From: Gordonibacter urolithinfaciens | GTDB lineage: Bacteria; Actinomycetota; Coriobacteriia; Coriobacteriales; Eggerthellaceae | Direction of reading: 5' to 3' | Length of the DNA stretch: 64,000 bases | Assembly (NCBI RefSeq): GCF_900199375.1 | Contig: NZ_LT900217.1 | Location: 434,001 to 498,000, forward strand | Shown: positions 1 through 64,000 of the stretch, in pieces | Position numbering within the stretch: the stretch's first letter is position 1 | How the letters are laid out: every line of letters starts with the position of its first letter | Translations under genes and position numbers: made by a program | Notes under the pieces: generated by a model | What the model was told of the DNA's origin: nothing | The model's database searches: none | Seen by the model: the letters and a program-made list of their open reading frames with translations, nothing else

Positions 1-978
1 CTTGTCCGTCGCCACGTTGCCCGTGGCGGACTTCACGCTCTTGCCGTCCTTCGTCTCGATTTGCACGATGGAGCCGCTCTTCACGAACAGGCTGGCCAGG
101 TCCACGGCCTGCGTGAGGTAGCCGCCCGGGTTGTCGCGGATGTCGAGCACGAACGAGAGCGCCCCTTGGGAGCCCAGGTCCGCGAGCGCCTGCTTCACGA
201 GGTCGGCCGACGTCTGCGTCAGCTGCCGCACCTTGAGGTAGCCCACGGTGCCCTCGAGGCTCGTCGTGACGTTCTTCACATCGTACTTCGAGCAGGCCAG
301 CGTCGTGGTGAACTCCTCCCCGCCCTCGGCCTCGAGCGTGGCCGGACGCCGCCACGTGACCACGACGGTGTCGCCCTCGGCACGGTCGAGCGAGGCCGTG
401 ACCTCGTTCATCGACCACTCTTGGCCGCGGTCGCCGTCGATGGCCACCACGAAGTCGCCCTGGCGCACGCCTGCCGCCTGGGCCACGGAGCCGTCGAACA
501 CGTCCACGACGTACGCCAGCCCGTTGTACTCCGAGAACAGCACGCCCACGCCCGCATAGCTGCCCGAGCTGTCGTGCATGAGCGAGGAGTAGCGCGCCGG
601 ATCGTAGTAGCGCAGGTAGGCGTCCTCGGTCGTGTCGGCGAACGCATCGAGCACGCTCATGGTGGCCGCGTCCAAGTCGTAGGAGTCCAACGAGTCGTTG
701 GCGAGCGCGTCCTCCACCTCGGCAACGCGCGCCGACAGCGCATTGTAGGTGTTCTTGTCCTTCGAGGCCGCCGTGCCGGCCGTGGAGTCGCCGCTCTCGA
801 GCAGCGCCGTGAAGCCGAGCGACTCGAGCAGCGCGTCGTTGCTGCGCACGGCGAAGCCGGCCACGAAGGCCGTGCACAGTATCACGACGAACGCGAACGC
901 CCGCATGAGGCGCAGGTTGCGGAGCCGCGCCTTGCGCGCGGACGCCGCAACCTGCTTGTTGTCGCCATGCTTGGCCAT
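1..978 (-). CDS. S41-family C-terminal processing peptidase (CtpA-like), 3' end cut off by the window
   Basis: The minus-strand frame is open from an ATG at 978 to base 1, giving the first 326 residues. It begins with a short basic N-terminus, one membrane segment at about residues 25-46 (signal anchor), then a helical N-terminal region. A PDZ domain follows (around GVGVLFSEYNGLAYVVDVF and QAAGVRQGDFVVAIDGD), then the start of the S41 protease core (RDNPGGYLTQAVDLASLF). The catalytic Ser/Lys motif should lie beyond the window edge, so activity cannot be judged. Family members cleave extracytoplasmic proteins near their C-termini. It starts 22 bases after the ftsX stop on the same strand, and a peptidase next to ftsEX fits a cell-wall remodelling role (inference). 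Confidence 0.88.
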   Translation of the reverse strand, partial: MAKHGDNKQVAASARKARLRNLRLMRAFAFVVILCTAFVAGFAVRSNDALLESLGFTALLESGDSTAGTAASKDKNTYNALSARVAEVEDALANDSLDSYDLDAATMSVLDAFADTTEDAYLRYYDPARYSSLMHDSSGSYAGVGVLFSEYNGLAYVVDVFDGSVAQAAGVRQGDFVVAIDGDRGQEWSMNEVTASLDRAEGDTVVVTWRRPATLEAEGGEEFTTTLACSKYDVKNVTTSLEGTVGYLKVRQLTQTSADLVKQALADLGSQGALSFVLDIRDNPGGYLTQAVDLASLFVKSGSIVQIETKDGKSVKSATGNVATDK

Positions 979-1000
979 AAGGGGCCGCCCCGAGCGCCCG

Positions 1001-1906
1001 CTACACCTTCAGGTAGCGGCGCATGGCCAGAGCCGAGCCCAGCAGGCCTATGAGCAGGCCCGCGACGACGAGCGCGGCATAGATGAGCAGGAACATGTTA
1101 AGGCTCACGTCGAACGACAGGAACGGCAGCGCGCCCTGCAGCTTCGGCAGCGCCGTGTTGCGCAAGAGCTCCAGCACGCCCACTGCCAGAAGCGAGCCGA
1201 TGAGCGCATGCAGCGCGCCCTCCATGAGGAAGGGCCCGCGGATGAACCCGTTCGACGCGCCCACGAGCCGCATGATGGCGATCTCCTTGCGTCGCGCCAG
1301 GATGGCCAGGCGGATGGTGTTGTTGATGAACACCATGGCGATGAAGATGAGCAGGGCGATGAGCGCGATGCCGATGTAGCGCACGTAGTTGGTGAGCGTG
1401 AACAGCTTCTCCACCGTCTGCTGGCCGTACTTGAGCGACTCGGACTTCGTCTCGCCGTCCCGGATCTGCTGGTAGGTGGGGTTGTCCCAGATCGAGCCGG
1501 CCACCTGCTCGACCAGCTGCGGGTCGGACAGCTCCACGTCGATGGACGCGGGCAGCGGGTTCTGGCCGTCGAGCGCGTCGATGATGTCGGTGGTGTTCGA
1601 GGAGCGGAAGTTCTCGAGCGCCTGTTCCTTGTCCGTGAAGGTCACCGACGCCACGCCCTCGAGGCCGCGGACGTAGTCCTCCACCTTGTCGATATCGGCC
1701 TGCGAGGCGTCGTCGGCAACGTACGCCGCGATGGACACCTCGTTCTCCACGCCCGACACCACGTTCTCTATGACGAGGCCGCCCACGAGGAACACGCCGA
1801 TGATCATAAGCGACAGGAAGATGGTGACGATAGAGCCGAGCGTCGTCGAGAGGTTGCGCGTGAAGCCCTTGAGCGACTCGCGTATGAAGTAAGCGAAACT
1901 AGACAT
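1001..1906 (-). CDS. ftsX: Cell division protein FtsX (ABC-type permease subunit)
   Basis: 301 residues, the usual FtsX length. The layout is typical: a cytoplasmic N-terminus beginning [20 protein letters not shown], a membrane segment at about 22-45, an extracytoplasmic domain of about 130 residues, and three membrane segments in the C-terminal half (around [13 protein letters not shown], the [15 protein letters not shown] stretch, and [16 protein letters not shown]). FtsX pairs with the FtsE ATPase and, in the family, transmits a signal through the membrane to activate peptidoglycan hydrolases at division. Its ATG lies inside the end of ftsE (8-base overlap), indicating translational coupling. 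The S41 peptidase follows directly downstream. Confidence 0.95.
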
Positions 1907-2747
1907 CGAAGCCGTACACCCCCCGGTCCTGGTCGCGGGTGAGGTGCCCGCGGTCGAGCGCGATGACGCGCCGGCGCATGTTGTCCACCATCTCGCGGTC
2001 GTGCGTGGCCACGAGCACCGTGGTGCCCGTGCGGTTGATGCGCTCGAGCAGGTCCATGATGCCGCGCGACGTCTGCGGGTCGAGGTTGCCGGTGGGCTCG
2101 TCGCACACGAGCAGCGGCGGGCGGTTCACGATGGCGCGCGCGATGGACACGCGCTGCTGCTCGCCGCCGGAGAGCTGGTCGGGGCGCTTGTTGAGCTTGT
2201 CCTGCAAACCCACCAGGCGCAGCACCTCGGGCACCTGCGTCTTGATGACGTGGCGGCTCTTGCCGATGACCTCGAGCGCGAACGCCACGTTCTCGAACAC
2301 GGTCTTGTTCGGCAGGAGCTTGAAGTCCTGGAACACGCACCCGATGTTGCGGCGCAAATACGGCACGCGCCAGTTGCGCATGGTGGTCAGGTCCTCGTCG
2401 GCCACGTAGATATGGCCCTGCGTCGGCTTCACCTCGCGGATGAGCATGCGGATGAACGTGGACTTGCCGGAGCCGGAATGGCCCACGAGGAAGATGAACT
2501 CGCCCGCGTAGATCTGCAGGGATATGTCGTTGAGCGCCGGCTTGTTGGGCTGCGCGGGGTAGACTTTCGTCACGTGGTCGAAGGTGATGACCGGCGTGCC
2601 CGTCTGCTGGGGAATGTCGTCGACCTCCAAGACGGGCAGCGACGCCGAGAGCTGCGATGCCGTCTGGCGCGCAGGCGCCGGCGCCGCATGGGCGCCGCCG
2701 CGCCGGGCTTGGCGCGCAGGAACCCCTTGGCTGGTATCGTTCGTCAC
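1899..2747 (-). CDS. ftsE: Cell division ATP-binding protein FtsE
   Basis: 282 residues. The ABC ATPase core starts near residue 52 ([13 protein letters not shown]). It contains Walker [10 protein letters not shown], the signature LSGGEQQRV, Walker [13 protein letters not shown] and the switch His in VATHDRE. A poorly ordered Ala/Arg/Pro-rich extension of about 45 residues precedes the core. FtsE is normally about 225 residues, so the extension is extra or a later start is used. The gene overlaps ftsX by 8 bases and forms the FtsEX divisome ABC complex. It lies 46 bases downstream of the transketolase genes. Confidence 0.95.
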
Positions 2748-2793
2748 AGAATGCTCCGTTCGAATAGTGATGTACTGAGACGGCTCGATTCTA

Positions 2794-3768
2794 TCAGACT
2801 TGCTTTCGGGCCATAACCTTCTTCACAGCTTCGACAATCGCCCTCGCGTCCAGGTTGAAGTACGCCATCAGCTCGTCGAACTCGCCCGATTTGCCGAAGG
2901 CGTCGCGCATGCCCACGAACTCCGCCGGTGCCGGACGGGTGCGCGCCAGCGTCTCGGCCACGGCCGAGCCGAGGCCCCCCATCACGCTGTGCTCCTCGGC
3001 AACCACGGCGCAGCCCGTCTTGCCCACGGAGGCGAGGATCGTCTCCTCGTCGAGCGGCTTCACGGAGAACGCGTCGATGACTTCGGCTTCGATACCCTCC
3101 GCGGCCAGCAGCTCGGCCGCCTTGAGCGCCTGCTCCACCTCCACGCCGCAGGCGACGATCGTGGCGTCGGCGCCCTCGCGCAGCACGTAGGCGCGGCCGA
3201 GCTCCAGCTCCACGTCGTCGGCGTAGACGCACGGCACGCTCGCGCGGCCCATGCGCACGTACACCGGGCCGGGCGTGGCGGCGGCCAGGCGCAGCGCGGC
3301 GCGGGCGGCGGCGTAGTCGGCCGGCACGAGCACGCGCATGTTCGGCAGGCCCCGCATGAGCGACACGTCCTCGAGCATCTGGTGGCTGCCGCCGTCGGGG
3401 CCCACCGAGATGCCGGCGTGCGTGGGGGCGATCTTCACGTCCAGGTTGCTGTAGCACACCGTGTTGCGGATCTGGTCGTAGGCGCGCCCCGTGCCGAACA
3501 CGGCGAAGGAGCCGGTGAAGGCCACGTGCCCCGTGATGGCCAGGCCCGCCGCCACGTCCACCATGTTCTGCTCGGCGATGCCGCAGTTGAACAGGCGGTC
3601 GGCGAAACCGGCGTCGGCCAGCTTCTTCGTGGTCGTGGACCCCGTGAGGTCGGCATCCACCGCCACGACGGGCACGCCCTCGGACGCGAGCTCGGCGAGC
3701 GTCGCCCCGTAGGCCGCGCGCGTGGCCTTCTTCTGCTGGGCCTGGGCCCCGTCTGCAAGCTTAACCAC
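2794..3768 (-). CDS. Transketolase, C-terminal subunit
   Basis: 324 residues from a GTG at 3768, chosen because a GGAAGGAG ribosome site lies just upstream and the N-terminal subunit ends at 3761 (8-base overlap). The frame stays open further upstream, but that part is a shadow of the partner gene. The protein has the pyrimidine-binding domain ([29 protein letters not shown]) and the C-terminal transketolase domain ([19 protein letters not shown]). The conserved Glu used for thiamine diphosphate activation is probably in [14 protein letters not shown]. With the upstream gene it makes a two-chain transketolase for the non-oxidative pentose phosphate pathway. A 1-deoxyxylulose-5-phosphate synthase-like role is less likely given the paired split layout. 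Confidence 0.92.
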
Positions 3769-4600
3769 GGATCGACTCCTTCCCCACGCCGCCCTCGAGC
3801 GCGGCGAGCGCCTCGGCGGCCTGTTCGGCATTCGGGGCCTTCCCGTGCCAACCCGCCTCGTTTTCCATGAACGGCACGCCCTTGCCCTTGACGGTGCGGG
3901 CGATGACCGCATGCGGCCTGCCGTCGCGACCGGCCTTCGCAGCCCCGAGCACCGCTACGAGGGCGTCCAGGTCGTGGCCGTCGACCTCCGCCACGTCCCA
4001 GCCGAACGCCGCGAACTTCGCGCCCAGGTCGCCGGGGTCGCACACGTCGCAGGTGCGCCCGTCGATCTGCAGGCCGTTGCGGTCGACGACGGCCACGAGG
4101 TTGTCCAGCTGCCGGTGCGCCGCGAACATGGCGGCCTCCCACACCTGGCCCTCCTGGCACTCGCCGTCGCCCAGCAGCGCGAACACCGTCTGGGGGGCGC
4201 CGTCCAGCTTCAGGCCGGCCGCGGCCCCCGCCGCGACGGACAGCCCCTGTCCGAGCGAGCCCGTGGACACCTCCACGCCGGGCACCTGGTTCGAGTCCGG
4301 ATGTCCTTGCAGCCGGCTGCCCAGCTTGCGCAGCGTGGCCAGCTCCTCGCGCGGGAAGTAGCCCGCCTGGGCGAGCACGGCGTAAAGCGCCGGTGCCGCG
4401 TGCCCCTTGGCCAGGATGAAGCGGTCGCGCCCCTCCCACTGCGGGTTGAGCGGGTCGTGCTCCAGCACGCCGCCGAAGTACAGCGCCGCGAGTATGTCGG
4501 CGCATGATAACGACCCGCCGGGATGCCCGCTCCCCGCCTCCGCGATCATGCGCACGATGTCGGCGCGCATGTCGTTAGCACGCCGTTCAAGCTCGGTCAT
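3761..4600 (-). CDS. Transketolase, N-terminal (thiamine diphosphate-binding) subunit
   Basis: 279 residues from ATG 4600, preceded by GGAAGGA at good spacing. In-frame ATGs at 4615 and 4633 are possible but would overlap prfB. The sequence shows EAGSGHPGGSLSCADILAAL, LAKGHAAPALYAVL, the GSLGQGLSVAAGAA turn, and the cofactor motif GDGECQEGQVWEAAMFAAHRQLDNLVAVVDRN (GDG...N type). This is the first half of a transketolase encoded separately from its C-terminal half directly downstream, an arrangement known from archaea and many Gram-positives. The pair sits between prfB and ftsE, which are usually adjacent. Confidence 0.93.
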   Translation of the reverse strand: MTELERRANDMRADIVRMIAEAGSGHPGGSLSCADILAALYFGGVLEHDPLNPQWEGRDRFILAKGHAAPALYAVLAQAGYFPREELATLRKLGSRLQGHPDSNQVPGVEVSTGSLGQGLSVAAGAAAGLKLDGAPQTVFALLGDGECQEGQVWEAAMFAAHRQLDNLVAVVDRNGLQIDGRTCDVCDPGDLGAKFAAFGWDVAEVDGHDLDALVAVLGAAKAGRDGRPHAVIARTVKGKGVPFMENEAGWHGKAPNAEQAAEALAALEGGVGKESIRG

Positions 4601-4614
4601 ACCGGTTCCTTCCA

Positions 4615-5706
4615 TTATTGGGACACCCTCCATTTATGGTAGCCTATCACGAACTCCTCCAGGTCGCCGTCGAGGACGGCATCCACGTTGCCGGTCTCCA
4701 CGCCGCTGCGCACGTCCTTCACCATCTGGTAGGGATAGAGCACGTAGTTGCGGATCTGGCTGCCGAACGTGTTGTCCATGCGGTCGCCGCGCAGCTCGGC
4801 CAGCTCCTCCTGGCGCTTCTGCTCCTCGCGCTCGTAGAGCTTCGCCTTGAGCACGCGGAACGCCGCCTCCTTGTTCTGGAGCTGGGACTTCTCGTTCTGG
4901 CACGTCACCACGATGTTCGTGGGGAGGTGCGTGAGGCGCACGGCCGAGTCGGTGGTGTTCACGCACTGGCCGCCGGGGCCGCTCGAGCGGTACACGTCCA
5001 CGCGCACGTCGGCGGGGTTGAGGTCCACCTCGATGTCGTCGGGCAGCACCGGCAGCACCTCCACTCCCGCGAACGTGGTGTGGCGGCGCTTCTTGTCGTC
5101 GGTGGGGCTGATGCGCACGAGGCGGTGCACGCCGTTCTCGCTCTTCAGCATGCCGAACGCGTTGCGGCCCTCGATCTGGATGGTGGCCTTGTCGAGGCCT
5201 ATGCCCTCGCCGGGCACCACGTCGAGGATAGTGACCTTCCAGTCCTTCTTCTCGGCATAGCGCACGTACATGCGGTAGAGCATGTCGGTCCAGTCCTGCG
5301 CCTCGAGGCCGCCGGATCCGGGGTTCACCGTGAGGATGGCGTCGCCGCCGTCGAAGCGCTCCGAGAACCACGAGGTGATCTCCAGCGCGTCGAGCAGGCC
5401 GGACAGGCGCGCGAGGGCGTCGTCGGCCTCCGCGGCGAAGGCCTCGTCCTCCCCCGCCAGCTCGAGCGCCGCGCGGGCGTCGTCCAGCAGCGCCGCGGCC
5501 TCGTCGTACTCGCGGATGGTCTCGCGCAGGTTCGAGGCCTGCTTCGAGACGCCCTGCGCATGCGCCGCATCGTCCCAGAACCCGGGCGCGGCTATCTCCT
5601 CGTCGAGCCTTGCCAGCTCGGCCGTCTTGTCGTCGATGTGCAGGAAGCCGCGCGCGTCGGCCACGCGCGCCGCCATCTGCTCGATATCGTGTTCGCTGTC
5701 TGCCAT
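4615..5706 (-). CDS. prfB: Peptide chain release factor 2 (RF2)
   Basis: 363 residues in one uninterrupted frame, so the programmed +1 frameshift found near codon 26 of many prfB genes is absent. The catalytic GGQ is present in SSGPGGQCVNTTDSAVRLTH and drives peptidyl-tRNA hydrolysis. The codon-recognition tripeptide, SPF in most RF2 proteins, reads SPT here (LVRISPTDDKKRRHTT). The surrounding domains look normal (PCRF domain in the first half, ending with AVLDGDLEEFVIGYHKW). It lies 7 bases downstream of secA on the same strand. The SPT change is discussed as a finding; RF2 identity itself is not in doubt. Confidence 0.95.
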   Translation of the reverse strand: MADSEHDIEQMAARVADARGFLHIDDKTAELARLDEEIAAPGFWDDAAHAQGVSKQASNLRETIREYDEAAALLDDARAALELAGEDEAFAAEADDALARLSGLLDALEITSWFSERFDGGDAILTVNPGSGGLEAQDWTDMLYRMYVRYAEKKDWKVTILDVVPGEGIGLDKATIQIEGRNAFGMLKSENGVHRLVRISPTDDKKRRHTTFAGVEVLPVLPDDIEVDLNPADVRVDVYRSSGPGGQCVNTTDSAVRLTHLPTNIVVTCQNEKSQLQNKEAAFRVLKAKLYEREEQKRQEELAELRGDRMDNTFGSQIRNYVLYPYQMVKDVRSGVETGNVDAVLDGDLEEFVIGYHKWRVSQ

Positions 5707-5713
5707 GTTCGTC

Positions 5714-8527
<2,814 letters not shown>

Positions 8528-8648
8528 GTGATGCGCCGTCCTTTTCTTGGCTTTGAACAGTACCTGCTACTCTAGCATAACGCGCCTGGCCTCAAAGGAA
8601 ATCCACAGTGGCCGCAAGGCGCTGCCGGCGGTCGACCGCCTAAGCGGC

Positions 8649-8678
8649 GGCCGCACGGGCGACGCCCCCCGTGCGGCC
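8649..8678 (-). terminator. GC-rich hairpin downstream of the CLC-type gene
   Basis: Perfect 11-bp inverted repeat (8649-8659 with 8668-8678, 8-nt loop) in the 208-base gap between the CLC-like gene and secA. There is no T-tract, so intrinsic termination is uncertain. A -10-like TATGCT lies closer to secA (8574-8579, minus strand). Nothing else is seen in this gap. Confidence 0.35.
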
Positions 8679-8735
8679 TGCCGCCTCGAAGAGAAGCGGC
8701 ACGGACCCCGCAAGCTCAGCGGTGATCGGCGCTCC

Positions 8736-10061
8736 CTAGCCCTCGGTCCCCTGCCCGGCATCGGGCATGGCGCCTTCCGCCTGGCCGCCGCCGTTTCCGC
8801 CCTTGTCCTTCCGCAGGGACCTCGGGAGCGGGATGGCGGCGCCCAGGGCGGCGGCCAGGAACATGACCACGACGCCCTTGACGGGGAAGCACAGGAACAG
8901 CAGCAGCACGGCCATGAGGGGCTGGCGCATGACGGCGCCCACGAGGGCGGCCGTGCAGGCGCAGAGGCAGAACACCGGGTCGGTGCCGGTGAGGGCGGCC
9001 ATGCCGTAGCCTATCGACACGCCCGCGAAGATGACGGGGAAGAAATGCCCGCCGCGCCAGCCGAAGCGGATGCACAGCGGCGTTACCATGACCTTCGCGA
9101 AGCCGGTGGCCAGAAGCGCGAGCGCGCCCATGGAGGCCCATACCTCGCCCAGCTGCTCGGCCTGCACCTCGCCGGCGAACATGGTGAACGGCAGCAGGAT
9201 GCCGAGCACGGCCAGCACGAGCCCGGCGATGAGCGCCTTCGCCACGGGACGGTCGCCCATCTTTCCCGCCGCGCGCTCGAACAGGCCGTCGAACACGCAG
9301 AAGAGCCATCCCGCCGCCGCGCCCACGAACGCGAGCGGCAAAAGCCAGGCGAGCTCCGCCGTGCCGACGTGGATGTCGGTGAAGCGCGGCAGCGACATGC
9401 CGCCGCCGAACAGCGCTCCCAGCCCCATGAACGCGGCGAGCGCGCCCGCGATGGCGCAGAAGTACACGACGATCTTCGAGTTCTTCGGCAGCGTGATGGT
9501 GGCCGCCCCCTTGGGACCGTCCCCGTTCTCGCCGCCGTCCTTCCCGTCGCCGTAGAGCGGCGCCGCGAACCCGAACAGGGGGGCGGTGAAGATGGCCGAG
9601 AGCGCCGCCATGGTGCCCACGGACGTGAGCTGCTGGAAGTCGGCGCCGAAGCGCTTCATGCGGTCGCCCACCCAGGTGCAGATGCCCGCTACGGCGCCGG
9701 TGAGACCCGCCTCGGGGCCGATGGAGCCGCCGAAGAACAACGGCAGCAGCGCGGCGATGGACATGACCCCCAGCTTGTCGTAGTCGTAGCGTCCGTCGCG
9801 CTTCACCTTCGCCATGACAGTGTCCAGGTCCTCGGGGTAGGGCCCGAAGCGCTTGGCGAAGAGGCCGACGACAAGGCCGCCTACGAGGCAGGCGGCCAAG
9901 GGGAAGTAGATGCCGAAGCGGGCCCCCACGCTGTCCCAGACAAACGAGATGCCCAGGTTCATGACGAACAGGAGCGCCCAGACGAACGCGCCGGCCACGG
10001 ATCCGGTCACCACGACCGAGAGGACGAACAACGTGCGGTTCGCGAGCTTGGCGAGCCTCAT
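8736..10061 (-). CDS. CLC-family (voltage-gated chloride channel-like) membrane protein
   Basis: 441 residues with about ten hydrophobic segments. The CLC selectivity-filter region is recognisable: GGSIGPEAGLTGAVAG carries the gating glutamate in a G-x-G-P-E-x-G context, and later GWRGGHFFPVIFAGVSIGYG matches the second filter loop (GG-x-F-x-P). Family members exchange chloride or fluoride for protons or act as anion channels; which applies here cannot be told. The loop between residues about 175 and 195 is unusually Gly/Asp-rich (DGKDGGENGDG) and the C-terminal tail is soluble and Gly-rich. It follows the P1 peptidase gene by 9 bases, suggesting co-transcription. Confidence 0.85.
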   Translation of the reverse strand: MRLAKLANRTLFVLSVVVTGSVAGAFVWALLFVMNLGISFVWDSVGARFGIYFPLAACLVGGLVVGLFAKRFGPYPEDLDTVMAKVKRDGRYDYDKLGVMSIAALLPLFFGGSIGPEAGLTGAVAGICTWVGDRMKRFGADFQQLTSVGTMAALSAIFTAPLFGFAAPLYGDGKDGGENGDGPKGAATITLPKNSKIVVYFCAIAGALAAFMGLGALFGGGMSLPRFTDIHVGTAELAWLLPLAFVGAAAGWLFCVFDGLFERAAGKMGDRPVAKALIAGLVLAVLGILLPFTMFAGEVQAEQLGEVWASMGALALLATGFAKVMVTPLCIRFGWRGGHFFPVIFAGVSIGYGMAALTGTDPVFCLCACTAALVGAVMRQPLMAVLLLFLCFPVKGVVVMFLAAALGAAIPLPRSLRKDKGGNGGGQAEGAMPDAGQGTEG

Positions 10062-10070
10062 GCGCGCCCC

Positions 10071-11066
10071 CTACCGGCCGGCGATCAGGTCGCGGGCCGC
10101 CGGCAGGCCGCATGCGCCCTCGGCTTGGCGCACGGCGTTCACGATGGCGCCCTGCATGGCCTCGCAGGCCAGCACCGATACCGCGTCGGGCAGCGCCTCC
10201 ACCTCGCCGGACGCGAACGCGAACACGGTATCGCCGTCGTTCAGGGTGTGCACGGGCTTGATGGCGCGGGCGTAGGCGTCGTGCACGGTCGAGGCGGTCT
10301 TGCTCGCCTGGGCCTTCGTGAGCCGCGCGTTCGTGAGCACGACGCCGATGGTGGTGTTGGCGCAGGGCCCGCCGGCGGCGGGAGCCGTCCCGTCGCCGGC
10401 CGCCGCCATCGCCCCGAACGCGGCGAGCGGGTCCATGACGCGTCCCTCGTCGTCGCGGCAGCCGGCGATCCACGCGCCGTCCCCGTCGCGCACGTTGCCG
10501 AGCGCGTTCACGGCCACGATGGCCACCACCGCCAGCTCGCCGAGGGCGAGCCCGCAGGTCCCCAGGCCCGACTTCATGGCGCGCTCGCCACCCAGGAGCT
10601 TCCCCACCGTGGCGCCGCAGCCGGCGCCCACGTTTCCCTCGGCCAGCGGCTCTTCCGCCGTGCGCGCGAACGCCGCGGCGCAGGCCTCGGCGCCCATGGC
10701 GGCATCCGGGTGGGCGCTCTCCCCCACTAGCAGGTCGAAGAGGCAGGCCCCCACCACGATGGGCACGCGCGCGCCCTCGACGGGAAAGCCGATGCCGCGC
10801 GCCGCGAGCTCGTCCATGACGCCGGTGGAGGCGGCCAGCCCGAAGGCGCTGCCGCCGGCGAGCACCACGGCGTGCACGGCCTCGATCATGTTCTCGGGGC
10901 GCAACAGGTCGGTCTCGCGGGTGGCAGGGCCGCCGCCGCGCACGTCCACGCCGCATACCGCCCCCTCGGGCGCCACGACCACCGTGCATCCGGTGGCGGC
11001 TTCGGGGTTTTGGGCGTGCCCGCAGAGGAAGGCGGGCAGGTCGGCGAGGGAGGCGGTTCGGAACAT
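10071..11066 (-). CDS. P1-family (DmpA/BapA-type, S58) peptidase
   Basis: 331 residues from ATG 11066, chosen for the AGGAGAG ribosome site 5-6 bases upstream; an earlier in-frame ATG at 11120 has none. Motifs typical of S58 self-processing aminopeptidases are seen: GGSAFGLAASTGVMDEL, GNVGAGCGATVGKLLGG, and the probable autocleavage site before CANTTIGVVLTNARL, where a Thr would become the N-terminal nucleophile after processing. Relatives release N-terminal residues from small peptides or amides, but the substrate here is unknown. The gene is divergent from the large regulator at 11289 and 9 bases upstream of the CLC-like gene. Confidence 0.85.
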   Translation of the reverse strand: MFRTASLADLPAFLCGHAQNPEAATGCTVVVAPEGAVCGVDVRGGGPATRETDLLRPENMIEAVHAVVLAGGSAFGLAASTGVMDELAARGIGFPVEGARVPIVVGACLFDLLVGESAHPDAAMGAEACAAAFARTAEEPLAEGNVGAGCGATVGKLLGGERAMKSGLGTCGLALGELAVVAIVAVNALGNVRDGDGAWIAGCRDDEGRVMDPLAAFGAMAAAGDGTAPAAGGPCANTTIGVVLTNARLTKAQASKTASTVHDAYARAIKPVHTLNDGDTVFAFASGEVEALPDAVSVLACEAMQGAIVNAVRQAEGACGLPAARDLIAGR

Positions 11067-11207
11067 GGTTCTCTCCTTGCTCGGATCGGGCGGCAGGGGC
11101 AGGCTGTAGCCATTGTACACCGCCCGCCGCGCCCGGCGGACGGTCGGTCGGGCGTTGTTCGCATCCCGAAAGGCCGTTTGCGTAACGCGGCGAACGAATG
11201 TCCGGTC

Positions 11208-11236
11208 TTGCTAAATGCTGACCTCGCCGCTATGAT
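11208..11236 (+). promoter_or_regulatory. Sigma70-type promoter of the BTAD-type regulator gene
   Basis: TTGCTA at 11208-11213 and TATGAT at 11231-11236, spaced by 17 bases. It lies about 50 bases before the chosen start codon at 11289. This argues against the ATG near 11232 as a start, because it would overlap the -10 element. Confidence 0.55.
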
Positions 11237-11288
11237 GATCGAATCCAACCGGGCCGATGCGCTGCCTCCGCGAGAGGAGCGTTTCCCT

Positions 11289-13916
11289 ATGACCGGATTC
11301 CTGAAGCAATCGTCCTGCAAGGGCCATCGGCCCAACCATCTGGCATCGCGCCGCCATTACCCGCGCCCCGACCTCATCGCTCGCCTGCTGCGCGAGCGCC
11401 ATGTGGCGCGCTTCCTGGTGGCGCCCGAGGGCTTCGGCAAGACGGGGCTCGCCATGGAGTACGCCGACGTGGTGTTCTCGTTCGACCACGTGTTCTGGAT
11501 CAACGGGAAGAGCCCCTGCTTCCTACGCGACCTCGACCGGGGCATTATCTCGTCCTCGCTGACGGCGGCGGACGCCTCATCGTTCCTCGCGGTGGTGGAG
11601 GACGTGCCGCCCCTCGATGCGACCCGGGCCGCCGCGCTCTCCGGCGTGTTCGACGAGCTGCTGGGGCGCGGATGCGAGGTGCTGGCCACGTGCGCGCCCT
11701 CATGCGACGCCTACGGGCCGTTGCAGCACGACCGCTTGAAGCTCTCCGCCGCCGACCTGCTGCTCTCCGACGCCGAGCTGGACGCCGCCCGCCCCGCCGA
11801 CGATCGGGCTTCCCGCCCGGCGGCAGCCGTCCCGCCGGCCGAGCGCGTGCCCGGTTTGGTGTGGGGGCCTCTCGGCGGGGAGGGCTCCTTCCTGGAGGGC
11901 GCCTTGCGCGAGGAGCTGCCGGCCGACATGCTGCTGGCCATGGCCACCATGCTCGTGCTGGGCCGGGGCTCCCTGTCCGACGTCGAGGCGTTCGGCCCGT
12001 GCGGCGAGGACCTGGCGGCGCTTATGGCGACGGGCTACCCCTACCTGGGCATCGATCGGCGATGCGACCGTTTCGAGACGCCTTGCTTCCCCGTGGAGGC
12101 CGTGGCGGGGGCGGTCGGGAGCAGGTTGGACGTCCTGGCCGCGCGCTCGCACCTTGCCAACCGCGATGCGCTCGCCGGGCGCTGGGCCGACGTGCTGCTG
12201 TCCCGCGCCCAGGGAGAGCGTGCCTGCGGCCTTGTGGGGGCGCTGTGCTCGCGCGGTGCGCGGGCGGCGTGGCTCGCGGAACGATCGCGCGCGCTCGCGC
12301 GGCAGGTGTGCATGCTGCCGGCCCATCGGCTGTACGCTTCGCTCGGCCCGTCGACCCCCTCCGGGAACTCCCTGCTCGAGCTGGGGGAGGTCCTGCGGCT
12401 CGTCGTGCTCGGAGACCGTGCCGCAGCCCTTGCCCCTGCGCGGCGCATCGCCTTCGACCTGGGGGCGCCCGCCGGCGTCCGCGCCCTTGCGGCGCTCGTG
12501 GTCGTGCGGGAGGGAAAGGGACCCGTGAGCAAGCGGGCCCGAGAGGAGCTCGCGCGGCTCGCCGGTCCCGGCGATGCGCCCGACGTCGTGGCGGCGGGCG
12601 GAGGCGGCGCGGCGCGGCCCGACCCCGCTTTCTGGCGCCCGCTCGCGCAGGCGCAACTTGCCCTGCTCGACGACCCCGCCTGGCTCGTGCACGGTGCCGC
12701 CGCGGTCGACGGGAGCGGGGCTCTCGAGGCTGACGGGGACGCCCTCGCCATCGCGGCGGCCTGGGCGCTTGCGGAGGTGGCCGAGGGCCGCGAGGGCGTG
12801 GGCGCCGAGGGGGCCGAGCAGGGTGCCGCGGCCTTGGGCCGCATCGACCGGTACGTCCGCATGCGCCTCGCCGAACTGGAAGAGCCCGGGGGCGACCTCT
12901 TCGCCGCTGCGGCCGGCCTCGCTCTCGAACGCGTCCGCGAGAGGGGCCTTCTCCCCTCCTCCCCTCCGCTGCGCGCCGCCGAGGCCCTCGCGCTGCACCG
13001 CGCCGAGATGGAGCTGTTCTCCCAGCGCCGCGCCTTCGAGCGCTCTGCCCGCGAGAGCGCCGAGCGCCGGGCGGAGCGTGCGGCCACGCATCCCGATGCG
13101 TACCTCGACGGGCGCTACCTGCCCGAGGAGGGCCGCGCGCCCACCTTGGTGCCCCTGCTCACCGTCAACCTGTTCGGCGGGTTGGACGTGCGCATCGGCG
13201 ACACCCCGGTCGATCCGGGCCGCTTTCGCCGCCAGAAGGTGAAGACGCTGCTGGCGCTGCTCGTGCTGAACCGGGGCCGCGAGTTCCCGCGCGACCGCCT
13301 CGTGGGCATCATGTGGCCCGAGAGCGAGGTGGACTCGGCTCGCAAGAACTTCTACTCGGTATGGTCGCATCTGCGCCGCGCGCTCTCGGGACCGTCGGGC
13401 GCTTGCCCCTACCTCGTGCGCCAGCAGAACGGCTGCCGGTTGGACGAGCGCCTGATCGTCACGGATGTCGCGCGGTTCGACGCCGTATGCCGCATGCTGC
13501 TGTTCGGCCAGCCCGGAGCCGACGGATGGGCCCAGCTCTATGCGGAGATCGACGAGGCGTTCGCCGACGACCTCATGCCGAGCGAGCAGGACAACGAGTT
13601 CGTCATGCAGGCGCGCAAGGACCGCCGCATGCAGCTCGTGGACGCGCTGGTGGCAGCCGCCGAGCGCCTCGTCGCGGCGGACGACGCGCAGGAGGGGCTG
13701 TGGTTCGCCCGCGCCGCGCTGCGCCGCGACCGTACTCGCGAGGACGCGTACACGGCCCTCATGCGCGCCCAGATCGCGGCCGGGCAGCGCACGGCCGCCC
13801 TCGAGACGTACTTCGAGTGCCGCCGCTTCCTGACCACCGAGTTGGGTATCGACCCGTCGCTGGCCACCATGGAGCTCTACCGCAGCATCATCGAGACGGA
13901 GGAGCCGCTGGACTGA
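11289..13916 (+). CDS. Large STAND-like transcriptional regulator with C-terminal winged-helix and BTAD domains
   Basis: 875 residues from ATG 11289, which has AGAGGAG 9 bases upstream and a promoter just before it; the frame is open further upstream but overlaps the divergent peptidase gene. The N-terminal part carries a Walker A-like APEGFGKT (residues 45-52), as in ATP-dependent LuxR/STAND regulators. The middle (about 100-600) is Ala/Arg/Glu-rich and probably helical. From about residue 620 an OmpR-type winged helix is seen (VNLFGGLDVRIG, RRQKVKTLLALLVLNRG, FPRDRLVGIMWPE), followed by a bacterial transcriptional activator (BTAD) TPR domain (ARKDRRMQLVDALV, ALRRDRTREDAYTALMRAQI). Such proteins are often activators of nearby genes; no target is evident. 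Confidence 0.85.
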   Translation: MTGFLKQSSCKGHRPNHLASRRHYPRPDLIARLLRERHVARFLVAPEGFGKTGLAMEYADVVFSFDHVFWINGKSPCFLRDLDRGIISSSLTAADASSFLAVVEDVPPLDATRAAALSGVFDELLGRGCEVLATCAPSCDAYGPLQHDRLKLSAADLLLSDAELDAARPADDRASRPAAAVPPAERVPGLVWGPLGGEGSFLEGALREELPADMLLAMATMLVLGRGSLSDVEAFGPCGEDLAALMATGYPYLGIDRRCDRFETPCFPVEAVAGAVGSRLDVLAARSHLANRDALAGRWADVLLSRAQGERACGLVGALCSRGARAAWLAERSRALARQVCMLPAHRLYASLGPSTPSGNSLLELGEVLRLVVLGDRAAALAPARRIAFDLGAPAGVRALAALVVVREGKGPVSKRAREELARLAGPGDAPDVVAAGGGGAARPDPAFWRPLAQAQLALLDDPAWLVHGAAAVDGSGALEADGDALAIAAAWALAEVAEGREGVGAEGAEQGAAALGRIDRYVRMRLAELEEPGGDLFAAAAGLALERVRERGLLPSSPPLRAAEALALHRAEMELFSQRRAFERSARESAERRAERAATHPDAYLDGRYLPEEGRAPTLVPLLTVNLFGGLDVRIGDTPVDPGRFRRQKVKTLLALLVLNRGREFPRDRLVGIMWPESEVDSARKNFYSVWSHLRRALSGPSGACPYLVRQQNGCRLDERLIVTDVARFDAVCRMLLFGQPGADGWAQLYAEIDEAFADDLMPSEQDNEFVMQARKDRRMQLVDALVAAAERLVAADDAQEGLWFARAALRRDRTREDAYTALMRAQIAAGQRTAALETYFECRRFLTTELGIDPSLATMELYRSIIETEEPLD

Positions 13917-14008
13917 TGCGCGCGCGGCACCGCCCTTGTACAACAGGATGGTTACAAGGATTGAAAGGTGCTTTCATGGTATAGAAATTATATCGATAAG
14001 GGGTTATA

Positions 14009-14281
14009 ATGGAATTCGAATATGACCCGCAGAAAAGCGCGCGGAATCTCGCGAAGCACGGAATAGGCTTCGGCGAGGCGCAGAGGTTGTGGGATGACGA
14101 ACGCTGCATCGAGCTGGCCTCGCCGTTCAGCTCGGAAGACCGCTACTTGGTGATCGGAATGATCGGCGACAAACATTGGACCGCGATCGTGACGTACCGG
14201 TCGGCTGCGGTGCGCATCATCTCGGTCCGCCGCTCAAGGAAGAAGGAGGCTGCGTGCTATGACGAAGCGAATCGACGCTGA
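14009..14281 (+). CDS. brnT: BrnT-family type II toxin
   Basis: 90 residues. The fold signature of BrnT ribonuclease toxins is clear: FEYDPQKSARNLAKHGIGF at the start, then FSSEDRYLVIGMIGDKHW, and RIISVRRSRKKEAACYDEA at the end. BrnT inhibits translation by cleaving RNA and is held inactive by BrnA. An AAGGGG ribosome site lies 5 bases before the ATG. The region just upstream (13961-14010) is strikingly AT-rich and contains TATAAT overlapping the start codon, but no clean -35/-10 pair. The gene overlaps the antitoxin by 23 bases, the normal toxin-first order for this family. Confidence 0.88.
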   Translation: MEFEYDPQKSARNLAKHGIGFGEAQRLWDDERCIELASPFSSEDRYLVIGMIGDKHWTAIVTYRSAAVRIISVRRSRKKEAACYDEANRR

Positions 14282-14513
14282 AGAGCTCGACCGTCTGTTC
14301 GACGAGGGGAAGGAGGACATCCTCCAGTATTTCGATACCGAGCATCCCCGGATAGCTGGAACCGAGACCCGGCGCGTGAACGTGGACTTCCCCGCCTGGG
14401 TGGTGGAGGCGCTCGACCGCGAGGCGCGGCGCATCGGCATCGGCCGCCAGGCCGTCATAAAGACATGGATCGCCGAGCGCCTCGACGAGGAAGCATCCCG
14501 CCGCAGCGCCTAA
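14259..14513 (+). CDS. brnA: BrnA-family antitoxin (ribbon-helix-helix DNA-binding protein)
   Basis: 84 residues. The C-terminal half has the ribbon-helix-helix pattern RRVNVDFPAWVVEALDREA followed by IGRQAVIKTWIAERLDEEA. The N-terminal half is acidic (EELDRLFDEGKEDILQYFD) and would contact the toxin. BrnA neutralises BrnT and, as a complex, usually represses its own promoter. It overlaps brnT by 23 bases. A strong hairpin directly follows the stop codon. Confidence 0.85.
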   Translation: MTKRIDAEELDRLFDEGKEDILQYFDTEHPRIAGTETRRVNVDFPAWVVEALDREARRIGIGRQAVIKTWIAERLDEEASRRSA

Positions 14514-14519
14514 GAGGCT

Positions 14520-14554
14520 GCGGGGCCTTCCTTCCAAGAGGGGGAAGGCCCCGC
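14520..14554. terminator. Hairpin between convergent brnA and rsfS
   Basis: Perfect 12-bp inverted repeat (14520-14531 with 14543-14554, 11-nt loop) located between the brnA stop (14513) and the rsfS stop (14597). No long T-tract follows on either strand, so it may be a bidirectional, partly efficient terminator. Confidence 0.55.
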
Positions 14555-14596
14555 CCCTCGGCGAGGCTCGGTCCGGGGCTTAAGGTACCAGCCCCG

Positions 14597-15031
14597 CTAC
14601 TCCCTGCCCAGGAGCTTGGCGATGCGGTCGGAGTATTCGAGCTCGGTGAGCCCCGCCTCCTCGGCCAGGTCGATGACCGGGGCGTCGTTCCACAGGGCCT
14701 CCAGACGGTAGTACTCGCGGGTCTCCGGCTGGAACACGTGCACCACGATGTCGCCGTAGTCCAGAAGCGACCACGTGCCGTCCTGCGTGCCCTCGCGGTG
14801 CAGCGGCTTGCAGCCGCCCTGCACGCGCTCGGCCTCCTCGATCTCGTCGACGATGGCCTCCACCTGGCGGTTGTTCGCCGCCGTGGCGATGACGAAGTAG
14901 TCCGTCACGCCGATGAGGTCGCGCACCTCCTGCACCATGATGTCGGTGGCCTTCTTCTCGTCGGCCGCGCGCGCCGCGATGAGGGCGCGCTCCCGCGAGG
15001 TCTTCTCTTCCATCTTCTTCGGTTCGCTCAC
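14597..15031 (-). CDS. rsfS: Ribosomal silencing factor RsfS (Iojap/RsfA family)
   Basis: 144 residues from GTG 15031 with AAAGGAA upstream. It shows DLIGVTDYFVIATAANNRQVEAIVDEIEE and WSLLDYGDIVVHVF, the hallmark stretches of the family, which binds ribosomal protein L14 and blocks subunit joining under starvation. The C-terminal tail (LEALWNDAPVIDL) is also typical. The start overlaps the yqeK stop by 4 bases (GTGA), so it is the last gene of the obg-proB-proA-nadD-yqeK-rsfS operon. Confidence 0.95.
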   Translation of the reverse strand: MSEPKKMEEKTSRERALIAARAADEKKATDIMVQEVRDLIGVTDYFVIATAANNRQVEAIVDEIEEAERVQGGCKPLHREGTQDGTWSLLDYGDIVVHVFQPETREYYRLEALWNDAPVIDLAEEAGLTELEYSDRIAKLLGRE

Positions 15032-15687
15032 GCTGTTCCTTTCCTCCCTTTTCGTTCGTCCGCCGCGTCGTGCGAGCGGGCGAGGTAGTAGTTCCATATC
15101 TCGATGCTCTGCGGATGGATCCGCTTGCGCCGCTCCACCAGGCTCAGGAACACGTGCCTGAACGTTGCCAGGTACAACTCCTCGAGCGGCACCCGACCTA
15201 CAAGCGCGCGGATATCGTCGAGCCCCGCGTAGTCGCGCCCCGGCTCGAGGGCATCGGCCACGTAGACCACCATGTCGAGGCCGGTCATCCCCACCGCGCC
15301 GGCCGTGTGCCGCGCGATGGCCTGCACCACATCGCGCGGAAGGCATGGGAATGCGCGGGCGAGCGCCGCCGCGGCCGTGGGGCCGTGCAGCAGCCAGGGC
15401 ATCTCCTCGAACACGTAGGGATCCACCGCCAGGCCCAGCTCCTCCACGCGGACGCGGATGCCGGCATCGTCGTAAGCCTTGTCCCAGTCGTGCAAAAGCC
15501 CCGCCAGCCGCGCCTTGCGCTCGTCCACGCCGTAGGTGCGTGCCAGGCGCGCGGCCGTGCCCGCCACGCCGAGCGTGTGCTCGAACCGGCGGCGCCCCAA
15601 GCGCTCGCGCAGGTCGCGCTCGCGCGCCTCGAGGAACGCGTCCGACAGCGCATCGGCGCAGCAGGCTGCCTCGTCCTCCCCGCTCAT
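15028..15687 (-). CDS. yqeK: YqeK-type HD-domain phosphohydrolase (probable diadenosine tetraphosphatase)
   Basis: 219 residues from ATG 15687, which overlaps the nadD stop as ATGA. HD-domain metal ligands are visible: FEHTLGVAGTAARLARTYG, then AGLLHDWDKAY (the HD pair), then LLHGPTAAA and IARHTAGAVGMTGLDMVVYVADALEPGRDY. YqeK proteins hydrolyse Ap4A symmetrically and are almost always encoded between nadD and rsfS, as here. A short extra N-terminal segment (about 25 residues) precedes the HD core. Confidence 0.92.
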   Translation of the reverse strand: MSGEDEAACCADALSDAFLEARERDLRERLGRRRFEHTLGVAGTAARLARTYGVDERKARLAGLLHDWDKAYDDAGIRVRVEELGLAVDPYVFEEMPWLLHGPTAAAALARAFPCLPRDVVQAIARHTAGAVGMTGLDMVVYVADALEPGRDYAGLDDIRALVGRVPLEELYLATFRHVFLSLVERRKRIHPQSIEIWNYYLARSHDAADERKGRKGTA

Positions 15688-16358
15688 CGGCACACCCCCT
15701 CCCCGGCCTCCGGGGCGTACAGGCCGTGCGCGGCGATGTAGTCCAATACGCGCTGCATCACGAGGTAGCGGATCGAGCGACCTGCACGTACCCGCGCGCG
15801 CAGGTCGCTCGACGACACGGCCAGCGCCGTTACCTCGAGGTACGTCACGTCGAAGCGGCCGTGCTCCTCGATCTCGCGCTTCCGCTCGGCCGTGAGCGCG
15901 TAGCCCGGCCGCGTGACGGCGATGAGGCGCGCCAAGTCGGCGATGGCGGCGCTCTCCCGCCACTGCACGATGTGCGCCACGGCATCGGCCCCCGTGATGA
16001 AGAACAGCTCCACGTTTCCCGGGTAGTGGCCGCGCAGCTCGCGCAGCGTGTCCACCGTGTACGTGTCGCCGCCGCGCTCGATCTCCATCGCGCTCACGCA
16101 GAACGCCGGGTTGCTCGCCACGGCGAGGCGGCACATGGCCAGGCGGTCGGCCGCCGGCGTGACGGCGCGGTCCTTCTTGAACACGGGGTTGCCGGCCGGC
16201 ACGAACACGACGGCGTCCAGCCCGAAGGCCTCGCGCGCCTGCTCGGCCGTGGCCAAATGCCCGATATGGATGGGGTCGAACGTGCCACCCATGATGCCGA
16301 GGCGGGCCGGAGCGCCGTCCTCCCCCAGGTCGTCGAACCGCTCGCAGACAACTGCCAC
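15684..16358 (-). CDS. nadD: Nicotinate-nucleotide adenylyltransferase
   Basis: 224 residues from a GTG at 16358 that shares one base with the proA stop. Core motifs: GIMGGTFDPIHIGHLATAEQA (nucleotide-binding loop and HxGH) and AVSSSDLRARVRAGRSIRYLV (C-terminal ISxTxxR-like segment, here SSSDLR). The enzyme adenylates nicotinate mononucleotide in NAD synthesis. About 20 residues precede the usual start of the fold, so translation might also begin further in, but no other start codon has a better position. It belongs to the operon with proA and yqeK. Confidence 0.93.
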   Translation of the reverse strand: MAVVCERFDDLGEDGAPARLGIMGGTFDPIHIGHLATAEQAREAFGLDAVVFVPAGNPVFKKDRAVTPAADRLAMCRLAVASNPAFCVSAMEIERGGDTYTVDTLRELRGHYPGNVELFFITGADAVAHIVQWRESAAIADLARLIAVTRPGYALTAERKREIEEHGRFDVTYLEVTALAVSSSDLRARVRAGRSIRYLVMQRVLDYIAAHGLYAPEAGEGVCR

Positions 16359-17650
16359 TACGCGCGCACCTGCCCGTCGCCGCGCAGCACGTACTTGTAC
16401 GACGTGAGCGCCTCGAGCGCAAACGGCCCGCGGGCGTGGAGCTTCTGCGTGGAGATGCCGATCTCGGCACCCAGGCCGAACTGGCCGCCGTCGGTGAACG
16501 CCGTGGAGGCGTTCGCGTACACGGCGGCCGCATCGACACGCGCGAGGAACGCCTCGATGGCCGCGGCGCCCGCCGGGTCGGCCGGGTCGGCCACGATGGC
16601 CTCGGAATGCTTCGTGCCGTAGCGGTTCACATGGTCCACGGCCTCGTCCACGCCGGAAACGCACCTCACGGCCAGCTCGGGCGCCAGGTACTCGGTCTCC
16701 CAGTCGTCCTCGGTCGCCGGCTCGGCCTCGATGCCGTGCGCCGCCGCCACGGCGCGGGCGCGCTCGTCGGCGTGCAGGACCACGCCCTGCTCGCGCAGGT
16801 CGGCCAGCACGGCGGGCAGGAGCGCCTCGGCCGCCGCCTCGTCCACGAGCAGCGTCTCGGCCGCGTTGCACACCCCGTAGCGGCGGCACTTCGCGTTCAC
16901 CACGATGGCGCGGGCCCGCTCGAGGTCGGCGCTCCCGTGCAGGTACACGTGGCAGTTGCCCGTGCCCGTTTCGATGACCGGCACCTTCGACGTCTCCACG
17001 CAGTGGCGGATGAGCCCCGCGCCGCCGCGCGGGATGAGCACGTCCACCGTCCCATGCAGCCCCATGAGCTCGTCGGCCGCCGCGCGGTCGGTGGAGGCAA
17101 CGAGGCCGATGCACCCCTGCGGCATGCCGGCTCCCTCGGCGGCGTCGGCGAGCACGCGGGCCACCGCCTCGTTCGAGCGGGCCGCCATGCTCCCGCCGCG
17201 CAGCACCGCCGCATTGCCGGACTTCAGGCAGATGCCCGCCGCGTCGGCCGTCACGTTGGGGCGCGCCTCGTACACCACGGCCACCACGCCGAGCGGCACG
17301 CTCACGCGCTCGAGCCCGATGCCGCTCTCGAGCGTGCGCGCGTCCTGCACCCGGCCGAGCGGGTCGGGCAGCACGGCCAGGTCCTCGAGCGCGGCCGCCA
17401 TGCCCTCGATGCGTCCCTCGTCGAGCATAAGGCGGTCCACCAGGCTCTCCTTCGTGCCCGCCGCGCGCGCGGCCGCCACATCCTCCGCGTTCGCCGCGAC
17501 GATCTCCGCCGCATGCGCGCGCAAGGCCGCCGCCATGGCCGCCAGCGCCGCGTTGCGCTCCCCGGCGCTCGTCTGCGCCAGCGCCCCGCTCGCGGCCCTC
17601 GCCGACTCGGCGATGCGCCGCACCTCCTCGCGCATGGTTTCGTCACCCAT
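16358..17650 (-). CDS. proA: Glutamate-5-semialdehyde dehydrogenase (gamma-glutamyl phosphate reductase)
   Basis: 430 residues, the usual length. An AAAGGAG ribosome site precedes the ATG. It has the aldehyde-dehydrogenase-like fold of ProA: PLGVVAVVYEARPNVTADAA, LKSGNAAVLRGGSMAARSNE, IPRGGAGLIRHCVETSKVPV, ETGTGNCHVYLHGSADLERA, and the catalytic Cys in KCRRYGVCNAAETLLVDE. It reduces glutamyl-5-phosphate, the second step of proline synthesis. It is separated from proB by 221 bases holding a large palindromic element. Confidence 0.96.
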   Translation of the reverse strand: MGDETMREEVRRIAESARAASGALAQTSAGERNAALAAMAAALRAHAAEIVAANAEDVAAARAAGTKESLVDRLMLDEGRIEGMAAALEDLAVLPDPLGRVQDARTLESGIGLERVSVPLGVVAVVYEARPNVTADAAGICLKSGNAAVLRGGSMAARSNEAVARVLADAAEGAGMPQGCIGLVASTDRAAADELMGLHGTVDVLIPRGGAGLIRHCVETSKVPVIETGTGNCHVYLHGSADLERARAIVVNAKCRRYGVCNAAETLLVDEAAAEALLPAVLADLREQGVVLHADERARAVAAAHGIEAEPATEDDWETEYLAPELAVRCVSGVDEAVDHVNRYGTKHSEAIVADPADPAGAAAIEAFLARVDAAAVYANASTAFTDGGQFGLGAEIGISTQKLHARGPFALEALTSYKYVLRGDGQVRA

Positions 17651-17704
17651 GCGATCTCCTTTCCCTTGCGCTCCCGCGCTTCACGCGCAGCGCGAAAAAC
17701 ACCT

Positions 17705-17869
17705 TGCCGGTCCGCCAACGTCAGCGAGGGACGTTCCGGTACCCGAGATTCACGGGAAGGCGGAGGCGAAGCGTACTTCAGTACGCGAGCCTTCGCATTC
17801 ACGCCAAGATCGGGTGCCGGAACGTTCCGCAGCGTCGGCACGTTCCGCCGGCCATCAGGCTGGCGGAAC
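17705..17869. repeat. Large imperfect palindrome (REP/MITE-like) between proB and proA
   Basis: The core arms 17732-17746 and 17810-17824 pair over 15 positions with one G-T pair. The centre is a 7-bp inverted repeat with a 2-nt loop (17771-17777 with 17780-17786), and intermediate stretches (17766-17771 with 17791-17796) also pair. A second hairpin of 12 bp (17842-17853 with 17858-17869, loop ATCA, one wobble) sits just after the proB stop. No gene is seen. The whole block could fold as a cruciform or as an RNA structure between two cistrons. Confidence 0.7.
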
Positions 17870-17871
17870 CA

Positions 17872-19007
17872 TCACTCGAACACGATCAGCTCGTCGCGGT
17901 GGACGAGCGGCTTGTCGGCCAGGCTTGAGAGCAGCCGGTTGCCCTGCAGCTCGGCGCGCGTGCGGCCGATGGCGAGCGCGGCCTCGTCGCACGAGAACGC
18001 CGCCTTGCCGCGGGCGAACAGGTGCCCCGAGGCGTCCTTGATGTCCACGACATCGCCCGCCCCGAAACGTCCTTCCACCGCGCTCACGCCCACCGACAGA
18101 AGCGAGCTCCCCCGGCCGACGAGCGCCGCCTTCGCGCCGTCATCGACCACGAGCGCGCCACGTGCCGCGTCGCCGAGGGCGATCCAGAGCTTCTTCGGCG
18201 TGATCTCGTGGGGCTTCTTCGCGGCGACGAAGCGGGTGCCCACGTCCTCGCCGCGCGCGGCGGCCACGATAGCACCTGCGCGGCGCCCATTGCACACGAC
18301 CATGGGGATGCCCGCCACCATGAGCACGCGCGCGGCCTTGATCTTCGTTATCATGCCGCCCGAGCCCACGGTGGTGCCCGCCCCGCCCGCCACGGCCATG
18401 ATCTCCGGGCCGATGGCCTCCACGCGACCGATCAGCTTCGCCTCGGGATCGAAGTGCGGGTTCGCGTCGAAAAGCCCTTCGATGTCCGAGAGGATGACCA
18501 TGAGGTCGGCCTCCACCAGGCACGCGACGAGCGCCGCGAGCGTGTCGTTGTCGCCGAAGCGGATCTGCTCCACCGACACGGTGTCGTTCTCGTTCACAAT
18601 GGGCACGACGCCCAAATCGAGCAGCCGGTCGAACGTGTCGCGCGCATGCAGGTACGCCTGGCGATCGGCCGTGTCGCGGCGCGTGAGCAGCACCGTGGAG
18701 GTCACGATGCCGTGGGCGGCGAACGCCTCGGCGTAGGCCGTCGAGAGCGCGCTCTGCCCCACCGACGCGGCCGCCTGCAGGCTCGGCATGTCATGCGGCC
18801 GCTTCTCTATGCCGAGGCGCTCGAGGCCGCAGGCGATGGCCGCCGACGTGACCACGACCGGATGCCATCCCGCCTCCTTGGCCTCGGCTATCTGCGCGGC
18901 CACCGCGGCCAGGTAGCCGTAGTCGATCTTGCTCTCCGACGTGGTGAGCGTCGACGAGCCTATCTTGATGACCAGGCGCTTTCCGCGCCCGCCCTCTTCA
19001 GCCCTCA

Positions 19008-19008
<1 letters not shown>
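17872..19008 (-). CDS. proB: Glutamate 5-kinase
   Basis: 378 residues from ATG 19008, which overlaps the obg stop as TGATG; a GTG one codon earlier (19011) is an alternative. The amino-acid kinase domain shows KRLVIKIGSSTLT, VVTSAAIACGLERLG, VPIVNENDTVSVEQIRFGDNDTLAALVA and GSGGMITKIKAARVL. A C-terminal PUA domain follows (about residues 275-365; DDGAKAALVGRGSSLLSVGV). It phosphorylates glutamate, the first and feedback-controlled step of proline synthesis. It lies in the obg-proB-proA block. Confidence 0.96.
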
Positions 19009-20561
<1,553 letters not shown>

Positions 20562-20813
20562 CTACGCCTCGGGGCGGACGTGCACCTTGTGCTTCGCACC
20601 CTTCGTGAACTCGATCTTGCCGTCGCACAGGGCGAACAGCGTGTCGTCCTTGCCGCGGCCGACGTTCTCGCCCGGATGGATGTGCGTGCCGCGCTGGCGA
20701 ACGATGACGTTGCCCGTGTGCACCTCCTGGCCGCCGAACAACTTCACGCCGAGACGCTGCGCGTGGGAATCGCGGCCGTTGCGGCTGGAACCGAGACCCT
20801 TCTTGTGTGCCAT
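20562..20813 (-). CDS. rpmA: 50S ribosomal protein L27
   Basis: 83 residues starting [20 protein letters not shown], which places the flexible N-terminus at the peptidyl-transferase centre. No removable N-terminal extension of the Firmicutes type is present. [21 protein letters not shown] is the conserved core. It lies 18 bases after rplU. Confidence 0.98.
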
Positions 20814-20831
20814 GGTATTCCCTCCCTTGCT

Positions 20832-21224
20832 TTATTCGGCGTCGACGGACGCGGGCTCTTCGGCCTTCTCGGCCTTCTTCGGGGCGGCCTTCTTGGCAGC
20901 CTTCTTCTCGGCCTTGGCCGAGCCGACGGATTCGATCTCGACGCGCGTCAGCTGCTGACGATGGCCGCGCAGCTTCTTGTAGTTCTTGCGCTTCTTGAAC
21001 TTGAACACGAGCTGCTTCTCGCCCTTGAACTGCTCGAGCACGATGGCCGTGACCTTCGTGGCAGCGGCCTTGGCCGGATCGGCCTCGACCTTCTCGCCGT
21101 CGACGATGCAGATGGCCTCGAGTTCGACCTTCGCGCCGACCTCGGCATCGAGCTTCTCGATGTTCAGCTTGTCTCCGGGGGCAACCTTATACTGCTTGCC
21201 GCCCGTCTTTACGATTGCGTACAT
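20832..21224 (-). CDS. rplU: 50S ribosomal protein L21 with a Lys/Ala-rich C-terminal tail
   Basis: 130 residues from ATG 21224 (MYAIVKTGGKQYKV), with AAGGAGA upstream. The L21 core ends around KKRKNYKKLRGHRQQLTRV; L21 is normally about 100-105 residues. An extra tail of about 28 residues rich in Lys, Ala and Glu follows (GSAKAEKKAAKKAAPKKAEK). The tail has no catalytic look and may be a nucleic-acid- or rRNA-contacting extension. Confidence 0.97.
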   Translation of the reverse strand: MYAIVKTGGKQYKVAPGDKLNIEKLDAEVGAKVELEAICIVDGEKVEADPAKAAATKVTAIVLEQFKGEKQLVFKFKKRKNYKKLRGHRQQLTRVEIESVGSAKAEKKAAKKAAPKKAEKAEEPASVDAE

Positions 21225-21260
21225 GAGTGTCTCCTTGTATGAAATAAAACGCAAGGCGAT

Positions 21261-21289
21261 AGCTTACCAGCGGGATCGTAGCAAGTCAA
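21261..21289 (-). promoter_or_regulatory. Promoter of rplU-rpmA
   Basis: On the minus strand TTGACT (21284-21289), a 17-base spacer and TAAGCT (21261-21266). The expected start lies about 30 bases before the rplU ATG, leaving a short leader with an AAGGAG site. Confidence 0.6.
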
Positions 21290-21471
21290 GGTGATCTTAT
21301 GCACAATCTCCGCGTATCATCGCACTCTTTCCGATGCTGTGCCTCCACAAAGCACAACATTCATATGATAGCAGAAAATCATAGCCACACGCGGTGGCGT
21401 GGCATGTTTTTTCAGAATCTCACAGGTCCGACAAAGTCAGCGAGAAGCGCCGGGGTGTGACGGGGGGGGCC

Positions 21472-24099
21472 TCAGTGCGACTCCGCCCAGCTTGCCCCCC
21501 AGGACACGTCGGCCACGAGAGGCACGCAGAGCTCCGCGACGCCCTCCATCACTTCCCTCACCATCGAGGACAGCGCCTCGATCTCGCCCTCGGGCACGCT
21601 GAAGTCCAGCTCGTCGTGCACCTGCAGGAGCAACCGGGCCTTGAAGCCCTCGGCCATGAGGCGGCGCTGCACCTCGGTCATGGCCAGCTTGATGATGTCG
21701 GCGGCGCTGCCCTGCATGGGGTGGTTCATGGCCGTGCGCTCGCCGAAGCCGCGCGTGGCGGCGTTCGACGCCTTGAGCTCGGGGATATGGCGCTTGCGGC
21801 CGAACATCGTCTCCGCATAGCCCTTCGCCTTCGCCTCCTCGATCGTGGCGTCCAGGTAGGAGCGCACGCCGGGATACGCCGCGAAGTAGCGCTCGATCAT
21901 CTCCTTCGCCTCGCCGAACAGGATGCCCAGGCTCTGCGACAGGCCGAACGCCTGCTGGCCGTACACGATGCCGAAGTTCACGGCCTTCGCGCGGCTGCGC
22001 AGCTCCGGCGTCACCTCCTCCACCGGCACGTCGAACACGCGCGCGGCCGTGGCGGCGTGGAAGTCCGCGCCCGAGCAGAACGCGGCCACGAGGTGCTCGT
22101 CGCCCGAGAGGTGCGCGAGCAGGCGCAGCTCGATCTGCGAGTAGTCGGCCGACAGGAACCGCTCGTCGGGCGCGAGCGGCACGAAGCTCTCGCGTATCTG
22201 GCGGCCGAACTCGGTGCGCACGGGAATGTTCTGCAGGTTCGGGTCGGACGAGGACAGGCGGCCCGTGGTGGTGACCGTCTCGTTGAAGCAGGTGTGCACG
22301 CGCCCGTCGCCTGCGCGCATGCGTGGCAGCGCGTCGATGTAGGTGGACTTGATCTTCGCCAGCTCCCGGTAGCGCAGCACGAGGGCGGGCAGCTCGTGCA
22401 CGGCGCACAGCTCCTTGAGCACCGCGGCGTCGGTGGAATAGCCGCGCTGGTTCTTCTTGAGGGGCGTGAGGCCCAGCACCTCGAACAGGATGCGCGAGAG
22501 CTGCTTGGGGCTGTCGAGGTTGAACGTCTCCCCCGCCATGTCGAAGATGCGCGCCGAGAGCTCGTCGAGCTCGGCCTGCGTGCTGGCGCCGAGCTCCGCC
22601 AGGCGGTCGCAGTCGACGGCCGCGCCGGTGCGCTCCATGATGGCGAGCACGCCCACGAGCGGCAGGTCGATGTCGAAGTAGGCGCGGGTGCTGCCGTCGC
22701 GCCCGAGCGCCTCGGTGAGCGGGCCAACGAGCGTGCGGGCCGCGGCGGCCTGCACGCAGGCCAGGTCGGCCTCGGCCTTCGTCTCGGGCAGCACGCCGCC
22801 GCAGTAGGCGTCGAGCAGCGCGTCGTAGGAGTACTCCGTCACCGACGAGTTCAGCACGTAGCCGGCCAGCCCCAGGTCGAACGCGCGCATGCCCATGAGG
22901 TCGTCGTCGGATGCGAGCGCGGGCTCGGACGTGTCGGCCGGGTAGACGCGGTGCACGGCATGCTTCACGTCGAGCGCCGCGAACGAGCCCGCCGCCACGA
23001 TGCGCGCGAACGCCGCGGGGCCGCCCTCGTCCTCGTAGAGCGCCGTGCCCTCCGTGGTGGAGACAGCGCACGTCAGGTCCACGTTGAAGAGCGACGCCTG
23101 CTCGGGCTCCACGAACGCCACGCCCACCGTCTCGCCGCGCGCGATGGCCGCGTCCACGAGGGCGTCGGCCTGCGCACCGGTCACGACGGGCTCCCACGAC
23201 AGCGGGGCCGCCTTCTTCTCCAGCTCGCGTCCCACCAGCTTGAGCACGCGGCTCAGGTGGGCGTTGAACTGCACCTTCTTGAACGCCTCCGTCACGCGCT
23301 CCGGGTCGAACGACGGGAAGCAGCACTCCTCGAGATCGAGCGGGAAGTCCAGGTCGCACACGATGGTGGCCACCTCGCGGGAGAGGAACGCCATGTCCTT
23401 GTTGTCGACCATCCTCTCCTTCTGCTTGCCCTTGAGGTCGTCCACGTGCTCGTAGATGCCCTCCAGGTTCCCGTAGGCTTGCAGAAGCTTCGCGGCCGTC
23501 TTGTCGCCGATGCCGGGCACGCCGGGGATGTTGTCGGACGAGTCGCCCTTGAGGCCCAGGAAGTCGATGAACTGGTCGGGGCGCACGCCGTAGCGCTCCT
23601 CCACCTCGGCCGGGCCGTAGATGGCCACGTCGGTGATTCCCTTCTTCGTGGTGACGATGCGCGTCTTGTCGCTGGCCAGCTGGTAGGCGTCCTTGTCGCC
23701 CGTCACGAGCAGTGTCTCGTATCCCAGCTCCTCGTCGCGTGCGGCCACCGTGCCCAGGATGTCGTCGCCCTCCCAGCCCTTGATGCGCACGACGGGCACG
23801 TCCATGGCCTCGAGCAGCTCCTCGATGATGGGGAACTGCACCTTCAGGTCGTCGTCCATGGGCGGACGCTGCGCCTTGTACTGCTCGAGCGCTTTCATGC
23901 GGAAGGCGGGGCGGCCCGCGTCGAACGCGCAGATGATGGCGTCGGGGCTGGCCATGTCGATGAACTTGAGCAGCATGGCAAGAAAGCCGAACACGGCGTT
24001 CGTGGGCGTGCCGTCGGGGGCGTTCATCGTCTGCGGCACGGCATGGTAGGCGCGGTGCATGAGCGAGTTGCCGTCGATGACGGCGATCTTCTTCGGCAT
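21472..24099 (-). CDS. polA: DNA polymerase I
   Basis: 875 residues from ATG 24099 (MPKKIAVIDGNSLMHRAYHA), preceded by GGAGGA. The 5'-nuclease domain covers about residues 1-295 (KGWEGDDILGTVAARDE, FLGLKGDSSDNIPGVPGIGDKTA). The following 3'-5' exonuclease-like domain lacks the expected DxE motif (VGVAFVEPEQASLFNV at that place) and is probably inactive for proofreading. The polymerase domain is complete: motif A DYSQIELRLLAHLSGDE, motif B RAKAVNFGIVYGQQAFGLSQ, motif C LLLQVHDELDFSVPE. It acts in repair and Okazaki fragment maturation. A -10-like TATACT is at 24134-24139 on the minus strand. Confidence 0.97.
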   Translation of the reverse strand: MPKKIAVIDGNSLMHRAYHAVPQTMNAPDGTPTNAVFGFLAMLLKFIDMASPDAIICAFDAGRPAFRMKALEQYKAQRPPMDDDLKVQFPIIEELLEAMDVPVVRIKGWEGDDILGTVAARDEELGYETLLVTGDKDAYQLASDKTRIVTTKKGITDVAIYGPAEVEERYGVRPDQFIDFLGLKGDSSDNIPGVPGIGDKTAAKLLQAYGNLEGIYEHVDDLKGKQKERMVDNKDMAFLSREVATIVCDLDFPLDLEECCFPSFDPERVTEAFKKVQFNAHLSRVLKLVGRELEKKAAPLSWEPVVTGAQADALVDAAIARGETVGVAFVEPEQASLFNVDLTCAVSTTEGTALYEDEGGPAAFARIVAAGSFAALDVKHAVHRVYPADTSEPALASDDDLMGMRAFDLGLAGYVLNSSVTEYSYDALLDAYCGGVLPETKAEADLACVQAAAARTLVGPLTEALGRDGSTRAYFDIDLPLVGVLAIMERTGAAVDCDRLAELGASTQAELDELSARIFDMAGETFNLDSPKQLSRILFEVLGLTPLKKNQRGYSTDAAVLKELCAVHELPALVLRYRELAKIKSTYIDALPRMRAGDGRVHTCFNETVTTTGRLSSSDPNLQNIPVRTEFGRQIRESFVPLAPDERFLSADYSQIELRLLAHLSGDEHLVAAFCSGADFHAATAARVFDVPVEEVTPELRSRAKAVNFGIVYGQQAFGLSQSLGILFGEAKEMIERYFAAYPGVRSYLDATIEEAKAKGYAETMFGRKRHIPELKASNAATRGFGERTAMNHPMQGSAADIIKLAMTEVQRRLMAEGFKARLLLQVHDELDFSVPEGEIEALSSMVREVMEGVAELCVPLVADVSWGASWAESH

Positions 24100-24156
24100 G
24101 GGCTTCCTCCGTCGCTTGAGTTTCAGATGGATTAGTATAGCGCATGCGGGCTGTCC

Positions 24157-24272
24157 GCTCCGGGGATGGGGCCGTGCCCAGTCGCTCGGGCAGTCCTGCT
24201 CGCGCAAAACGCCCACAGGGCGTTTTGGCTCGTGCGGAACTCGCTTGGTGGGCACGGCCCCATCCCCGGAGC
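24157..24272. repeat. Long perfect inverted repeat upstream of polA
   Basis: 24-bp arms (24157-24180 and 24249-24272) are exact reverse complements. Inside, a second perfect 10-bp pair (24205-24214 with 24218-24227, loop ACA) shares nearly the same centre, and the parts between pair imperfectly. The element fills the middle of the 350-base gap between polA and the GlnR-like gene. The rest of that gap (24273-24449) shows nothing recognisable. It could serve as a terminator for the GlnR-like gene, but it resembles a mobile palindromic repeat. Confidence 0.75.
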
Positions 24273-24449
24273 TGCTTGCATCTCCTTGAAAGCATCATAT
24301 GAAGCTGTATGCGAAAGGGAGGTTGCCGCTGACAGAAATCAACCAGGGAGGGGCAACTCGCTCGGTACCTTGGTGAGAGGCTCAACCTGCGAGGATCGAG
24401 TAGCTGCGGGGTTCGTTGCCCTACGACACGCCGCCTCAACCAGCAGCCC

Positions 24450-25121
24450 CTAGGCACTCCATAGATAGCCCACACCGCGGACGGTTTCCAGGTGCTGCGC
24501 GAGGTCGGGGCCGAGTTTTGCGCGGACGCGGCGGACGTGGACATCCACGGTGCGGCTTCCGCCGTAGTAGTCGAAGCCCCAGACGCGGCGCAAAAGCGCG
24601 TCGCGGGAGTACGTGCGGCCGGGGTGGGTCACGAGGAAGGCGAGCAGGGCGTACTCCAGGTACGTGAGGTCCAGGGGCTCGCCGGCCACGTTCACCTGAT
24701 AGGTGGCCAGGTTGATGGTCAGGGCGTCCACGGCGACGAAGTCCGACGCGGAGCTCTCGTTGCCGGGCCACAGCAGCTGGCGGATGCGCGCCGCGCACTC
24801 GTCCGGGGACGCGCCGTGCACCACGAAGTCGCTCTTCACCTGCACGGGCAGGCGAAGCTCGCCCAGCTGGTCCTCGCCCACGATCACGAGGAGCGCCGCG
24901 GAGCCGTCCTCCAGAAGCAGCGACTCGGCTTGGGCCACCCTGCCCAGCGCCTCGCCGCGCGCCTCGTAGACGACCAGGTCGTAGCCGGGATGCTGCACCA
25001 GCAGGTTCTTCAGCTGCGCCGACGATCCGGCAGCCACCTCCACGTCGAGGCCCGAGAGCACCTGCTGGAACTTGTGGGCGTTGTCCAGGCTGTCCGCTAC
25101 GAATATGACTGATTTCCTCAT
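24450..25121 (-). CDS. GlnR-like orphan response regulator (OmpR-type winged helix, degenerate receiver)
   Basis: 223 residues; GGAGG lies 7 bases before the ATG. The C-terminal winged helix is clear (YLEYALLAFLVTHPGRTYSRDALLRRVWGFDYYGGSRTVDVHVRRVRAKLG). The N-terminal receiver domain is degenerate: where the phosphorylated Asp is expected the sequence reads YDLVVYEARGE, so phosphorelay control is unlikely. This matches actinobacterial GlnR, a nitrogen regulator that works without phosphorylation. It follows glnA by 33 bases on the same strand, and a GlnR-type box lies in the glnA promoter. There is no neighbouring histidine kinase. Confidence 0.75.
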   Translation of the reverse strand: MRKSVIFVADSLDNAHKFQQVLSGLDVEVAAGSSAQLKNLLVQHPGYDLVVYEARGEALGRVAQAESLLLEDGSAALLVIVGEDQLGELRLPVQVKSDFVVHGASPDECAARIRQLLWPGNESSASDFVAVDALTINLATYQVNVAGEPLDLTYLEYALLAFLVTHPGRTYSRDALLRRVWGFDYYGGSRTVDVHVRRVRAKLGPDLAQHLETVRGVGYLWSA

Positions 25122-25154
25122 ATCAAGGCCTCCGACCGTCCGTCATGGCCACGG

Positions 25155-26498
25155 CTACAGCACCGCCAGGTAGCGGTCGCGCTCCCACGCGCTCACGTTG
25201 CCCTGGTACTCGTTCCACTCGGCGCGCTTGGCGGCCACGAGGTAGGAGTGGATGTGGTCGCCCAGCGTCTCGCGCATGAGCGCGGACCCGGCGAACAGCT
25301 CCACGGCCTCGCCCAAGCTCTCGGGAAGCGTCTGGATGCCCTGGCGGCGCAGATCCTGGCGCGAGAGCGCGAACAGGTCCTGGTCCTCGGTGGGGGGCTG
25401 CAGCTCCAGCCCCTCCTCGATGCCCGCGAGCCCCGCCGCCAGCATGGCGGCGAAGGCCAGGTAGGGGTTCGCGGCGGGGTCGGGGCTGCGCAGCTCGATG
25501 CGGCAGGCGTCCTCGCGGTCGGGCCGGTAGCCGGGTATGCGCACGAGCGTGGAGCGGTTGCGGCTCGCCCACGACAGGTACGTGGGGGCCTCGCCCCCGC
25601 AGACGAGGCGCTTGTAAGAGTTCACGAACTGGTTCGTGACCAAGCAGAACTCGGGCGCGTACTTCAAGATGCCCGCGATATAGCGCTTCGCCACGTCCGA
25701 CAGGCGGTAGCCCTGGGGGTCGTGCGCATCGAAGAACGCGTTGTTGCCGTCGAGGTCGAACAGGCTCTGGTGCACGTGCATGCCGCTTCCCGGCTCGCCC
25801 GCCATGGGCTTGGGCATGAACGAGGCGTACACGCCGTGCTTCAGCGCTATCTCCTTCACCACCAGCTTGTACGTCATCACCGCGTCGGCCATGGACAGCG
25901 CATCGGCGAAGCGCAGATCTATCTCGTGCTGCGAGGGCCCGTTCTCGTGGTGGCTGTACTCCACGGGGATGCCCATCTTCTCCAGCGTGAGCACCGTGTC
26001 GCGGCGCAGGTCGGAGGCGTAGTCGAGGCTCGTGAGGTCGAAGTAGCCACCGCGGTCGAGCACCTCGGTGCCCTCGGGCCCCTTGAAGTAGTAGAACTCC
26101 AGCTCGGGACCCACGTTGAACACATACCCCATCTCCCGGGCCTTCCCCACCGTGCGCGCCAGCACCTGGCGCGGATCGCCTTCGAACGGCAGGCCGTCGG
26201 GCGTGCGCACGTCGCAGAACATGCGGGCGACCGCGTTGGACTCGGGACGCCAGGGCAGCACCTGGAACGTGGAGGCATCGGGATAGGCGAGCATGTCGGA
26301 TTCCTGCGTGCGGCAGAACCCCTCGATGCAGCTGCCGTCGAAGCCCATGCCGTCGGCGAGCGCGTCCTCGAGCTCGCCCGGCACGACGGCGAACGACTTC
26401 ATGGCGCCCAGCACGTCGGTGAACCAGAAGCGCACGAAGTGCACATCGCGGCTCTTGATGGTCTTGAGGACGAAGTCCTGGTCGGGGTTCGCGGTCAT
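25155..26498 (-). CDS. glnA: Glutamine synthetase type I
   Basis: 447 residues, the length of the GSI-alpha group, which lacks the adenylylation loop of longer enzymes. Motifs: DGSCIEGFCRTQESD, GPELEFYYFK (metal-binding Glu), SHHENGPSQHEIDLRF, GSGMHVHQSLFD, NSYKRLVCGGEAPTYLSWA and the C-terminal ELRSPDPAANPYLAFAAMLA. It condenses ammonia and glutamate with ATP. The AAGGA ribosome site is 7 bases upstream. It is first in an operon with the GlnR-like gene and is probably under that protein's control. Confidence 0.96.
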   Translation of the reverse strand: MTANPDQDFVLKTIKSRDVHFVRFWFTDVLGAMKSFAVVPGELEDALADGMGFDGSCIEGFCRTQESDMLAYPDASTFQVLPWRPESNAVARMFCDVRTPDGLPFEGDPRQVLARTVGKAREMGYVFNVGPELEFYYFKGPEGTEVLDRGGYFDLTSLDYASDLRRDTVLTLEKMGIPVEYSHHENGPSQHEIDLRFADALSMADAVMTYKLVVKEIALKHGVYASFMPKPMAGEPGSGMHVHQSLFDLDGNNAFFDAHDPQGYRLSDVAKRYIAGILKYAPEFCLVTNQFVNSYKRLVCGGEAPTYLSWASRNRSTLVRIPGYRPDREDACRIELRSPDPAANPYLAFAAMLAAGLAGIEEGLELQPPTEDQDLFALSRQDLRRQGIQTLPESLGEAVELFAGSALMRETLGDHIHSYLVAAKRAEWNEYQGNVSAWERDRYLAVL

Positions 26499-26524
26499 GG
26501 GCGCATCCTTTCTCTCAAGGAACC

Positions 26525-26555
26525 ATTATAACCCGCGATGTTTCGGTCTCGTTAC
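26525..26555 (-). promoter_or_regulatory. glnA promoter with a GlnR-type operator
   Basis: On the minus strand a TATAAT -10 (26525-26530) is preceded 9 bases upstream by GTAAC-GAGACC-GAAAC (26555 down to 26540). This fits the actinobacterial GlnR box gTnAc-N6-GaAAc. The box covers the -35 position, where no good -35 hexamer is found, as expected for a promoter that needs an activator. No second a/b pair is seen directly upstream. Confidence 0.65.
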
Positions 26556-26751
26556 GCAACGCCCCGGCCACGCGGCGAGGCGGCGGGAGTCCTTCGTCCC
26601 CTTGCCTGCCTTTCGCGAACCGATCGGTAACGCGCGCGTGACGAATGGAAGGCGCGCCCCCTTCGCCATGCTGGAAGGTTATACTTTAGAATCTGCCTGC
26701 GGCCATCCGCCCCGGGCGGAGCAGGCACGCGAAACGAGAGGCAAAACAACC

Positions 26752-27117
26752 ATGATGGCAGAATACGCGGAAGCGTTGAAAAGAAACGGCATCGACTACG
26801 ACGAGGCGATGGAGCGCTTCGGCGGCAACGCGGCGCTTTACGAGCGCCTTGCCCTGAAGTTCCTCGACGACGCGCACTTCGCCGCACTCGAGCAGGCATT
26901 GGCCGACGGCGACGTGGACACGGCGGTCCGCGAGGCCCATACGCTCAAGGGCGTTGCAGGAAATCTTTCGTTCACCGCGTTGTACGAGGCGGCGAGCAAG
27001 GTGAACGCAGCCTTGCGCGAGGGCGACCTCGCAGAGGCGACGGCGCTCATGGATCCCATCCGCAATGCGCACGCGGCCGTCGTCTCCGCTTTGGGCTCGC
27101 TGCGCGACGAACGCTGA
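26752..27117 (+). CDS. Stand-alone Hpt (histidine phosphotransfer) domain protein
   Basis: 121 residues from ATG 26752 (a second ATG follows immediately). It is a single helical Hpt domain: RFGGNAALYERLALKFLDD, then the phosphorylated His in EAHTLKGVAGNLSFTALYEAA, then HAAVVSALGSL. Such proteins relay phosphate between a hybrid histidine kinase and a response regulator. No kinase or receiver gene lies nearby. It is divergent from glnA, 253 bases apart; a -10-like TATACT sits upstream. The role is open. Confidence 0.85.
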   Translation: MMAEYAEALKRNGIDYDEAMERFGGNAALYERLALKFLDDAHFAALEQALADGDVDTAVREAHTLKGVAGNLSFTALYEAASKVNAALREGDLAEATALMDPIRNAHAAVVSALGSLRDER

Positions 27118-27144
27118 CCTGCGAGTCCACGAAAGGTGGCACCG

Positions 27145-27639
27145 ATGAAGTTCTCCAACATCCTCGTACCGTTCGACAAGTCCGCACACGCCGTCCATGC
27201 GCTCGAGATCGCCAAGGGCCTCGCCGAGGAGGACCCGGCCATCCAGCTGCACGTCGTCGGCATCATCTTCCTCTCGGAGATGCCGCCCTCCCTCGGCCTG
27301 GAGGCGAACCCCTACCAGAGCGTCCCGCCGCTCACGGTCGACCCCGACCTGTACAAGCAGCTCGTCGAGGCGGCGCTTGCCCGCGAGAAGGAGGACATGG
27401 GCGCGGCTATCGGCAACCTGCTCGACGGGCTGCCGAGCCCCGTGCAGGTGCTTGCCGTGAACGCCCCTTCCGTCGTGGACGGCATCAACGACTACGCCCA
27501 CGACCATGGCTGCGACCTCATCGTCATGGGCTCCCGCGGCCTGGGCGTGCTGCGCGGCATGCTGGGCAGCGTGAGCTACGGCGTCCTGCGCTCGGCGGAC
27601 GTGCCGGTGCTGATAGCGAAGGAAGCGGAGAAGGAGTAG
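27145..27639 (+). CDS. Universal stress protein (UspA family)
   Basis: 164 residues from ATG 27145; an earlier in-frame ATG at 27136 has no ribosome site, whereas AAAGGTGG precedes the chosen one. The start FSNILVPFDKSAHAVHALEIAK and the ATP-binding stretch MGSRGLGVLRGMLGSVSYGVLRSADVPVLI (G-2x-G-9x-G-S pattern) are typical. Usp proteins bind ATP and protect during stress, with no defined reaction. It follows the Hpt gene by 27 bases, so the two may share a transcript. Confidence 0.92.
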   Translation: MKFSNILVPFDKSAHAVHALEIAKGLAEEDPAIQLHVVGIIFLSEMPPSLGLEANPYQSVPPLTVDPDLYKQLVEAALAREKEDMGAAIGNLLDGLPSPVQVLAVNAPSVVDGINDYAHDHGCDLIVMGSRGLGVLRGMLGSVSYGVLRSADVPVLIAKEAEKE

Positions 27640-27674
27640 CGCGGGCTGCCCGGGCCTTCTGTTCTTGTGGAGCA

Positions 27675-27703
27675 GCCGGCCGCCTTGCGGGTTCTCGGCC
27701 GGC
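27675..27703 (+). terminator. Hairpin after the universal stress protein gene
   Basis: 7-bp GC stem (27675-27681 with 27697-27703) followed by CCTTTC. It is weak, but it sits between the stress-protein stop and the extended -10 promoter of the next gene. Confidence 0.4.
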
Positions 27704-27717
27704 CTTTCGCCCTCCCT

Positions 27718-27726
27718 TGGTATAAT
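27718..27726 (+). promoter_or_regulatory. Extended -10 promoter at the start of the glycosyltransferase operon
   Basis: TGGTATAAT, an extended -10 element (TGnTATAAT), 9 bases before the ATG at 27736. No -35 match is seen. The resulting leader would be very short, so translation could be nearly leaderless. Confidence 0.4.
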
Positions 27727-27735
27727 GGCCCGGTT

Positions 27736-29046
27736 ATGGATACCTTGACCCAGCAGAAGAAACCGGCGGAGAGCGCCGCGCGCGCACCCAAGCGCATCGC
27801 CGTCGTGACGATGGGCGTGAAGCTGGGCGACGAGACGCGCGGCTACACGCGCTTCCGCTTCCTCTCGGAGCTGCTTGCGCGCGAGGGCTTCGCCGTCGAC
27901 CTCGTCACGTCCACGTTCCAGCATTGGGAGAAGGCGCAGCGCGATTGCTCGAAGCCCTGCTACCAGGGCCTTCCCTACCGCATCGTGTTCATCGAGGAGC
28001 CGGGCTACACGAAGAACCTCGACCTCGGGCGCATCCGCAGCCACCGCGTTGCCGCCAAGAACCTGCGCGAGCACTTCGCAAAGAACGCCGGCGCCTACGA
28101 TCTTGTGTACGCGGAGATCCCGCCCAACGACGTCGCGCGCGTCTGCGCCGAGGCGGCCGAGGCGCAGGGCATCCCCTTCGTGGCCGACATCAACGACCTG
28201 TGGCCCGAGGCCATGCGCATGGTGGTGGACATCCCCGTGGTGAGCGATGTGGCGTTCTACCCGTTCGCGCGCGACGCGAAGCGCGTCTACCAGCTGCTCT
28301 CCGGCGCCGTGGGCACCTCCGACGAGTACGCTGCCCGCCCGGCCAAGGACCGGCAGCGCCCCTACCCCCACGCGACCGTCTACGTGGGCAACGACCTGGC
28401 CGCTTTCGACGCGGGCGCGAGCCGCTTCGCCGACGCGATAGAGAAGCCCGCCGACGAGGTCTGGGTCACGTACGCGGGGACGCTCGGCGCGAGCTACGAC
28501 GTGGCCACGCTCGTGAGGGCCGCCGCACTGCTCGAGCAGGAACGGCTCGCGCGCACGGGCGCGCCGGCCGGCCCGACGGGGCAGGCGATCCCGCCCGTGC
28601 GCGTGAAGGTGCTCGGCGACGGGCCCGACCGCGAGAAGCTCCAGGCGCTGGCCGCCGAGCTGGACGCCCCCGCCGACTTCCTCGGCTACCAGGACTACGA
28701 GCACATGGCAGCCTACCTGTGCGCGTCCGACATCGTGGTGAACTCGCTGGTGAAGTCCGCCGCGCAGAGCATCGTCACGAAGATCGGCGACTACCTGGCC
28801 AGCGGCAAGCCCATGGTCAACACGGGCTCGAGCCCCGAGTTCCGCTCGAAGGTCTCCGCCGACGGCTTCGGCGTGAACGTGGAGGCGGAGGATCCGCGCG
28901 CGCTCGCCGACGAGATAGCGAAGCTCGCCGGGCACGCGTCGCTGCGCAAGATCATGGGGGCGAAAGGACGCGCCGTGGCCGAGCGCGAGTTCGACCAGCC
29001 GCGCTCGTACCGCGCGATCGTGGATTTGCTGCGCACACTGCTGTGA
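27736..29046 (+). CDS. Glycosyltransferase, GT4-like (GT-B fold)
   Basis: 436 residues. The frame is open from 27667, but the ATG at 27736 follows the promoter element. An N-terminal Rossmann half is seen (RIAVVTMGVKLGDETRGYTRF, FVADINDLWPEAMRMV), and a C-terminal donor-binding half (VKVLGDGPDREKLQALAAEL, FLGYQDYEHMAAYLCASDIVVNSL). The late motif TKIGDYLASGKPMVNTG stands where GT4 enzymes bind the nucleotide. GC-rich like the core genome. It heads a three-gene group with an aminotransferase and a lipid-sugar phosphotransferase, so it probably adds an early sugar of a surface glycan. Donor and acceptor are unknown. Confidence 0.8.
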   Translation: MDTLTQQKKPAESAARAPKRIAVVTMGVKLGDETRGYTRFRFLSELLAREGFAVDLVTSTFQHWEKAQRDCSKPCYQGLPYRIVFIEEPGYTKNLDLGRIRSHRVAAKNLREHFAKNAGAYDLVYAEIPPNDVARVCAEAAEAQGIPFVADINDLWPEAMRMVVDIPVVSDVAFYPFARDAKRVYQLLSGAVGTSDEYAARPAKDRQRPYPHATVYVGNDLAAFDAGASRFADAIEKPADEVWVTYAGTLGASYDVATLVRAAALLEQERLARTGAPAGPTGQAIPPVRVKVLGDGPDREKLQALAAELDAPADFLGYQDYEHMAAYLCASDIVVNSLVKSAAQSIVTKIGDYLASGKPMVNTGSSPEFRSKVSADGFGVNVEAEDPRALADEIAKLAGHASLRKIMGAKGRAVAEREFDQPRSYRAIVDLLRTLL

Positions 29047-29153
29047 TTTTGGTTGAGCGCCTCGCCAAAACGGCGGCGGCGCGCGAGAATATGAGTTTCG
29101 GCGCGCCGCAGGCAAGGGCGCGCTTGCCGTGCCATGAAGCAAGGAGCGATATC

Positions 29154-30380
29154 TTGACCGAGCAGAGACGCGTTTCGTTCTCCCCGCCTGACATCACGCA
29201 GGCCGAGATCGACGAGGTTGTGGACACGCTGACAAGCGGCTGGATAACCACCGGACCCAAGACGAAGGAGTTCGAGCGCGAGCTGGCGGCCTTCACGGGC
29301 GCCGATCGCGTGGCCTCGTTCTCCTCGGCCACGGCCGCCCTCGAGTGCGCGCTGCGCGCCCTGGGCGTAGGACCGGGCGACGAGGTCATCACGAGTGCCT
29401 ACACCTACACGGCCTCGTGCTCGGTCATCTGCCACGTGGGTGCGACGCCGGTTTTGTGCGACGTGGCCCCGGACTCCTACGAGATGGACTACGACACGCT
29501 GGCGTCGCTCGTGACCGAGCGCACGCGAGCGGTCATCCCCGTGGACATTGCCGGCCGCATGGTCGACTACGGCCGGCTCTTCACCGCCCTCGAGAGCGGT
29601 GGCAGCCGCTGGACGCCCGCCACCGACCTGCAGCGGGCGATCGGGCGCGTGGCGGTGCTGGCCGACGGGGCGCACTCGCTCGGCGCCGTGCAGGACGGGC
29701 GCCCCTCGGGCTCCGTCGCCGACTTCACCGCGTTCTCGTTCCATGCCGTGAAGAACCTCACCACCGCCGAGGGCGGCGCGCTGGCATGGCGCGCGGGCGC
29801 CTTCGACTCCGACGAGCTTTACAACCAGTTCATGCTCATGTCGCTTCACGGCCAGACGAAGGACGCGCTGTCGAAGACGCGCGCCGGCGCCTGGGAGTAC
29901 GACGTCGCCTATCCCGGCTGGAAATGCAACATGACCGACATCCAAGCGGCCTTGGGGCTGGCGCAGATGCGCCGCTACCCCACCCTGCTCGCGCGCCGGC
30001 GCGAGCTCGTGGGGCGCTACGAGAACGGTTTGGCCGACCTGGGCGTCGACGTGCTGCAGCATTACGGCGAGGACTTCGCCTCGAGCGGGCACCTGATGCT
30101 CGTGCGCCTGCCTGGCAAAAGCGCAGCGTTCCGGAGCGCGCTCATCGAGCGGCTTGCCGACGCCGGCGTATCGGCGAACGTACACTACAAGCCGCTGCCC
30201 ATGCTCACCGCCTACCGCGACCTCGGCTTCGACATCGACGACTTCCCGAACGCCCGCGCGCAGTTCGAAAACGAGGTCACGCTGCCTCTTCACACGCTGC
30301 TCTCGGATGACGACGTGGACTACGTCGTGGGGGCCTTCCACCGCGCCTGGGACGCGCTTGAGGCGGAGGGTGTCCGCTGA
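29154..30380 (+). CDS. DegT/DnrJ/EryC1-family sugar aminotransferase
   Basis: 408 residues from a TTG at 29154 with AAGGAG 7 bases upstream; the reading frame is open much further upstream but overlaps the previous gene. PLP-dependent fold: FTGADRVASFSSATAALECAL, GPGDEVITSAYTYTAS, VAVLADGAHSLGAVQDG and the Schiff-base Lys in FSFHAVKNLTTAEGGAL. Relatives transfer an amino group from glutamate to a keto-sugar nucleotide. The stop overlaps the next start (TGATG). With a PglC-type transferase next door, a role in making a 4-amino sugar such as bacillosamine is possible but not shown. Confidence 0.88.
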   Translation: MTEQRRVSFSPPDITQAEIDEVVDTLTSGWITTGPKTKEFERELAAFTGADRVASFSSATAALECALRALGVGPGDEVITSAYTYTASCSVICHVGATPVLCDVAPDSYEMDYDTLASLVTERTRAVIPVDIAGRMVDYGRLFTALESGGSRWTPATDLQRAIGRVAVLADGAHSLGAVQDGRPSGSVADFTAFSFHAVKNLTTAEGGALAWRAGAFDSDELYNQFMLMSLHGQTKDALSKTRAGAWEYDVAYPGWKCNMTDIQAALGLAQMRRYPTLLARRRELVGRYENGLADLGVDVLQHYGEDFASSGHLMLVRLPGKSAAFRSALIERLADAGVSANVHYKPLPMLTAYRDLGFDIDDFPNARAQFENEVTLPLHTLLSDDDVDYVVGAFHRAWDALEAEGVR

Positions 30381-30976
30381 TGTACGCGAAGTTCGGAAAG
30401 CGCGTGTGCGACCTGGTGATCGGCGTGGTGGCGCTGCCGTTCGTGCTGCTGATCATAGCGGTGCTGGCACCGTTCATCCACTTCGAGGACAAGGGCCCGG
30501 TCTTCTACAACGCCCCGCGCGTGGGGCTTGGCGGCCGCGACTTCAAGATGTACAAGCTGCGCTCCATGCGCGTGAACGCCCCCGACCTGGTCATGGAGGA
30601 CGGCTCCACCTACAACGGCGCCGACGACCCCCGCATGACCCGCGTGGGCGCCTTCATGCGCAAGACGAGCCTGGATGAGATGCCCCAGTTCCTGAACGTG
30701 CTGAAGGGCGACATGAGCGTGGTGGGCCCCCGCCCCGACCTACGCCGCGAGACCGAGCTCTACGAGGGCGACGAAGGGCTGAAGCTCACCGTGAAGCCCG
30801 GCATCACCGGCTACGCCGCCGTCTACGGCCGCAACTCGCTCCCCTGGCACGACCGGCTGAAGATGGACGTGGAATACGTGCGCACCATGAGCTTCCCGCT
30901 CGACGTGAAGATTTTCTTCAAGACATTCTCCACGGTGTTCAAGCAGGAGGGCGTGTTCGTGGAGGATGGAGAATGA
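30380..30976 (+). CDS. Undecaprenyl-phosphate sugar-1-phosphate transferase (PglC/WbaP C-terminal type)
   Basis: 198 residues, the size of minimal monotopic phosphoglycosyl transferases such as PglC. A single N-terminal membrane-dipping helix ([20 protein letters not shown]) is followed by [10 protein letters not shown], the catalytic [20 protein letters not shown] (Asp-Glu dyad) and [11 protein letters not shown]. It links the first sugar phosphate to undecaprenyl phosphate and so starts a glycan repeat on the inner membrane face. Last gene of the native GC-rich group; immediately beyond it base composition drops. Confidence 0.93.
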
Positions 30977-31019
30977 TAGGCTTCTCGCCTTCCGCCATAA
31001 ACTAGCAGCGGAGCGAGGT

Positions 31020-31373
31020 TCATCGCCCGAAAGAATACACGCAAATGCCAGCAAGAATAAGTCCGAGCGCCACGAGCTTTTTTCTAGTCATCTTCTCCTT
31101 GAATATGGTGACTCCGAAAACGGTAACGTAAACGTAGCTTGTTGCCTCGAGTATGGGTCCCATAGACAAAGGAATACCTCGGTACGCCAGTATCGAGAGG
31201 AACGTCGTGCCTATGAAGAGCACGTAGGCGAATACGACCAAAGGGTTCAGGTACTCTTTAATTGGGCTGTCGTATTCTTTTAAAGCAGCCTTTTTCAGCA
31301 TAACTTGCGATATCGAGCTGATGAAAACACCTAGAAGCAGAACGCAAGAATACAGCAGGACCGTGCTATCCAT
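31020..31373 (-). CDS. Small DMT-superfamily membrane protein (EmrE/ArnE-F-like), subunit B
   Basis: 117 residues from ATG 31373, which lies inside the end of the upstream gene (8-base overlap). Four membrane segments (LLYSCVLLLGVFISSISQ, PLVVFAYVLFIGTTFLSIL, LEATSYVYVTVFGVTIF, LVALGLILAGICVYSFG) give the minimal four-helix DMT fold. Two such half-size proteins in tandem resemble ArnE/ArnF, which flip undecaprenyl-phosphate-aminoarabinose. The context here (polyprenyl-phosphate glycosyltransferase, amino-sugar enzymes, YfhO-like protein) supports a lipid-sugar flippase. A drug exporter is the alternative. Confidence 0.72.
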   Translation of the reverse strand: MDSTVLLYSCVLLLGVFISSISQVMLKKAALKEYDSPIKEYLNPLVVFAYVLFIGTTFLSILAYRGIPLSMGPILEATSYVYVTVFGVTIFKEKMTRKKLVALGLILAGICVYSFGR

Positions 31374-31755
31374 CGACAAGCTCGCCTTTCCCTCCAGCGT
31401 CCTCGCCGTCGGCTTTAGCGAACAAGGCCACTCCGCAAATGACAAGGGCGGCTCCCGCTATCTTGCTAACCGTAACGGTCTCTCCAAAAAACACCACGCC
31501 CCAGATGATGCCCCAGACAACCGCAACCGCCCGATTGGCGAACGCTGTGGTCAAAGGGAGCCTCTTGATGATTTGTTGCCACCCAATGGCATACAAGCCG
31601 AGCAAACCCAAGATGGCCGCATAGCATGCCACGAACTGCCAGCTGAAAACATTTTGCTGCGAAGCGAGCTTGCTGAAGATGCCGCTCACCGAGTACACCA
31701 TGAGCAGGACGTGCAGCACGAGGAGCGTCTTGAGTTTCGAATGTTTCACAAGCAT
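31366..31755 (-). CDS. Small DMT-superfamily membrane protein (EmrE/ArnE-F-like), subunit A
   Basis: 129 residues from ATG 31755, overlapping the ATP-grasp stop as TGATG; a GTG at 31758 is an alternative. Four membrane segments are seen (KTLLVLHVLLMVYSVSGIF, FVACYAAILGLLGLYAI, AFANRAVAVVWGIIWGVVFF, KIAGAALVICGVALFA), then a short charged tail. It differs clearly in sequence from its downstream partner, so the two could form a heterodimer. Translationally coupled on both sides, it is part of the seven-gene operon that starts with the YfhO-like gene. Confidence 0.72.
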   Translation of the reverse strand: MLVKHSKLKTLLVLHVLLMVYSVSGIFSKLASQQNVFSWQFVACYAAILGLLGLYAIGWQQIIKRLPLTTAFANRAVAVVWGIIWGVVFFGETVTVSKIAGAALVICGVALFAKADGEDAGGKGELVDG

Positions 31756-32909
31756 CACATCGCGCGAGGCAGGTAAGGCCGCAATCGCTCGATCGTCGCA
31801 GCTCTCATGATGTAGTAGCCGAACCGGGTCGAACTGTCACGCACTTTACATGACGGCTCCTCGATTGGGCTGACATACTCGATCAGCTCAGGGGCTTTAA
31901 CCTGAAGACGATGGAGCACATCGATATCCTCCTGACCGACAACGAAACGAACCAAGGCGCATCCGGAAGGATCTTTTGGCTCCAGGTCGGGCTTGTTGCC
32001 CAAAGCGATATCGACGACGGCGCCGGTGTAATCGATACCCGTCGACAAGCGGACAAGATCGCTTCCGATGCAGTCGCCACCCATGCGGCTACCGATCTCG
32101 ATGAGCCACACGTCGCCATCGGCGTCCACCATGACCTCGGCGTGCGAGGCCCCACAACGCACACCGAGATGATCGAGCGCACGCTTCACAACTTGAACGA
32201 CACGAACGAGAAGCGCCTCGTCGATGGAAGCGGGCTCCAAATGGCCAGTCTCGATAAAATGGGGGGCGCCCGTTGTAAATTTCTTGGTCAACGCCAAGAA
32301 GCTATGCTCGCCCTCCCATGACACGAACTCGACACTGAACTCCTCCCCTGCAACGAACTCCTCGACAACAGCGCGTTTCGAGAATCCCTCGGAAAACGCC
32401 GCCTCTAAAGCGGCTTCGAGACCTTCCGCAGACTCAAGCTTGGTAATGCCCCGGCTTCCCGAGCGATCAACAGGCTTGACAATAAGGGGATACGCAAGCT
32501 CGGACAGTCCGTCGCGCGAGTCACCCTCAACCAACACGCTCTTCGGCGAAGGGTCTCCGCAGGAAGCGAACGTTTTCCGCATGAGGTGCTTGTCGGTCGA
32601 TCGCGCGACGACAGCGGTCGGGTTGCCCGTAAGACCTAGAGCCTCAGCGACATAACCCACCGTGATATTCGCCAAATCTGAGCCAATACTGCAAATGCCA
32701 TCGATGCCAATCTGTCGACACTGTTCCAAAATGGCATCTCTTTCCGTAATGCTCACTGGATAGAAGTGGTCCGCCGTACGTTCACCGACATCGCCTGCCC
32801 GCCATGCGAATACGTGAGTCTCGCAGCCCATTTCCTTCGCCTTCTCGATCAAAGGATTCTGAAAATGGGACGCTCCTATGATGGCAAGCTGCTTGCCCAT
32901 GGTATCCAC
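31755..32909 (-). CDS. ATP-grasp family ligase
   Basis: 384 residues. N-terminal Rossmann-like part (KQLAIIGASHFQNPLIEKAKEMG), then the ATP-grasp domain: DKHLMRKTFASCG, YPLIVKPVDRSGSRGITKL (ATP-binding Lys and Gly-rich loop), VVEEFVAGEEFSVEFVS, and the metal site DVWLIEIGSRMGGD. ATP-grasp enzymes join a carboxylate to an amine or similar nucleophile through an acyl phosphate. Among amino-sugar genes it may attach an amino acid or another acid to the sugar made by the WecE-like enzyme; this is inference. It is 2 bases from the SDR gene upstream and overlaps the DMT gene downstream. Confidence 0.83.
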   Translation of the reverse strand: MDTMGKQLAIIGASHFQNPLIEKAKEMGCETHVFAWRAGDVGERTADHFYPVSITERDAILEQCRQIGIDGICSIGSDLANITVGYVAEALGLTGNPTAVVARSTDKHLMRKTFASCGDPSPKSVLVEGDSRDGLSELAYPLIVKPVDRSGSRGITKLESAEGLEAALEAAFSEGFSKRAVVEEFVAGEEFSVEFVSWEGEHSFLALTKKFTTGAPHFIETGHLEPASIDEALLVRVVQVVKRALDHLGVRCGASHAEVMVDADGDVWLIEIGSRMGGDCIGSDLVRLSTGIDYTGAVVDIALGNKPDLEPKDPSGCALVRFVVGQEDIDVLHRLQVKAPELIEYVSPIEEPSCKVRDSSTRFGYYIMRAATIERLRPYLPRAM

Positions 32910-32911
32910 AC

Positions 32912-33928
32912 CTAACCCTTCGCTTTGCCGGATTCCTCGAGCAGCTCCCAGCGCCCGCTCTCCAATTCAGCTTTGTAATCCCTCATCATCTCGACATAGT
33001 TCGTGAAGCGGGGCTCGAAGCCGAAATCGCGCTTCGCCTTCGACATGTCGTAGAGAAACGAGGGTGTGTTGTTGGGTTTGTCGGGCCGGTATACTATTCG
33101 CGACCCCTTGCCTTTGCCGAACACCTCTATCACGGCTTTAGCTTGATCCTCAAGATCGAGACTGGTTCCACTCGTCATGTTGTACAACCCTCGGGCAGCA
33201 TCGCTTTCGAGTGCCAACCGAAAAGCCCGGGCCACGTCTTTCACGTAAACGATATCGCGCGTTATGTGGGGATCGCCCCAGAGCTCGATGTCGAGCCCCG
33301 CCTCCGCATTGTCGATGAACGTGGCGATGCCCGATTTGTACGGCTTACCGTTGACAAGGATAGTCCCATGGGGCCCGACGCCGTACACGGGCGGCAAACG
33401 GAACACCGACCCCTGCAGACCGTGCTGCTGGTTGTAGTATTCGATCACGTCGTTGGCAGCATTCTTGCTGATGACGTACACAGAATGGTCGCCAGTGAAC
33501 TTGAAATCACGTGGCTCGTCTTCGGTGATAGCATAGCCCTTGCCCCAAGCGCCGGATACGTCAGAATAACTGCACGTCGATATGATCTTCTTGATGCCAT
33601 TTTTACGACAGTATTCAAGAACATTGATCGTGCCGATAACATTGACCTCAAAATAATCGGCAGCGTTCTCCTCGTCCTCCAAGTCAGCCGTCGCATTGGC
33701 TGGCAGCAATCCCGCCGGCAGCAGAACTCCCTCGACACCTTCGGTCGGAAGCAGGTCGAAATCTTCAGGCTTGGTCATATCCAAGCGAACGAACCGAGCT
33801 CCCATATCTTCCAGCTTCGCGCCCAGTCGCTCGTTCCGTCCCGTCGCAACGACATCTTTTCCTGCCTTAATCAACTCGTCGACGGTGTACATGCCGATGA
33901 AGCCCGTTGCTCCGATTACCACGATCAT
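32912..33928 (-). CDS. NAD(P)-dependent sugar epimerase/dehydratase (extended SDR)
   Basis: 338 residues. The nucleotide-binding motif GATGFIGMYTVDEL is at the very N-terminus, the NVIGTINVLEYCRKNGIKK helix follows, and the active-site Tyr-x-x-x-Lys is YVISK after STCSYSDVSG. The substrate-binding half includes FRLPPVYGVGPHG and ITRDIVYVKDVARAF. Members act on nucleotide sugars as epimerases, dehydratases or reductases; the exact reaction cannot be read from sequence. Its start overlaps the stop of the upstream glycosyltransferase by 4 bases. Confidence 0.88.
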   Translation of the reverse strand: MIVVIGATGFIGMYTVDELIKAGKDVVATGRNERLGAKLEDMGARFVRLDMTKPEDFDLLPTEGVEGVLLPAGLLPANATADLEDEENAADYFEVNVIGTINVLEYCRKNGIKKIISTCSYSDVSGAWGKGYAITEDEPRDFKFTGDHSVYVISKNAANDVIEYYNQQHGLQGSVFRLPPVYGVGPHGTILVNGKPYKSGIATFIDNAEAGLDIELWGDPHITRDIVYVKDVARAFRLALESDAARGLYNMTSGTSLDLEDQAKAVIEVFGKGKGSRIVYRPDKPNNTPSFLYDMSKAKRDFGFEPRFTNYVEMMRDYKAELESGRWELLEESGKAKG

Positions 33929-34857
33929 GGTCGCTCCTTTCCATTCAATATTTCCGCTACGACGTACAGGGGCCGATTCTTCACTTCGGTGAAGATATTG
34001 CCTATGTAAATGCCGACTACGCCAATAGCGGAGAGCGTGAGTCCGCCCATAAGGTATATGGAGGCGATAGTGCTCGTCCAGCCGACAGGAGCCGATCCAT
34101 CTATAAAATACCTGATTACATTGTAGAGCAGATAGGCGAATGAAAGCAGGGCTATGGCGAAGCCAACGTTAACCGCAAACCGAAGGGGCTTGTTCGATTG
34201 AGCGGTAATCAACTCGAAAGCCATACGCATTTTCTTTGAGAAATTATAGGAAGACTTACCTTCGAAGCGCTCATCCCCTTCAATCTCAATAGCGGCCTGC
34301 CTGAAACCTAGCCACTTGATGAACATGGTGTATCCGCGGTTGTGCTCCCGCATACGAAGATAGTTGTCGATGACGATACGGCGCGATACGCTGAAATTGC
34401 ACAATGAGCTATCGTATGCGCCGTCGGTGAAATACTCGTACGCCTTGTAGAACGCCTTGGATAACAACTTCGTCAGTCCTGTGTCTTTACGTTCCACGCG
34501 GCGCGCAAAGACCACATCGTATCCTTCTTGAGCTTTTTCAAAAAGCTGAGGTATCGCCTCCGGTCTGTCCTGCAAATCGCAGTCCATCACAACGACCCAG
34601 TCGCCCTTGCACAGATCGAGTCCAGCCGTGATAGCTCTGATTTGACCGAAGTTGCGAGAAAGCCTTACGCCTACCACATGCTCATCTTCGGCGCACAGCC
34701 CCTCGATCTCCTCCCATGAGTTCTGCGGGCAACGATCGTCGACCAAGATGATCTCGTAACGAGCGCCCATGCCTACGAATGTGACGGCAAGACGCCGGCA
34801 GAGCTCAGGCAAAGCGGCTCGACATCCGTATACCGGCACTACAACAGAAATGAGCAC
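33925..34857 (-). CDS. Polyprenyl-phosphate glycosyltransferase (GtrB/CsbB/ArnC-like, GT2)
   Basis: 310 residues. GT2 catalytic domain: LISVVVPVYGCRAALPEL, EIILVDDRCPQNSW, GDWVVVMDCDLQDRPEAI (DxD region), then FEGKSSYNFSKKMRMAFE. Two C-terminal membrane segments follow (FAVNVGFAIALLSFAYLLYN and IASIYLMGGLTLSAIGVVG). This is the layout of enzymes that load a single sugar onto undecaprenyl phosphate for use outside the cell. CsbB, a relative, works with a YfhO protein, and a YfhO-like gene lies two genes upstream here. The gene is coupled to the SDR gene by a 4-base overlap. Confidence 0.88.
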   Translation of the reverse strand: MLISVVVPVYGCRAALPELCRRLAVTFVGMGARYEIILVDDRCPQNSWEEIEGLCAEDEHVVGVRLSRNFGQIRAITAGLDLCKGDWVVVMDCDLQDRPEAIPQLFEKAQEGYDVVFARRVERKDTGLTKLLSKAFYKAYEYFTDGAYDSSLCNFSVSRRIVIDNYLRMREHNRGYTMFIKWLGFRQAAIEIEGDERFEGKSSYNFSKKMRMAFELITAQSNKPLRFAVNVGFAIALLSFAYLLYNVIRYFIDGSAPVGWTSTIASIYLMGGLTLSAIGVVGIYIGNIFTEVKNRPLYVVAEILNGKERP

Positions 34858-34865
34858 GATCTCCC

Positions 34866-36020
34866 CTATTCCTTTCTTTTGCTAGTCAAAGAAGAAGCGA
34901 AGAATGCTCGAACCGCCTCTATCACCCGGTCCTGATCTTCTTCCGCCAGCCCGTAATACATCGGCAATCTGACAATTCGTTCGCTCTCGGCCGTCGTATA
35001 GACATCGTCTCCCGCAAAACGTCCGAACTTTCGCCCAGCCGGTGCCGAATGCAGCGGGATGTAGTGGAACGTAGACTGGACATCCCTATCTCTCAGATAG
35101 GCGATAAGCGCAGTACGTTCGCTCAATCCCCTACATTTCATGTAAAACATATGGGCATTGTGAACACATTCCTTAGGTACGACGGGTAGAGAAATTATTT
35201 CTTGGTCGGCCAAGTCGACAAACGCATGATAATAACGATTCCATATTGCGAGCCTATTCTCATTGATATCATCGGCGCGTTCCAGCTGAGCCCATAGGTA
35301 TGCCGCATTTAAATCGCTCGGCAGATAACTGCTGCCGTAGCCAACCCAAGTATACTTGTCTACCTGCCCACGGAAAAAACGGGAACGGTTGGTGCCTTTT
35401 TCGCGCAGCACCTCTGCGGGCTCATTGTGCTTCTCGTCAGCAATCAGCAGAGCTCCGCCTTCGCCCATCGAGTAGTTTTTCGTCTCGTGGAAAGAGTAAC
35501 ATCCGAAATCACCAATGCTGCCGAGAGGTCTTCCTTTGTATAAACTCATGATACCCTGCGCAGCATCTTCGACAATCCGAAGGTTATACTCAGATGCCAA
35601 ATCCATGATCGCATCCATTTCGCAAGAAACGCCGGCGTAATGCACCACGACGATTGCCTTTGTCTTGTCGGAGACAGCCGCCTCGATCATGCGTTCATCA
35701 ATATTCATCGTGTCGGGACGTATGTCAACGAATACGAGGCGTGCGCCAGCCAAAACGAACGCTGTCGCCGTAGACGAGAACGTGTAGCTGGGAAGAATAA
35801 CCTCGTCTCCCGGCTCGATATCGCACAATAGAGCAGCCATTTCAAGCGCAGCCGTCCCGCTGGTGGTCAAAAGGGCCTTTTGGGCTCCGGTGCAGTCTTC
35901 CAGCCACGCGTTGCATCGCTTCGTAAAAACTCCGTCACCGCATATCTTCTTGTTCCTGATCGCCTGCTCGAGATAGACAAACTCAGTCCCCACGAACGGG
36001 GGCTCGTTGAAGTTGATCAC
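34866..36020 (-). CDS. wecE: dTDP-4-amino-4,6-dideoxygalactose transaminase (WecE/RffA-like)
   Basis: 384 residues. It resembles E. coli WecE along its whole length, including NEPPFVGTEFVYLEQAIRN, KICGDGVFTKRCNAWLE, PGDEVILPSYTFSSTATAFV, RPDTMNIDERMIEAA, the PLP Lys in YSFHETKNYSMGEGGALL and EKGTNRSRFFRGQVDKYTWV. WecE converts dTDP-4-keto-6-deoxyglucose to dTDP-Fuc4N with glutamate as amino donor. That keto sugar is made by RmlA and RmlB, encoded at 48226-49128 and 43400-44401. Its ATG overlaps the YfhO-like stop by 4 bases. Confidence 0.9.
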   Translation of the reverse strand: MINFNEPPFVGTEFVYLEQAIRNKKICGDGVFTKRCNAWLEDCTGAQKALLTTSGTAALEMAALLCDIEPGDEVILPSYTFSSTATAFVLAGARLVFVDIRPDTMNIDERMIEAAVSDKTKAIVVVHYAGVSCEMDAIMDLASEYNLRIVEDAAQGIMSLYKGRPLGSIGDFGCYSFHETKNYSMGEGGALLIADEKHNEPAEVLREKGTNRSRFFRGQVDKYTWVGYGSSYLPSDLNAAYLWAQLERADDINENRLAIWNRYYHAFVDLADQEIISLPVVPKECVHNAHMFYMKCRGLSERTALIAYLRDRDVQSTFHYIPLHSAPAGRKFGRFAGDDVYTTAESERIVRLPMYYGLAEEDQDRVIEAVRAFFASSLTSKRKE

Positions 36021-38929
36021 TGTTGCGCTCCCTTATCGGTCGCGGATAAGTCCATATGCCTTTTGGTATGACTTGAAAACAGCCTTCTCCGAGCAAGCAT
36101 AGCGACAGCACAAACCACTATACCCAATGCAGTGAGTACGACACCTGCCTTCAAACCAGGCGTTTCATAGTGCAAAACAACCTCATGGACTCCTTCGCCA
36201 AGTTCGATACCCATGAAAGCTACGTTAGCTTGTAACAATTCAGCGGGCCGTCCATCAACCTGTGCGGTCCACCCTTTTGAGAAGGGGACCATAAAATATA
36301 CCAGCCGTGGATCGTTCTCAATCGATACCCTGCACGAGAGCGTCGAGCCGTCGAACCGCACATCGGCCACCTTGTCTGCGCCAGCGTCTTTAAGCTGCTG
36401 GATCTGGGATTCGTAGCAATCAACTGGCTGGGCAAGTACTTGAAGATCGTCGAATGAGTAAACACCGGGATCTTGGAAAATAAGCTCGATCCGCTGGCGC
36501 GGCTCATTGGAATAGCCCATGTTGACGAGCCACTCGTCTTTACCTCCGTATAAATGGCTCGCGTTCGTAGGATTCCAGATTGTTTTTTCGACGCCAGCCA
36601 AACTCAACCTCACTTTTGCATCCACCGTACCCACGCCATAGACTATATCTTGGAAGGCGAGCTGCTGCTTGCGATATAGGGGAGTCTCAGCACGCTCGCT
36701 CCCTGTCAATCGTTCGGACGGAAGCAAGTCGCGATACGAAAGGCCCGCTATAGCGACATACGCATCAACGTCAGGTGGCACCTGCACATCAAGCACTATA
36801 CGCGTATCCGCACGGTAAACGGTGAATCTTTCCCCATCATAAGAGAAGCCGGTTTCATCTTCTTTCCCCCCACCCGCGACAATTGGAGTTCCGTCAAGGC
36901 TCTCCAGTTTGAAACCCAACCGTTCTTCAGTGAAAACCAAGTTCGCATCTTCGAGCGGCGAAGAAGAAGATTCCACCACCGCCCCCTGGAGCAAAGCTTG
37001 CTGTTTTCGGGACGGATCCAATTCGTCATAGACCGTCCGATCGATAACTTTATCGTACGTAAATACCAGAGGCAGATAGGAGTCCGTCTGGGAAACTCGA
37101 AATATCGATCCCTCGGCTTCCCCTTCAAATACCGTAGTGTCGAACAACGGAGGAATAAGATCATCAGATTCATCGGGAGTCACAAAGTATTTTACGCCGG
37201 CGAGAGCCTCAAGCGGCGTACGCGAATCAAGTCCGGCGTACATAAAGTTAATGGAACTTGCTGCTAGACCCAAACCTGTATGGTATTCATCGACAAGATC
37301 GTTGTAATAGCTGTCGTAAAACAGGGGCGATTTCAGTCGCTGAACCATGTTGCTGTTGAGGTACTGCACGACTTCGGCAGAGTCATACCGCCAGAAAGAA
37401 TCGTCCCCTGTACGAGAAACAAGTGTCGTAGGATTATTCTCGACAAGAACATCGTGAGAACGACCAAGTCCAACCTGACCTGCAACCCGATTGCCGCCGG
37501 AAGCGACAAACTGCGACCCATAGCCGTTGTAGAAGAAACAGACGCAAGCCAGCAGCGACAGAAGCACTGCCGCCTTTTTGCCAGTCAGGGTGCAGAAAGT
37601 TCCCGCAAGAGCAACGAGCAATACGAGCAACATCGCAACGCCGAACAAAGCCTCTTTCGTCGTGAAGGGAAAGAGCACGAAGGCTACCACGAAGGCATAA
37701 GCAACGGAGCCCTTTACGGCGGCCGCACTTCTCCCCTTTTCCATGTTCAAACAATCAGGAAGCATCGCAGCAACGATGTAGGCAACGCACAGAACGTATG
37801 CCCACACCCACCGGTTGTTTGGATAGGCAAAGCCGTTGAAGACCTTGCCAATCAGCGGCAAGCAGAGAAACACGGTGAGCACGATGAAGATCACCCGCAA
37901 AAACCTGCGCTCAGCGACAGAACTCCCACGGGTCTTTGCCGCGCCCTTTCCGAACAAAAGAAACACCGCCAAAAGCGCAACTGCGGCGAATCCGTACGAG
38001 CAATCGGCACCGACATCTGACAGACTCCCGAACCCGAGCACCAGCTTGACATAGTAGCCAATGGGGTATAGCAGGGCCTCCGGACGATCTAGCCCAAGGC
38101 GACCCTCCCCCAGGATCGTCAAAACACCGGGTACAAATAGGACGGCACCAATCATCGCTGCAACGAGAATCAATCCGCAAATTTTCATGAGCCATTTCAA
38201 AAACCCTCCCACATGCTTCCTTTCGGGCAAGAAAGCGTAGCGGACAAGGCAGTACACTACAAGCAGAAGGCAAACGGCATAGGCTGTAGTAACTGATTTC
38301 AAGAAGCAGAGGGCCATTGCCCCTATAAATAGCAGAGGACTCTCCCGAGCAAGCACCTTCTCGATGCCCCACACCACCAAAGGGCCCAAGAGAAGTGGAT
38401 AGAGCATGAATATCTGCGAAAACGCCAGCAGCGTATACCCGCTAAAAACATACACCATCGAAGATACGAGTACCGAAAAGCGATCCTTGGCACGGTAAAA
38501 GCAGAAACCCGAAAAGGCAAGACCAGCAAGATACAAGTGCAGCGGAACGGAGGCATTCAAGGCAAGATCTGCGTATTCCATGGGAACGAGCACCGACAGC
38601 AGGTTCAATGGGTCGCCCAGGCTTGGAAGAAGCGTCATGATGACATCTGCGCCGTAGCCTATCTCCAAAGACCAAACAGGAACGACACCGGTCCTTGCCA
38701 CGAAGATATTGTATAAAAGCTCACGCAACCACTCACCTTCGTAGGCGAAGAAGACATACTGCTGCTCAAGCCCGTCAACATTCCAGATGAAACCCTTGCC
38801 TGCAAAAAGGAAGCTGAAAGACATAGCGAAGAACAAAATCAAAAATACGATGGTATATGCAGCGAAGTACGATCGCTTGCTGGTCGTTCCTTCAAATGCC
38901 TCCAGCCAAGCCTTGAAGTGCGCTCTCAT
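36017..38929 (-). CDS. YfhO-family membrane protein (probable GT-C-type glycosyltransferase)
   Basis: 970 residues. About a dozen membrane segments fill the first half, beginning with IVFLILFFAMSFSFLFAG and followed by the loop FIWNVDGLEQQYVFFAYEGEW typical of YfhO proteins. A large extracytoplasmic domain spans about residues 480-915, and a final membrane segment (VVLTALGIVVCAVAMLA) precedes a short basic tail. In Bacillus and Listeria YfhO proteins transfer sugars from undecaprenyl phosphate to teichoic acids on the outer face. First gene of the operon running down to the DMT pair. A plausible SD lies far upstream only; a -10-like TATAGA is near 39030 on the minus strand. Confidence 0.85.
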   Translation of the reverse strand: MRAHFKAWLEAFEGTTSKRSYFAAYTIVFLILFFAMSFSFLFAGKGFIWNVDGLEQQYVFFAYEGEWLRELLYNIFVARTGVVPVWSLEIGYGADVIMTLLPSLGDPLNLLSVLVPMEYADLALNASVPLHLYLAGLAFSGFCFYRAKDRFSVLVSSMVYVFSGYTLLAFSQIFMLYPLLLGPLVVWGIEKVLARESPLLFIGAMALCFLKSVTTAYAVCLLLVVYCLVRYAFLPERKHVGGFLKWLMKICGLILVAAMIGAVLFVPGVLTILGEGRLGLDRPEALLYPIGYYVKLVLGFGSLSDVGADCSYGFAAVALLAVFLLFGKGAAKTRGSSVAERRFLRVIFIVLTVFLCLPLIGKVFNGFAYPNNRWVWAYVLCVAYIVAAMLPDCLNMEKGRSAAAVKGSVAYAFVVAFVLFPFTTKEALFGVAMLLVLLVALAGTFCTLTGKKAAVLLSLLACVCFFYNGYGSQFVASGGNRVAGQVGLGRSHDVLVENNPTTLVSRTGDDSFWRYDSAEVVQYLNSNMVQRLKSPLFYDSYYNDLVDEYHTGLGLAASSINFMYAGLDSRTPLEALAGVKYFVTPDESDDLIPPLFDTTVFEGEAEGSIFRVSQTDSYLPLVFTYDKVIDRTVYDELDPSRKQQALLQGAVVESSSSPLEDANLVFTEERLGFKLESLDGTPIVAGGGKEDETGFSYDGERFTVYRADTRIVLDVQVPPDVDAYVAIAGLSYRDLLPSERLTGSERAETPLYRKQQLAFQDIVYGVGTVDAKVRLSLAGVEKTIWNPTNASHLYGGKDEWLVNMGYSNEPRQRIELIFQDPGVYSFDDLQVLAQPVDCYESQIQQLKDAGADKVADVRFDGSTLSCRVSIENDPRLVYFMVPFSKGWTAQVDGRPAELLQANVAFMGIELGEGVHEVVLHYETPGLKAGVVLTALGIVVCAVAMLARRRLFSSHTKRHMDLSATDKGAQQ

Positions 38930-39105
38930 ACGAAACTGCGCCCGCTAAAGTACGCACCGAACCACATCGCCTTAGCGATAGAAAGGATAACCACCCCATG
39001 CCTCCTTGCCAGCTCTCCAACTCTGGTATTCTATTCTATAATGCTAATCTTGTCCCGCCCAAAGCAGGAGAATGCGCTGAAAGCCCGGATGACCGGGAGA
39101 GACCA

Positions 39106-40942
39106 TCATCGGCTTTCATCCTCAAGGCCGAGGTAAGAATGCCAGAATTCTTCGGAAGTAAGATAAGGCAAGGCGTTGCGATACTCCAATGCCACCTCTT
39201 TTTTGCGCACTGCATACTCGCGTTTTAAAGAGCGATAGCGTTTCCTCAAGCCAAGATACCGTTCACGATCCATGGTACGAATATGCCCCTTTTTCCCTTC
39301 AGCGTCAAAGGCGACGAGTGTGTTTCGACGCATGGTTTTCCAGCCGGGATAAGCACCGCGGCTGTAATAAACCGAGGCCGGCTTGCTGGACAGAAGTACA
39401 TCGGGCAGCATATGCCGGTCATGGGGGATCGCTTCAAGCAACTTCAAGAACATGTTGCGTCTATCAGGGGTTCCCAGATAGGCATGATCGATATCGACTT
39501 GGCTCATTATGTTCTTATCAAGCTCCGTAATCGACACAAGGCATTCGTTTTTGGCACCGTTTCGCTTCATAAGCGCTTCACCATTGATCTTTGCCAAGTA
39601 GTCGGGACCTTTAAGATAGTCTTCCAATCCGTCAAGCAAGAGCTCGGCGCTTTCATAATTCATGGATCGCAAGTAGATGTTGAAAGTACGCGAAAGCCTC
39701 AGCATAAACATATGTTCCGAGCTCTTGTCATCTACGGCAATCATGATCAAGAAGTTCCGTACGTACTGATAGCAATCGACCGAAGCGCGAAAACGCCCTT
39801 CAAAGCTATCGTGCCAAACACTAATCCCGCTCATGCACATCATGGTCGGTTGGCAACGCATTCCATACTCAACATCATCGCAGCGAATAAACAGGGGCAG
39901 CGGTAAACCGTGTCTGCGAATAGCTGTCACAGGAATGCAGCAAAACCACCAAGCTCCATAGGCATTTGCAACCTCTACGTTGATAGTTTCGTTTTTAACC
40001 AAATCATGAATTCGATCAACATGGAGATCGGGTTTGATCTTGTCGTAGATACCGTCCTTTCGAACAAGAGCGACATCTTCGTATTGCAAGGCGGGCTGAT
40101 CGATCGAAAGCATGGCGCCATTCAGAAAAGCGTCTCTGTACTTATCATTAACGAGCGAAAGCAGGTTAAAAGCGCGTTTAAAGCTTTCAGGAGAAACACA
40201 GACATCATCGTCCATGAGCAACACATGCGTAGCATTGCTTCCAAGAGCGGCCAGCATACCACGGGCAAAACCGCCCGCGCCGCCGGTGTTGGCGTTGGGG
40301 ATAACCGTCACCCCCTCATCGCTCAGATCTTCCGCATCAAGAGTGCGCCCGTTGTCGACAACATACATGTGAAAAGATTTCGAAATCGGCTCATCGCTCC
40401 CGAGCACTTCCCGCTTAATAGCCTTAATGTTGGGAATGACGAATTCCTCTTTTCGAAAAGTCGTGGTGCAGAGCGCCAGCCGCACCGCGCGAACGGCAGA
40501 TTCTTCAACCTCAGTGAAGAACCTCGCACTGCGAACGAATGAGGTTCCACCTGATTTGATGACGAACGAGACAAGCGGAGCGTCGCTTTCTGGCAGCTCC
40601 ATCACATAGGAACAAAAATCCTCACTCTGCCCGCACGCTAAAAGCGGCATCGAATCTATCGAAGCAACATCGGCATCCTCGCGAAGCTCTGCAAAAAAAA
40701 ATATCACATGCATCTCCCGCAACTTCGAGCTCAAGTTTAATAACTCCGACGCTGGTATAGCGTTTCCACTTTTCTAGGGAAAGCGCATTGAAATACGTGG
40801 AGAAATCCACCGTTCCCGAAAAAGAAAGAGCACCTGTATCCTTATCGTAAGCAGCGCTTTCGGCGCGGTAATACAACTCGGGATATCCGCTCGCAAAATC
40901 ATCGGTCCGAACCAACACATTAGCCAAAGGAGCCTTCTGCAT
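39106..40942 (-). pseudogene. GlfT2-like galactofuranosyltransferase-type GT2, frameshifted in an A9/T9 run
   Basis: Two overlapping frames encode one protein. The N-terminal beta-sandwich (to residue about 80; TVDFSTYFNALSLEKWKRYT) ends in the T9 run at 40693-40701 (A9 on the plus strand). The GT2 domain follows in the next frame (FRKEEFVIPNIKAIKREVL, VVDNGRTLD, NTGGAGGFARGMLAAL, HVLLMDDDVCVSPESF with the DDD metal motif). Removing one T gives a continuous product reading DIFFAELRED. The start is uncertain: ATG 40942 is used, and earlier non-ATG codons up to about 40970 are possible. Relatives polymerise galactofuranose, but no UDP-galactopyranose mutase gene is in the window, so the donor is unclear. 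Whether the gene is off, phase-variable or a sequencing artefact is open. Confidence 0.8.
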
Positions 40943-41001
40943 AGCAATCTCACTCTCACACGATCTCAACGCTTTTCCCAGCTCTTGTTTTGCCCCGAGC
41001 C

Positions 41002-42786
41002 CTAAAAAGACGCAACTTGGAAGTAGCCTGACCCCTGGTCGAGGTTCTTGTTGAAATACGGGTCGCCCTTGCTGCGAAGACCCGGCCATTTCTCGTCGAA
41101 GTAAGCAATATCTGCCTCTGAAAAATCGAGAGCGTTCAGGCTGTTGTCATAACGCTCTCGTGGGCTCTTCTCCTCGCATTCCACCTTGACAGTGGGCGTT
41201 TGGACGATACGGTAGCCCAAATTACGAAGGCGCAAGCAGTAGTCGGCCGTCCCGACATCTCCTTCGAACCGCTCGTCGAATCCTCCTGCCTCGAAGAATG
41301 CCTTGGCAGGGGTGACCAAGCCTTGGTAACCGACTGCGCTGCAATTCTGGAAAGCGCGCATGTTACACTGGTATCCGGGGAAGTCATCAGGATAGCCACG
41401 ATAAAGCGGCATTATCCGCTTTGAAGTGATCGCAATACCAAAACACTTAGTCATACCGTCCGCATAGAGGGTTTTCGGCGCAACTGCGCCAATGCCCCGC
41501 AGCGAGCACATGCCGATAAGCTGCTCGAGTGGCTCAGGAGTTAAAAAAGAGCAACTATCGTCCATGAACAAGAGGTAATCGCCTGTCGCCGAACGCGCTC
41601 CTCTGTTAAAGCACTCAAACAATCTTTGATCTTCGCTTGCGATAACATAGCTCCCTTGAGCAACGAACTCCTCTGGCAAAACGCCTCTATTCGGAACAAC
41701 CATAATCAGCTCGCATCGGTCGAAGCTGTTCGTCTGCTCAAACCACTCGACGAAGCGAGCGACAGCAAGTCTTTCGCAGCCGCACCTTACCACGACCGAT
41801 ATCTTTTGATCGCCTGAAACGCCAAACCAGAGATTGTAAAGGCTCGCAACCCCAGATGCAATGATGTCCGCATCGAGCGAACCTCTCTTCAGCTGGTTTT
41901 GTATGGCCAGTCGAGCCGACCTTCTGCTGTAAGGTTTCGAATCGGGGTTCGTTGCCGTTGAGGCGTCGCTGATGCGCCAATGGTAGAGCACTTTCTGCAC
42001 ACCGTAAACCTTGCGCGCCTGACTGGTTGCATATAACAGCATATTGTAGTCTTGCGATCCGTCATAACGAGCATCAGGAGCGGGCATGCCGTTTACAATG
42101 CTCCTGCGAATGGTCATGAGATGCATAATATAGTTTTTCGAAAGCAGCAATTCCGGAGAAAACGATGGTTTGAACAAAGGGCTCAGATGGCGAAAACCCC
42201 CTCTGTCTTCCATAACCATGTCTTCGTCGCAGTACAAAACGTCTATGCTACTATCACGATTTAGCGCGGAAGCATACTCGAACAGGGTGTCGGACTCGAT
42301 AAAGTCGTCATGATCCAAAAAACAAACGAAGTCGCCTTCTGCGGCCGCTAACCCACAGTTGGTATTCTCGGTAATGCCGCGGTTGCCCTCAAGCTCAACG
42401 AGCTTCACTCGATCATCGAGCTTAGCATATGCCTGCAAAGCCGCTTTCAATTCGGGATCCTCCGGTGAGGCGTTAATCAGCACCAGCTCGAGATTGCCGT
42501 AAGTCTGCCCCAACACCGAATCTGCCATATCACGAAGATATGGCAGAGGAGTTTTGTACAAGGGAACTATGAAGCTAAACGTAGGCTCCCAAGAAAAGCG
42601 TGAGCCTCTCTGGTTCGCAAGATCCACGCCTTTTGCTCGATGGCGCTCAAACCAGTCGGCATAGCGAGCATCGGTCCATGCGTCAATAGGAAAGAACTCC
42701 GGATGCACATCCGCATGGACAAAGGCGTAACATCGCTCTTTCAATTTTGACAGCATCCCCATTTTGTCTCCCAGATAGCGCTTCAT
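41002..42786 (-). CDS. Glycosyltransferase with two GT2-like domains
   Basis: 594 residues. First GT2 domain at about residues 68-280: FSFIVPLYKTPLPYLRDMADSVL, LELVLINASPEDPELKAAL and the metal motif CFLDHDDFIESDTLF. The second GT2-like domain, at about 330-560, is degenerate at the equivalent place (YLLFMDDSCSFLTPEPL). The family includes rhamnosyl- and other sugar transferases of long polysaccharides. It is clearly related to the first GT2 domain of the protein at 49294 (shared FLDHDD and LLYCDED-type segments). Together with rmlC and rmlB upstream it forms one minus-strand unit, so a rhamnosyltransferase role is reasonable. Confidence 0.85.
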   Translation of the reverse strand: MKRYLGDKMGMLSKLKERCYAFVHADVHPEFFPIDAWTDARYADWFERHRAKGVDLANQRGSRFSWEPTFSFIVPLYKTPLPYLRDMADSVLGQTYGNLELVLINASPEDPELKAALQAYAKLDDRVKLVELEGNRGITENTNCGLAAAEGDFVCFLDHDDFIESDTLFEYASALNRDSSIDVLYCDEDMVMEDRGGFRHLSPLFKPSFSPELLLSKNYIMHLMTIRRSIVNGMPAPDARYDGSQDYNMLLYATSQARKVYGVQKVLYHWRISDASTATNPDSKPYSRRSARLAIQNQLKRGSLDADIIASGVASLYNLWFGVSGDQKISVVVRCGCERLAVARFVEWFEQTNSFDRCELIMVVPNRGVLPEEFVAQGSYVIASEDQRLFECFNRGARSATGDYLLFMDDSCSFLTPEPLEQLIGMCSLRGIGAVAPKTLYADGMTKCFGIAITSKRIMPLYRGYPDDFPGYQCNMRAFQNCSAVGYQGLVTPAKAFFEAGGFDERFEGDVGTADYCLRLRNLGYRIVQTPTVKVECEEKSPRERYDNSLNALDFSEADIAYFDEKWPGLRSKGDPYFNKNLDQGSGYFQVASF

Positions 42787-42795
42787 GCACTCTCG

Positions 42796-43389
42796 TTAGC
42801 GCTTCAACGATGCGAAGCCCTCGTTGACCTTATCTTTATCGCTTAGCACAACCTTGGTGGGATCAAAAACGGAATCTCCTTGCAAGGCGGGCCATGTGAT
42901 ACCAATATCCGGATCGTTCCAAATTAGACCGCCTTCGTCATTAGGATGATAGACATCGTCGCATTTATAGCAGAACTCGGCTATGTCGGACAGCACGAGA
43001 AAACCATGCGCGAATCCACGCGGGATAAAGAACTGCCGCCGGTTCTCAGCCGAGATCAAGACCCCTTCCCATCTACCGTAAGTGGGACTATTAGGCCTAA
43101 GATCGACAGCGACGTCGAAGACCTCGCCCGATACGACACGCACCAACTTGGACTGAGGATGCTCTTTCTGGAAATGAAGGCCTCGCAGCACGCCCTTGAC
43201 TGATGACGATTGGTTGTCTTGCACAAACACAGCATCGATACCGCCGGCAACGAAATCTGCATGCTTGTAGGTTTCCATAAAGTAACCGCGCGAGTCGCCA
43301 AAAGACTCGACATCAACAACAATGACACCTTCGATAGAGGTCTCGGTAAACGTGAAATTGCCGGATCGAACCGTATCGCCCGCTGCCAT
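42796..43389 (-). CDS. rfbC: dTDP-4-dehydrorhamnose 3,5-epimerase
   Basis: 197 residues from ATG 43389 (MAAGDTVRSGNFTFTETSIE), with GGGAGG upstream; the frame is open further upstream into the rmlB gene end. RmlC motifs: FGDSRGYFMETYKHADF, FVQDNQSSSVKGVLRGLHFQ (catalytic His in RGLHFQ), FDVAVDLRPNSPTYGRWEG, FIPRGFAHGFLVLSD and YHPNDEGGLIWNDPDIGI. It makes dTDP-4-dehydro-L-rhamnose, the third step of dTDP-rhamnose synthesis. It lies 10 bases downstream of rmlB. Confidence 0.95.
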   Translation of the reverse strand: MAAGDTVRSGNFTFTETSIEGVIVVDVESFGDSRGYFMETYKHADFVAGGIDAVFVQDNQSSSVKGVLRGLHFQKEHPQSKLVRVVSGEVFDVAVDLRPNSPTYGRWEGVLISAENRRQFFIPRGFAHGFLVLSDIAEFCYKCDDVYHPNDEGGLIWNDPDIGITWPALQGDSVFDPTKVVLSDKDKVNEGFASLKR

Positions 43390-43399
43390 TCTATCCTCC

Positions 43400-44445
<1,046 letters not shown>

Positions 44446-44686
44446 CTCAATATGCAAAACCCATGGCACTTTCCACGCAAAGTGCTCCAACGGGCATATG
44501 AGTGAGCGGACCTCCTGCTAGCCCGACTACCGGGGTCAGCCCGACCGCCGCCCCAACCCCAACCCGACCCCTTCTCGTTGCGATACGCGAAAGTAATGTA
44601 AACGCCTGCAAAGCGAATATTGCATGCTATCATACTGCAATTGCGGCTTTTATAAGAAAAGGAGAAGAGGGAGGGCTTCGAGCTAC

Positions 44687-45464
44687 ATGAGCTTTTCGAA
44701 AACGTCGTTGAAGCGCAATTGGTTCATTCTCACGTCCCTTGTCTCAAAGGACTTCAAGCTCAAGTATCGTCGCAGCGTCTTGGGCGTTGCCTGGTCGGTT
44801 TTAAACCCACTGCTCATGATGATTGTGCTTGCCGCAGTCTTCTCGGTCGTTTTCCGAGGAACCATCGAACCGTTTCCCGTCTATCTGATTCTCGGACAAA
44901 CGCTGTTTACCTTCATGTCAGATGCCACGTCAGGCGCCATGGGTTCCATCATCGAGTCCGCTCCGCTCATAAAAAAGATACGAATCAACAAGATGCTCTT
45001 CCCGCTGGAGAAGGTGATGTTTGCCCTTCTTAACTTCGCCATCTCTCTTATTGCGGTAGCCATAGTCATGGTTTTCTTTCAAGTTGTCCCAACTTTCAAT
45101 ATCTTGCTATTGCCCGTGCTTTTGGCATACCTTTTTATGTTTAGCTTGGGGCTCGGTTTACTACTCGCAGCACTGTCGGTTTTTTTTTCGCGACATCATG
45201 CATTTGTGGGGTGTCATTCTCACGGCATGGACCTATGCGACACCTCTTTTCTACTCTATCGAGATCCTTCCCGATTGGATGGTCTCCGTGATGCAGTTCA
45301 ACCCTATGTATTATTACGTCACTTACTTCCGCGAGATTGCCATGTGGGGAACAACACCGGGTCTTACAGAAAACCTCATCTGCTTCGGATGTGGAGCCGT
45401 TGCGCTCGCTTTAGGGCTACTTGTATTTCGCAAGCAGCAAAAGAAATTCATATTGTACGTTTAG
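44687..45464 (+). pseudogene. Wzm-type polysaccharide ABC transporter permease, frameshifted in a T9 run
   Basis: The first frame encodes a typical ABC-2 permease: KDFKLKYRRSVLGVAWSVLNPLLMMIV, then membrane segments and SDATSGAMGSIIESAPLIKKIRINKMLFPLEKV. At the T9 run 45180-45188 the frame is lost, and the rest (FFRDIMHLWGVILTAWTYATPLFY, MQFNPMYYYVTYFREIAMWG) continues in the +1 frame. Taking out one T restores one protein of about 258 residues with six membrane segments. Unrepaired, translation runs on to 45487 with about 100 unrelated residues. It pairs with the ATPase that starts 15 bases after the intact end. It may be phase-variable, corrected by slippage, or a sequencing error. Confidence 0.85.
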
Positions 45465-45479
45465 AGACGAGAGATCATT

Positions 45480-47321
45480 ATGCCTGAAAACGTTAACACA
45501 TCGGCTCTTTCGCTCGACAGCTCTGAGACCTCCAAACCCGTTGATAACCGCCCAGACATGGTCAGGGTAGACCATGTTTCCATGGTTTTCAACATGGCGT
45601 CCGAGCAATTGAACAGCTTGAAGGAATACCTCATCAAAATTGCGCGACGGGAATTGTTCTTTGAGGGGTTCACAGCGCTCGATGACATATCGTTCGTTGT
45701 GAAAAAGGGGGATGTTTTCGGCATAATTGGCACCAATGGATCTGGTAAGTCCACAATGCTAAAAATAATCGCGGGTGTTTTGGAGCCTACGAAAGGGCAT
45801 TGCGAGATCAACGGCAACATTGCGCCCCTTATCGAGCTTGGCGCCGGATTCGATACGGAATTATCCGCGAGAGAGAATATCTATCTTAACGGTGCGTTAC
45901 TCGGCTATTCAAAAGATTTCATCGATGAGCACTTCGAAGAAATCGTCTCTTTTGCAGAAGTGGAAAAGTTTCTTGACATGCCACTTAAAAACTATTCGTC
46001 GGGAATGGTGGCGCGCATTGCATTCGCCATTGCCACCGTGATCGTTCCCGAAATCCTTGTGGTAGACGAAGTGCTCTCTGTAGGCGATTTCATGTTCCAG
46101 AAAAAATGCGAGGACCGCATCAGCGAGCTTATCGAAAAGCACGGCGTTACAGTTCTCATCGTCTCGCACAGCAACGAGCAAATAGCCCGATTATGCAACA
46201 AAGCAATCTGGATCGAAAAGGGCCATACACGCATGCTGGGAGATTCAGAATCAATCTGTCGCGTCTACGGCGGCCTTGGAGGTAGGTCCGGCAGCTCAAA
46301 AGCCGAAAAGATGGTATTTGACGCTCTTAGAGAGTCTGATCATTTCGAAATACCCGACAATACGCTTATCAAAATACATGGGGAAAGTGCCGACGGAACA
46401 AATGTAAAGATGGCGCTTCGCGGAAGAAAAGATACCGATACCCATACGGTCATCATCGCTTGCGGAACCACGCATGTTAACGCAGTTATGGCGAACCCTC
46501 TGGGAGGAGCTCTTGGAGCTCCAATCATCACAACAAAGCCCGATGAACTCTCAGAAGCAGCTGAACGCCTACTGTACGACTACAAGCCAGAACAGATTAT
46601 CACAATCGACTGCGGGCGCTGCGCTTCGAAAGCCTTCGAGGTGTTACATCGCTTGCCATGGCATCCAGCCATCACTGCGATCGAAAACAACGACGGCAAC
46701 ACTTGGGATATGTCAATGAAGCTGTATGAGTATGGCCTGAAGCGAGGGCTTTGGTCCAATGAGGCCTCTTTGATTCGACTCGACAACAATCCCGAATCGC
46801 TTGTCGCCTCACCGTTTCTCTATGATTCTAAATGTCCGCTTTTTGTCGCATCGAACAACATGGATATCGATGTCAAGGACTTTAAAGAAACGCTCGCTCG
46901 AGGATCGATAACGCACCTTGTGGCATTCGGTGCAGAGCCATTTGATACGTTGGACAGCAAGATAGTCTCGCAGGGAATAGCTATCGAACGTATCGCTGCC
47001 GGCAATCAAGCAGCATCATGCTTCGCCATTACTGCTTGGGTCTATGACCGCATGAAAAGGGCACGCGGCAGGGTTGATGAACTTTGCGTCGCCACTCTGT
47101 CCCTTGCCCAATGGCCAGAGCTGCTTGCTTGCGGATGCTACACCTCACAACGACCGAGCGTATTACTACTTGAAGACAATACGAATTTGGACAGCATAGC
47201 CCAATGCCTACAATTCGTACGGGATCGCAAAGACGATCTGCAGGCCATAGTCTCGATAGGCAACCAGCTGGCACTTGGAGAAACCGAACTCCAGATGCTC
47301 TGTTACGAACTTGAATACTAA
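45480..47321 (+). CDS. Wzt-type polysaccharide ABC transporter ATPase fused to a CWB2-like domain
   Basis: 613 residues. The ATPase domain (about 25-265) has Walker A GTNGSGKST (84-92), signature NYSSGMVARIAFA (171-183), Walker B EILVVDEVLSVGD and the switch His in VSHSNEQIA. It is closest to TagH/Wzt exporters of teichoic acid and O-antigen type polymers. From about residue 321 to the end lies a region resembling cell wall-binding repeat 2 (CWB2): VIIACGTTHVNAVMANPLGG, ALGAPIITTKPDELSE, EQIITIDCGRCASKAFEVL. CWB2 domains are normally outside the cell on S-layer proteins, while this protein has no membrane segment or signal. It ends 4 bases into the convergent rfbD. Confidence 0.85.
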   Translation: MPENVNTSALSLDSSETSKPVDNRPDMVRVDHVSMVFNMASEQLNSLKEYLIKIARRELFFEGFTALDDISFVVKKGDVFGIIGTNGSGKSTMLKIIAGVLEPTKGHCEINGNIAPLIELGAGFDTELSARENIYLNGALLGYSKDFIDEHFEEIVSFAEVEKFLDMPLKNYSSGMVARIAFAIATVIVPEILVVDEVLSVGDFMFQKKCEDRISELIEKHGVTVLIVSHSNEQIARLCNKAIWIEKGHTRMLGDSESICRVYGGLGGRSGSSKAEKMVFDALRESDHFEIPDNTLIKIHGESADGTNVKMALRGRKDTDTHTVIIACGTTHVNAVMANPLGGALGAPIITTKPDELSEAAERLLYDYKPEQIITIDCGRCASKAFEVLHRLPWHPAITAIENNDGNTWDMSMKLYEYGLKRGLWSNEASLIRLDNNPESLVASPFLYDSKCPLFVASNNMDIDVKDFKETLARGSITHLVAFGAEPFDTLDSKIVSQGIAIERIAAGNQAASCFAITAWVYDRMKRARGRVDELCVATLSLAQWPELLACGCYTSQRPSVLLLEDNTNLDSIAQCLQFVRDRKDDLQAIVSIGNQLALGETELQMLCYELEY

Positions 47322-48223
47322 CCCTCTTCTTCTTTCAAATTCTCAAGATACGAACGCAAGGCATCTTGCCACGTACGCATCTCATCGCCAATCGTCTTCG
47401 CCAAATGATCGTTAGATAAAGACGAGTACGCAGGCCTCTCGGCACTTAAAGGAAAACGCTCTTTGTATTCAACGCTGGTCAGCGGTATCTTTTCACAGGG
47501 GATCGCCGCGCCGTCGACCACCGCGCAGGCGAAATCGAACCACGAGCATGTACCTTTGTTGGTGCAGTGGTAAACACCATAATCGTCGGTAGCTGCAATC
47601 TTGAGGATCTCATACGCCAGATCATTGGCAGACGTGGGGTTGCCGAACTGATCGGAAACGACGCTTATCCTCCCCTTCTCATGAGCGAGGCGCATCATAG
47701 TCTTTACAAAATTCTTGCCAACGTAACCATAAAGCCAAGCGGTGCGCACAACGAAAGCCCGTTCGCAAGCAGCACGTGCCAAAATCTCTCCCGCCCACTT
47801 CGTTCGCCCGTAAGCGGAAAGAGGACGAACAGGATCGCTTTCGCTACGCGGTTCCGGGTCAGTTCCCGGAAATACATAATCAGTGGAAACGTGCACGAAC
47901 TTACCTCCGCACGTTTCGCACGCAATCGCCAAATTCTCAGCTCCATATGCATTGACTCGGAATGCTGCTGCCTCGTCGCGTTCACAGCCGTCAACGTTCG
48001 TCACGGCCGCGCAGTTGATCACAAGGTCATAAGGACCCTTTTCGGAGAACCAAGCTGCCACAGCTGCTCTATCGGAGATGTCCAGATTGTCGTAATCTGC
48101 ATAATCTACCCGCGCATCGGCATACAACCGATCTATGGGACCGATTTCTGCAGCCATGGATTCCAAACAACTTCGAAGCTCGTTACCTAACTGCCCTTTC
48201 CCGCCCGTAACGAGAATATTCAA
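47318..48223 (-). CDS. rfbD: dTDP-4-dehydrorhamnose reductase
   Basis: 301 residues. MNILVTGGKGQLGNELRSCL gives the NADPH-binding loop. DYDNLDISDRAAVAAWF, VINCAAVTNVDGCERDEAAAFRVN, FVHVSTDYVFPG and YGRTKWAGEILARAAC (Tyr-x-x-x-Lys) are RmlD hallmarks. It reduces dTDP-4-dehydrorhamnose to dTDP-L-rhamnose, the last step of the pathway. Its 3' end overlaps the convergent wzt by 4 bases, and it follows rfbA by 2 bases. Confidence 0.95.
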   Translation of the reverse strand: MNILVTGGKGQLGNELRSCLESMAAEIGPIDRLYADARVDYADYDNLDISDRAAVAAWFSEKGPYDLVINCAAVTNVDGCERDEAAAFRVNAYGAENLAIACETCGGKFVHVSTDYVFPGTDPEPRSESDPVRPLSAYGRTKWAGEILARAACERAFVVRTAWLYGYVGKNFVKTMMRLAHEKGRISVVSDQFGNPTSANDLAYEILKIAATDDYGVYHCTNKGTCSWFDFACAVVDGAAIPCEKIPLTSVEYKERFPLSAERPAYSSLSNDHLAKTIGDEMRTWQDALRSYLENLKEEEG

Positions 48224-48225
48224 GC

Positions 48226-49128
48226 CTAATCACGCTCCTTATGGGAAATGATCTTGCCTTCGGCAACCTTCCTCAAGTGTTGACCGTAAACCGACTTTCC
48301 ATATTTTGCAGCCGCATCAAGAAGGCGATCCTTGTCAATCCAGCCATTCTGGAACGCTATCTCTTCCACTACAGACACCGAAAGTCCTTGGCTGCGCTCA
48401 ACTGCTCTCACAAATTCGGAAGCCTCGTAGAGCGACTCCATGGTTCCCGTATCAAGCCAAGCATATCCGCGGCCCAACGTAACGACATTGAGAGACCCGC
48501 CCTCTAAATACATTTGGTTGAGGGTAGTTATCTCGAGCTCCCCTCTCGCAGAGGGCTTGACCCGCTTCGCCAGTTCGCAAACACGGTTATCATAAAAATA
48601 CAAGCCCGTGACTGCATAATTAGACTTTGGATGCTCCGGCTTCTCCTCGATAGACACCGCATTGAAGTCCTCGTCGAATTCCACTACCCCAAAACGCTCA
48701 GGGTCATCTACATGGTAGCCAAACACCGTAGCCCCGCCCTCTCGTTCAGCGCTTGCAACCGCATCCCGTAAATGACGTCCCAAACCGTTGCCGTAGAAGA
48801 TGTTGTCGCCCAGTACGAGCGCGCAACTATCACCGGCAATAAAATCTTCGCCAATAATGAAAGCCTGAGCAAGGCCATCTGGACTAGGCTGCTCCGCATA
48901 GGAAAGACTCACGCCGTAATCCGAGCCATCCCTGAGCAACCGTTCGAAATTCGAGAGATCTTGGGGTGTCGAAATAATAAGGATCTCGCGAATCCCAGCC
49001 ATCATGAGTATCGACAAGGGGTAATAAATCATGGGTTTATCGTACACTGGAAGCAACTGCTTGCTAGTGACCGAAGTCAATGGGTAAAGCCGAGTGCCAG
49101 AGCCTCCAGCCAAAATAATGCCCTTCAT
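48226..49128 (-). CDS. rfbA: Glucose-1-phosphate thymidylyltransferase
   Basis: 300 residues. [18 protein letters not shown] (nucleotide-binding loop), [54 protein letters not shown] and [19 protein letters not shown] are all standard RmlA segments. It makes dTDP-glucose, the entry point for dTDP-rhamnose and, through RmlB and the WecE-like enzyme, probably dTDP-Fuc4N. GAGGAG lies just upstream of the ATG. It shares a 165-base divergent region with the glycosyltransferase at 49294. Confidence 0.96.
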
Positions 49129-49249
49129 TTCGCTCCTCAGATAGACTCACAACCATTACAATTTCGATTTAAATGTTAGCGTACACCAGAAGTTATGTGG
49201 AACAGCTTGATCAAAAGCCACCAAGAAAACCAATCGGCGCTTTTTCTTT

Positions 49250-49255
49250 TATACT
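49250..49255 (+). promoter_or_regulatory. Candidate -10 element before the glycosyltransferase at 49294
   Basis: TATACT at 49250-49255, 38 bases before the start codon, in a T-rich stretch. No good -35 is present at 16-18 bases. The rest of the 49129-49293 gap shows nothing distinct. Confidence 0.3.
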
Positions 49256-49293
49256 AGGAAAGCATGAGCACAATCGACATTTGAGGAAATCGC

Positions 49294-51714
49294 ATGAAAA
49301 TCAGCACCCTTTGCGCATGCCGCGGCGACGGCAGAGGATACATTAGCTTCAAAGTTACGCAATTAAACCAAAACAGCAGAATGAATCTTTCGGGTGTGGC
49401 TCCGGCAGGCAAACAGGTGCCTATGCAACTCTACGTAACAGCCGAGTCGGCGCGAGAAAAGACCGTAGTGATCGCGTTTCCCCTCGTTCCATGCAAGATT
49501 GACTACACACTCTCAGAAATCGACAGGGAGGGCAACACGCTATCTTCCTGCAAAAAGAGCATTCGACCTTTTATCTTGAAGTGGGCATCGCGCTACAACT
49601 ATCGATTCAAGAAGCAGCAATGTCACTCCATTCGAGATATTGAAGAAGTGGACTACTTCAAACATGCAACCATAGATTTCAAAGAGTGTATACCGACCGC
49701 CACCGACACGATCCTGCGGATCACCTTGACGCTTCCCACCCGAAACGATATTCCATACAAGCTCAGGCTCCTCGACGAAAAGTTTAATCAACTTCCCCTC
49801 AACTCAACCATAATGAACGACTCGCTTGTGTCGCTCGAATACGACGAAGTATCCGAGCTGAGATTCATAGATATCTCGTTGCGCATCCCCCATGATATAA
49901 AGACGTACATTATTGAGTTCACCGATACGTCGGATACCATCCGGCAAAACTTCGCATGCTTGGAGACAAGTCTTTATGCTTACCTCCTCAGGCGGTTTCA
50001 CGACCTCACCCTCGATGCAGCCCATGATCCCAAGTATCAAGCCTGGGCCTCAAAGAGAAAGCCCACGGACGCCTTTACTAAACAGCAGAAGCGAACGAGA
50101 TTCGAACATGCACCGTTAATAAGCATCATCGTTCCGCTCTTTCATACCCCCCCTGCCTTTTTTCGCGATATGGTGGAAAGCGTGCTAGCCCAAACATACA
50201 GCAAATTTGAGCTCATCTTGGTCAATGCCGACAGGAGCAATAGCGAGCTATCCGCAGAAGTCAACGAGGCCCTCTCTCGCGATCGGAGAATCCGGGAAGT
50301 AGAGTGCCCTGAGAACAGGGGAATCTCTCTGAATACTGCGGAGGGTATCAAAGTCGCGCAGGGGGACTATCTTGCCTTCCTTGATCACGATGACCTGCTG
50401 GAGCCAGATACGCTTTTCCTATATGTTTCCGCGATAAACAAAGATCCCAGCATCGATCTTCTCTACTGCGACGAGGATAAACTTTTCCCTGACGGATCAT
50501 ACGGCGACGCTTACTTTAAGCCGGACTTCAGTCTCTTCCTTTTGCGAGAAATCAACTACATCTGCCACTTTCTAATGATCCGCAAAACGGTCGTGTCGAA
50601 AATGGAGCCCCCGGATCCGAAATACGATGGCGCCCAAGATCATCACATGGTCTTGCAGGCGGTTGATCAGGAAGCGCACATCCATCACGTTCCCACGGTT
50701 CTTTATCACTGGAGAATATGTGAAGGCTCGACGGCGGCTGGGACAGCGAGCAAGCCGTACGCAGACGTTGCCGGAAAACTCGCAATCGAGCATCATCTTG
50801 AGAAGCAGAGGATCAAAGCCCGCGTTGGGAACACGGAAGCCCCGTGCCGCTATCGCGTAACATACGAGCCAGCGCAACAACCCCTCGTCTCAATCGTGAT
50901 ACCCAATAAAGACAACGCCGAAGTTCTCGCCGTCTGCATTGACTCTATCCTCGAGAAAAGCACTTATGAAAATTTTGAGATTATAATTGTCGAGAACAAC
51001 AGTACCCAGCCCAAAACGTTTGACTATTACACCAGTATTGCCGAACAAGACTCCCGAGTATCGATAATAACATGGGAGCACGAATTCAATTTCTCCAAAA
51101 TCATAAACTTCGGCGCATCGAAGGCAATGGGTGAGTACCTTATCCTCCTGAACAACGACACCGAGGTTATTAGCCCCCGCTGGATTGATGACATGCTCGG
51201 AATTTGCCAACAATCGCAGGTTGGTATCGTGGGTGCAAAGCTTTACTTCCGAGATGGAACCATTCAGCATGCCGGGGTTGGCATTGGCGGCGAAGGCGCG
51301 GGTCACTTGAACGTTAATCTGGATAAAAGCGCGTCGGGATATTTCAATACAACCATCACAACTCACGAGCTCAGCGCCGTCACCGCTGCGTGCATGATGA
51401 CCAAGCGTTCGGTGTTCTTCGAGGTAGGAGGGTTTGAAGAAGATCTTGTCGTTGCTTTCAACGATGTAGATTATTGCCTCAAAGTAAGACGTAGTGGCAA
51501 ACTCGTGGTATTTTGCGCAGAAGTTGAGCTGTACCATTACGAATCGCTATCGAGAGGGTATGAGACGACGGAGAGCAAGCAGATCAGGTTTCATCGAGAG
51601 GCATCCCTGCTCAATCTCCGTTGGCCTGAATTTTATGTTAAAGGAGATCCGTATTTGAACCCGAATCTTTATCCTGGCAATATGTACTATCGGCTCAACG
51701 ACCGAAACCTTTGA
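49294..51714 (+). CDS. Large glycosyltransferase with N-terminal beta-rich domain and two GT2 domains
   Basis: 806 residues from ATG 49294 (GAGGAAA 5 bases upstream). Residues 1-265 form an unrecognised, probably beta-rich region. GT2 domain one begins at about 273 (PLISIIVPLFHTPPAFFRDMV) with metal motif AFLDHDDLLEPDTLF. GT2 domain two begins at about 525 (PLVSIVIPNKDNAEVLAVC) with LILLNNDTEVISPRW and a late CLKVRRSGKLVVFC. Both domains look intact, so two different linkages may be made. Such proteins build rhamnan-like or teichoic-like chains. Head of a plus-strand set that continues with a membrane protein and a flippase. Confidence 0.87.
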   Translation: MKISTLCACRGDGRGYISFKVTQLNQNSRMNLSGVAPAGKQVPMQLYVTAESAREKTVVIAFPLVPCKIDYTLSEIDREGNTLSSCKKSIRPFILKWASRYNYRFKKQQCHSIRDIEEVDYFKHATIDFKECIPTATDTILRITLTLPTRNDIPYKLRLLDEKFNQLPLNSTIMNDSLVSLEYDEVSELRFIDISLRIPHDIKTYIIEFTDTSDTIRQNFACLETSLYAYLLRRFHDLTLDAAHDPKYQAWASKRKPTDAFTKQQKRTRFEHAPLISIIVPLFHTPPAFFRDMVESVLAQTYSKFELILVNADRSNSELSAEVNEALSRDRRIREVECPENRGISLNTAEGIKVAQGDYLAFLDHDDLLEPDTLFLYVSAINKDPSIDLLYCDEDKLFPDGSYGDAYFKPDFSLFLLREINYICHFLMIRKTVVSKMEPPDPKYDGAQDHHMVLQAVDQEAHIHHVPTVLYHWRICEGSTAAGTASKPYADVAGKLAIEHHLEKQRIKARVGNTEAPCRYRVTYEPAQQPLVSIVIPNKDNAEVLAVCIDSILEKSTYENFEIIIVENNSTQPKTFDYYTSIAEQDSRVSIITWEHEFNFSKIINFGASKAMGEYLILLNNDTEVISPRWIDDMLGICQQSQVGIVGAKLYFRDGTIQHAGVGIGGEGAGHLNVNLDKSASGYFNTTITTHELSAVTAACMMTKRSVFFEVGGFEEDLVVAFNDVDYCLKVRRSGKLVVFCAEVELYHYESLSRGYETTESKQIRFHREASLLNLRWPEFYVKGDPYLNPNLYPGNMYYRLNDRNL

Positions 51715-51783
51715 TATGATTGATTGGTTCGAACGCGCAAAGCAGCAGAAACGTTCGAGCTACCGACATAAGAGGAGACAACC

Positions 51784-53982
51784 TTGCCATCGATAGCGAC
51801 AGGTAAGCAGGGTGCAGGAAAAGACATGGTTCAGCGCTGCAGCCCGTACGTTTTCATTGTATTCGCTTCAGCTTTTGTCGCGCTTTACGGTGAGTCGTTC
51901 TATGAAATATGCAGAGGATATTACTCGGGAGAGTATCTTGGGCTTATTACCTCTACCATGACATATGGAGTAGCCGCACGAACCTGCTTGCTTTTTCTCA
52001 TTTCGATTGCCGTTTCTTTTGCCTTTTTCAAGCTGTGGAAGCATCTATCAGGATACATCTACCGATTTCGCTACCTCATTGCGGGTGTCATTCTCGCAAT
52101 TTGTACGATATTTGAAATTAGTGGCTCTTCTGTTGGCTGTTGGAGCCCCTATTTGAATGAACCCGCAAGCTCGACTACACTTTTTGGAATCCCACGTGCA
52201 ATAAGATCTGATGAATGGCTCGTCAACCTTCCCACCTTCCTTTCGCAATCGTTTAACGACTACGGCACTTCGTCTTCGATCCTGCGCGGAACAATCACCG
52301 ACACAACAATGCCCATCAGCGCGCCTTCGTGGTCATTGGCAACGCTGTTCCACCCTTTTCAATGGGGGTATCTTGTTTTCGGGTCAGCGAAAGGGGTGGC
52401 GTTCGAGTGGACGTCAGCGAAGTTGGCACTAATTATGGTATCTTTCGAATGCGCAATGCTCTATACCCGGAAGAATAAGGCCCTCAGTGCTGCCGCCGCA
52501 ATAATGCTGTCCTTTTCTCCTTTGATACTCTGGTGGAACACAGGAGCGGCCCTTGTCTTCGGGCAAGGACTTGTCATTGCGTTGTACCACCTCGTCAACC
52601 GAGACAGCTTCAAAGTCAAACTTATTGCTTCGATCGCCCTTGCATGGCTTGCAGGGTGTTACCTCATGATGATGTATCCAGCTTGGCAGGTTCCGTTCTT
52701 CTTTATTTTTGCAGTCTTCGGCATCTGGGTGATTTTGAGTTACCGAAAGAATACAAAAGGAGGCTCCCCAGAACTACGCACGTTCGCACCTCGAAAAAGC
52801 ATCCTCCTCTTGCTTCTTTGCTGTATTGCAGTTGTCGTCATGATTGTCCTTGTGTTTGTCGGGGCACGTGATGCACTCCTTGCTACCACCTCTACAGCCT
52901 ATCCTTCAGGGCGCGTATCGACTGGCGGTGGCTTAATTCCCTATTTATTCGGCTACGGCTCAAGCATTTTCTTGCCTCTATCCTCAGGGCAGATCAACGC
53001 AAGCGAGTTGTCAGTGATGTTCACGCTCTTTCCCTTGGGGCTCATTGCCGGATGCGTCAATTCCTACAAGCGTAAGGATGTGCTTTCTCGACTTCTCGTG
53101 ACCCTAGAGATCATCTTCCTCATTTACGGTATTTTCGGCTTTCCAGAATGGCTTTCGCGAATAACTCTTTTTAGTTACATTCCCACTCAACGACTCCTAT
53201 TTCCGCTGGGCTGCATCGACATCTTTCTTCTCATTCGCGCCCTTTCGCAATGTGACCGCCCCTTAGTGAAACCTCGTCCGGCGACCCTCATCGCAACAGG
53301 ACTCGTCTCACTTTCAATATTCATTGCATGCCTTTCAAACGCATTGTTCGATATGTTGTTTGCTGAGAAGATCACGATGTTGATTGCGATTATGCTCATC
53401 TGCACACCATGCATACTCGCCCTTGTCACAAGATTCTCTGTGAATATGTTTGCCGCCTCTATCGCCTGCGTCCTCCTCTCAACCGGTCTTTGTGTTAATC
53501 CAATTCAAAAAGGACTCGATCCTCTCACAGATTCCGCCTTGTATTCCGAAGTCAAGCAGATTGCAGAGTCCAACCCGACGGGATTATGGATAGCCGAAGA
53601 CACAATCGCTATGGCGAATTTTTGCGTCGCAGCAGGTGCGCCAACCATAAACTCAACGAACGCTTACCCAGATTTGGAAAGATGGGAAGCGCTTGACCAA
53701 GAGGGAACCTGCACTGAGATATACAATAGATATGCGCATATAGTAATATCCTTTCAAAGCACCGTCGATACCACTTTTAATCTTCTGCAGGACGATGCGT
53801 TTCAAATCAGCCTTAATTGGAGTGATCTCGAAAAACTGAACGTAAGTTATATCCTGACCCAAAATACATACCCCGATACACCAGTAGAAGGAATCAAGCT
53901 TTCGCTCATTGCTCAGAATAACGGATACAACATATATTTGATTAATTATACTTCACAGAATACTAGCAAGCTTGCTACCTGA
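51784..53982 (+). CDS. Multi-span membrane protein, GT-C-like (function not recognised)
   Basis: 732 residues from a TTG at 51784 with AGAGGAGA 5 bases upstream; an ATG at residue 16 is the alternative. About 13 membrane segments are seen, from YVFIVFASAFVALYGESFY to MLIAIMLICTPCILALV. A loop after the third segment contains GIPRAIRSDEWLVNLP, and a long extracytoplasmic loop has GTITDTTMPISAPSW. The last 140 residues are soluble and probably outside. The layout resembles membrane glycosyltransferases or polymerases that use lipid-linked sugars on the outer face, but no specific family could be fixed. It is followed 141 bases later by the flippase-like gene; that gap holds only AT-rich sequence. 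Confidence 0.7.
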   Translation: MPSIATGKQGAGKDMVQRCSPYVFIVFASAFVALYGESFYEICRGYYSGEYLGLITSTMTYGVAARTCLLFLISIAVSFAFFKLWKHLSGYIYRFRYLIAGVILAICTIFEISGSSVGCWSPYLNEPASSTTLFGIPRAIRSDEWLVNLPTFLSQSFNDYGTSSSILRGTITDTTMPISAPSWSLATLFHPFQWGYLVFGSAKGVAFEWTSAKLALIMVSFECAMLYTRKNKALSAAAAIMLSFSPLILWWNTGAALVFGQGLVIALYHLVNRDSFKVKLIASIALAWLAGCYLMMMYPAWQVPFFFIFAVFGIWVILSYRKNTKGGSPELRTFAPRKSILLLLLCCIAVVVMIVLVFVGARDALLATTSTAYPSGRVSTGGGLIPYLFGYGSSIFLPLSSGQINASELSVMFTLFPLGLIAGCVNSYKRKDVLSRLLVTLEIIFLIYGIFGFPEWLSRITLFSYIPTQRLLFPLGCIDIFLLIRALSQCDRPLVKPRPATLIATGLVSLSIFIACLSNALFDMLFAEKITMLIAIMLICTPCILALVTRFSVNMFAASIACVLLSTGLCVNPIQKGLDPLTDSALYSEVKQIAESNPTGLWIAEDTIAMANFCVAAGAPTINSTNAYPDLERWEALDQEGTCTEIYNRYAHIVISFQSTVDTTFNLLQDDAFQISLNWSDLEKLNVSYILTQNTYPDTPVEGIKLSLIAQNNGYNIYLINYTSQNTSKLAT

Positions 53983-54123
53983 TAAATGAAGATAGAGAGA
54001 AACATCGAGCGCTTTGGGTATTAATCGAATAGAAATCCTACGTATAGGTCTTGCTGAATCGAGCTGTAACACTACCTATGCAGATCATATAATCTCAATT
54101 GATCTAGCCAAACAAGGCGGGTA

Positions 54124-55369
54124 ATGATGTCGAAAACAATCGAACCTCTGTCCGTAAAGCATAATTTATTGTGGAACACGATAGGGTGTTTATTTTATCT
54201 TGGCTGCCAGTGGCTTACGACGATTCTTGTAGTCACACTCACTGGAGATTACGCAAATTCCGGCCTTCTCGCGTACGCCATGGCTGTAGGCAACATTTTC
54301 GCCCCAATAGCTCTTTACAAGATTCGTGCCTTTCAAGTATCAGATTTAAGTGGGGAATACACATCCGGTCACTACTTAGGTTTTCGATTATGCACCATAG
54401 TTGGAGCAGGCTTGATAACGACCACATATTTAGTTACCTCTACAGATGCGTTCTCATTTTTTCTCACATCCTTAATTTACCTTCTTTTCAAAGCTGACGA
54501 ATGTTTAGCGGATGTACTGTACGGAATTGAGCAAAAAAATAGGCGAATGGACTATATAGGAAAATCTCAATTATTACGGGGGCTTTTATCATTATCCACC
54601 TTTTGCATTTTCTTGCTTTTGTCGAATGACCTTAATTATGCAATTCTTGCCATGTTTGCAGCTTGTTTCTGCGTTACACTCTTTTACGATTATCCTAATG
54701 TAAGACTTTTCGGAGACGTGAAGCCAGTTATAAAAAAAACTCCCTATGCTCTCGCTTGCGAAGAACTGCTTCTCGATTATGATAGCAAGTTTTTTCACTG
54801 CCTCAATGGTTTCAATCGTTCGTCAGTATTTTGGGTCTACGTTCGGGGACGAAGCCCTGGGGATATACGCAGCCATCGCCACTCCAGCAGTGCTGATTCA
54901 AGCTTCCGCATCGTATCTTTATAGTCCAACATTGGTTCCCATCACTGAAATTTGGAAAAAGGGAGACCACGCAAAATTCGTGAAAACCTTTTCGAGGATA
55001 GCCTTAGCGCTCTTACTTGTTATCATCGCACTGATTCTTGTTCTTTCTATTGGCGGAATCTACCTCCTGCCTTTCGTTTTTGGAAACAGTATTCAACCCT
55101 ATCTCTATCTTTTGCCTTTCGTTTTGATCGGTACAGGAGCCATCGGATTACTATGGTTTATTAATGACGTACTAATTATTATGCGCTCGAAAAAATGGCT
55201 TGTTTTTGATAGTTTTCTAGCCTTTTTCATATGCCTTACAGCAATGATTCCGCTTATTAATTCCTTTTATATGAACGGGATTAATTATGCAATCATTTTC
55301 GCATGTTTAATTGGCATTATTTTGGGTTTAGCCGGCATAACCACAAGTCATCGACCAAGGAAAGCATAG
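54124..55369 (+). pseudogene. Wzx-like polysaccharide flippase, frameshifted in an A8 run
   Basis: The first frame (from ATG 54124, or ATG 54127 with AAGGCGGG upstream) encodes the N-terminal half of a MATE/MOP-type flippase: HNLLWNTIGCLFYLGCQWLTT, YAMAVGNIFAPIALYKIRAF. At the A8 run 54732-54739 it shifts. The second half (CFSIMIASFFTASMVSIVRQYF, GIYAAIATPAVLIQASASY, then five more membrane segments) is in another frame. Dropping one A gives KPVIKKLPMLSLAKNC and a product of about 414 residues with 12 membrane segments. The unrepaired frame ends at 54924. Flippases of this kind move undecaprenyl-diphosphate-linked repeat units outward; the locus also has an ABC exporter. Confidence 0.8.
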
Positions 55370-55417
55370 ACTTGGCATAAATGCTGTTGGAGACTGACAC
55401 TGAATCATAAATTCTTC

Positions 55418-55451
55418 CCTCGTACTTTTACTCTATGATAAAAGGACGAGG
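55418..55451. terminator. Bidirectional hairpin between convergent genes
   Basis: Two 6-bp stems separated by one mismatch (55418-55423 with 55446-55451; 55425-55430 with 55439-55444), 8-nt loop. It lies between the wzx-like stop (55369) and the stop of the minus-strand membrane protein (55596). Short T/A-rich flanks occur on both sides. Confidence 0.5.
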
Positions 55452-55595
55452 TTGAACTATTGAGCGACTATATTTGATACATCTTCTCTGCATGCATAAG
55501 TACAGTAACACCATCATACTTGTTACTACTTTGCTGATTTTCCTCTCTCACCTACAAGGAACATCACTTCGAAAAGAACGGACAGCCATTCCTTG

Positions 55596-57530
55596 CTAAG
55601 ACGAGCAAGCGATCTCATGTAAGACAATTGACGACTTTTCGTGTTTCACCTCATATAGAGCGCCTTTTCTTATTGAAGACACGTCGTCAAAAAGCGCATG
55701 ATATGTTTCGATGAAATATGTATCTACATTATGTAGATACATATAGTCATACCCTGCGATACGACCCGAGAAGCCTTCGATATCGGTATCGACATTCCAA
55801 TACCATTCGTCAGAAGGACCGAAACAAAAGTTATAATTAATTCCATCTGCATTAGTTAAATGAGGATTGATGTAATAGGCAATTTCCCATACTGCATCCC
55901 CCGTATTGTTCTGCGAAACAACAAAAACCGAATCACCCGAGTCGAGGGATCCTGCGATTTTATTTGCCTCTAGTTGCGTTGCCCTGACATCTTGTGCAAA
56001 TAGCGCAGGTTTAGCTCTCAACAAACTATCCGGCGGAAGAACAACTACCGCTGCAAGCAATGCGCACATGAAAACATAAGCAAGTTTTGCTTGGCTGCAA
56101 GAACGCTTAAAAAGCCAAGTTAAAACAGAATAATATATCAACACATACGTAGTAATTACATACGTTCCCATATATCGAGAATACGACGCCAAACTGGGCC
56201 CCTCATAGGACCCAAAGGAAAATGTATACAAAAACATCATAACGAATGCATATAGTATTGATCCAGAAGCAATTAAGATTACCAAGAAGAGCAACCGACG
56301 TCGATCAGCTTTTTTACTCATCAGTAAGAGAAGCAGCCCAAGAGTGATAAGGGTCATAAGTTGAAAATAACTCAACTGGATCGGATGAGACACAATGGGC
56401 GTCGACAAAACAGCAGAAATAAAGTTGGACATTGCAAGATGCTGCCAAGTTTCCCCGCCGCTTCCTGCTGCAATACCAGGCATCTGAAAAAGCTGTGACA
56501 AGCTTACGTGAAACTGAGATTCTACCGCAAGCGCCTGTATATAGCTATTCCATGATACGTAGGCAAATACTGGAAACACTCCTACCCCAATTGAGATAAA
56601 GATGAATCCTTGCACGGCTTTTCTCCGCGTACTATAAACTCCTTTTTTAACATGCATAGACCATCTAGCTATCAAGACCAAGACCACTAATCCCCAAAAG
56701 AAAATCCCCATTTGCTTCGATAGAACTATAAATGCAATCGAAATTCCGATGAATGTAGCACCAACCCCATGCCGGTAGTCTTCCTTTAATGCCAAAAATA
56801 TGCACCAAGCTCCGAGCACGCCGAAAGCAGGGTCAATATACACCGTTGTAAAGTATTGGCTTCCCGTTGGCTCCGATAAGCACAGGATAAAGAAAAGTAC
56901 CACGGCCATAAAACCTACTATTATTCGCCATTGAAGTTTGCTTCGATGGCGAATAATAGTATCAACCACAGGAAAGGCAAATGACAAAATAAAGATGTGC
57001 AGTGCTCTATAAAGGTAAGCCTCTTCATAGCAACCGCCGGACAAGCGGCACCATAACCATTCTATAATCTGAATAGCCGGAGGATAATCCTTATGCACCG
57101 CCAGAACAGAACTGTCAACCGAATAAAACGTATTGAGGCGAAGCATCTCCTTTATCATAACACCCCAATGGGAAAATTCGTCCCAGTTAGTGAATGATCG
57201 GTTTAAATCATAGAGGTATACGCCTACATAGGTCGTAACAAAAATCAGCAAACCAGGCGTGCAAAACCGTTGATTGAGCCAAAAGCTACTTTGATGATCG
57301 TTGCGAAAATGCACAAGTTTAACAGTATAAATAACAGGAAAGGAGGCAGCCCAAAGCAAGAGGAAACAGAACCCGGGCTCAAAGTTTCCAAAAACTAGAG
57401 CACTGCTGTAGAGTACAAGTCCTCCACCCATTAATGTAATAGGCAAGCAATGTCCGAAATCTCTTCTTGAAAGAGCTACCGATGTCCCGTTAGCCAGCAC
57501 GAGAAAAACAAGCGGTCCGATTAACCCCAT
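55596..57530 (-). CDS. Multi-span membrane protein, probable GT-C glycosyltransferase or polymerase
   Basis: 644 residues; AAGAAGGG lies 6 bases before the ATG. About 12 membrane segments. After the fourth segment comes the loop RSFTNWDEFSHWGVMIKEML, whose WDE acidic pair is the usual place of the catalytic Asp in GT-C enzymes, followed by VHKDYPPAIQIIEWLW. A soluble C-terminal domain of about 140 residues (SGDSVFVVSQNNTGDAVWEI) probably lies outside. It likely acts on lipid-linked glycans at the outer membrane face; a Wzy-like polymerase is the alternative. AT-rich like the rest of the acquired block and transcribed toward the flippase gene. Confidence 0.72.
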   Translation of the reverse strand: MGLIGPLVFLVLANGTSVALSRRDFGHCLPITLMGGGLVLYSSALVFGNFEPGFCFLLLWAASFPVIYTVKLVHFRNDHQSSFWLNQRFCTPGLLIFVTTYVGVYLYDLNRSFTNWDEFSHWGVMIKEMLRLNTFYSVDSSVLAVHKDYPPAIQIIEWLWCRLSGGCYEEAYLYRALHIFILSFAFPVVDTIIRHRSKLQWRIIVGFMAVVLFFILCLSEPTGSQYFTTVYIDPAFGVLGAWCIFLALKEDYRHGVGATFIGISIAFIVLSKQMGIFFWGLVVLVLIARWSMHVKKGVYSTRRKAVQGFIFISIGVGVFPVFAYVSWNSYIQALAVESQFHVSLSQLFQMPGIAAGSGGETWQHLAMSNFISAVLSTPIVSHPIQLSYFQLMTLITLGLLLLLMSKKADRRRLLFLVILIASGSILYAFVMMFLYTFSFGSYEGPSLASYSRYMGTYVITTYVLIYYSVLTWLFKRSCSQAKLAYVFMCALLAAVVVLPPDSLLRAKPALFAQDVRATQLEANKIAGSLDSGDSVFVVSQNNTGDAVWEIAYYINPHLTNADGINYNFCFGPSDEWYWNVDTDIEGFSGRIAGYDYMYLHNVDTYFIETYHALFDDVSSIRKGALYEVKHEKSSIVLHEIACSS

Positions 57531-58230
57531 AATTAACCCTTCTTAATACAGGCCCCAGTGAAAGAAACTGTATCGAACAAATCCTTTCACGCAATCCCAG
57601 TTTCCAATATTACACGATCGTACACATTAAGATCTTGACGTTCTTCTCCCACGTGTGCATATACCGCAAAATTTCGACTCAAAGAATAGACCGAACCTGT
57701 GTCCCGAGAATCAGAACTCTAAGGATAATTTTCCCGTATCCCATAATCTAGAGAGATCAAGTAAAGTCTGAGAAGGCATTGTGACGCAAACGCAGATTGC
57801 GCTCTAAACCTATCTGACGTCTCGGCAAGAAACATCGCGTGCCCCAATGATAGAGAGAGCTCCTTCTCTCTGCCACCATGAGAGGCTCTTGGCGTACACA
57901 GCAACTCGAGCATTTATGCATCCATAAATCAAAAAGACCGAGAAATAAAGACCATCGTTGCCGTCCGAGCAAGAAAAATTAGTCGCAAGTTTTGAAAACC
58001 CGCTGACATCATCAGGGTTGAACTAATAACGGGGTGGAAATCGAACCACCCGCGTAAATGATCCTAATCTTACGATCAAGATGCGCTCTGCGTTGACTCC
58101 GGCATAAAGAGAGTCGCATTAGAAGAAATCCGCCACACTCATCAAACCATACCGTTAGCGCCCCGCGACGGCTGGCGCGCGGGAGGTCTTTCGGGTAGGA
58201 TAGGTGCATTCGAGAATCGAGGAGCGAAAC
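57531..58230. other. 700-base intergenic region at the right edge of the polysaccharide locus
   Basis: No credible gene is seen; short minus-strand frames here (57719-57913, 57757-57972) have no recognisable similarity and no ribosome sites. The left part is AT-rich. Around 58026-58105 lies a tRNA-like remnant (separate entry). From about 58150 composition returns to the GC-rich native type, so the boundary of the acquired DNA is in this stretch. Confidence 0.6.
58026..58105 (-). pseudogene. Degenerate tRNA-like remnant
   Basis: On the minus strand a TTCGATT T-loop-like segment is flanked by GGTGG/CCACC but with one extra loop base. A 5-bp anticodon-type stem (ATCTT/AAGAT) holds a 6-base loop, and the presumed acceptor strands (ATGCCGG with CCGTTAT) pair at six of seven positions including one wobble. 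D-arm pairing is poor. This does not make a normal tRNA; it looks like a decayed tRNA gene. Confidence 0.3.
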
Positions 58231-59220
58231 GTGCAAGAGACGAAGGACGCGCAGGCCGGGGCGCCGCGCACCCAGAACGTGCCCGAGCAGGGCAGCGTGG
58301 CCGTGCTCATCCCCTGCTACAACGAGGCCGTGACCATCGGCAAGGTGGTGGACGACTTCCGCCGGGTGCTGCCGGAGGCCACGGTGTACGTCTACGACAA
58401 CAACTCCTCGGACGGCACGGGGGCCATCGCGCGCGAGCACGGGGCCGTGGTGCGCTGCGAGCGGCGCCAGGGCAAGGGCAACGTCGTGCGCCAGATGATG
58501 CGCGACATCGACGCGGACTACTACCTCATGGTGGACGGCGACGACACCTACCCGGCCGAGGCCGCGCCGGAGCTCCTCGCCCCCCTCGTGGCCGACGAGG
58601 CCGACATGGTGGTGGGCGACCGCCTCTCCAACGGCACCTACGGCGAGGAGAACGACCGCGCGTTCCACGGCTTCGGCAACGACCTCGTGCGCGTGCTCAT
58701 CAAGTGGATCTACGGCTTCGAGTTCTCCGACGTCATGACCGGCTACCGCGCCTACAACGCCGTGTTCGCCAAGACCATGCCGGTGCTCAGCCCCGGCTTC
58801 GAGATAGAGACGGAGCTGTCCATCCACGCGGTGGACAAGCGCTGGCGCATCGCCGAGGTTCCCATCGACTACCGCGACAGGCCCGAGGGCTCGGAGAGCA
58901 AGCTGGACACGTTCTCCGACGGGTGCAAGGTGCTGCTCATGATCCTGTCGCTGTTCAAGGACTACCGGCCGCTGGCCCTCTTCAGCTGGGTGGCGCTGCT
59001 GTTCTGCGTGCTGGGGCTCGTCGCGGGCGTGCCCGTGGTCTGGGAGTTCGCCGCCACGGGGCTCGTGCCGAAGCTGCCCTCCGCGCTTTTGGCCGTGGCG
59101 CTCGTGTTCATCGGCATCTTGAGCTTCACCTGCGGGCTCATCCTGGACACCGTGGTGAAGGGCACCCGCAAGCAGTACGAGCTGCAGGTGACGAGAGCTT
59201 ACATAAGTCACAAAAAATAA
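58231..59220 (+). CDS. GT2 polyprenyl-phosphate-type glycosyltransferase
   Basis: 329 residues from GTG 58231, with GAGGAG 6 bases upstream. The DPM1-like GT2 domain covers about 20-210: VAVLIPCYNEAVTIGKVVDD, VYVYDNNSSDGTGAIARE, YYLMVDGDDTYPAEAAPEL (DxD), and FSDVMTGYRAYNAVFAKTMP. Two C-terminal membrane segments follow (LALFSWVALLFCVLGLVAG, LLAVALVFIGILSFTCGLIL). It probably loads a sugar onto a polyprenyl phosphate. Its high GC content matches the core genome, unlike the locus to its left, so it may be a native flank of the polysaccharide region. It is convergent with the autolysin gene. Confidence 0.88.
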   Translation: MQETKDAQAGAPRTQNVPEQGSVAVLIPCYNEAVTIGKVVDDFRRVLPEATVYVYDNNSSDGTGAIAREHGAVVRCERRQGKGNVVRQMMRDIDADYYLMVDGDDTYPAEAAPELLAPLVADEADMVVGDRLSNGTYGEENDRAFHGFGNDLVRVLIKWIYGFEFSDVMTGYRAYNAVFAKTMPVLSPGFEIETELSIHAVDKRWRIAEVPIDYRDRPEGSESKLDTFSDGCKVLLMILSLFKDYRPLALFSWVALLFCVLGLVAGVPVVWEFAATGLVPKLPSALLAVALVFIGILSFTCGLILDTVVKGTRKQYELQVTRAYISHKK

Positions 59221-59341
59221 TTCTGGAAAGGCGTAGATAAACAACGACGTAGCTGGTTTTAAAAATGCAAACTCGATTTTTCCCAGCAACACCCTTACAG
59301 GCTCACGATATGTAACAGTTTACTGAGAACGATCAGAGTTG

Positions 59342-62300
59342 TTATGCTGGGGCGGTTTTCATCATCTCACCGATAAGTGCAACCAATTCAACACCGTAAT
59401 ACTGAGATGTAGCCCATTTCCCGCCCAATGATTCAACGGTTGGCGCACACCCTCGTTTGACATATCCGAAGCGAGGATCTACACAAACCTGCACCAACTC
59501 CTCCGTGGAGGCATATGCTTTCAAGTGCTGCACTTGGGCGCGGAGCCCAGTGCGCACATCTGCAAACGAGTTTCCAGGAACCCCATTTCCGGTTGCTCCA
59601 ATCCCAGCAAAATTACACTGCTCCGCCTTAACGTCACCCCCGAACTGCAGGTAACCTGTTTCCTTCATCGCCTGTGCGAACACCACCTCTGCCCTCACGC
59701 CCTCAACAGCAGCCTCTTCGCAGAGGATAGTGCAAAACTGCTCGATCGTTCCAGCGCCCTTTCCAGAATACGCATCAGCTGGATACTTCTTGCTTTTGCT
59801 ACTGAAGAAGGCGGACATCTGGGATGCGTCCACGTTCGAAACACCCATGATGCCATAACCAGATGATCCTTTATACTGCATGCCCACCGACGTTGCTCCG
59901 ACTAGAGCTGTCACTTCGTTGCCCGCCGTCAGATAAACATGGGCGGAATATGTTCGCTGCGTTGATATACTGTACTTGTGATCCCGGATATTTACGAGGG
60001 CCCTCCAGCTTCCGTCAGATTGCCTTGTTGCGTCATACCACCTTATATCGCTTTGATCGGCTGCAGACCAAAGCGGCACTTGAACTTTCGACACGCCGGA
60101 TGCAGATGACACGTCTCTCACAGCAACAGCAAACGTTCCGAGTTCTTCATTTTGGCTCTCAATCGAAACCGAGGCCGACGGCTCATCTATGGTAAAAGTC
60201 GTTGAGGACCATACGGGTTCCCCGAACACTGTTCCGTACATATGCACATTGTACGATCCTGGAGATTTGTGAGACGAGATAGGGATGGTAGCTCTCCAGA
60301 TGCCATCAACCAAGCTATACGAAGCCGAGTACCATATCATGTCGTCCTGCCCACCGACATCGCTCCACACCGGGAATCTGACAGCCGAAGAAGCACCCAA
60401 TCGTCCTCCCGATGCCTCGACAGTCGCCGTTTTCTGGTCGGCAGAAACCGTTGCCTTCAAAGTGAGCCGCCGCTCGTCATCACCGAGCTCTTTAGAAATG
60501 CTGAACGTCGCCGAGGCCCTCGGGAGGCACTCGCCGGCGTAGGTGGCGTAGGCCTGGGCCGAGTACTCGCCGTAGGCGCCGAACTCGGCGCCCAGGTCCA
60601 CCGACCCCGTCCAGCTGCCGTCGGCCTGGCGGTAGCCCTGGTACCACTTGGTGGGGCCGCCGCCGGGGGCGGTGACCGGGAAGCAGACGTTGGAGGGGGT
60701 CAGGGTGAAGCCGGACGCCTTGAGCCGCAGCGTGCCGTCGGACACGGCGGCCTCGAAGGCCACGGTCGGCTCCGCGACGCTGAACGTCGCCGAGGCCCTC
60801 GGGAGGCACTCGCCGGCGTAGGTGGCGTAGGCCTGGGCCGAGTACTCGCCGTAGGCGCCGAACTCGGCGCCCAGGTCCACCGACCCCGTCCAGCTGCCGT
60901 CGGCCTGGCGGTAGCCCTGGTACCACTTGGTGGGGCCGCCGCCGGGGGCGGTGACCGGGAAGCAGACGTTGGAGGGGGTCAGGGTGAAGCCGGACGCCTT
61001 GAGCCGCAGCGTGCCGTCGGACACGGCGGCCTCGAAGGCCACGGTCGGCTCCGCGACGCTGAACGTCGCCGAGGCCCTCGGGAGGCACTCGCCGGCGTAG
61101 GTGGCGTAGGCCTGGGCCGAGTACTCGCCGTAGGCGCCGAACTCGGCGCCCAGGTCCACCGACCCCGTCCAGCTGCCGTCGGCCTGGCGGTAGCCCTGGT
61201 ACCACTTGGTGGGGCCGCCGCCGGGGGCGGTGACCGGGAAGCAGACGTTGGAGGGGGTCAGGGTGAAGCCGGACGCCTTGAGCCGCAGCGTGCCGTCGGA
61301 CACGGCGGCCTCGAAGGCCACGGTCGGCTCCGCGACGCTGAACGTCGCCGAGGCCCTCGGGAGGCACTCGCCGGCGTAGGTGGCGTAGGCCTGGGCCGAG
61401 TACTCGCCGTAGGCGCCGAACTCGGCGCCCAGGTCCACCGACCCCGTCCAGCTGCCGTCGGCCTGGCGGTAGCCCTGGTACCACTTGGTGGGGCCGCCGC
61501 CGGGGGCGGTGACCGGGAAGCAGACGTTGGAGGGGGTCAGGGTGAAGCCGGACGCCTTGAGCCGCAGCGTGCCGTCGGACACGGCGGCCTCGAAGGCCAC
61601 GGTCGGCTCCGCGACGCTGAACGTCGCCGAGGCCCTCGGGAGGCACTCGCCGGCGTAGGTGGCGTAGGCCTGGGCCGAGTACTCGCCGTAGGCGCCGAAC
61701 TCGGCGCCCAGGTCCACCGACCCCGTCCAGCTGCCGTCGGCCTGGCGGTAGCCCTGGTACCACTTGGTGGGGCCGCCGCCGGGGGCGGTGACCGGGAAGC
61801 AGACGTTGGAGGGGGTCAGGGTGAAGCCGGACGCCTTGAGCCGCAGCGTGCCGTCGGACACGGCGGCCTCGAAGGCCACGGTCGGCTCCGCGACGCTGAA
61901 CGTCGCCGAGGCCCTCGGGAGGCACTCGCCGGCGTAGGTGGCGTAGGCCTGGGCCGAGTACTCGCCGTAGGCGCCGAACTCGGCGCCCAGGTCCACCGAC
62001 CCCGTCCAGCTGCCGTCGGCCTGGCGGTAGCCCTGGTACCACTTGGTGGGGCCGCCGCCGGGGGCGGTGACCGGGAAGCAGACGTTGGAGGGGGTCAGGG
62101 TGAAGCCGGACGCCTTGAGCCGCAGCGTGCCGTCGGACACGGCGGCCTCGAAGGCCACGGTCGGCTCCGCGACGCTGACAGAAGCTGAAGAAACCGCAAA
62201 CCCGGTCACACCCTTATCGAGGCTGCACCATGCCTTTACCTCATAGCTTCCATAGCTTCCCCCGGCTATATTCTTCTCACAACTCCACGACCCGTCCGCC

Positions 62301-64000
62301 TGCCGCACTCCTTGGCAGTAATCGATAGCTCCTGTCGGATCGACAACAGAAAAGCTCACGTTATCGGGAGGTGCCCCCCAGTTTGAGGTGTTCATTGACA
62401 GAATATCGCCATTTAGCTCAACCGTCATATCGGTTTTATTATATCCGACATCAATATGACGGTATTCCTTGATAGAGCCGTCTATGGTAGCGTAGGCGCA
62501 GACATCGTAGACACCATAAGTTGCTCCCAAATCGAAAGACCCTGTCCATGACCCGTCACTTTGCTCATAACCTTGCACCCATGTCGTTTCGCCAGTAGGA
62601 GCCAAAACGGAGAAGCATACATTGTCAGGATCGACCCCCCAGTTTCGCGTATCGAGCTCAAGGATACTTCCATTGATCTCAGAATGCACTTCTACCCTGC
62701 TCTTCGAAAGCCCGTACTGTTGAGCGATCCCGGTTGCGTCGGCAACACCCAAGGCTCTCAAATTGCCTTCATTGCTCAAAAAGGCAGCGTCAGAGGCGTT
62801 GTCGACAAATGCATGCTCAACAATAATACCGGGAATACCATATACGCGGCTTTCGTTAATCACCGTATAGAAATCCGCTAGATGACCGTCTTCGTAATAA
62901 TAAGGTCCAGAGCCTTGATAATACTCTGAATCACGGACTTTCACACCGCGATTAGCTAGCCCTAGTGAAGTAATTTGCTGCAGGATCTTCGTTGCAAGAG
63001 CCTCACCGGTCACATGAGTTTGGTGCTGATAAGAACTTCCGTTCGGAATATATACTTCCGCCCCGGAGCCGCCGCTCGCATTGCAGTGGATACTCACGAA
63101 AACGCTGGCGCCTTGCTGTACGGCCCTTGCCACCCTATCCAACAGACCAACGTACTCATCACCAGTTCGCGTCATTACCACACGCACACCGTAATACGAT
63201 TCCAATTCCTGCTGGCAATACTGCGCGATTTTGAGATTAAGATTCTTTTCAACCAAACCAAATCCAGACGCACCACCATCGCTACCGCCATGGCCGGGGT
63301 CGAGCGCCACCACAACATCAGAATCCCTGCTTGTGGCACTTCGCGATTGGCGGGAAGATGCTGCAAGCCCGTATTCACCTTGTTTGTTAGCCTGGGCCAC
63401 CTCTATCGCGCTTTCTAAGCTGCTCTCTTGAGATAGAGTTCCAGCCTCATCTATCGAATAGACGGTAACCTCTCCAGGATCGGCTTCTTCAGCAAACAGC
63501 GACACCGACGAGAGCACCTTGAAAGAATAATGGACATCTGTGTACTGGAAAAGATCTTCCGTCTCTTTTTGACCACCAGCATTCGAGTAGGAGAAACTTA
63601 TAAGCTCAATTCTCCCCGCCTCCATCTCCGTCGTGTCGATCGGAAAAAGAACAGCTCCTTCTACGGTATTGGAGGCAGCGACAACCCACTCTCCACCAGT
63701 CTCGGAACGTACCGTTAATCGAGCATCAGATACCGACGGGACATCATCGGCAAGTCCAATTACCACGTTTTGAATTCCACCAAAGTCGATCTCTGGCGAC
63801 TCGACATATACATATGCAGCAGCCGAAGTTTCAGCGTTTTGGTCGGATTCCTTCAAAACGGTGTCTTCAGAAGTTTCGCTCTCAACAGAAGATTCTTCGC
63901 TCTCCCCAGAAGCCTTATTCTGCTCGCTTTCGTCAACATCGTCTGTTTGGTCGGAAGCTGCCAATTGGTTGCTTTCAGCTTCGGCAGAGCCAGACTGGAA
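59342..64000 (-). CDS. Giant bifunctional autolysin: amidase_3, GBS-Bsp-like repeats, glucosaminidase (5' end beyond the window)
   Basis: 1552 residues are visible and the frame is open to the right edge, so the signal peptide and start are missing. Order: Ser/Glu-rich stretch; an unassigned domain (about 63450-63800); N-acetylmuramoyl-L-alanine amidase domain (about 62710-63320) with zinc ligands in LDPGHGGSDGG, VEKNLNL and SIHCNASGG and catalytic Glu in IVEHAFVDN. Then come two divergent, six identical and two more divergent GBS-Bsp-like repeats (NVCFPV...WYQGYRQADGSWTG type). A C-terminal glucosaminidase-type domain follows (about 59345-59850; AVEGVRAEVVFAQAMKETGYLQF, CNFAGIGATG). It should cut both peptide cross-bridges and glycan of peptidoglycan, like staphylococcal Atl. 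No SLH or LPxTG motif is seen at the C-terminus. Confidence 0.9.
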   Translation of the reverse strand, partial: FQSGSAEAESNQLAASDQTDDVDESEQNKASGESEESSVESETSEDTVLKESDQNAETSAAAYVYVESPEIDFGGIQNVVIGLADDVPSVSDARLTVRSETGGEWVVAASNTVEGAVLFPIDTTEMEAGRIELISFSYSNAGGQKETEDLFQYTDVHYSFKVLSSVSLFAEEADPGEVTVYSIDEAGTLSQESSLESAIEVAQANKQGEYGLAASSRQSRSATSRDSDVVVALDPGHGGSDGGASGFGLVEKNLNLKIAQYCQQELESYYGVRVVMTRTGDEYVGLLDRVARAVQQGASVFVSIHCNASGGSGAEVYIPNGSSYQHQTHVTGEALATKILQQITSLGLANRGVKVRDSEYYQGSGPYYYEDGHLADFYTVINESRVYGIPGIIVEHAFVDNASDAAFLSNEGNLRALGVADATGIAQQYGLSKSRVEVHSEINGSILELDTRNWGVDPDNVCFSVLAPTGETTWVQGYEQSDGSWTGSFDLGATYGVYDVCAYATIDGSIKEYRHIDVGYNKTDMTVELNGDILSMNTSNWGAPPDNVSFSVVDPTGAIDYCQGVRQADGSWSCEKNIAGGSYGSYEVKAWCSLDKGVTGFAVSSASVSVAEPTVAFEAAVSDGTLRLKASGFTLTPSNVCFPVTAPGGGPTKWYQGYRQADGSWTGSVDLGAEFGAYGEYSAQAYATYAGECLPRASATFSVAEPTVAFEAAVSDGTLRLKASGFTLTPSNVCFPVTAPGGGPTKWYQGYRQADGSWTGSVDLGAEFGAYGEYSAQAYATYAGECLPRASATFSVAEPTVAFEAAVSDGTLRLKASGFTLTPSNVCFPVTAPGGGPTKWYQGYRQADGSWTGSVDLGAEFGAYGEYSAQAYATYAGECLPRASATFSVAEPTVAFEAAVSDGTLRLKASGFTLTPSNVCFPVTAPGGGPTKWYQGYRQADGSWTGSVDLGAEFGAYGEYSAQAYATYAGECLPRASATFSVAEPTVAFEAAVSDGTLRLKASGFTLTPSNVCFPVTAPGGGPTKWYQGYRQADGSWTGSVDLGAEFGAYGEYSAQAYATYAGECLPRASATFSVAEPTVAFEAAVSDGTLRLKASGFTLTPSNVCFPVTAPGGGPTKWYQGYRQADGSWTGSVDLGAEFGAYGEYSAQAYATYAGECLPRASATFSISKELGDDERRLTLKATVSADQKTATVEASGGRLGASSAVRFPVWSDVGGQDDMIWYSASYSLVDGIWRATIPISSHKSPGSYNVHMYGTVFGEPVWSSTTFTIDEPSASVSIESQNEELGTFAVAVRDVSSASGVSKVQVPLWSAADQSDIRWYDATRQSDGSWRALVNIRDHKYSISTQRTYSAHVYLTAGNEVTALVGATSVGMQYKGSSGYGIMGVSNVDASQMSAFFSSKSKKYPADAYSGKGAGTIEQFCTILCEEAAVEGVRAEVVFAQAMKETGYLQFGGDVKAEQCNFAGIGATGNGVPGNSFADVRTGLRAQVQHLKAYASTEELVQVCVDPRFGYVKRGCAPTVESLGGKWATSQYYGVELVALIGEMMKTAPA
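60501..62174 (-). repeat. Six tandem 279-bp repeats inside the autolysin gene
   Basis: Units begin at 60501, 60780, 61059, 61338, 61617 and 61896; each is 279 bases (93 codons). They appear identical base for base to the eye. Sequence breaks away at 62175 and before 60501. The units are far GC-richer than the coding sequence on both sides of them. Confidence 0.92.

Follow-up and report, generated by a model that had tools for sequence, protein, structure and literature searches.

Results

Architecture of the seven-gene operon

Within the 64,000-nucleotide stretch of Gordonibacter urolithinfaciens DNA analyzed here (the window), seven minus-strand open reading frames (ORFs) occupy positions 31020–38929 and overlap or abut one another. 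They encode, in order, a YfhO-family GT-C glycosyltransferase of 970 aa (36017–38929; PF09586, 1.8e-80), a WecE-type dTDP-4-keto-6-deoxyglucose 4-aminotransferase (34866–36020; PF01041, 1.2e-86), an ArnC/PgfS/GtrB-like polyprenyl-phosphate glycosyltransferase, here GT2 (33925–34857; PF00535, 3.2e-27), an SDR-family protein (32912–33928; PF01370, 1.8e-38), an ATP-grasp ligase (31755–32909; PF13535, 2.1e-23) and two half-size DMT (EamA) proteins, DMT1 (31366–31758; PF00892, 1.3e-6) and DMT2 (31020–31373; PF00892, 5e-8). The successive junctions from YfhO to DMT2 measure –4, +8, –4, +2, –4 and –8 nt, indicating that the operon is tightly coupled. The ORFs, the Pfam matches and these junctions confirm the original prediction of a seven-gene operon with the named families. 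The start of DMT2 is most likely the ATG at 31373 rather than the TTG at 31445, since the alignments of its relatives begin there, and the gene overlaps that of DMT1 by 8 nt. The GT2, DMT-pair and GT-C gene types, whose roles are predicted from sequence, are thus coded together, with the two neighboring half-size DMT genes in the same operon as the ArnC-like GT2 gene. Pfam and NCBIfam family searches of the seven genes detected no second sugar pathway within the operon.

One sibling genome and two genomes of a different genus (G001 and G002, the latter Adlercreutzia equolifaciens) show all seven genes in the identical order; in G001 and G002, the set stands after RmlA–RmlB. This conserved order in a sibling and a second genus, together with the co-occurrence of WecE and DMT2 across hundreds of genomes (see below), argues that the grouping is not due to chance.

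The operon sits in a low-GC polysaccharide island that also holds RmlABCD and Wzm/Wzt. RmlA, a glucose-1-phosphate thymidylyltransferase (48226–49128, minus strand; TIGR01207, 474 bits against a cut-off of 361), is the predicted supplier of dTDP-sugar, and RmlB, a dTDP-glucose 4,6-dehydratase (43400–44416, minus strand; TIGR01181, 475 bits against a cut-off of 365), is the predicted supplier of the WecE substrate. On the plus strand, a Wzt-like ABC transporter ATPase (45480–47321; PF00005, 4.4e-18) lies beside a Wzm-like ABC-2 permease with a split reading frame (44624–45487), in which PF01061 is divided between two ORFs of different frames; in the sibling genome G068, both pieces share one frame. 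This Wzm/Wzt-like pair belongs to the context of the island, as a system of polymer export.

Predicted enzymes for synthesis and transfer of the sugar

The WecE-type protein scores 622.4 bits against NCBIfam NF008687, above the equivalog cut-off of 375, and shares 62.5% identity with E. coli WecE; the solved structures matching it best are 6blg and 4piw. Its membership of the WecE family is strongly supported, and on this basis it is predicted to make dTDP-Fuc4N, where Fuc4N denotes 4-amino-4,6-dideoxy-D-galactose. GT2 combines a GT-A domain carrying a DxD motif (DCD) with two C-terminal transmembrane helices (two TM windows). Its NCBIfam matches to PgfS (218 vs 500 bits) and ArnC (184 vs 529 bits) both lie under the cut-offs, its best solved structures are GtrB sll0501 and ArnC, and it is 33.5% identical to E. 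coli ArnC. The best solved structure for the SDR protein is a UDP-glucose 4-epimerase (8.7e-22), and the protein is predicted to modify a nucleotide sugar or an acyl group.

The YfhO protein matches PF09586 with 271.9 bits (cut-off 28.5), and its only NCBIfam matches are PgfM2/PgfM1, under the cut-off. The best solved folds for its AlphaFold model (mean pLDDT 77.6) are AftD, OST/STT3 and ArnT, all of which are GT-C enzymes; alignments to STT3, AftD, ArnT and PglB give Z scores of about 14 to 20, with ArnT at Z 15.5 and an rmsd of 4.5 over 385 residues. The PF09586 match and the model alignments support a GT-C fold for YfhO. Furthermore, Asp52, located just after the first TM helix, is present in all 17 aligned sequences. 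We propose that YfhO transfers a lipid-linked sugar to a surface glycan.

Co-occurrence of the operon genes across genomes

A survey with the ATP-grasp ligase found at least 527 relatives in one scan, and 80 loci were kept. At these 80 loci (of at least 527), GT2 relatives are the commonest partner (65 loci, any tblastn relative being counted), followed by WecE (50) and the DMT pair (47), whereas SDR and YfhO are less constant (21 each), all counted within the sequence retrieved around the ligase. Among the 47 of these loci flanked by 5 kb or more on each side, GT2 is found at 43, WecE at 32, the DMT pair at 29, SDR at 13 and YfhO at 16. The core genes GT2, WecE and the DMT pair are therefore not scattered among unrelated contexts. 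The suggestion that the combination is special to this actinobacterium does not hold, as it recurs in Coriobacteriia and Clostridia.

WecE and DMT2 also travel together at the level of whole genomes. In the host family (138 genomes), WecE occurs in 27, DMT2 in 29 and both in 24; in the host order (297 genomes), the corresponding numbers are 58, 61 and 52, and nine of the 61 DMT2 genomes have no WecE. Kinship was taken into account through a count by genus only, made by hand over the 108 genera of the host order, which gives WecE in 35, DMT2 in 38 and both in 31; in one shared genus, the two genes occur in separate genomes. In the Pseudobutyrivibrio family (250 genomes), strict thresholds yield WecE in 81, DMT2 in 66 and both in 55, and loose thresholds yield 88, 73 and 58, respectively. 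DMT2 is missing at E <= 1e-20 from 26 of the 81 strict WecE genomes, two of which have weaker matches. Likewise, of the 47 ATP-grasp loci with long flanks, 18 lack the DMT pair, and a Wzx-like protein is present at one locus without the pair. These absences (18/47 loci and 26/81 WecE genomes) indicate that another flippase or another use exists.

E. coli WecE serves a Und-PP-linked repeat unit, and enterobacterial common antigen follows this Und-PP repeat-unit and WzxE route. WecE is common to that pathway and the window operon, and a WecD-like GNAT is found in two related clusters (see below). A capped Fuc4N might likewise be part of a repeat unit built in the cytoplasm, with YfhO and the DMT proteins handling a different lipid-linked sugar. 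Some ATP-grasp loci, such as L042 and L043, fit such an arrangement in having WecE but neither the DMT pair nor YfhO. However, the tight packing of all seven window genes, the lack of a second sugar pathway coded in the operon and the prevalence of ArnC/PgfS-like GT2 relatives at ATP-grasp loci argue against it, and we consider it very unlikely. Unlike in enterobacterial common antigen, the class of the GT2 indicates a Und-P route here.

The DMT pair resembles ArnE and ArnF

The best NCBIfam matches of DMT1 and DMT2 are ArnF (23 bits, cut-off 99) and ArnE (25 bits, cut-off 92), respectively. The resemblance is real, although these scores are far under the cut-offs. In a comparison of family profiles with the E. 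coli proteins, the DMT1 profile ranks ArnE (32.2 bits) above EmrE (18.3) and ArnF (16.0), and the DMT2 profile ranks ArnE (30.7) above EmrE (19.8) and ArnF (19.7). SMR exporters match both proteins weakly as well. At the column of the membrane-embedded EmrE Glu14, none of the 43 aligned DMT1 sequences and none of the 49 aligned DMT2 sequences has Glu. In the window proteins, residues 1–40 of DMT1 include no acidic residue, and acidic residues within the first 40 of DMT2 occur only at 2, 33, 35 and 40. A crude hydropathy count gives four TM windows for DMT1 and only two for DMT2. With ArnE scoring well above EmrE in both profiles and Glu14 missing, these comparisons do not support an assignment of the pair to EmrE-like SMR drug exporters, an outcome that had been raised as a challenge to the original prediction. 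DMT1 adjoins DMT2 in 29 of the 30 family loci read, the exception lying at a contig edge. This pairing and the linkage to WecE are supported by the genome comparisons, and by analogy the two proteins may form the subunits of a heterodimeric ArnE/F-like flippase.

An ordinary CsbB–YfhO system would instead combine GT2 and YfhO with a distant GtrA, leaving the DMT proteins to export something else, for instance a small metabolite or a drug. The genome does code a GtrA-family protein at 2.9 Mb (C1:2896577), about 2.4 Mb from the operon, GtrA is present in 241 of the 297 genomes of the host order, and, according to a review, a single GtrA serves several sugar systems in Lactococcus lactis (PMC8035078). 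The weak SMR matches of the DMT proteins are also consistent with such a division of labor. Yet GtrA and WecE are not clearly associated in the host order (GtrA in 51 of 58 genomes with WecE vs 190 of 239 without; p 0.10), whereas DMT2 and WecE are. In addition, five genomes with both WecE and DMT2 (G163, G165, G179, G240 and G252) have no GtrA match, and three of them (G179, G240 and G252) are listed as 99% complete; in the fetched stretch, the clusters of these three contain both DMT genes, GT2 and a ligase, and two of the three contain YfhO. Given also the ArnE-like scores and the missing Glu14, reliance on the distant GtrA appears quite unlikely.

The ATP-grasp ligase occupies an exchangeable slot with a proposed capping role

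The model of the ATP-grasp ligase (pLDDT 94.6) finds 4dim and the L-amino acid ligase 3vot among its nearest solved folds, and residues E258, E271 and R275 are invariant in 63 of 63 sequences. Elsewhere, its slot is taken by a second ATP-grasp type (ten clusters) or by a WecD-like GNAT (two clusters), the best family of which is the E. coli dTDP-Fuc4N acyltransferase; in both GNAT clusters, the ATP-grasp gene is missing and the GNAT lies beside WecE. One of the two ATP-grasp types is often accompanied by a LysA-like decarboxylase. Consistent with a capping slot, an ATP-grasp or WecD-like GNAT gene lies near WecE or the DMT pair in 23 of the 26 WecE genomes examined in the host family. From the genomic linkage to WecE and the exchange with GNAT, we propose that the ligase joins a carboxylic acid, which may be an amino acid, to the 4-amine of dTDP-Fuc4N as a cap; the exchange itself supports the modified (N4-capped) Fuc4N donor that had been predicted.

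The ligase and the SDR protein might instead produce another compound, either a small molecule or a peptide, in which case the decoration would be plain free-amine Fuc4N, like Ara4N in the Arn system. ATP-grasp substrates are very diverse, the nearest solved relatives being one L-amino acid ligase and one protein deposited as phosphoribosylglycinamide synthetase, and in three clusters (G020, G086 and G123) the fetched stretch revealed no capping gene. We regard free-amine Fuc4N as unlikely in view of the GNAT substitution, the frequency of capping genes in the host family and a precedent from Bacillus cereus, where an aminotransferase and an ATP-grasp ligase reportedly work on a nucleotide 4-amino sugar in the Pyl/Pat pathway to UDP-yelosamine (reference 100 in PMC8987622).

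Discussion

The survey, the DMT profiles and the ligase exchange support the original prediction of a decoration system that has an ArnE/F-like flippase of its own and uses a modified Fuc4N donor. We think it likely that the operon specifies a multi-component transmembrane glycosylation system, similar to Arn, for capped Fuc4N. In the proposed pathway, RmlA and RmlB of the island would supply dTDP-4-keto-6-deoxyglucose, which WecE would aminate to dTDP-Fuc4N; the ATP-grasp ligase would attach a carboxylic acid (an amino acid or a keto acid) to the 4-amino group, with the SDR protein probably altering either the cap or the sugar. Next, the ArnC/PgfS-like GT2 would put the capped sugar onto polyprenyl phosphate, DMT1 and DMT2 would jointly carry it to the outer leaflet, as is thought for ArnE and ArnF, and YfhO would pass it to a glycan of the cell surface, for which the polymer of the island is the most likely candidate.

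The components resemble elements of separately known systems, and many gut bacteria share the combination; our literature searches found no published description of such a system. With the Arn pathway (ArnB/ArnA/ArnC/ArnD/ArnE–ArnF/ArnT), the operon shares a DegT-type aminotransferase for a 4-amino sugar, N-capping at the nucleotide-sugar stage (proposed here), predicted ArnC-like lipid loading, side-by-side half-size DMT genes and a GT-C transferase, all in one operon. By comparison, it has a WecE-type enzyme (for dTDP-Fuc4N) in place of ArnB, an ATP-grasp ligase in place of the formyltransferase and YfhO in place of ArnT, lacks an ArnD-like gene among its seven, and belongs to a Gram-positive rather than a Gram-negative host. 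In the E. coli arn operon, arnE comes first, whereas here the first small gene is more ArnF-like and the second more ArnE-like by NCBIfam. The Pgf system of Streptococcus mutans (PgfS, PgfM1, PgfM2 and PgfE) provides the best, though sub-threshold, NCBIfam match of GT2 and includes an epimerase; it is not known to have a WecE, an ATP-grasp ligase or a DMT pair.

CsbB–GtcA–YfhO and related multi-component systems of Firmicutes share the CsbB-type GT2 and the YfhO GT-C protein; their flippases are of the GtrA or Wzx type, and GlcNAc or Gal are examples of their sugars (PMC8035078, PMC7389260), whereas the present operon includes both genes for sugar synthesis and an ArnE/F-like pair. The Pyl/Pat pathway reportedly uses UDP-FucNAc4N and 2-oxoglutarate, while dTDP-Fuc4N is expected here. 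In the pentofuranose three-component system of Citrobacter youngae O1, a Gram-negative bacterium, the small EmrE/ArnE-like ORF14 is proposed as a lipid-sugar flippase acting with a GT-C protein; that single protein is modeled as a dimer, and two small proteins are found here (PMC11127046).

We give slightly better than even chances to a broader view, in which a constant chassis (WecE, GT2, the ArnE/F-like pair and the GT-C protein) with interchangeable N4-capping modules forms a widespread Gram-positive counterpart of Arn in gut Coriobacteriia and Clostridia, varying sugar chemistry and charge while keeping the export route. If the proposed system is right, an ArnE/F-like flippase would join the GtrA and Wzx types named for Gram-positive transmembrane glycosylation in a 2021 review (PMC8035078), WecE together with the DMT pair would be a genomic marker to predict the sugar, and new nucleotide-sugar ligases would become available for assay. 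Many gut Actinomycetota and Bacillota would then possess their own complete machinery for decorating surface glycans with capped Fuc4N, in which the exchange of capping enzymes would permit a direct test of variation in surface charge and antigenicity.

Organization of the operon and its island

The original prediction of a seven-gene operon is borne out by seven minus-strand open reading frames that occupy positions 31020–38929. In transcription order, they encode a YfhO-like protein (36017–38929), a WecE-type aminotransferase (34866–36020), a GT2 protein (33925–34857), an SDR protein (32912–33928), an ATP-grasp ligase (31755–32909) and two half-size DMT proteins, DMT1 (31366–31758) and DMT2 (31020–31373), with junctions from YfhO to DMT2 of –4, +8, –4, +2, –4 and –8 nt. 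The GC content of the operon is 52.8%, compared with 69.0% for window positions 1–30000, and the operon sits at the edge of an island of low GC content, which extends to about window position 58 kb and carries RmlA, RmlB, RmlC and RmlD (each above its cut-off), several glycosyltransferases and a Wzm/Wzt pair. The window genome is a single contig of 3.29 Mb, and plasmid records contained no near match to the DNA of the operon.

The order of the seven genes is identical in the sibling Gordonibacter sp. 28C (G068), whose ATP-grasp protein is 96% identical and the top match among those listed, and in G001 and G002 (locus L090, Adlercreutzia equolifaciens), both from a different genus, where the seven genes come directly after RmlA–RmlB. 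Adjoining the operon on the plus strand (27667–30976) are genes for a GT4 protein, a PseC-like aminotransferase and a PglC-like sugar transferase; of these, the PseC-like and PglC-like genes are also kept in the siblings G068 and G066.

Assignment of the operon enzymes

WecE scores 622 bits against the NCBIfam WecE equivalog cut-off of 375 and shares 62.5% identity with E. coli WecE, and its two nearest solved structures are entries named dTDP-4-amino-4,6-dideoxygalactose transaminase. A second aminotransferase in the window (29190–30380) is just 26% identical to WecE. In NCBIfam, GT2 scores 218 bits against PgfS and 184 bits against ArnC, both below cut-off; its nearest solved structures are GtrB sll0501 and ArnC, and it contains a DCD motif and two transmembrane windows at its C-terminal end. 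The confidently predicted ATP-grasp model (pLDDT 94.6) lies nearest to the folds of 4dim and 3vot (L-amino acid ligase), which also top the sequence comparison. The SDR protein is epimerase-like.

YfhO matches PF09586 (1.8e-80), and its AlphaFold model has a mean pLDDT of 77.6. At E ≤ 0.001, Foldseek returned three matches to this model, all AftD entries (best 3.4e-10), and VIA-align placed ArnT at Z 15.5 with an rmsd of 4.5 over 385 residues, within a list whose first 33 rows we take to be GT-C enzymes. Asp52, located just past the first transmembrane helix, is invariant in 17/17 sequences; the YfhO alignment (A7) took in 16 of the 21 YfhO matches. For several GT-C structures, a catalytic Asp is proposed at the matching place (PMC11127046). 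For the outer part of YfhO (residues 669–835), VIA-align lists many CBM-type folds at a weak Z of ~8; in the model this likeness perhaps reflects acceptor binding, or it may merely be a common arrangement.

Family and pairing of the DMT proteins

The NCBIfam ArnE model is the family that most members match (42/43 for DMT1 and 44/49 for DMT2), and the window proteins themselves score 17 to 25 bits, far below the curated ArnE and ArnF cut-offs of 92 and 99. Models of SMR exporters match many members as well, at best more weakly than ArnE. Scored with the DMT1 family profile, E. coli ArnE (32.2 bits) exceeds EmrE (18.3 bits) and ArnF (16.0 bits), and the DMT2 profile likewise gives ArnE 30.7 bits, EmrE 19.8 bits and ArnF 19.7 bits. 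In the column of EmrE Glu14, DMT1 sequences have Tyr, Phe, Leu or Asn, DMT2 sequences have Ser, Ala or Gly, and none of the aligned sequences of either protein has Glu. A match of the pair to drug exporters had been named in advance as telling against the predicted flippase; this exporter reading was rejected on the higher profile scores of ArnE over EmrE and the missing Glu14.

In named genomes, DMT1 lies immediately 5' of DMT2 in 47 loci, with a spacing of –23 to +11 nt in 45/47 (usable measurements); the DMT1 alignment (A4) covers 42 of these 47 loci, five with unclear bounds being left out. The DMT2 profile gave 31 matches in the window genome's own family, 30 of them with a locus to read. 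Because DMT1 directly precedes DMT2 and both are present in 29/30 of these family loci, the exception being cut by a contig edge, a DMT1–DMT2 heterodimer is plausible. No natural fusion of the two was found on checking the candidates L103, in which a stop codon separates the genes, and L130, in which they are likewise separate.

Conservation and co-occurrence of the genes

The named-genome scan with the ATP-grasp alignment gave at least 527 relatives, of which the best 80 (51–96% identity) were kept; by their titles, these belong to Coriobacteriia and Clostridia, except for one Solobacterium locus (L081) and one from uncultured Bacilli (L124), both within other Bacillota. The alignment A6 took in 62 of the 80 ATP-grasp loci plus the window, omitting L083 (stop codon in the matched stretch), L114 (starting at a contig end) and 16 more. 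Eleven loci of 26–38% identity (L044–L054) were uncounted, except for L052 (G137), which was used in the survey of capping genes.

Stretches of up to 10 kb either side of ATP-grasp were surveyed. Among the best 80 of the at least 527 loci, a GT2 relative is found in 65, WecE in 50, both DMT genes in 47 (just one in 1), SDR in 21 and a YfhO-profile protein in 21. The 47 loci from this set with at least 5 kb on both sides contain GT2 in 43, WecE in 32, the DMT pair in 29, YfhO in 16 and SDR in 13, and a large protein with at least seven transmembrane windows occurs in 40/47.

Since the survey loci were chosen through ATP-grasp, the WecE and DMT2 profiles were tested against each other separately, with genomes or genera taken as independent and DMT2 alone standing in place of the pair; genome handles, genus counts and own-family counts were transferred by hand. 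Within the own family (138 genomes), WecE occurs in 27, DMT2 in 29 and both in 24 (p = 7e-19). The order (297 genomes), a set that contains most of the own-family genomes again, gives 58, 61 and 52, respectively (p = 1e-41); minus the own family it gives 35, 38 and 31, and counted by genus (n = 108) also 35, 38 and 31 (p = 4e-16). In the separate family of L069 (Pseudobutyrivibrio; 250 genomes), strict thresholds yield WecE in 81, DMT2 in 66 and both in 55 (p = 3e-24), and loose thresholds 88, 73 and 58.

Exchange of the proposed capping enzyme

Genes for the cap, an acyl group proposed on the 4-amino group of dTDP-Fuc4N, were sought in the neighbourhood of WecE or of DMT1–DMT2 in 26 of the 27 own-family WecE genomes, G076 being left out. 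A window-type ATP-grasp is present in 8/26 (G000, G001, G002, G038, G062, G068, G113 and G133), and a second type, that of L199 or 39–44% identical to it, in 10/26. Six of these ten second-type loci (L195, L196, L197, L199, L202 and L206) also contain a PLP decarboxylase resembling LysA, a hint that an amino acid may be the source of the cap. The congeneric G066 has a second-type version ~9 kb from a PseC–PglC pair that is 87 and 97% identical to the pair directly adjoining the window operon. Other distant ATP-grasp genes occur in 3/26 (G114, G129 and G137). In G089 (L207) and G101 (L209), a GNAT lies beside WecE, at L209 on the opposite strand between GT2 and WecE; the best NCBIfam family of both is WecD (46 and 47 bits, cut-off 219), and they share 20–23% identity with E. 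coli WecD, the dTDP-Fuc4N acyltransferase. In G020, G086 and G123, the fetched stretches showed no candidate capping gene. In Bacillus cereus, an aminotransferase and an ATP-grasp ligase (Pyl/Pat, UDP-yelosamine) reportedly act on a nucleotide 4-amino sugar (reference 100 of PMC8987622). Judged from the enzymes found around WecE and the DMT pair across the family, the most likely role of the ATP-grasp protein is to cap the amine of Fuc4N.

At two loci, a PaaK-like adenylating enzyme adjoins the DMT pair (L210:3130–4482 and L211:17352–18689; 70% mutual identity), possibly representing another cap chemistry.

The DMT pair and GtrA as candidate flippases

GtrA proteins are present in 241/297 genomes of the order, without clear association with WecE (51/58 WecE genomes, p = 0.10). 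Five genomes have WecE and DMT2 without a GtrA match, and three of them (G179, G240 and G252) are listed as 99% complete. The stretches of G252 and G240 contain YfhO, ATP-grasp, the DMT pair, WecE, SDR and GT2, and that of G179 contains the same set minus YfhO, with a second-type ATP-grasp and a LysA-like gene. These clusters argue that in the three genomes the flippase would be the DMT pair rather than GtrA. Against the DMT pair in this role, however, the window genome keeps one GtrA ~2.4 Mb away, a strict DMT2 match is missing in 26/81 strict WecE genomes of the L069 family, and the pair is missing from 18/47 well-flanked ATP-grasp loci.

Candidate acceptor and the island polymer

The island polymer may leave the cell through Wzm/Wzt. 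Polymers of ABC-transporter systems are completed inside the cell, and in Citrobacter youngae a three-component system puts on side sugars after polymerisation, as described in PMC11127046. In the window, the reading frame of the Wzm-like ABC-2 permease is broken into two pieces in different frames (44624–45487 and 45084–45464), whereas in the sibling G068 both share a single frame (L216:5468–6265), so that the split reflects either a mistake in the assembly or loss of the exporter. Because of this split frame in the window assembly, the acceptor is uncertain.

The Wzt-like ATPase (45480–47321) has a long C-terminal part without a Pfam match at 0.001; a CWB2 domain considered for it was rejected, as Pfam at this threshold gave just ABC_tran and AAA_29. 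A polytopic protein at 54124–54924, possibly Wzx-like, seems to run on in another frame at 54746–55369, and neither piece matched Pfam at 0.001. The island also encodes a DUF7657/DUF7654-type membrane protein (51784–53982), possibly a further GT-C. A large Amidase_3 protein (59342–63964) has a glucosaminidase domain at its C terminus as well as GBS Bsp-like repeats, several of them nearly identical.

Comparison with known glycosylation systems

E. coli ArnE/ArnF are named SMR-type lipid-sugar transporters in PMC7389260. In the 2021 review of Gram-positive systems (PMC8035078), the flippases named are of GtrA and Wzx type, and by term counts its main text contains no occurrence of SMR, EamA or ArnE. 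No description of the seven-gene combination was found in the open-licence literature searched. By family cut-offs, the operon proteins fall outside the Arn families. We file the operon as a variant of multi-component transmembrane glycosylation that would work like the Arn pathway, and we consider it quite probable, as a whole, that it encodes an Arn-like transmembrane glycosylation system for capped Fuc4N.
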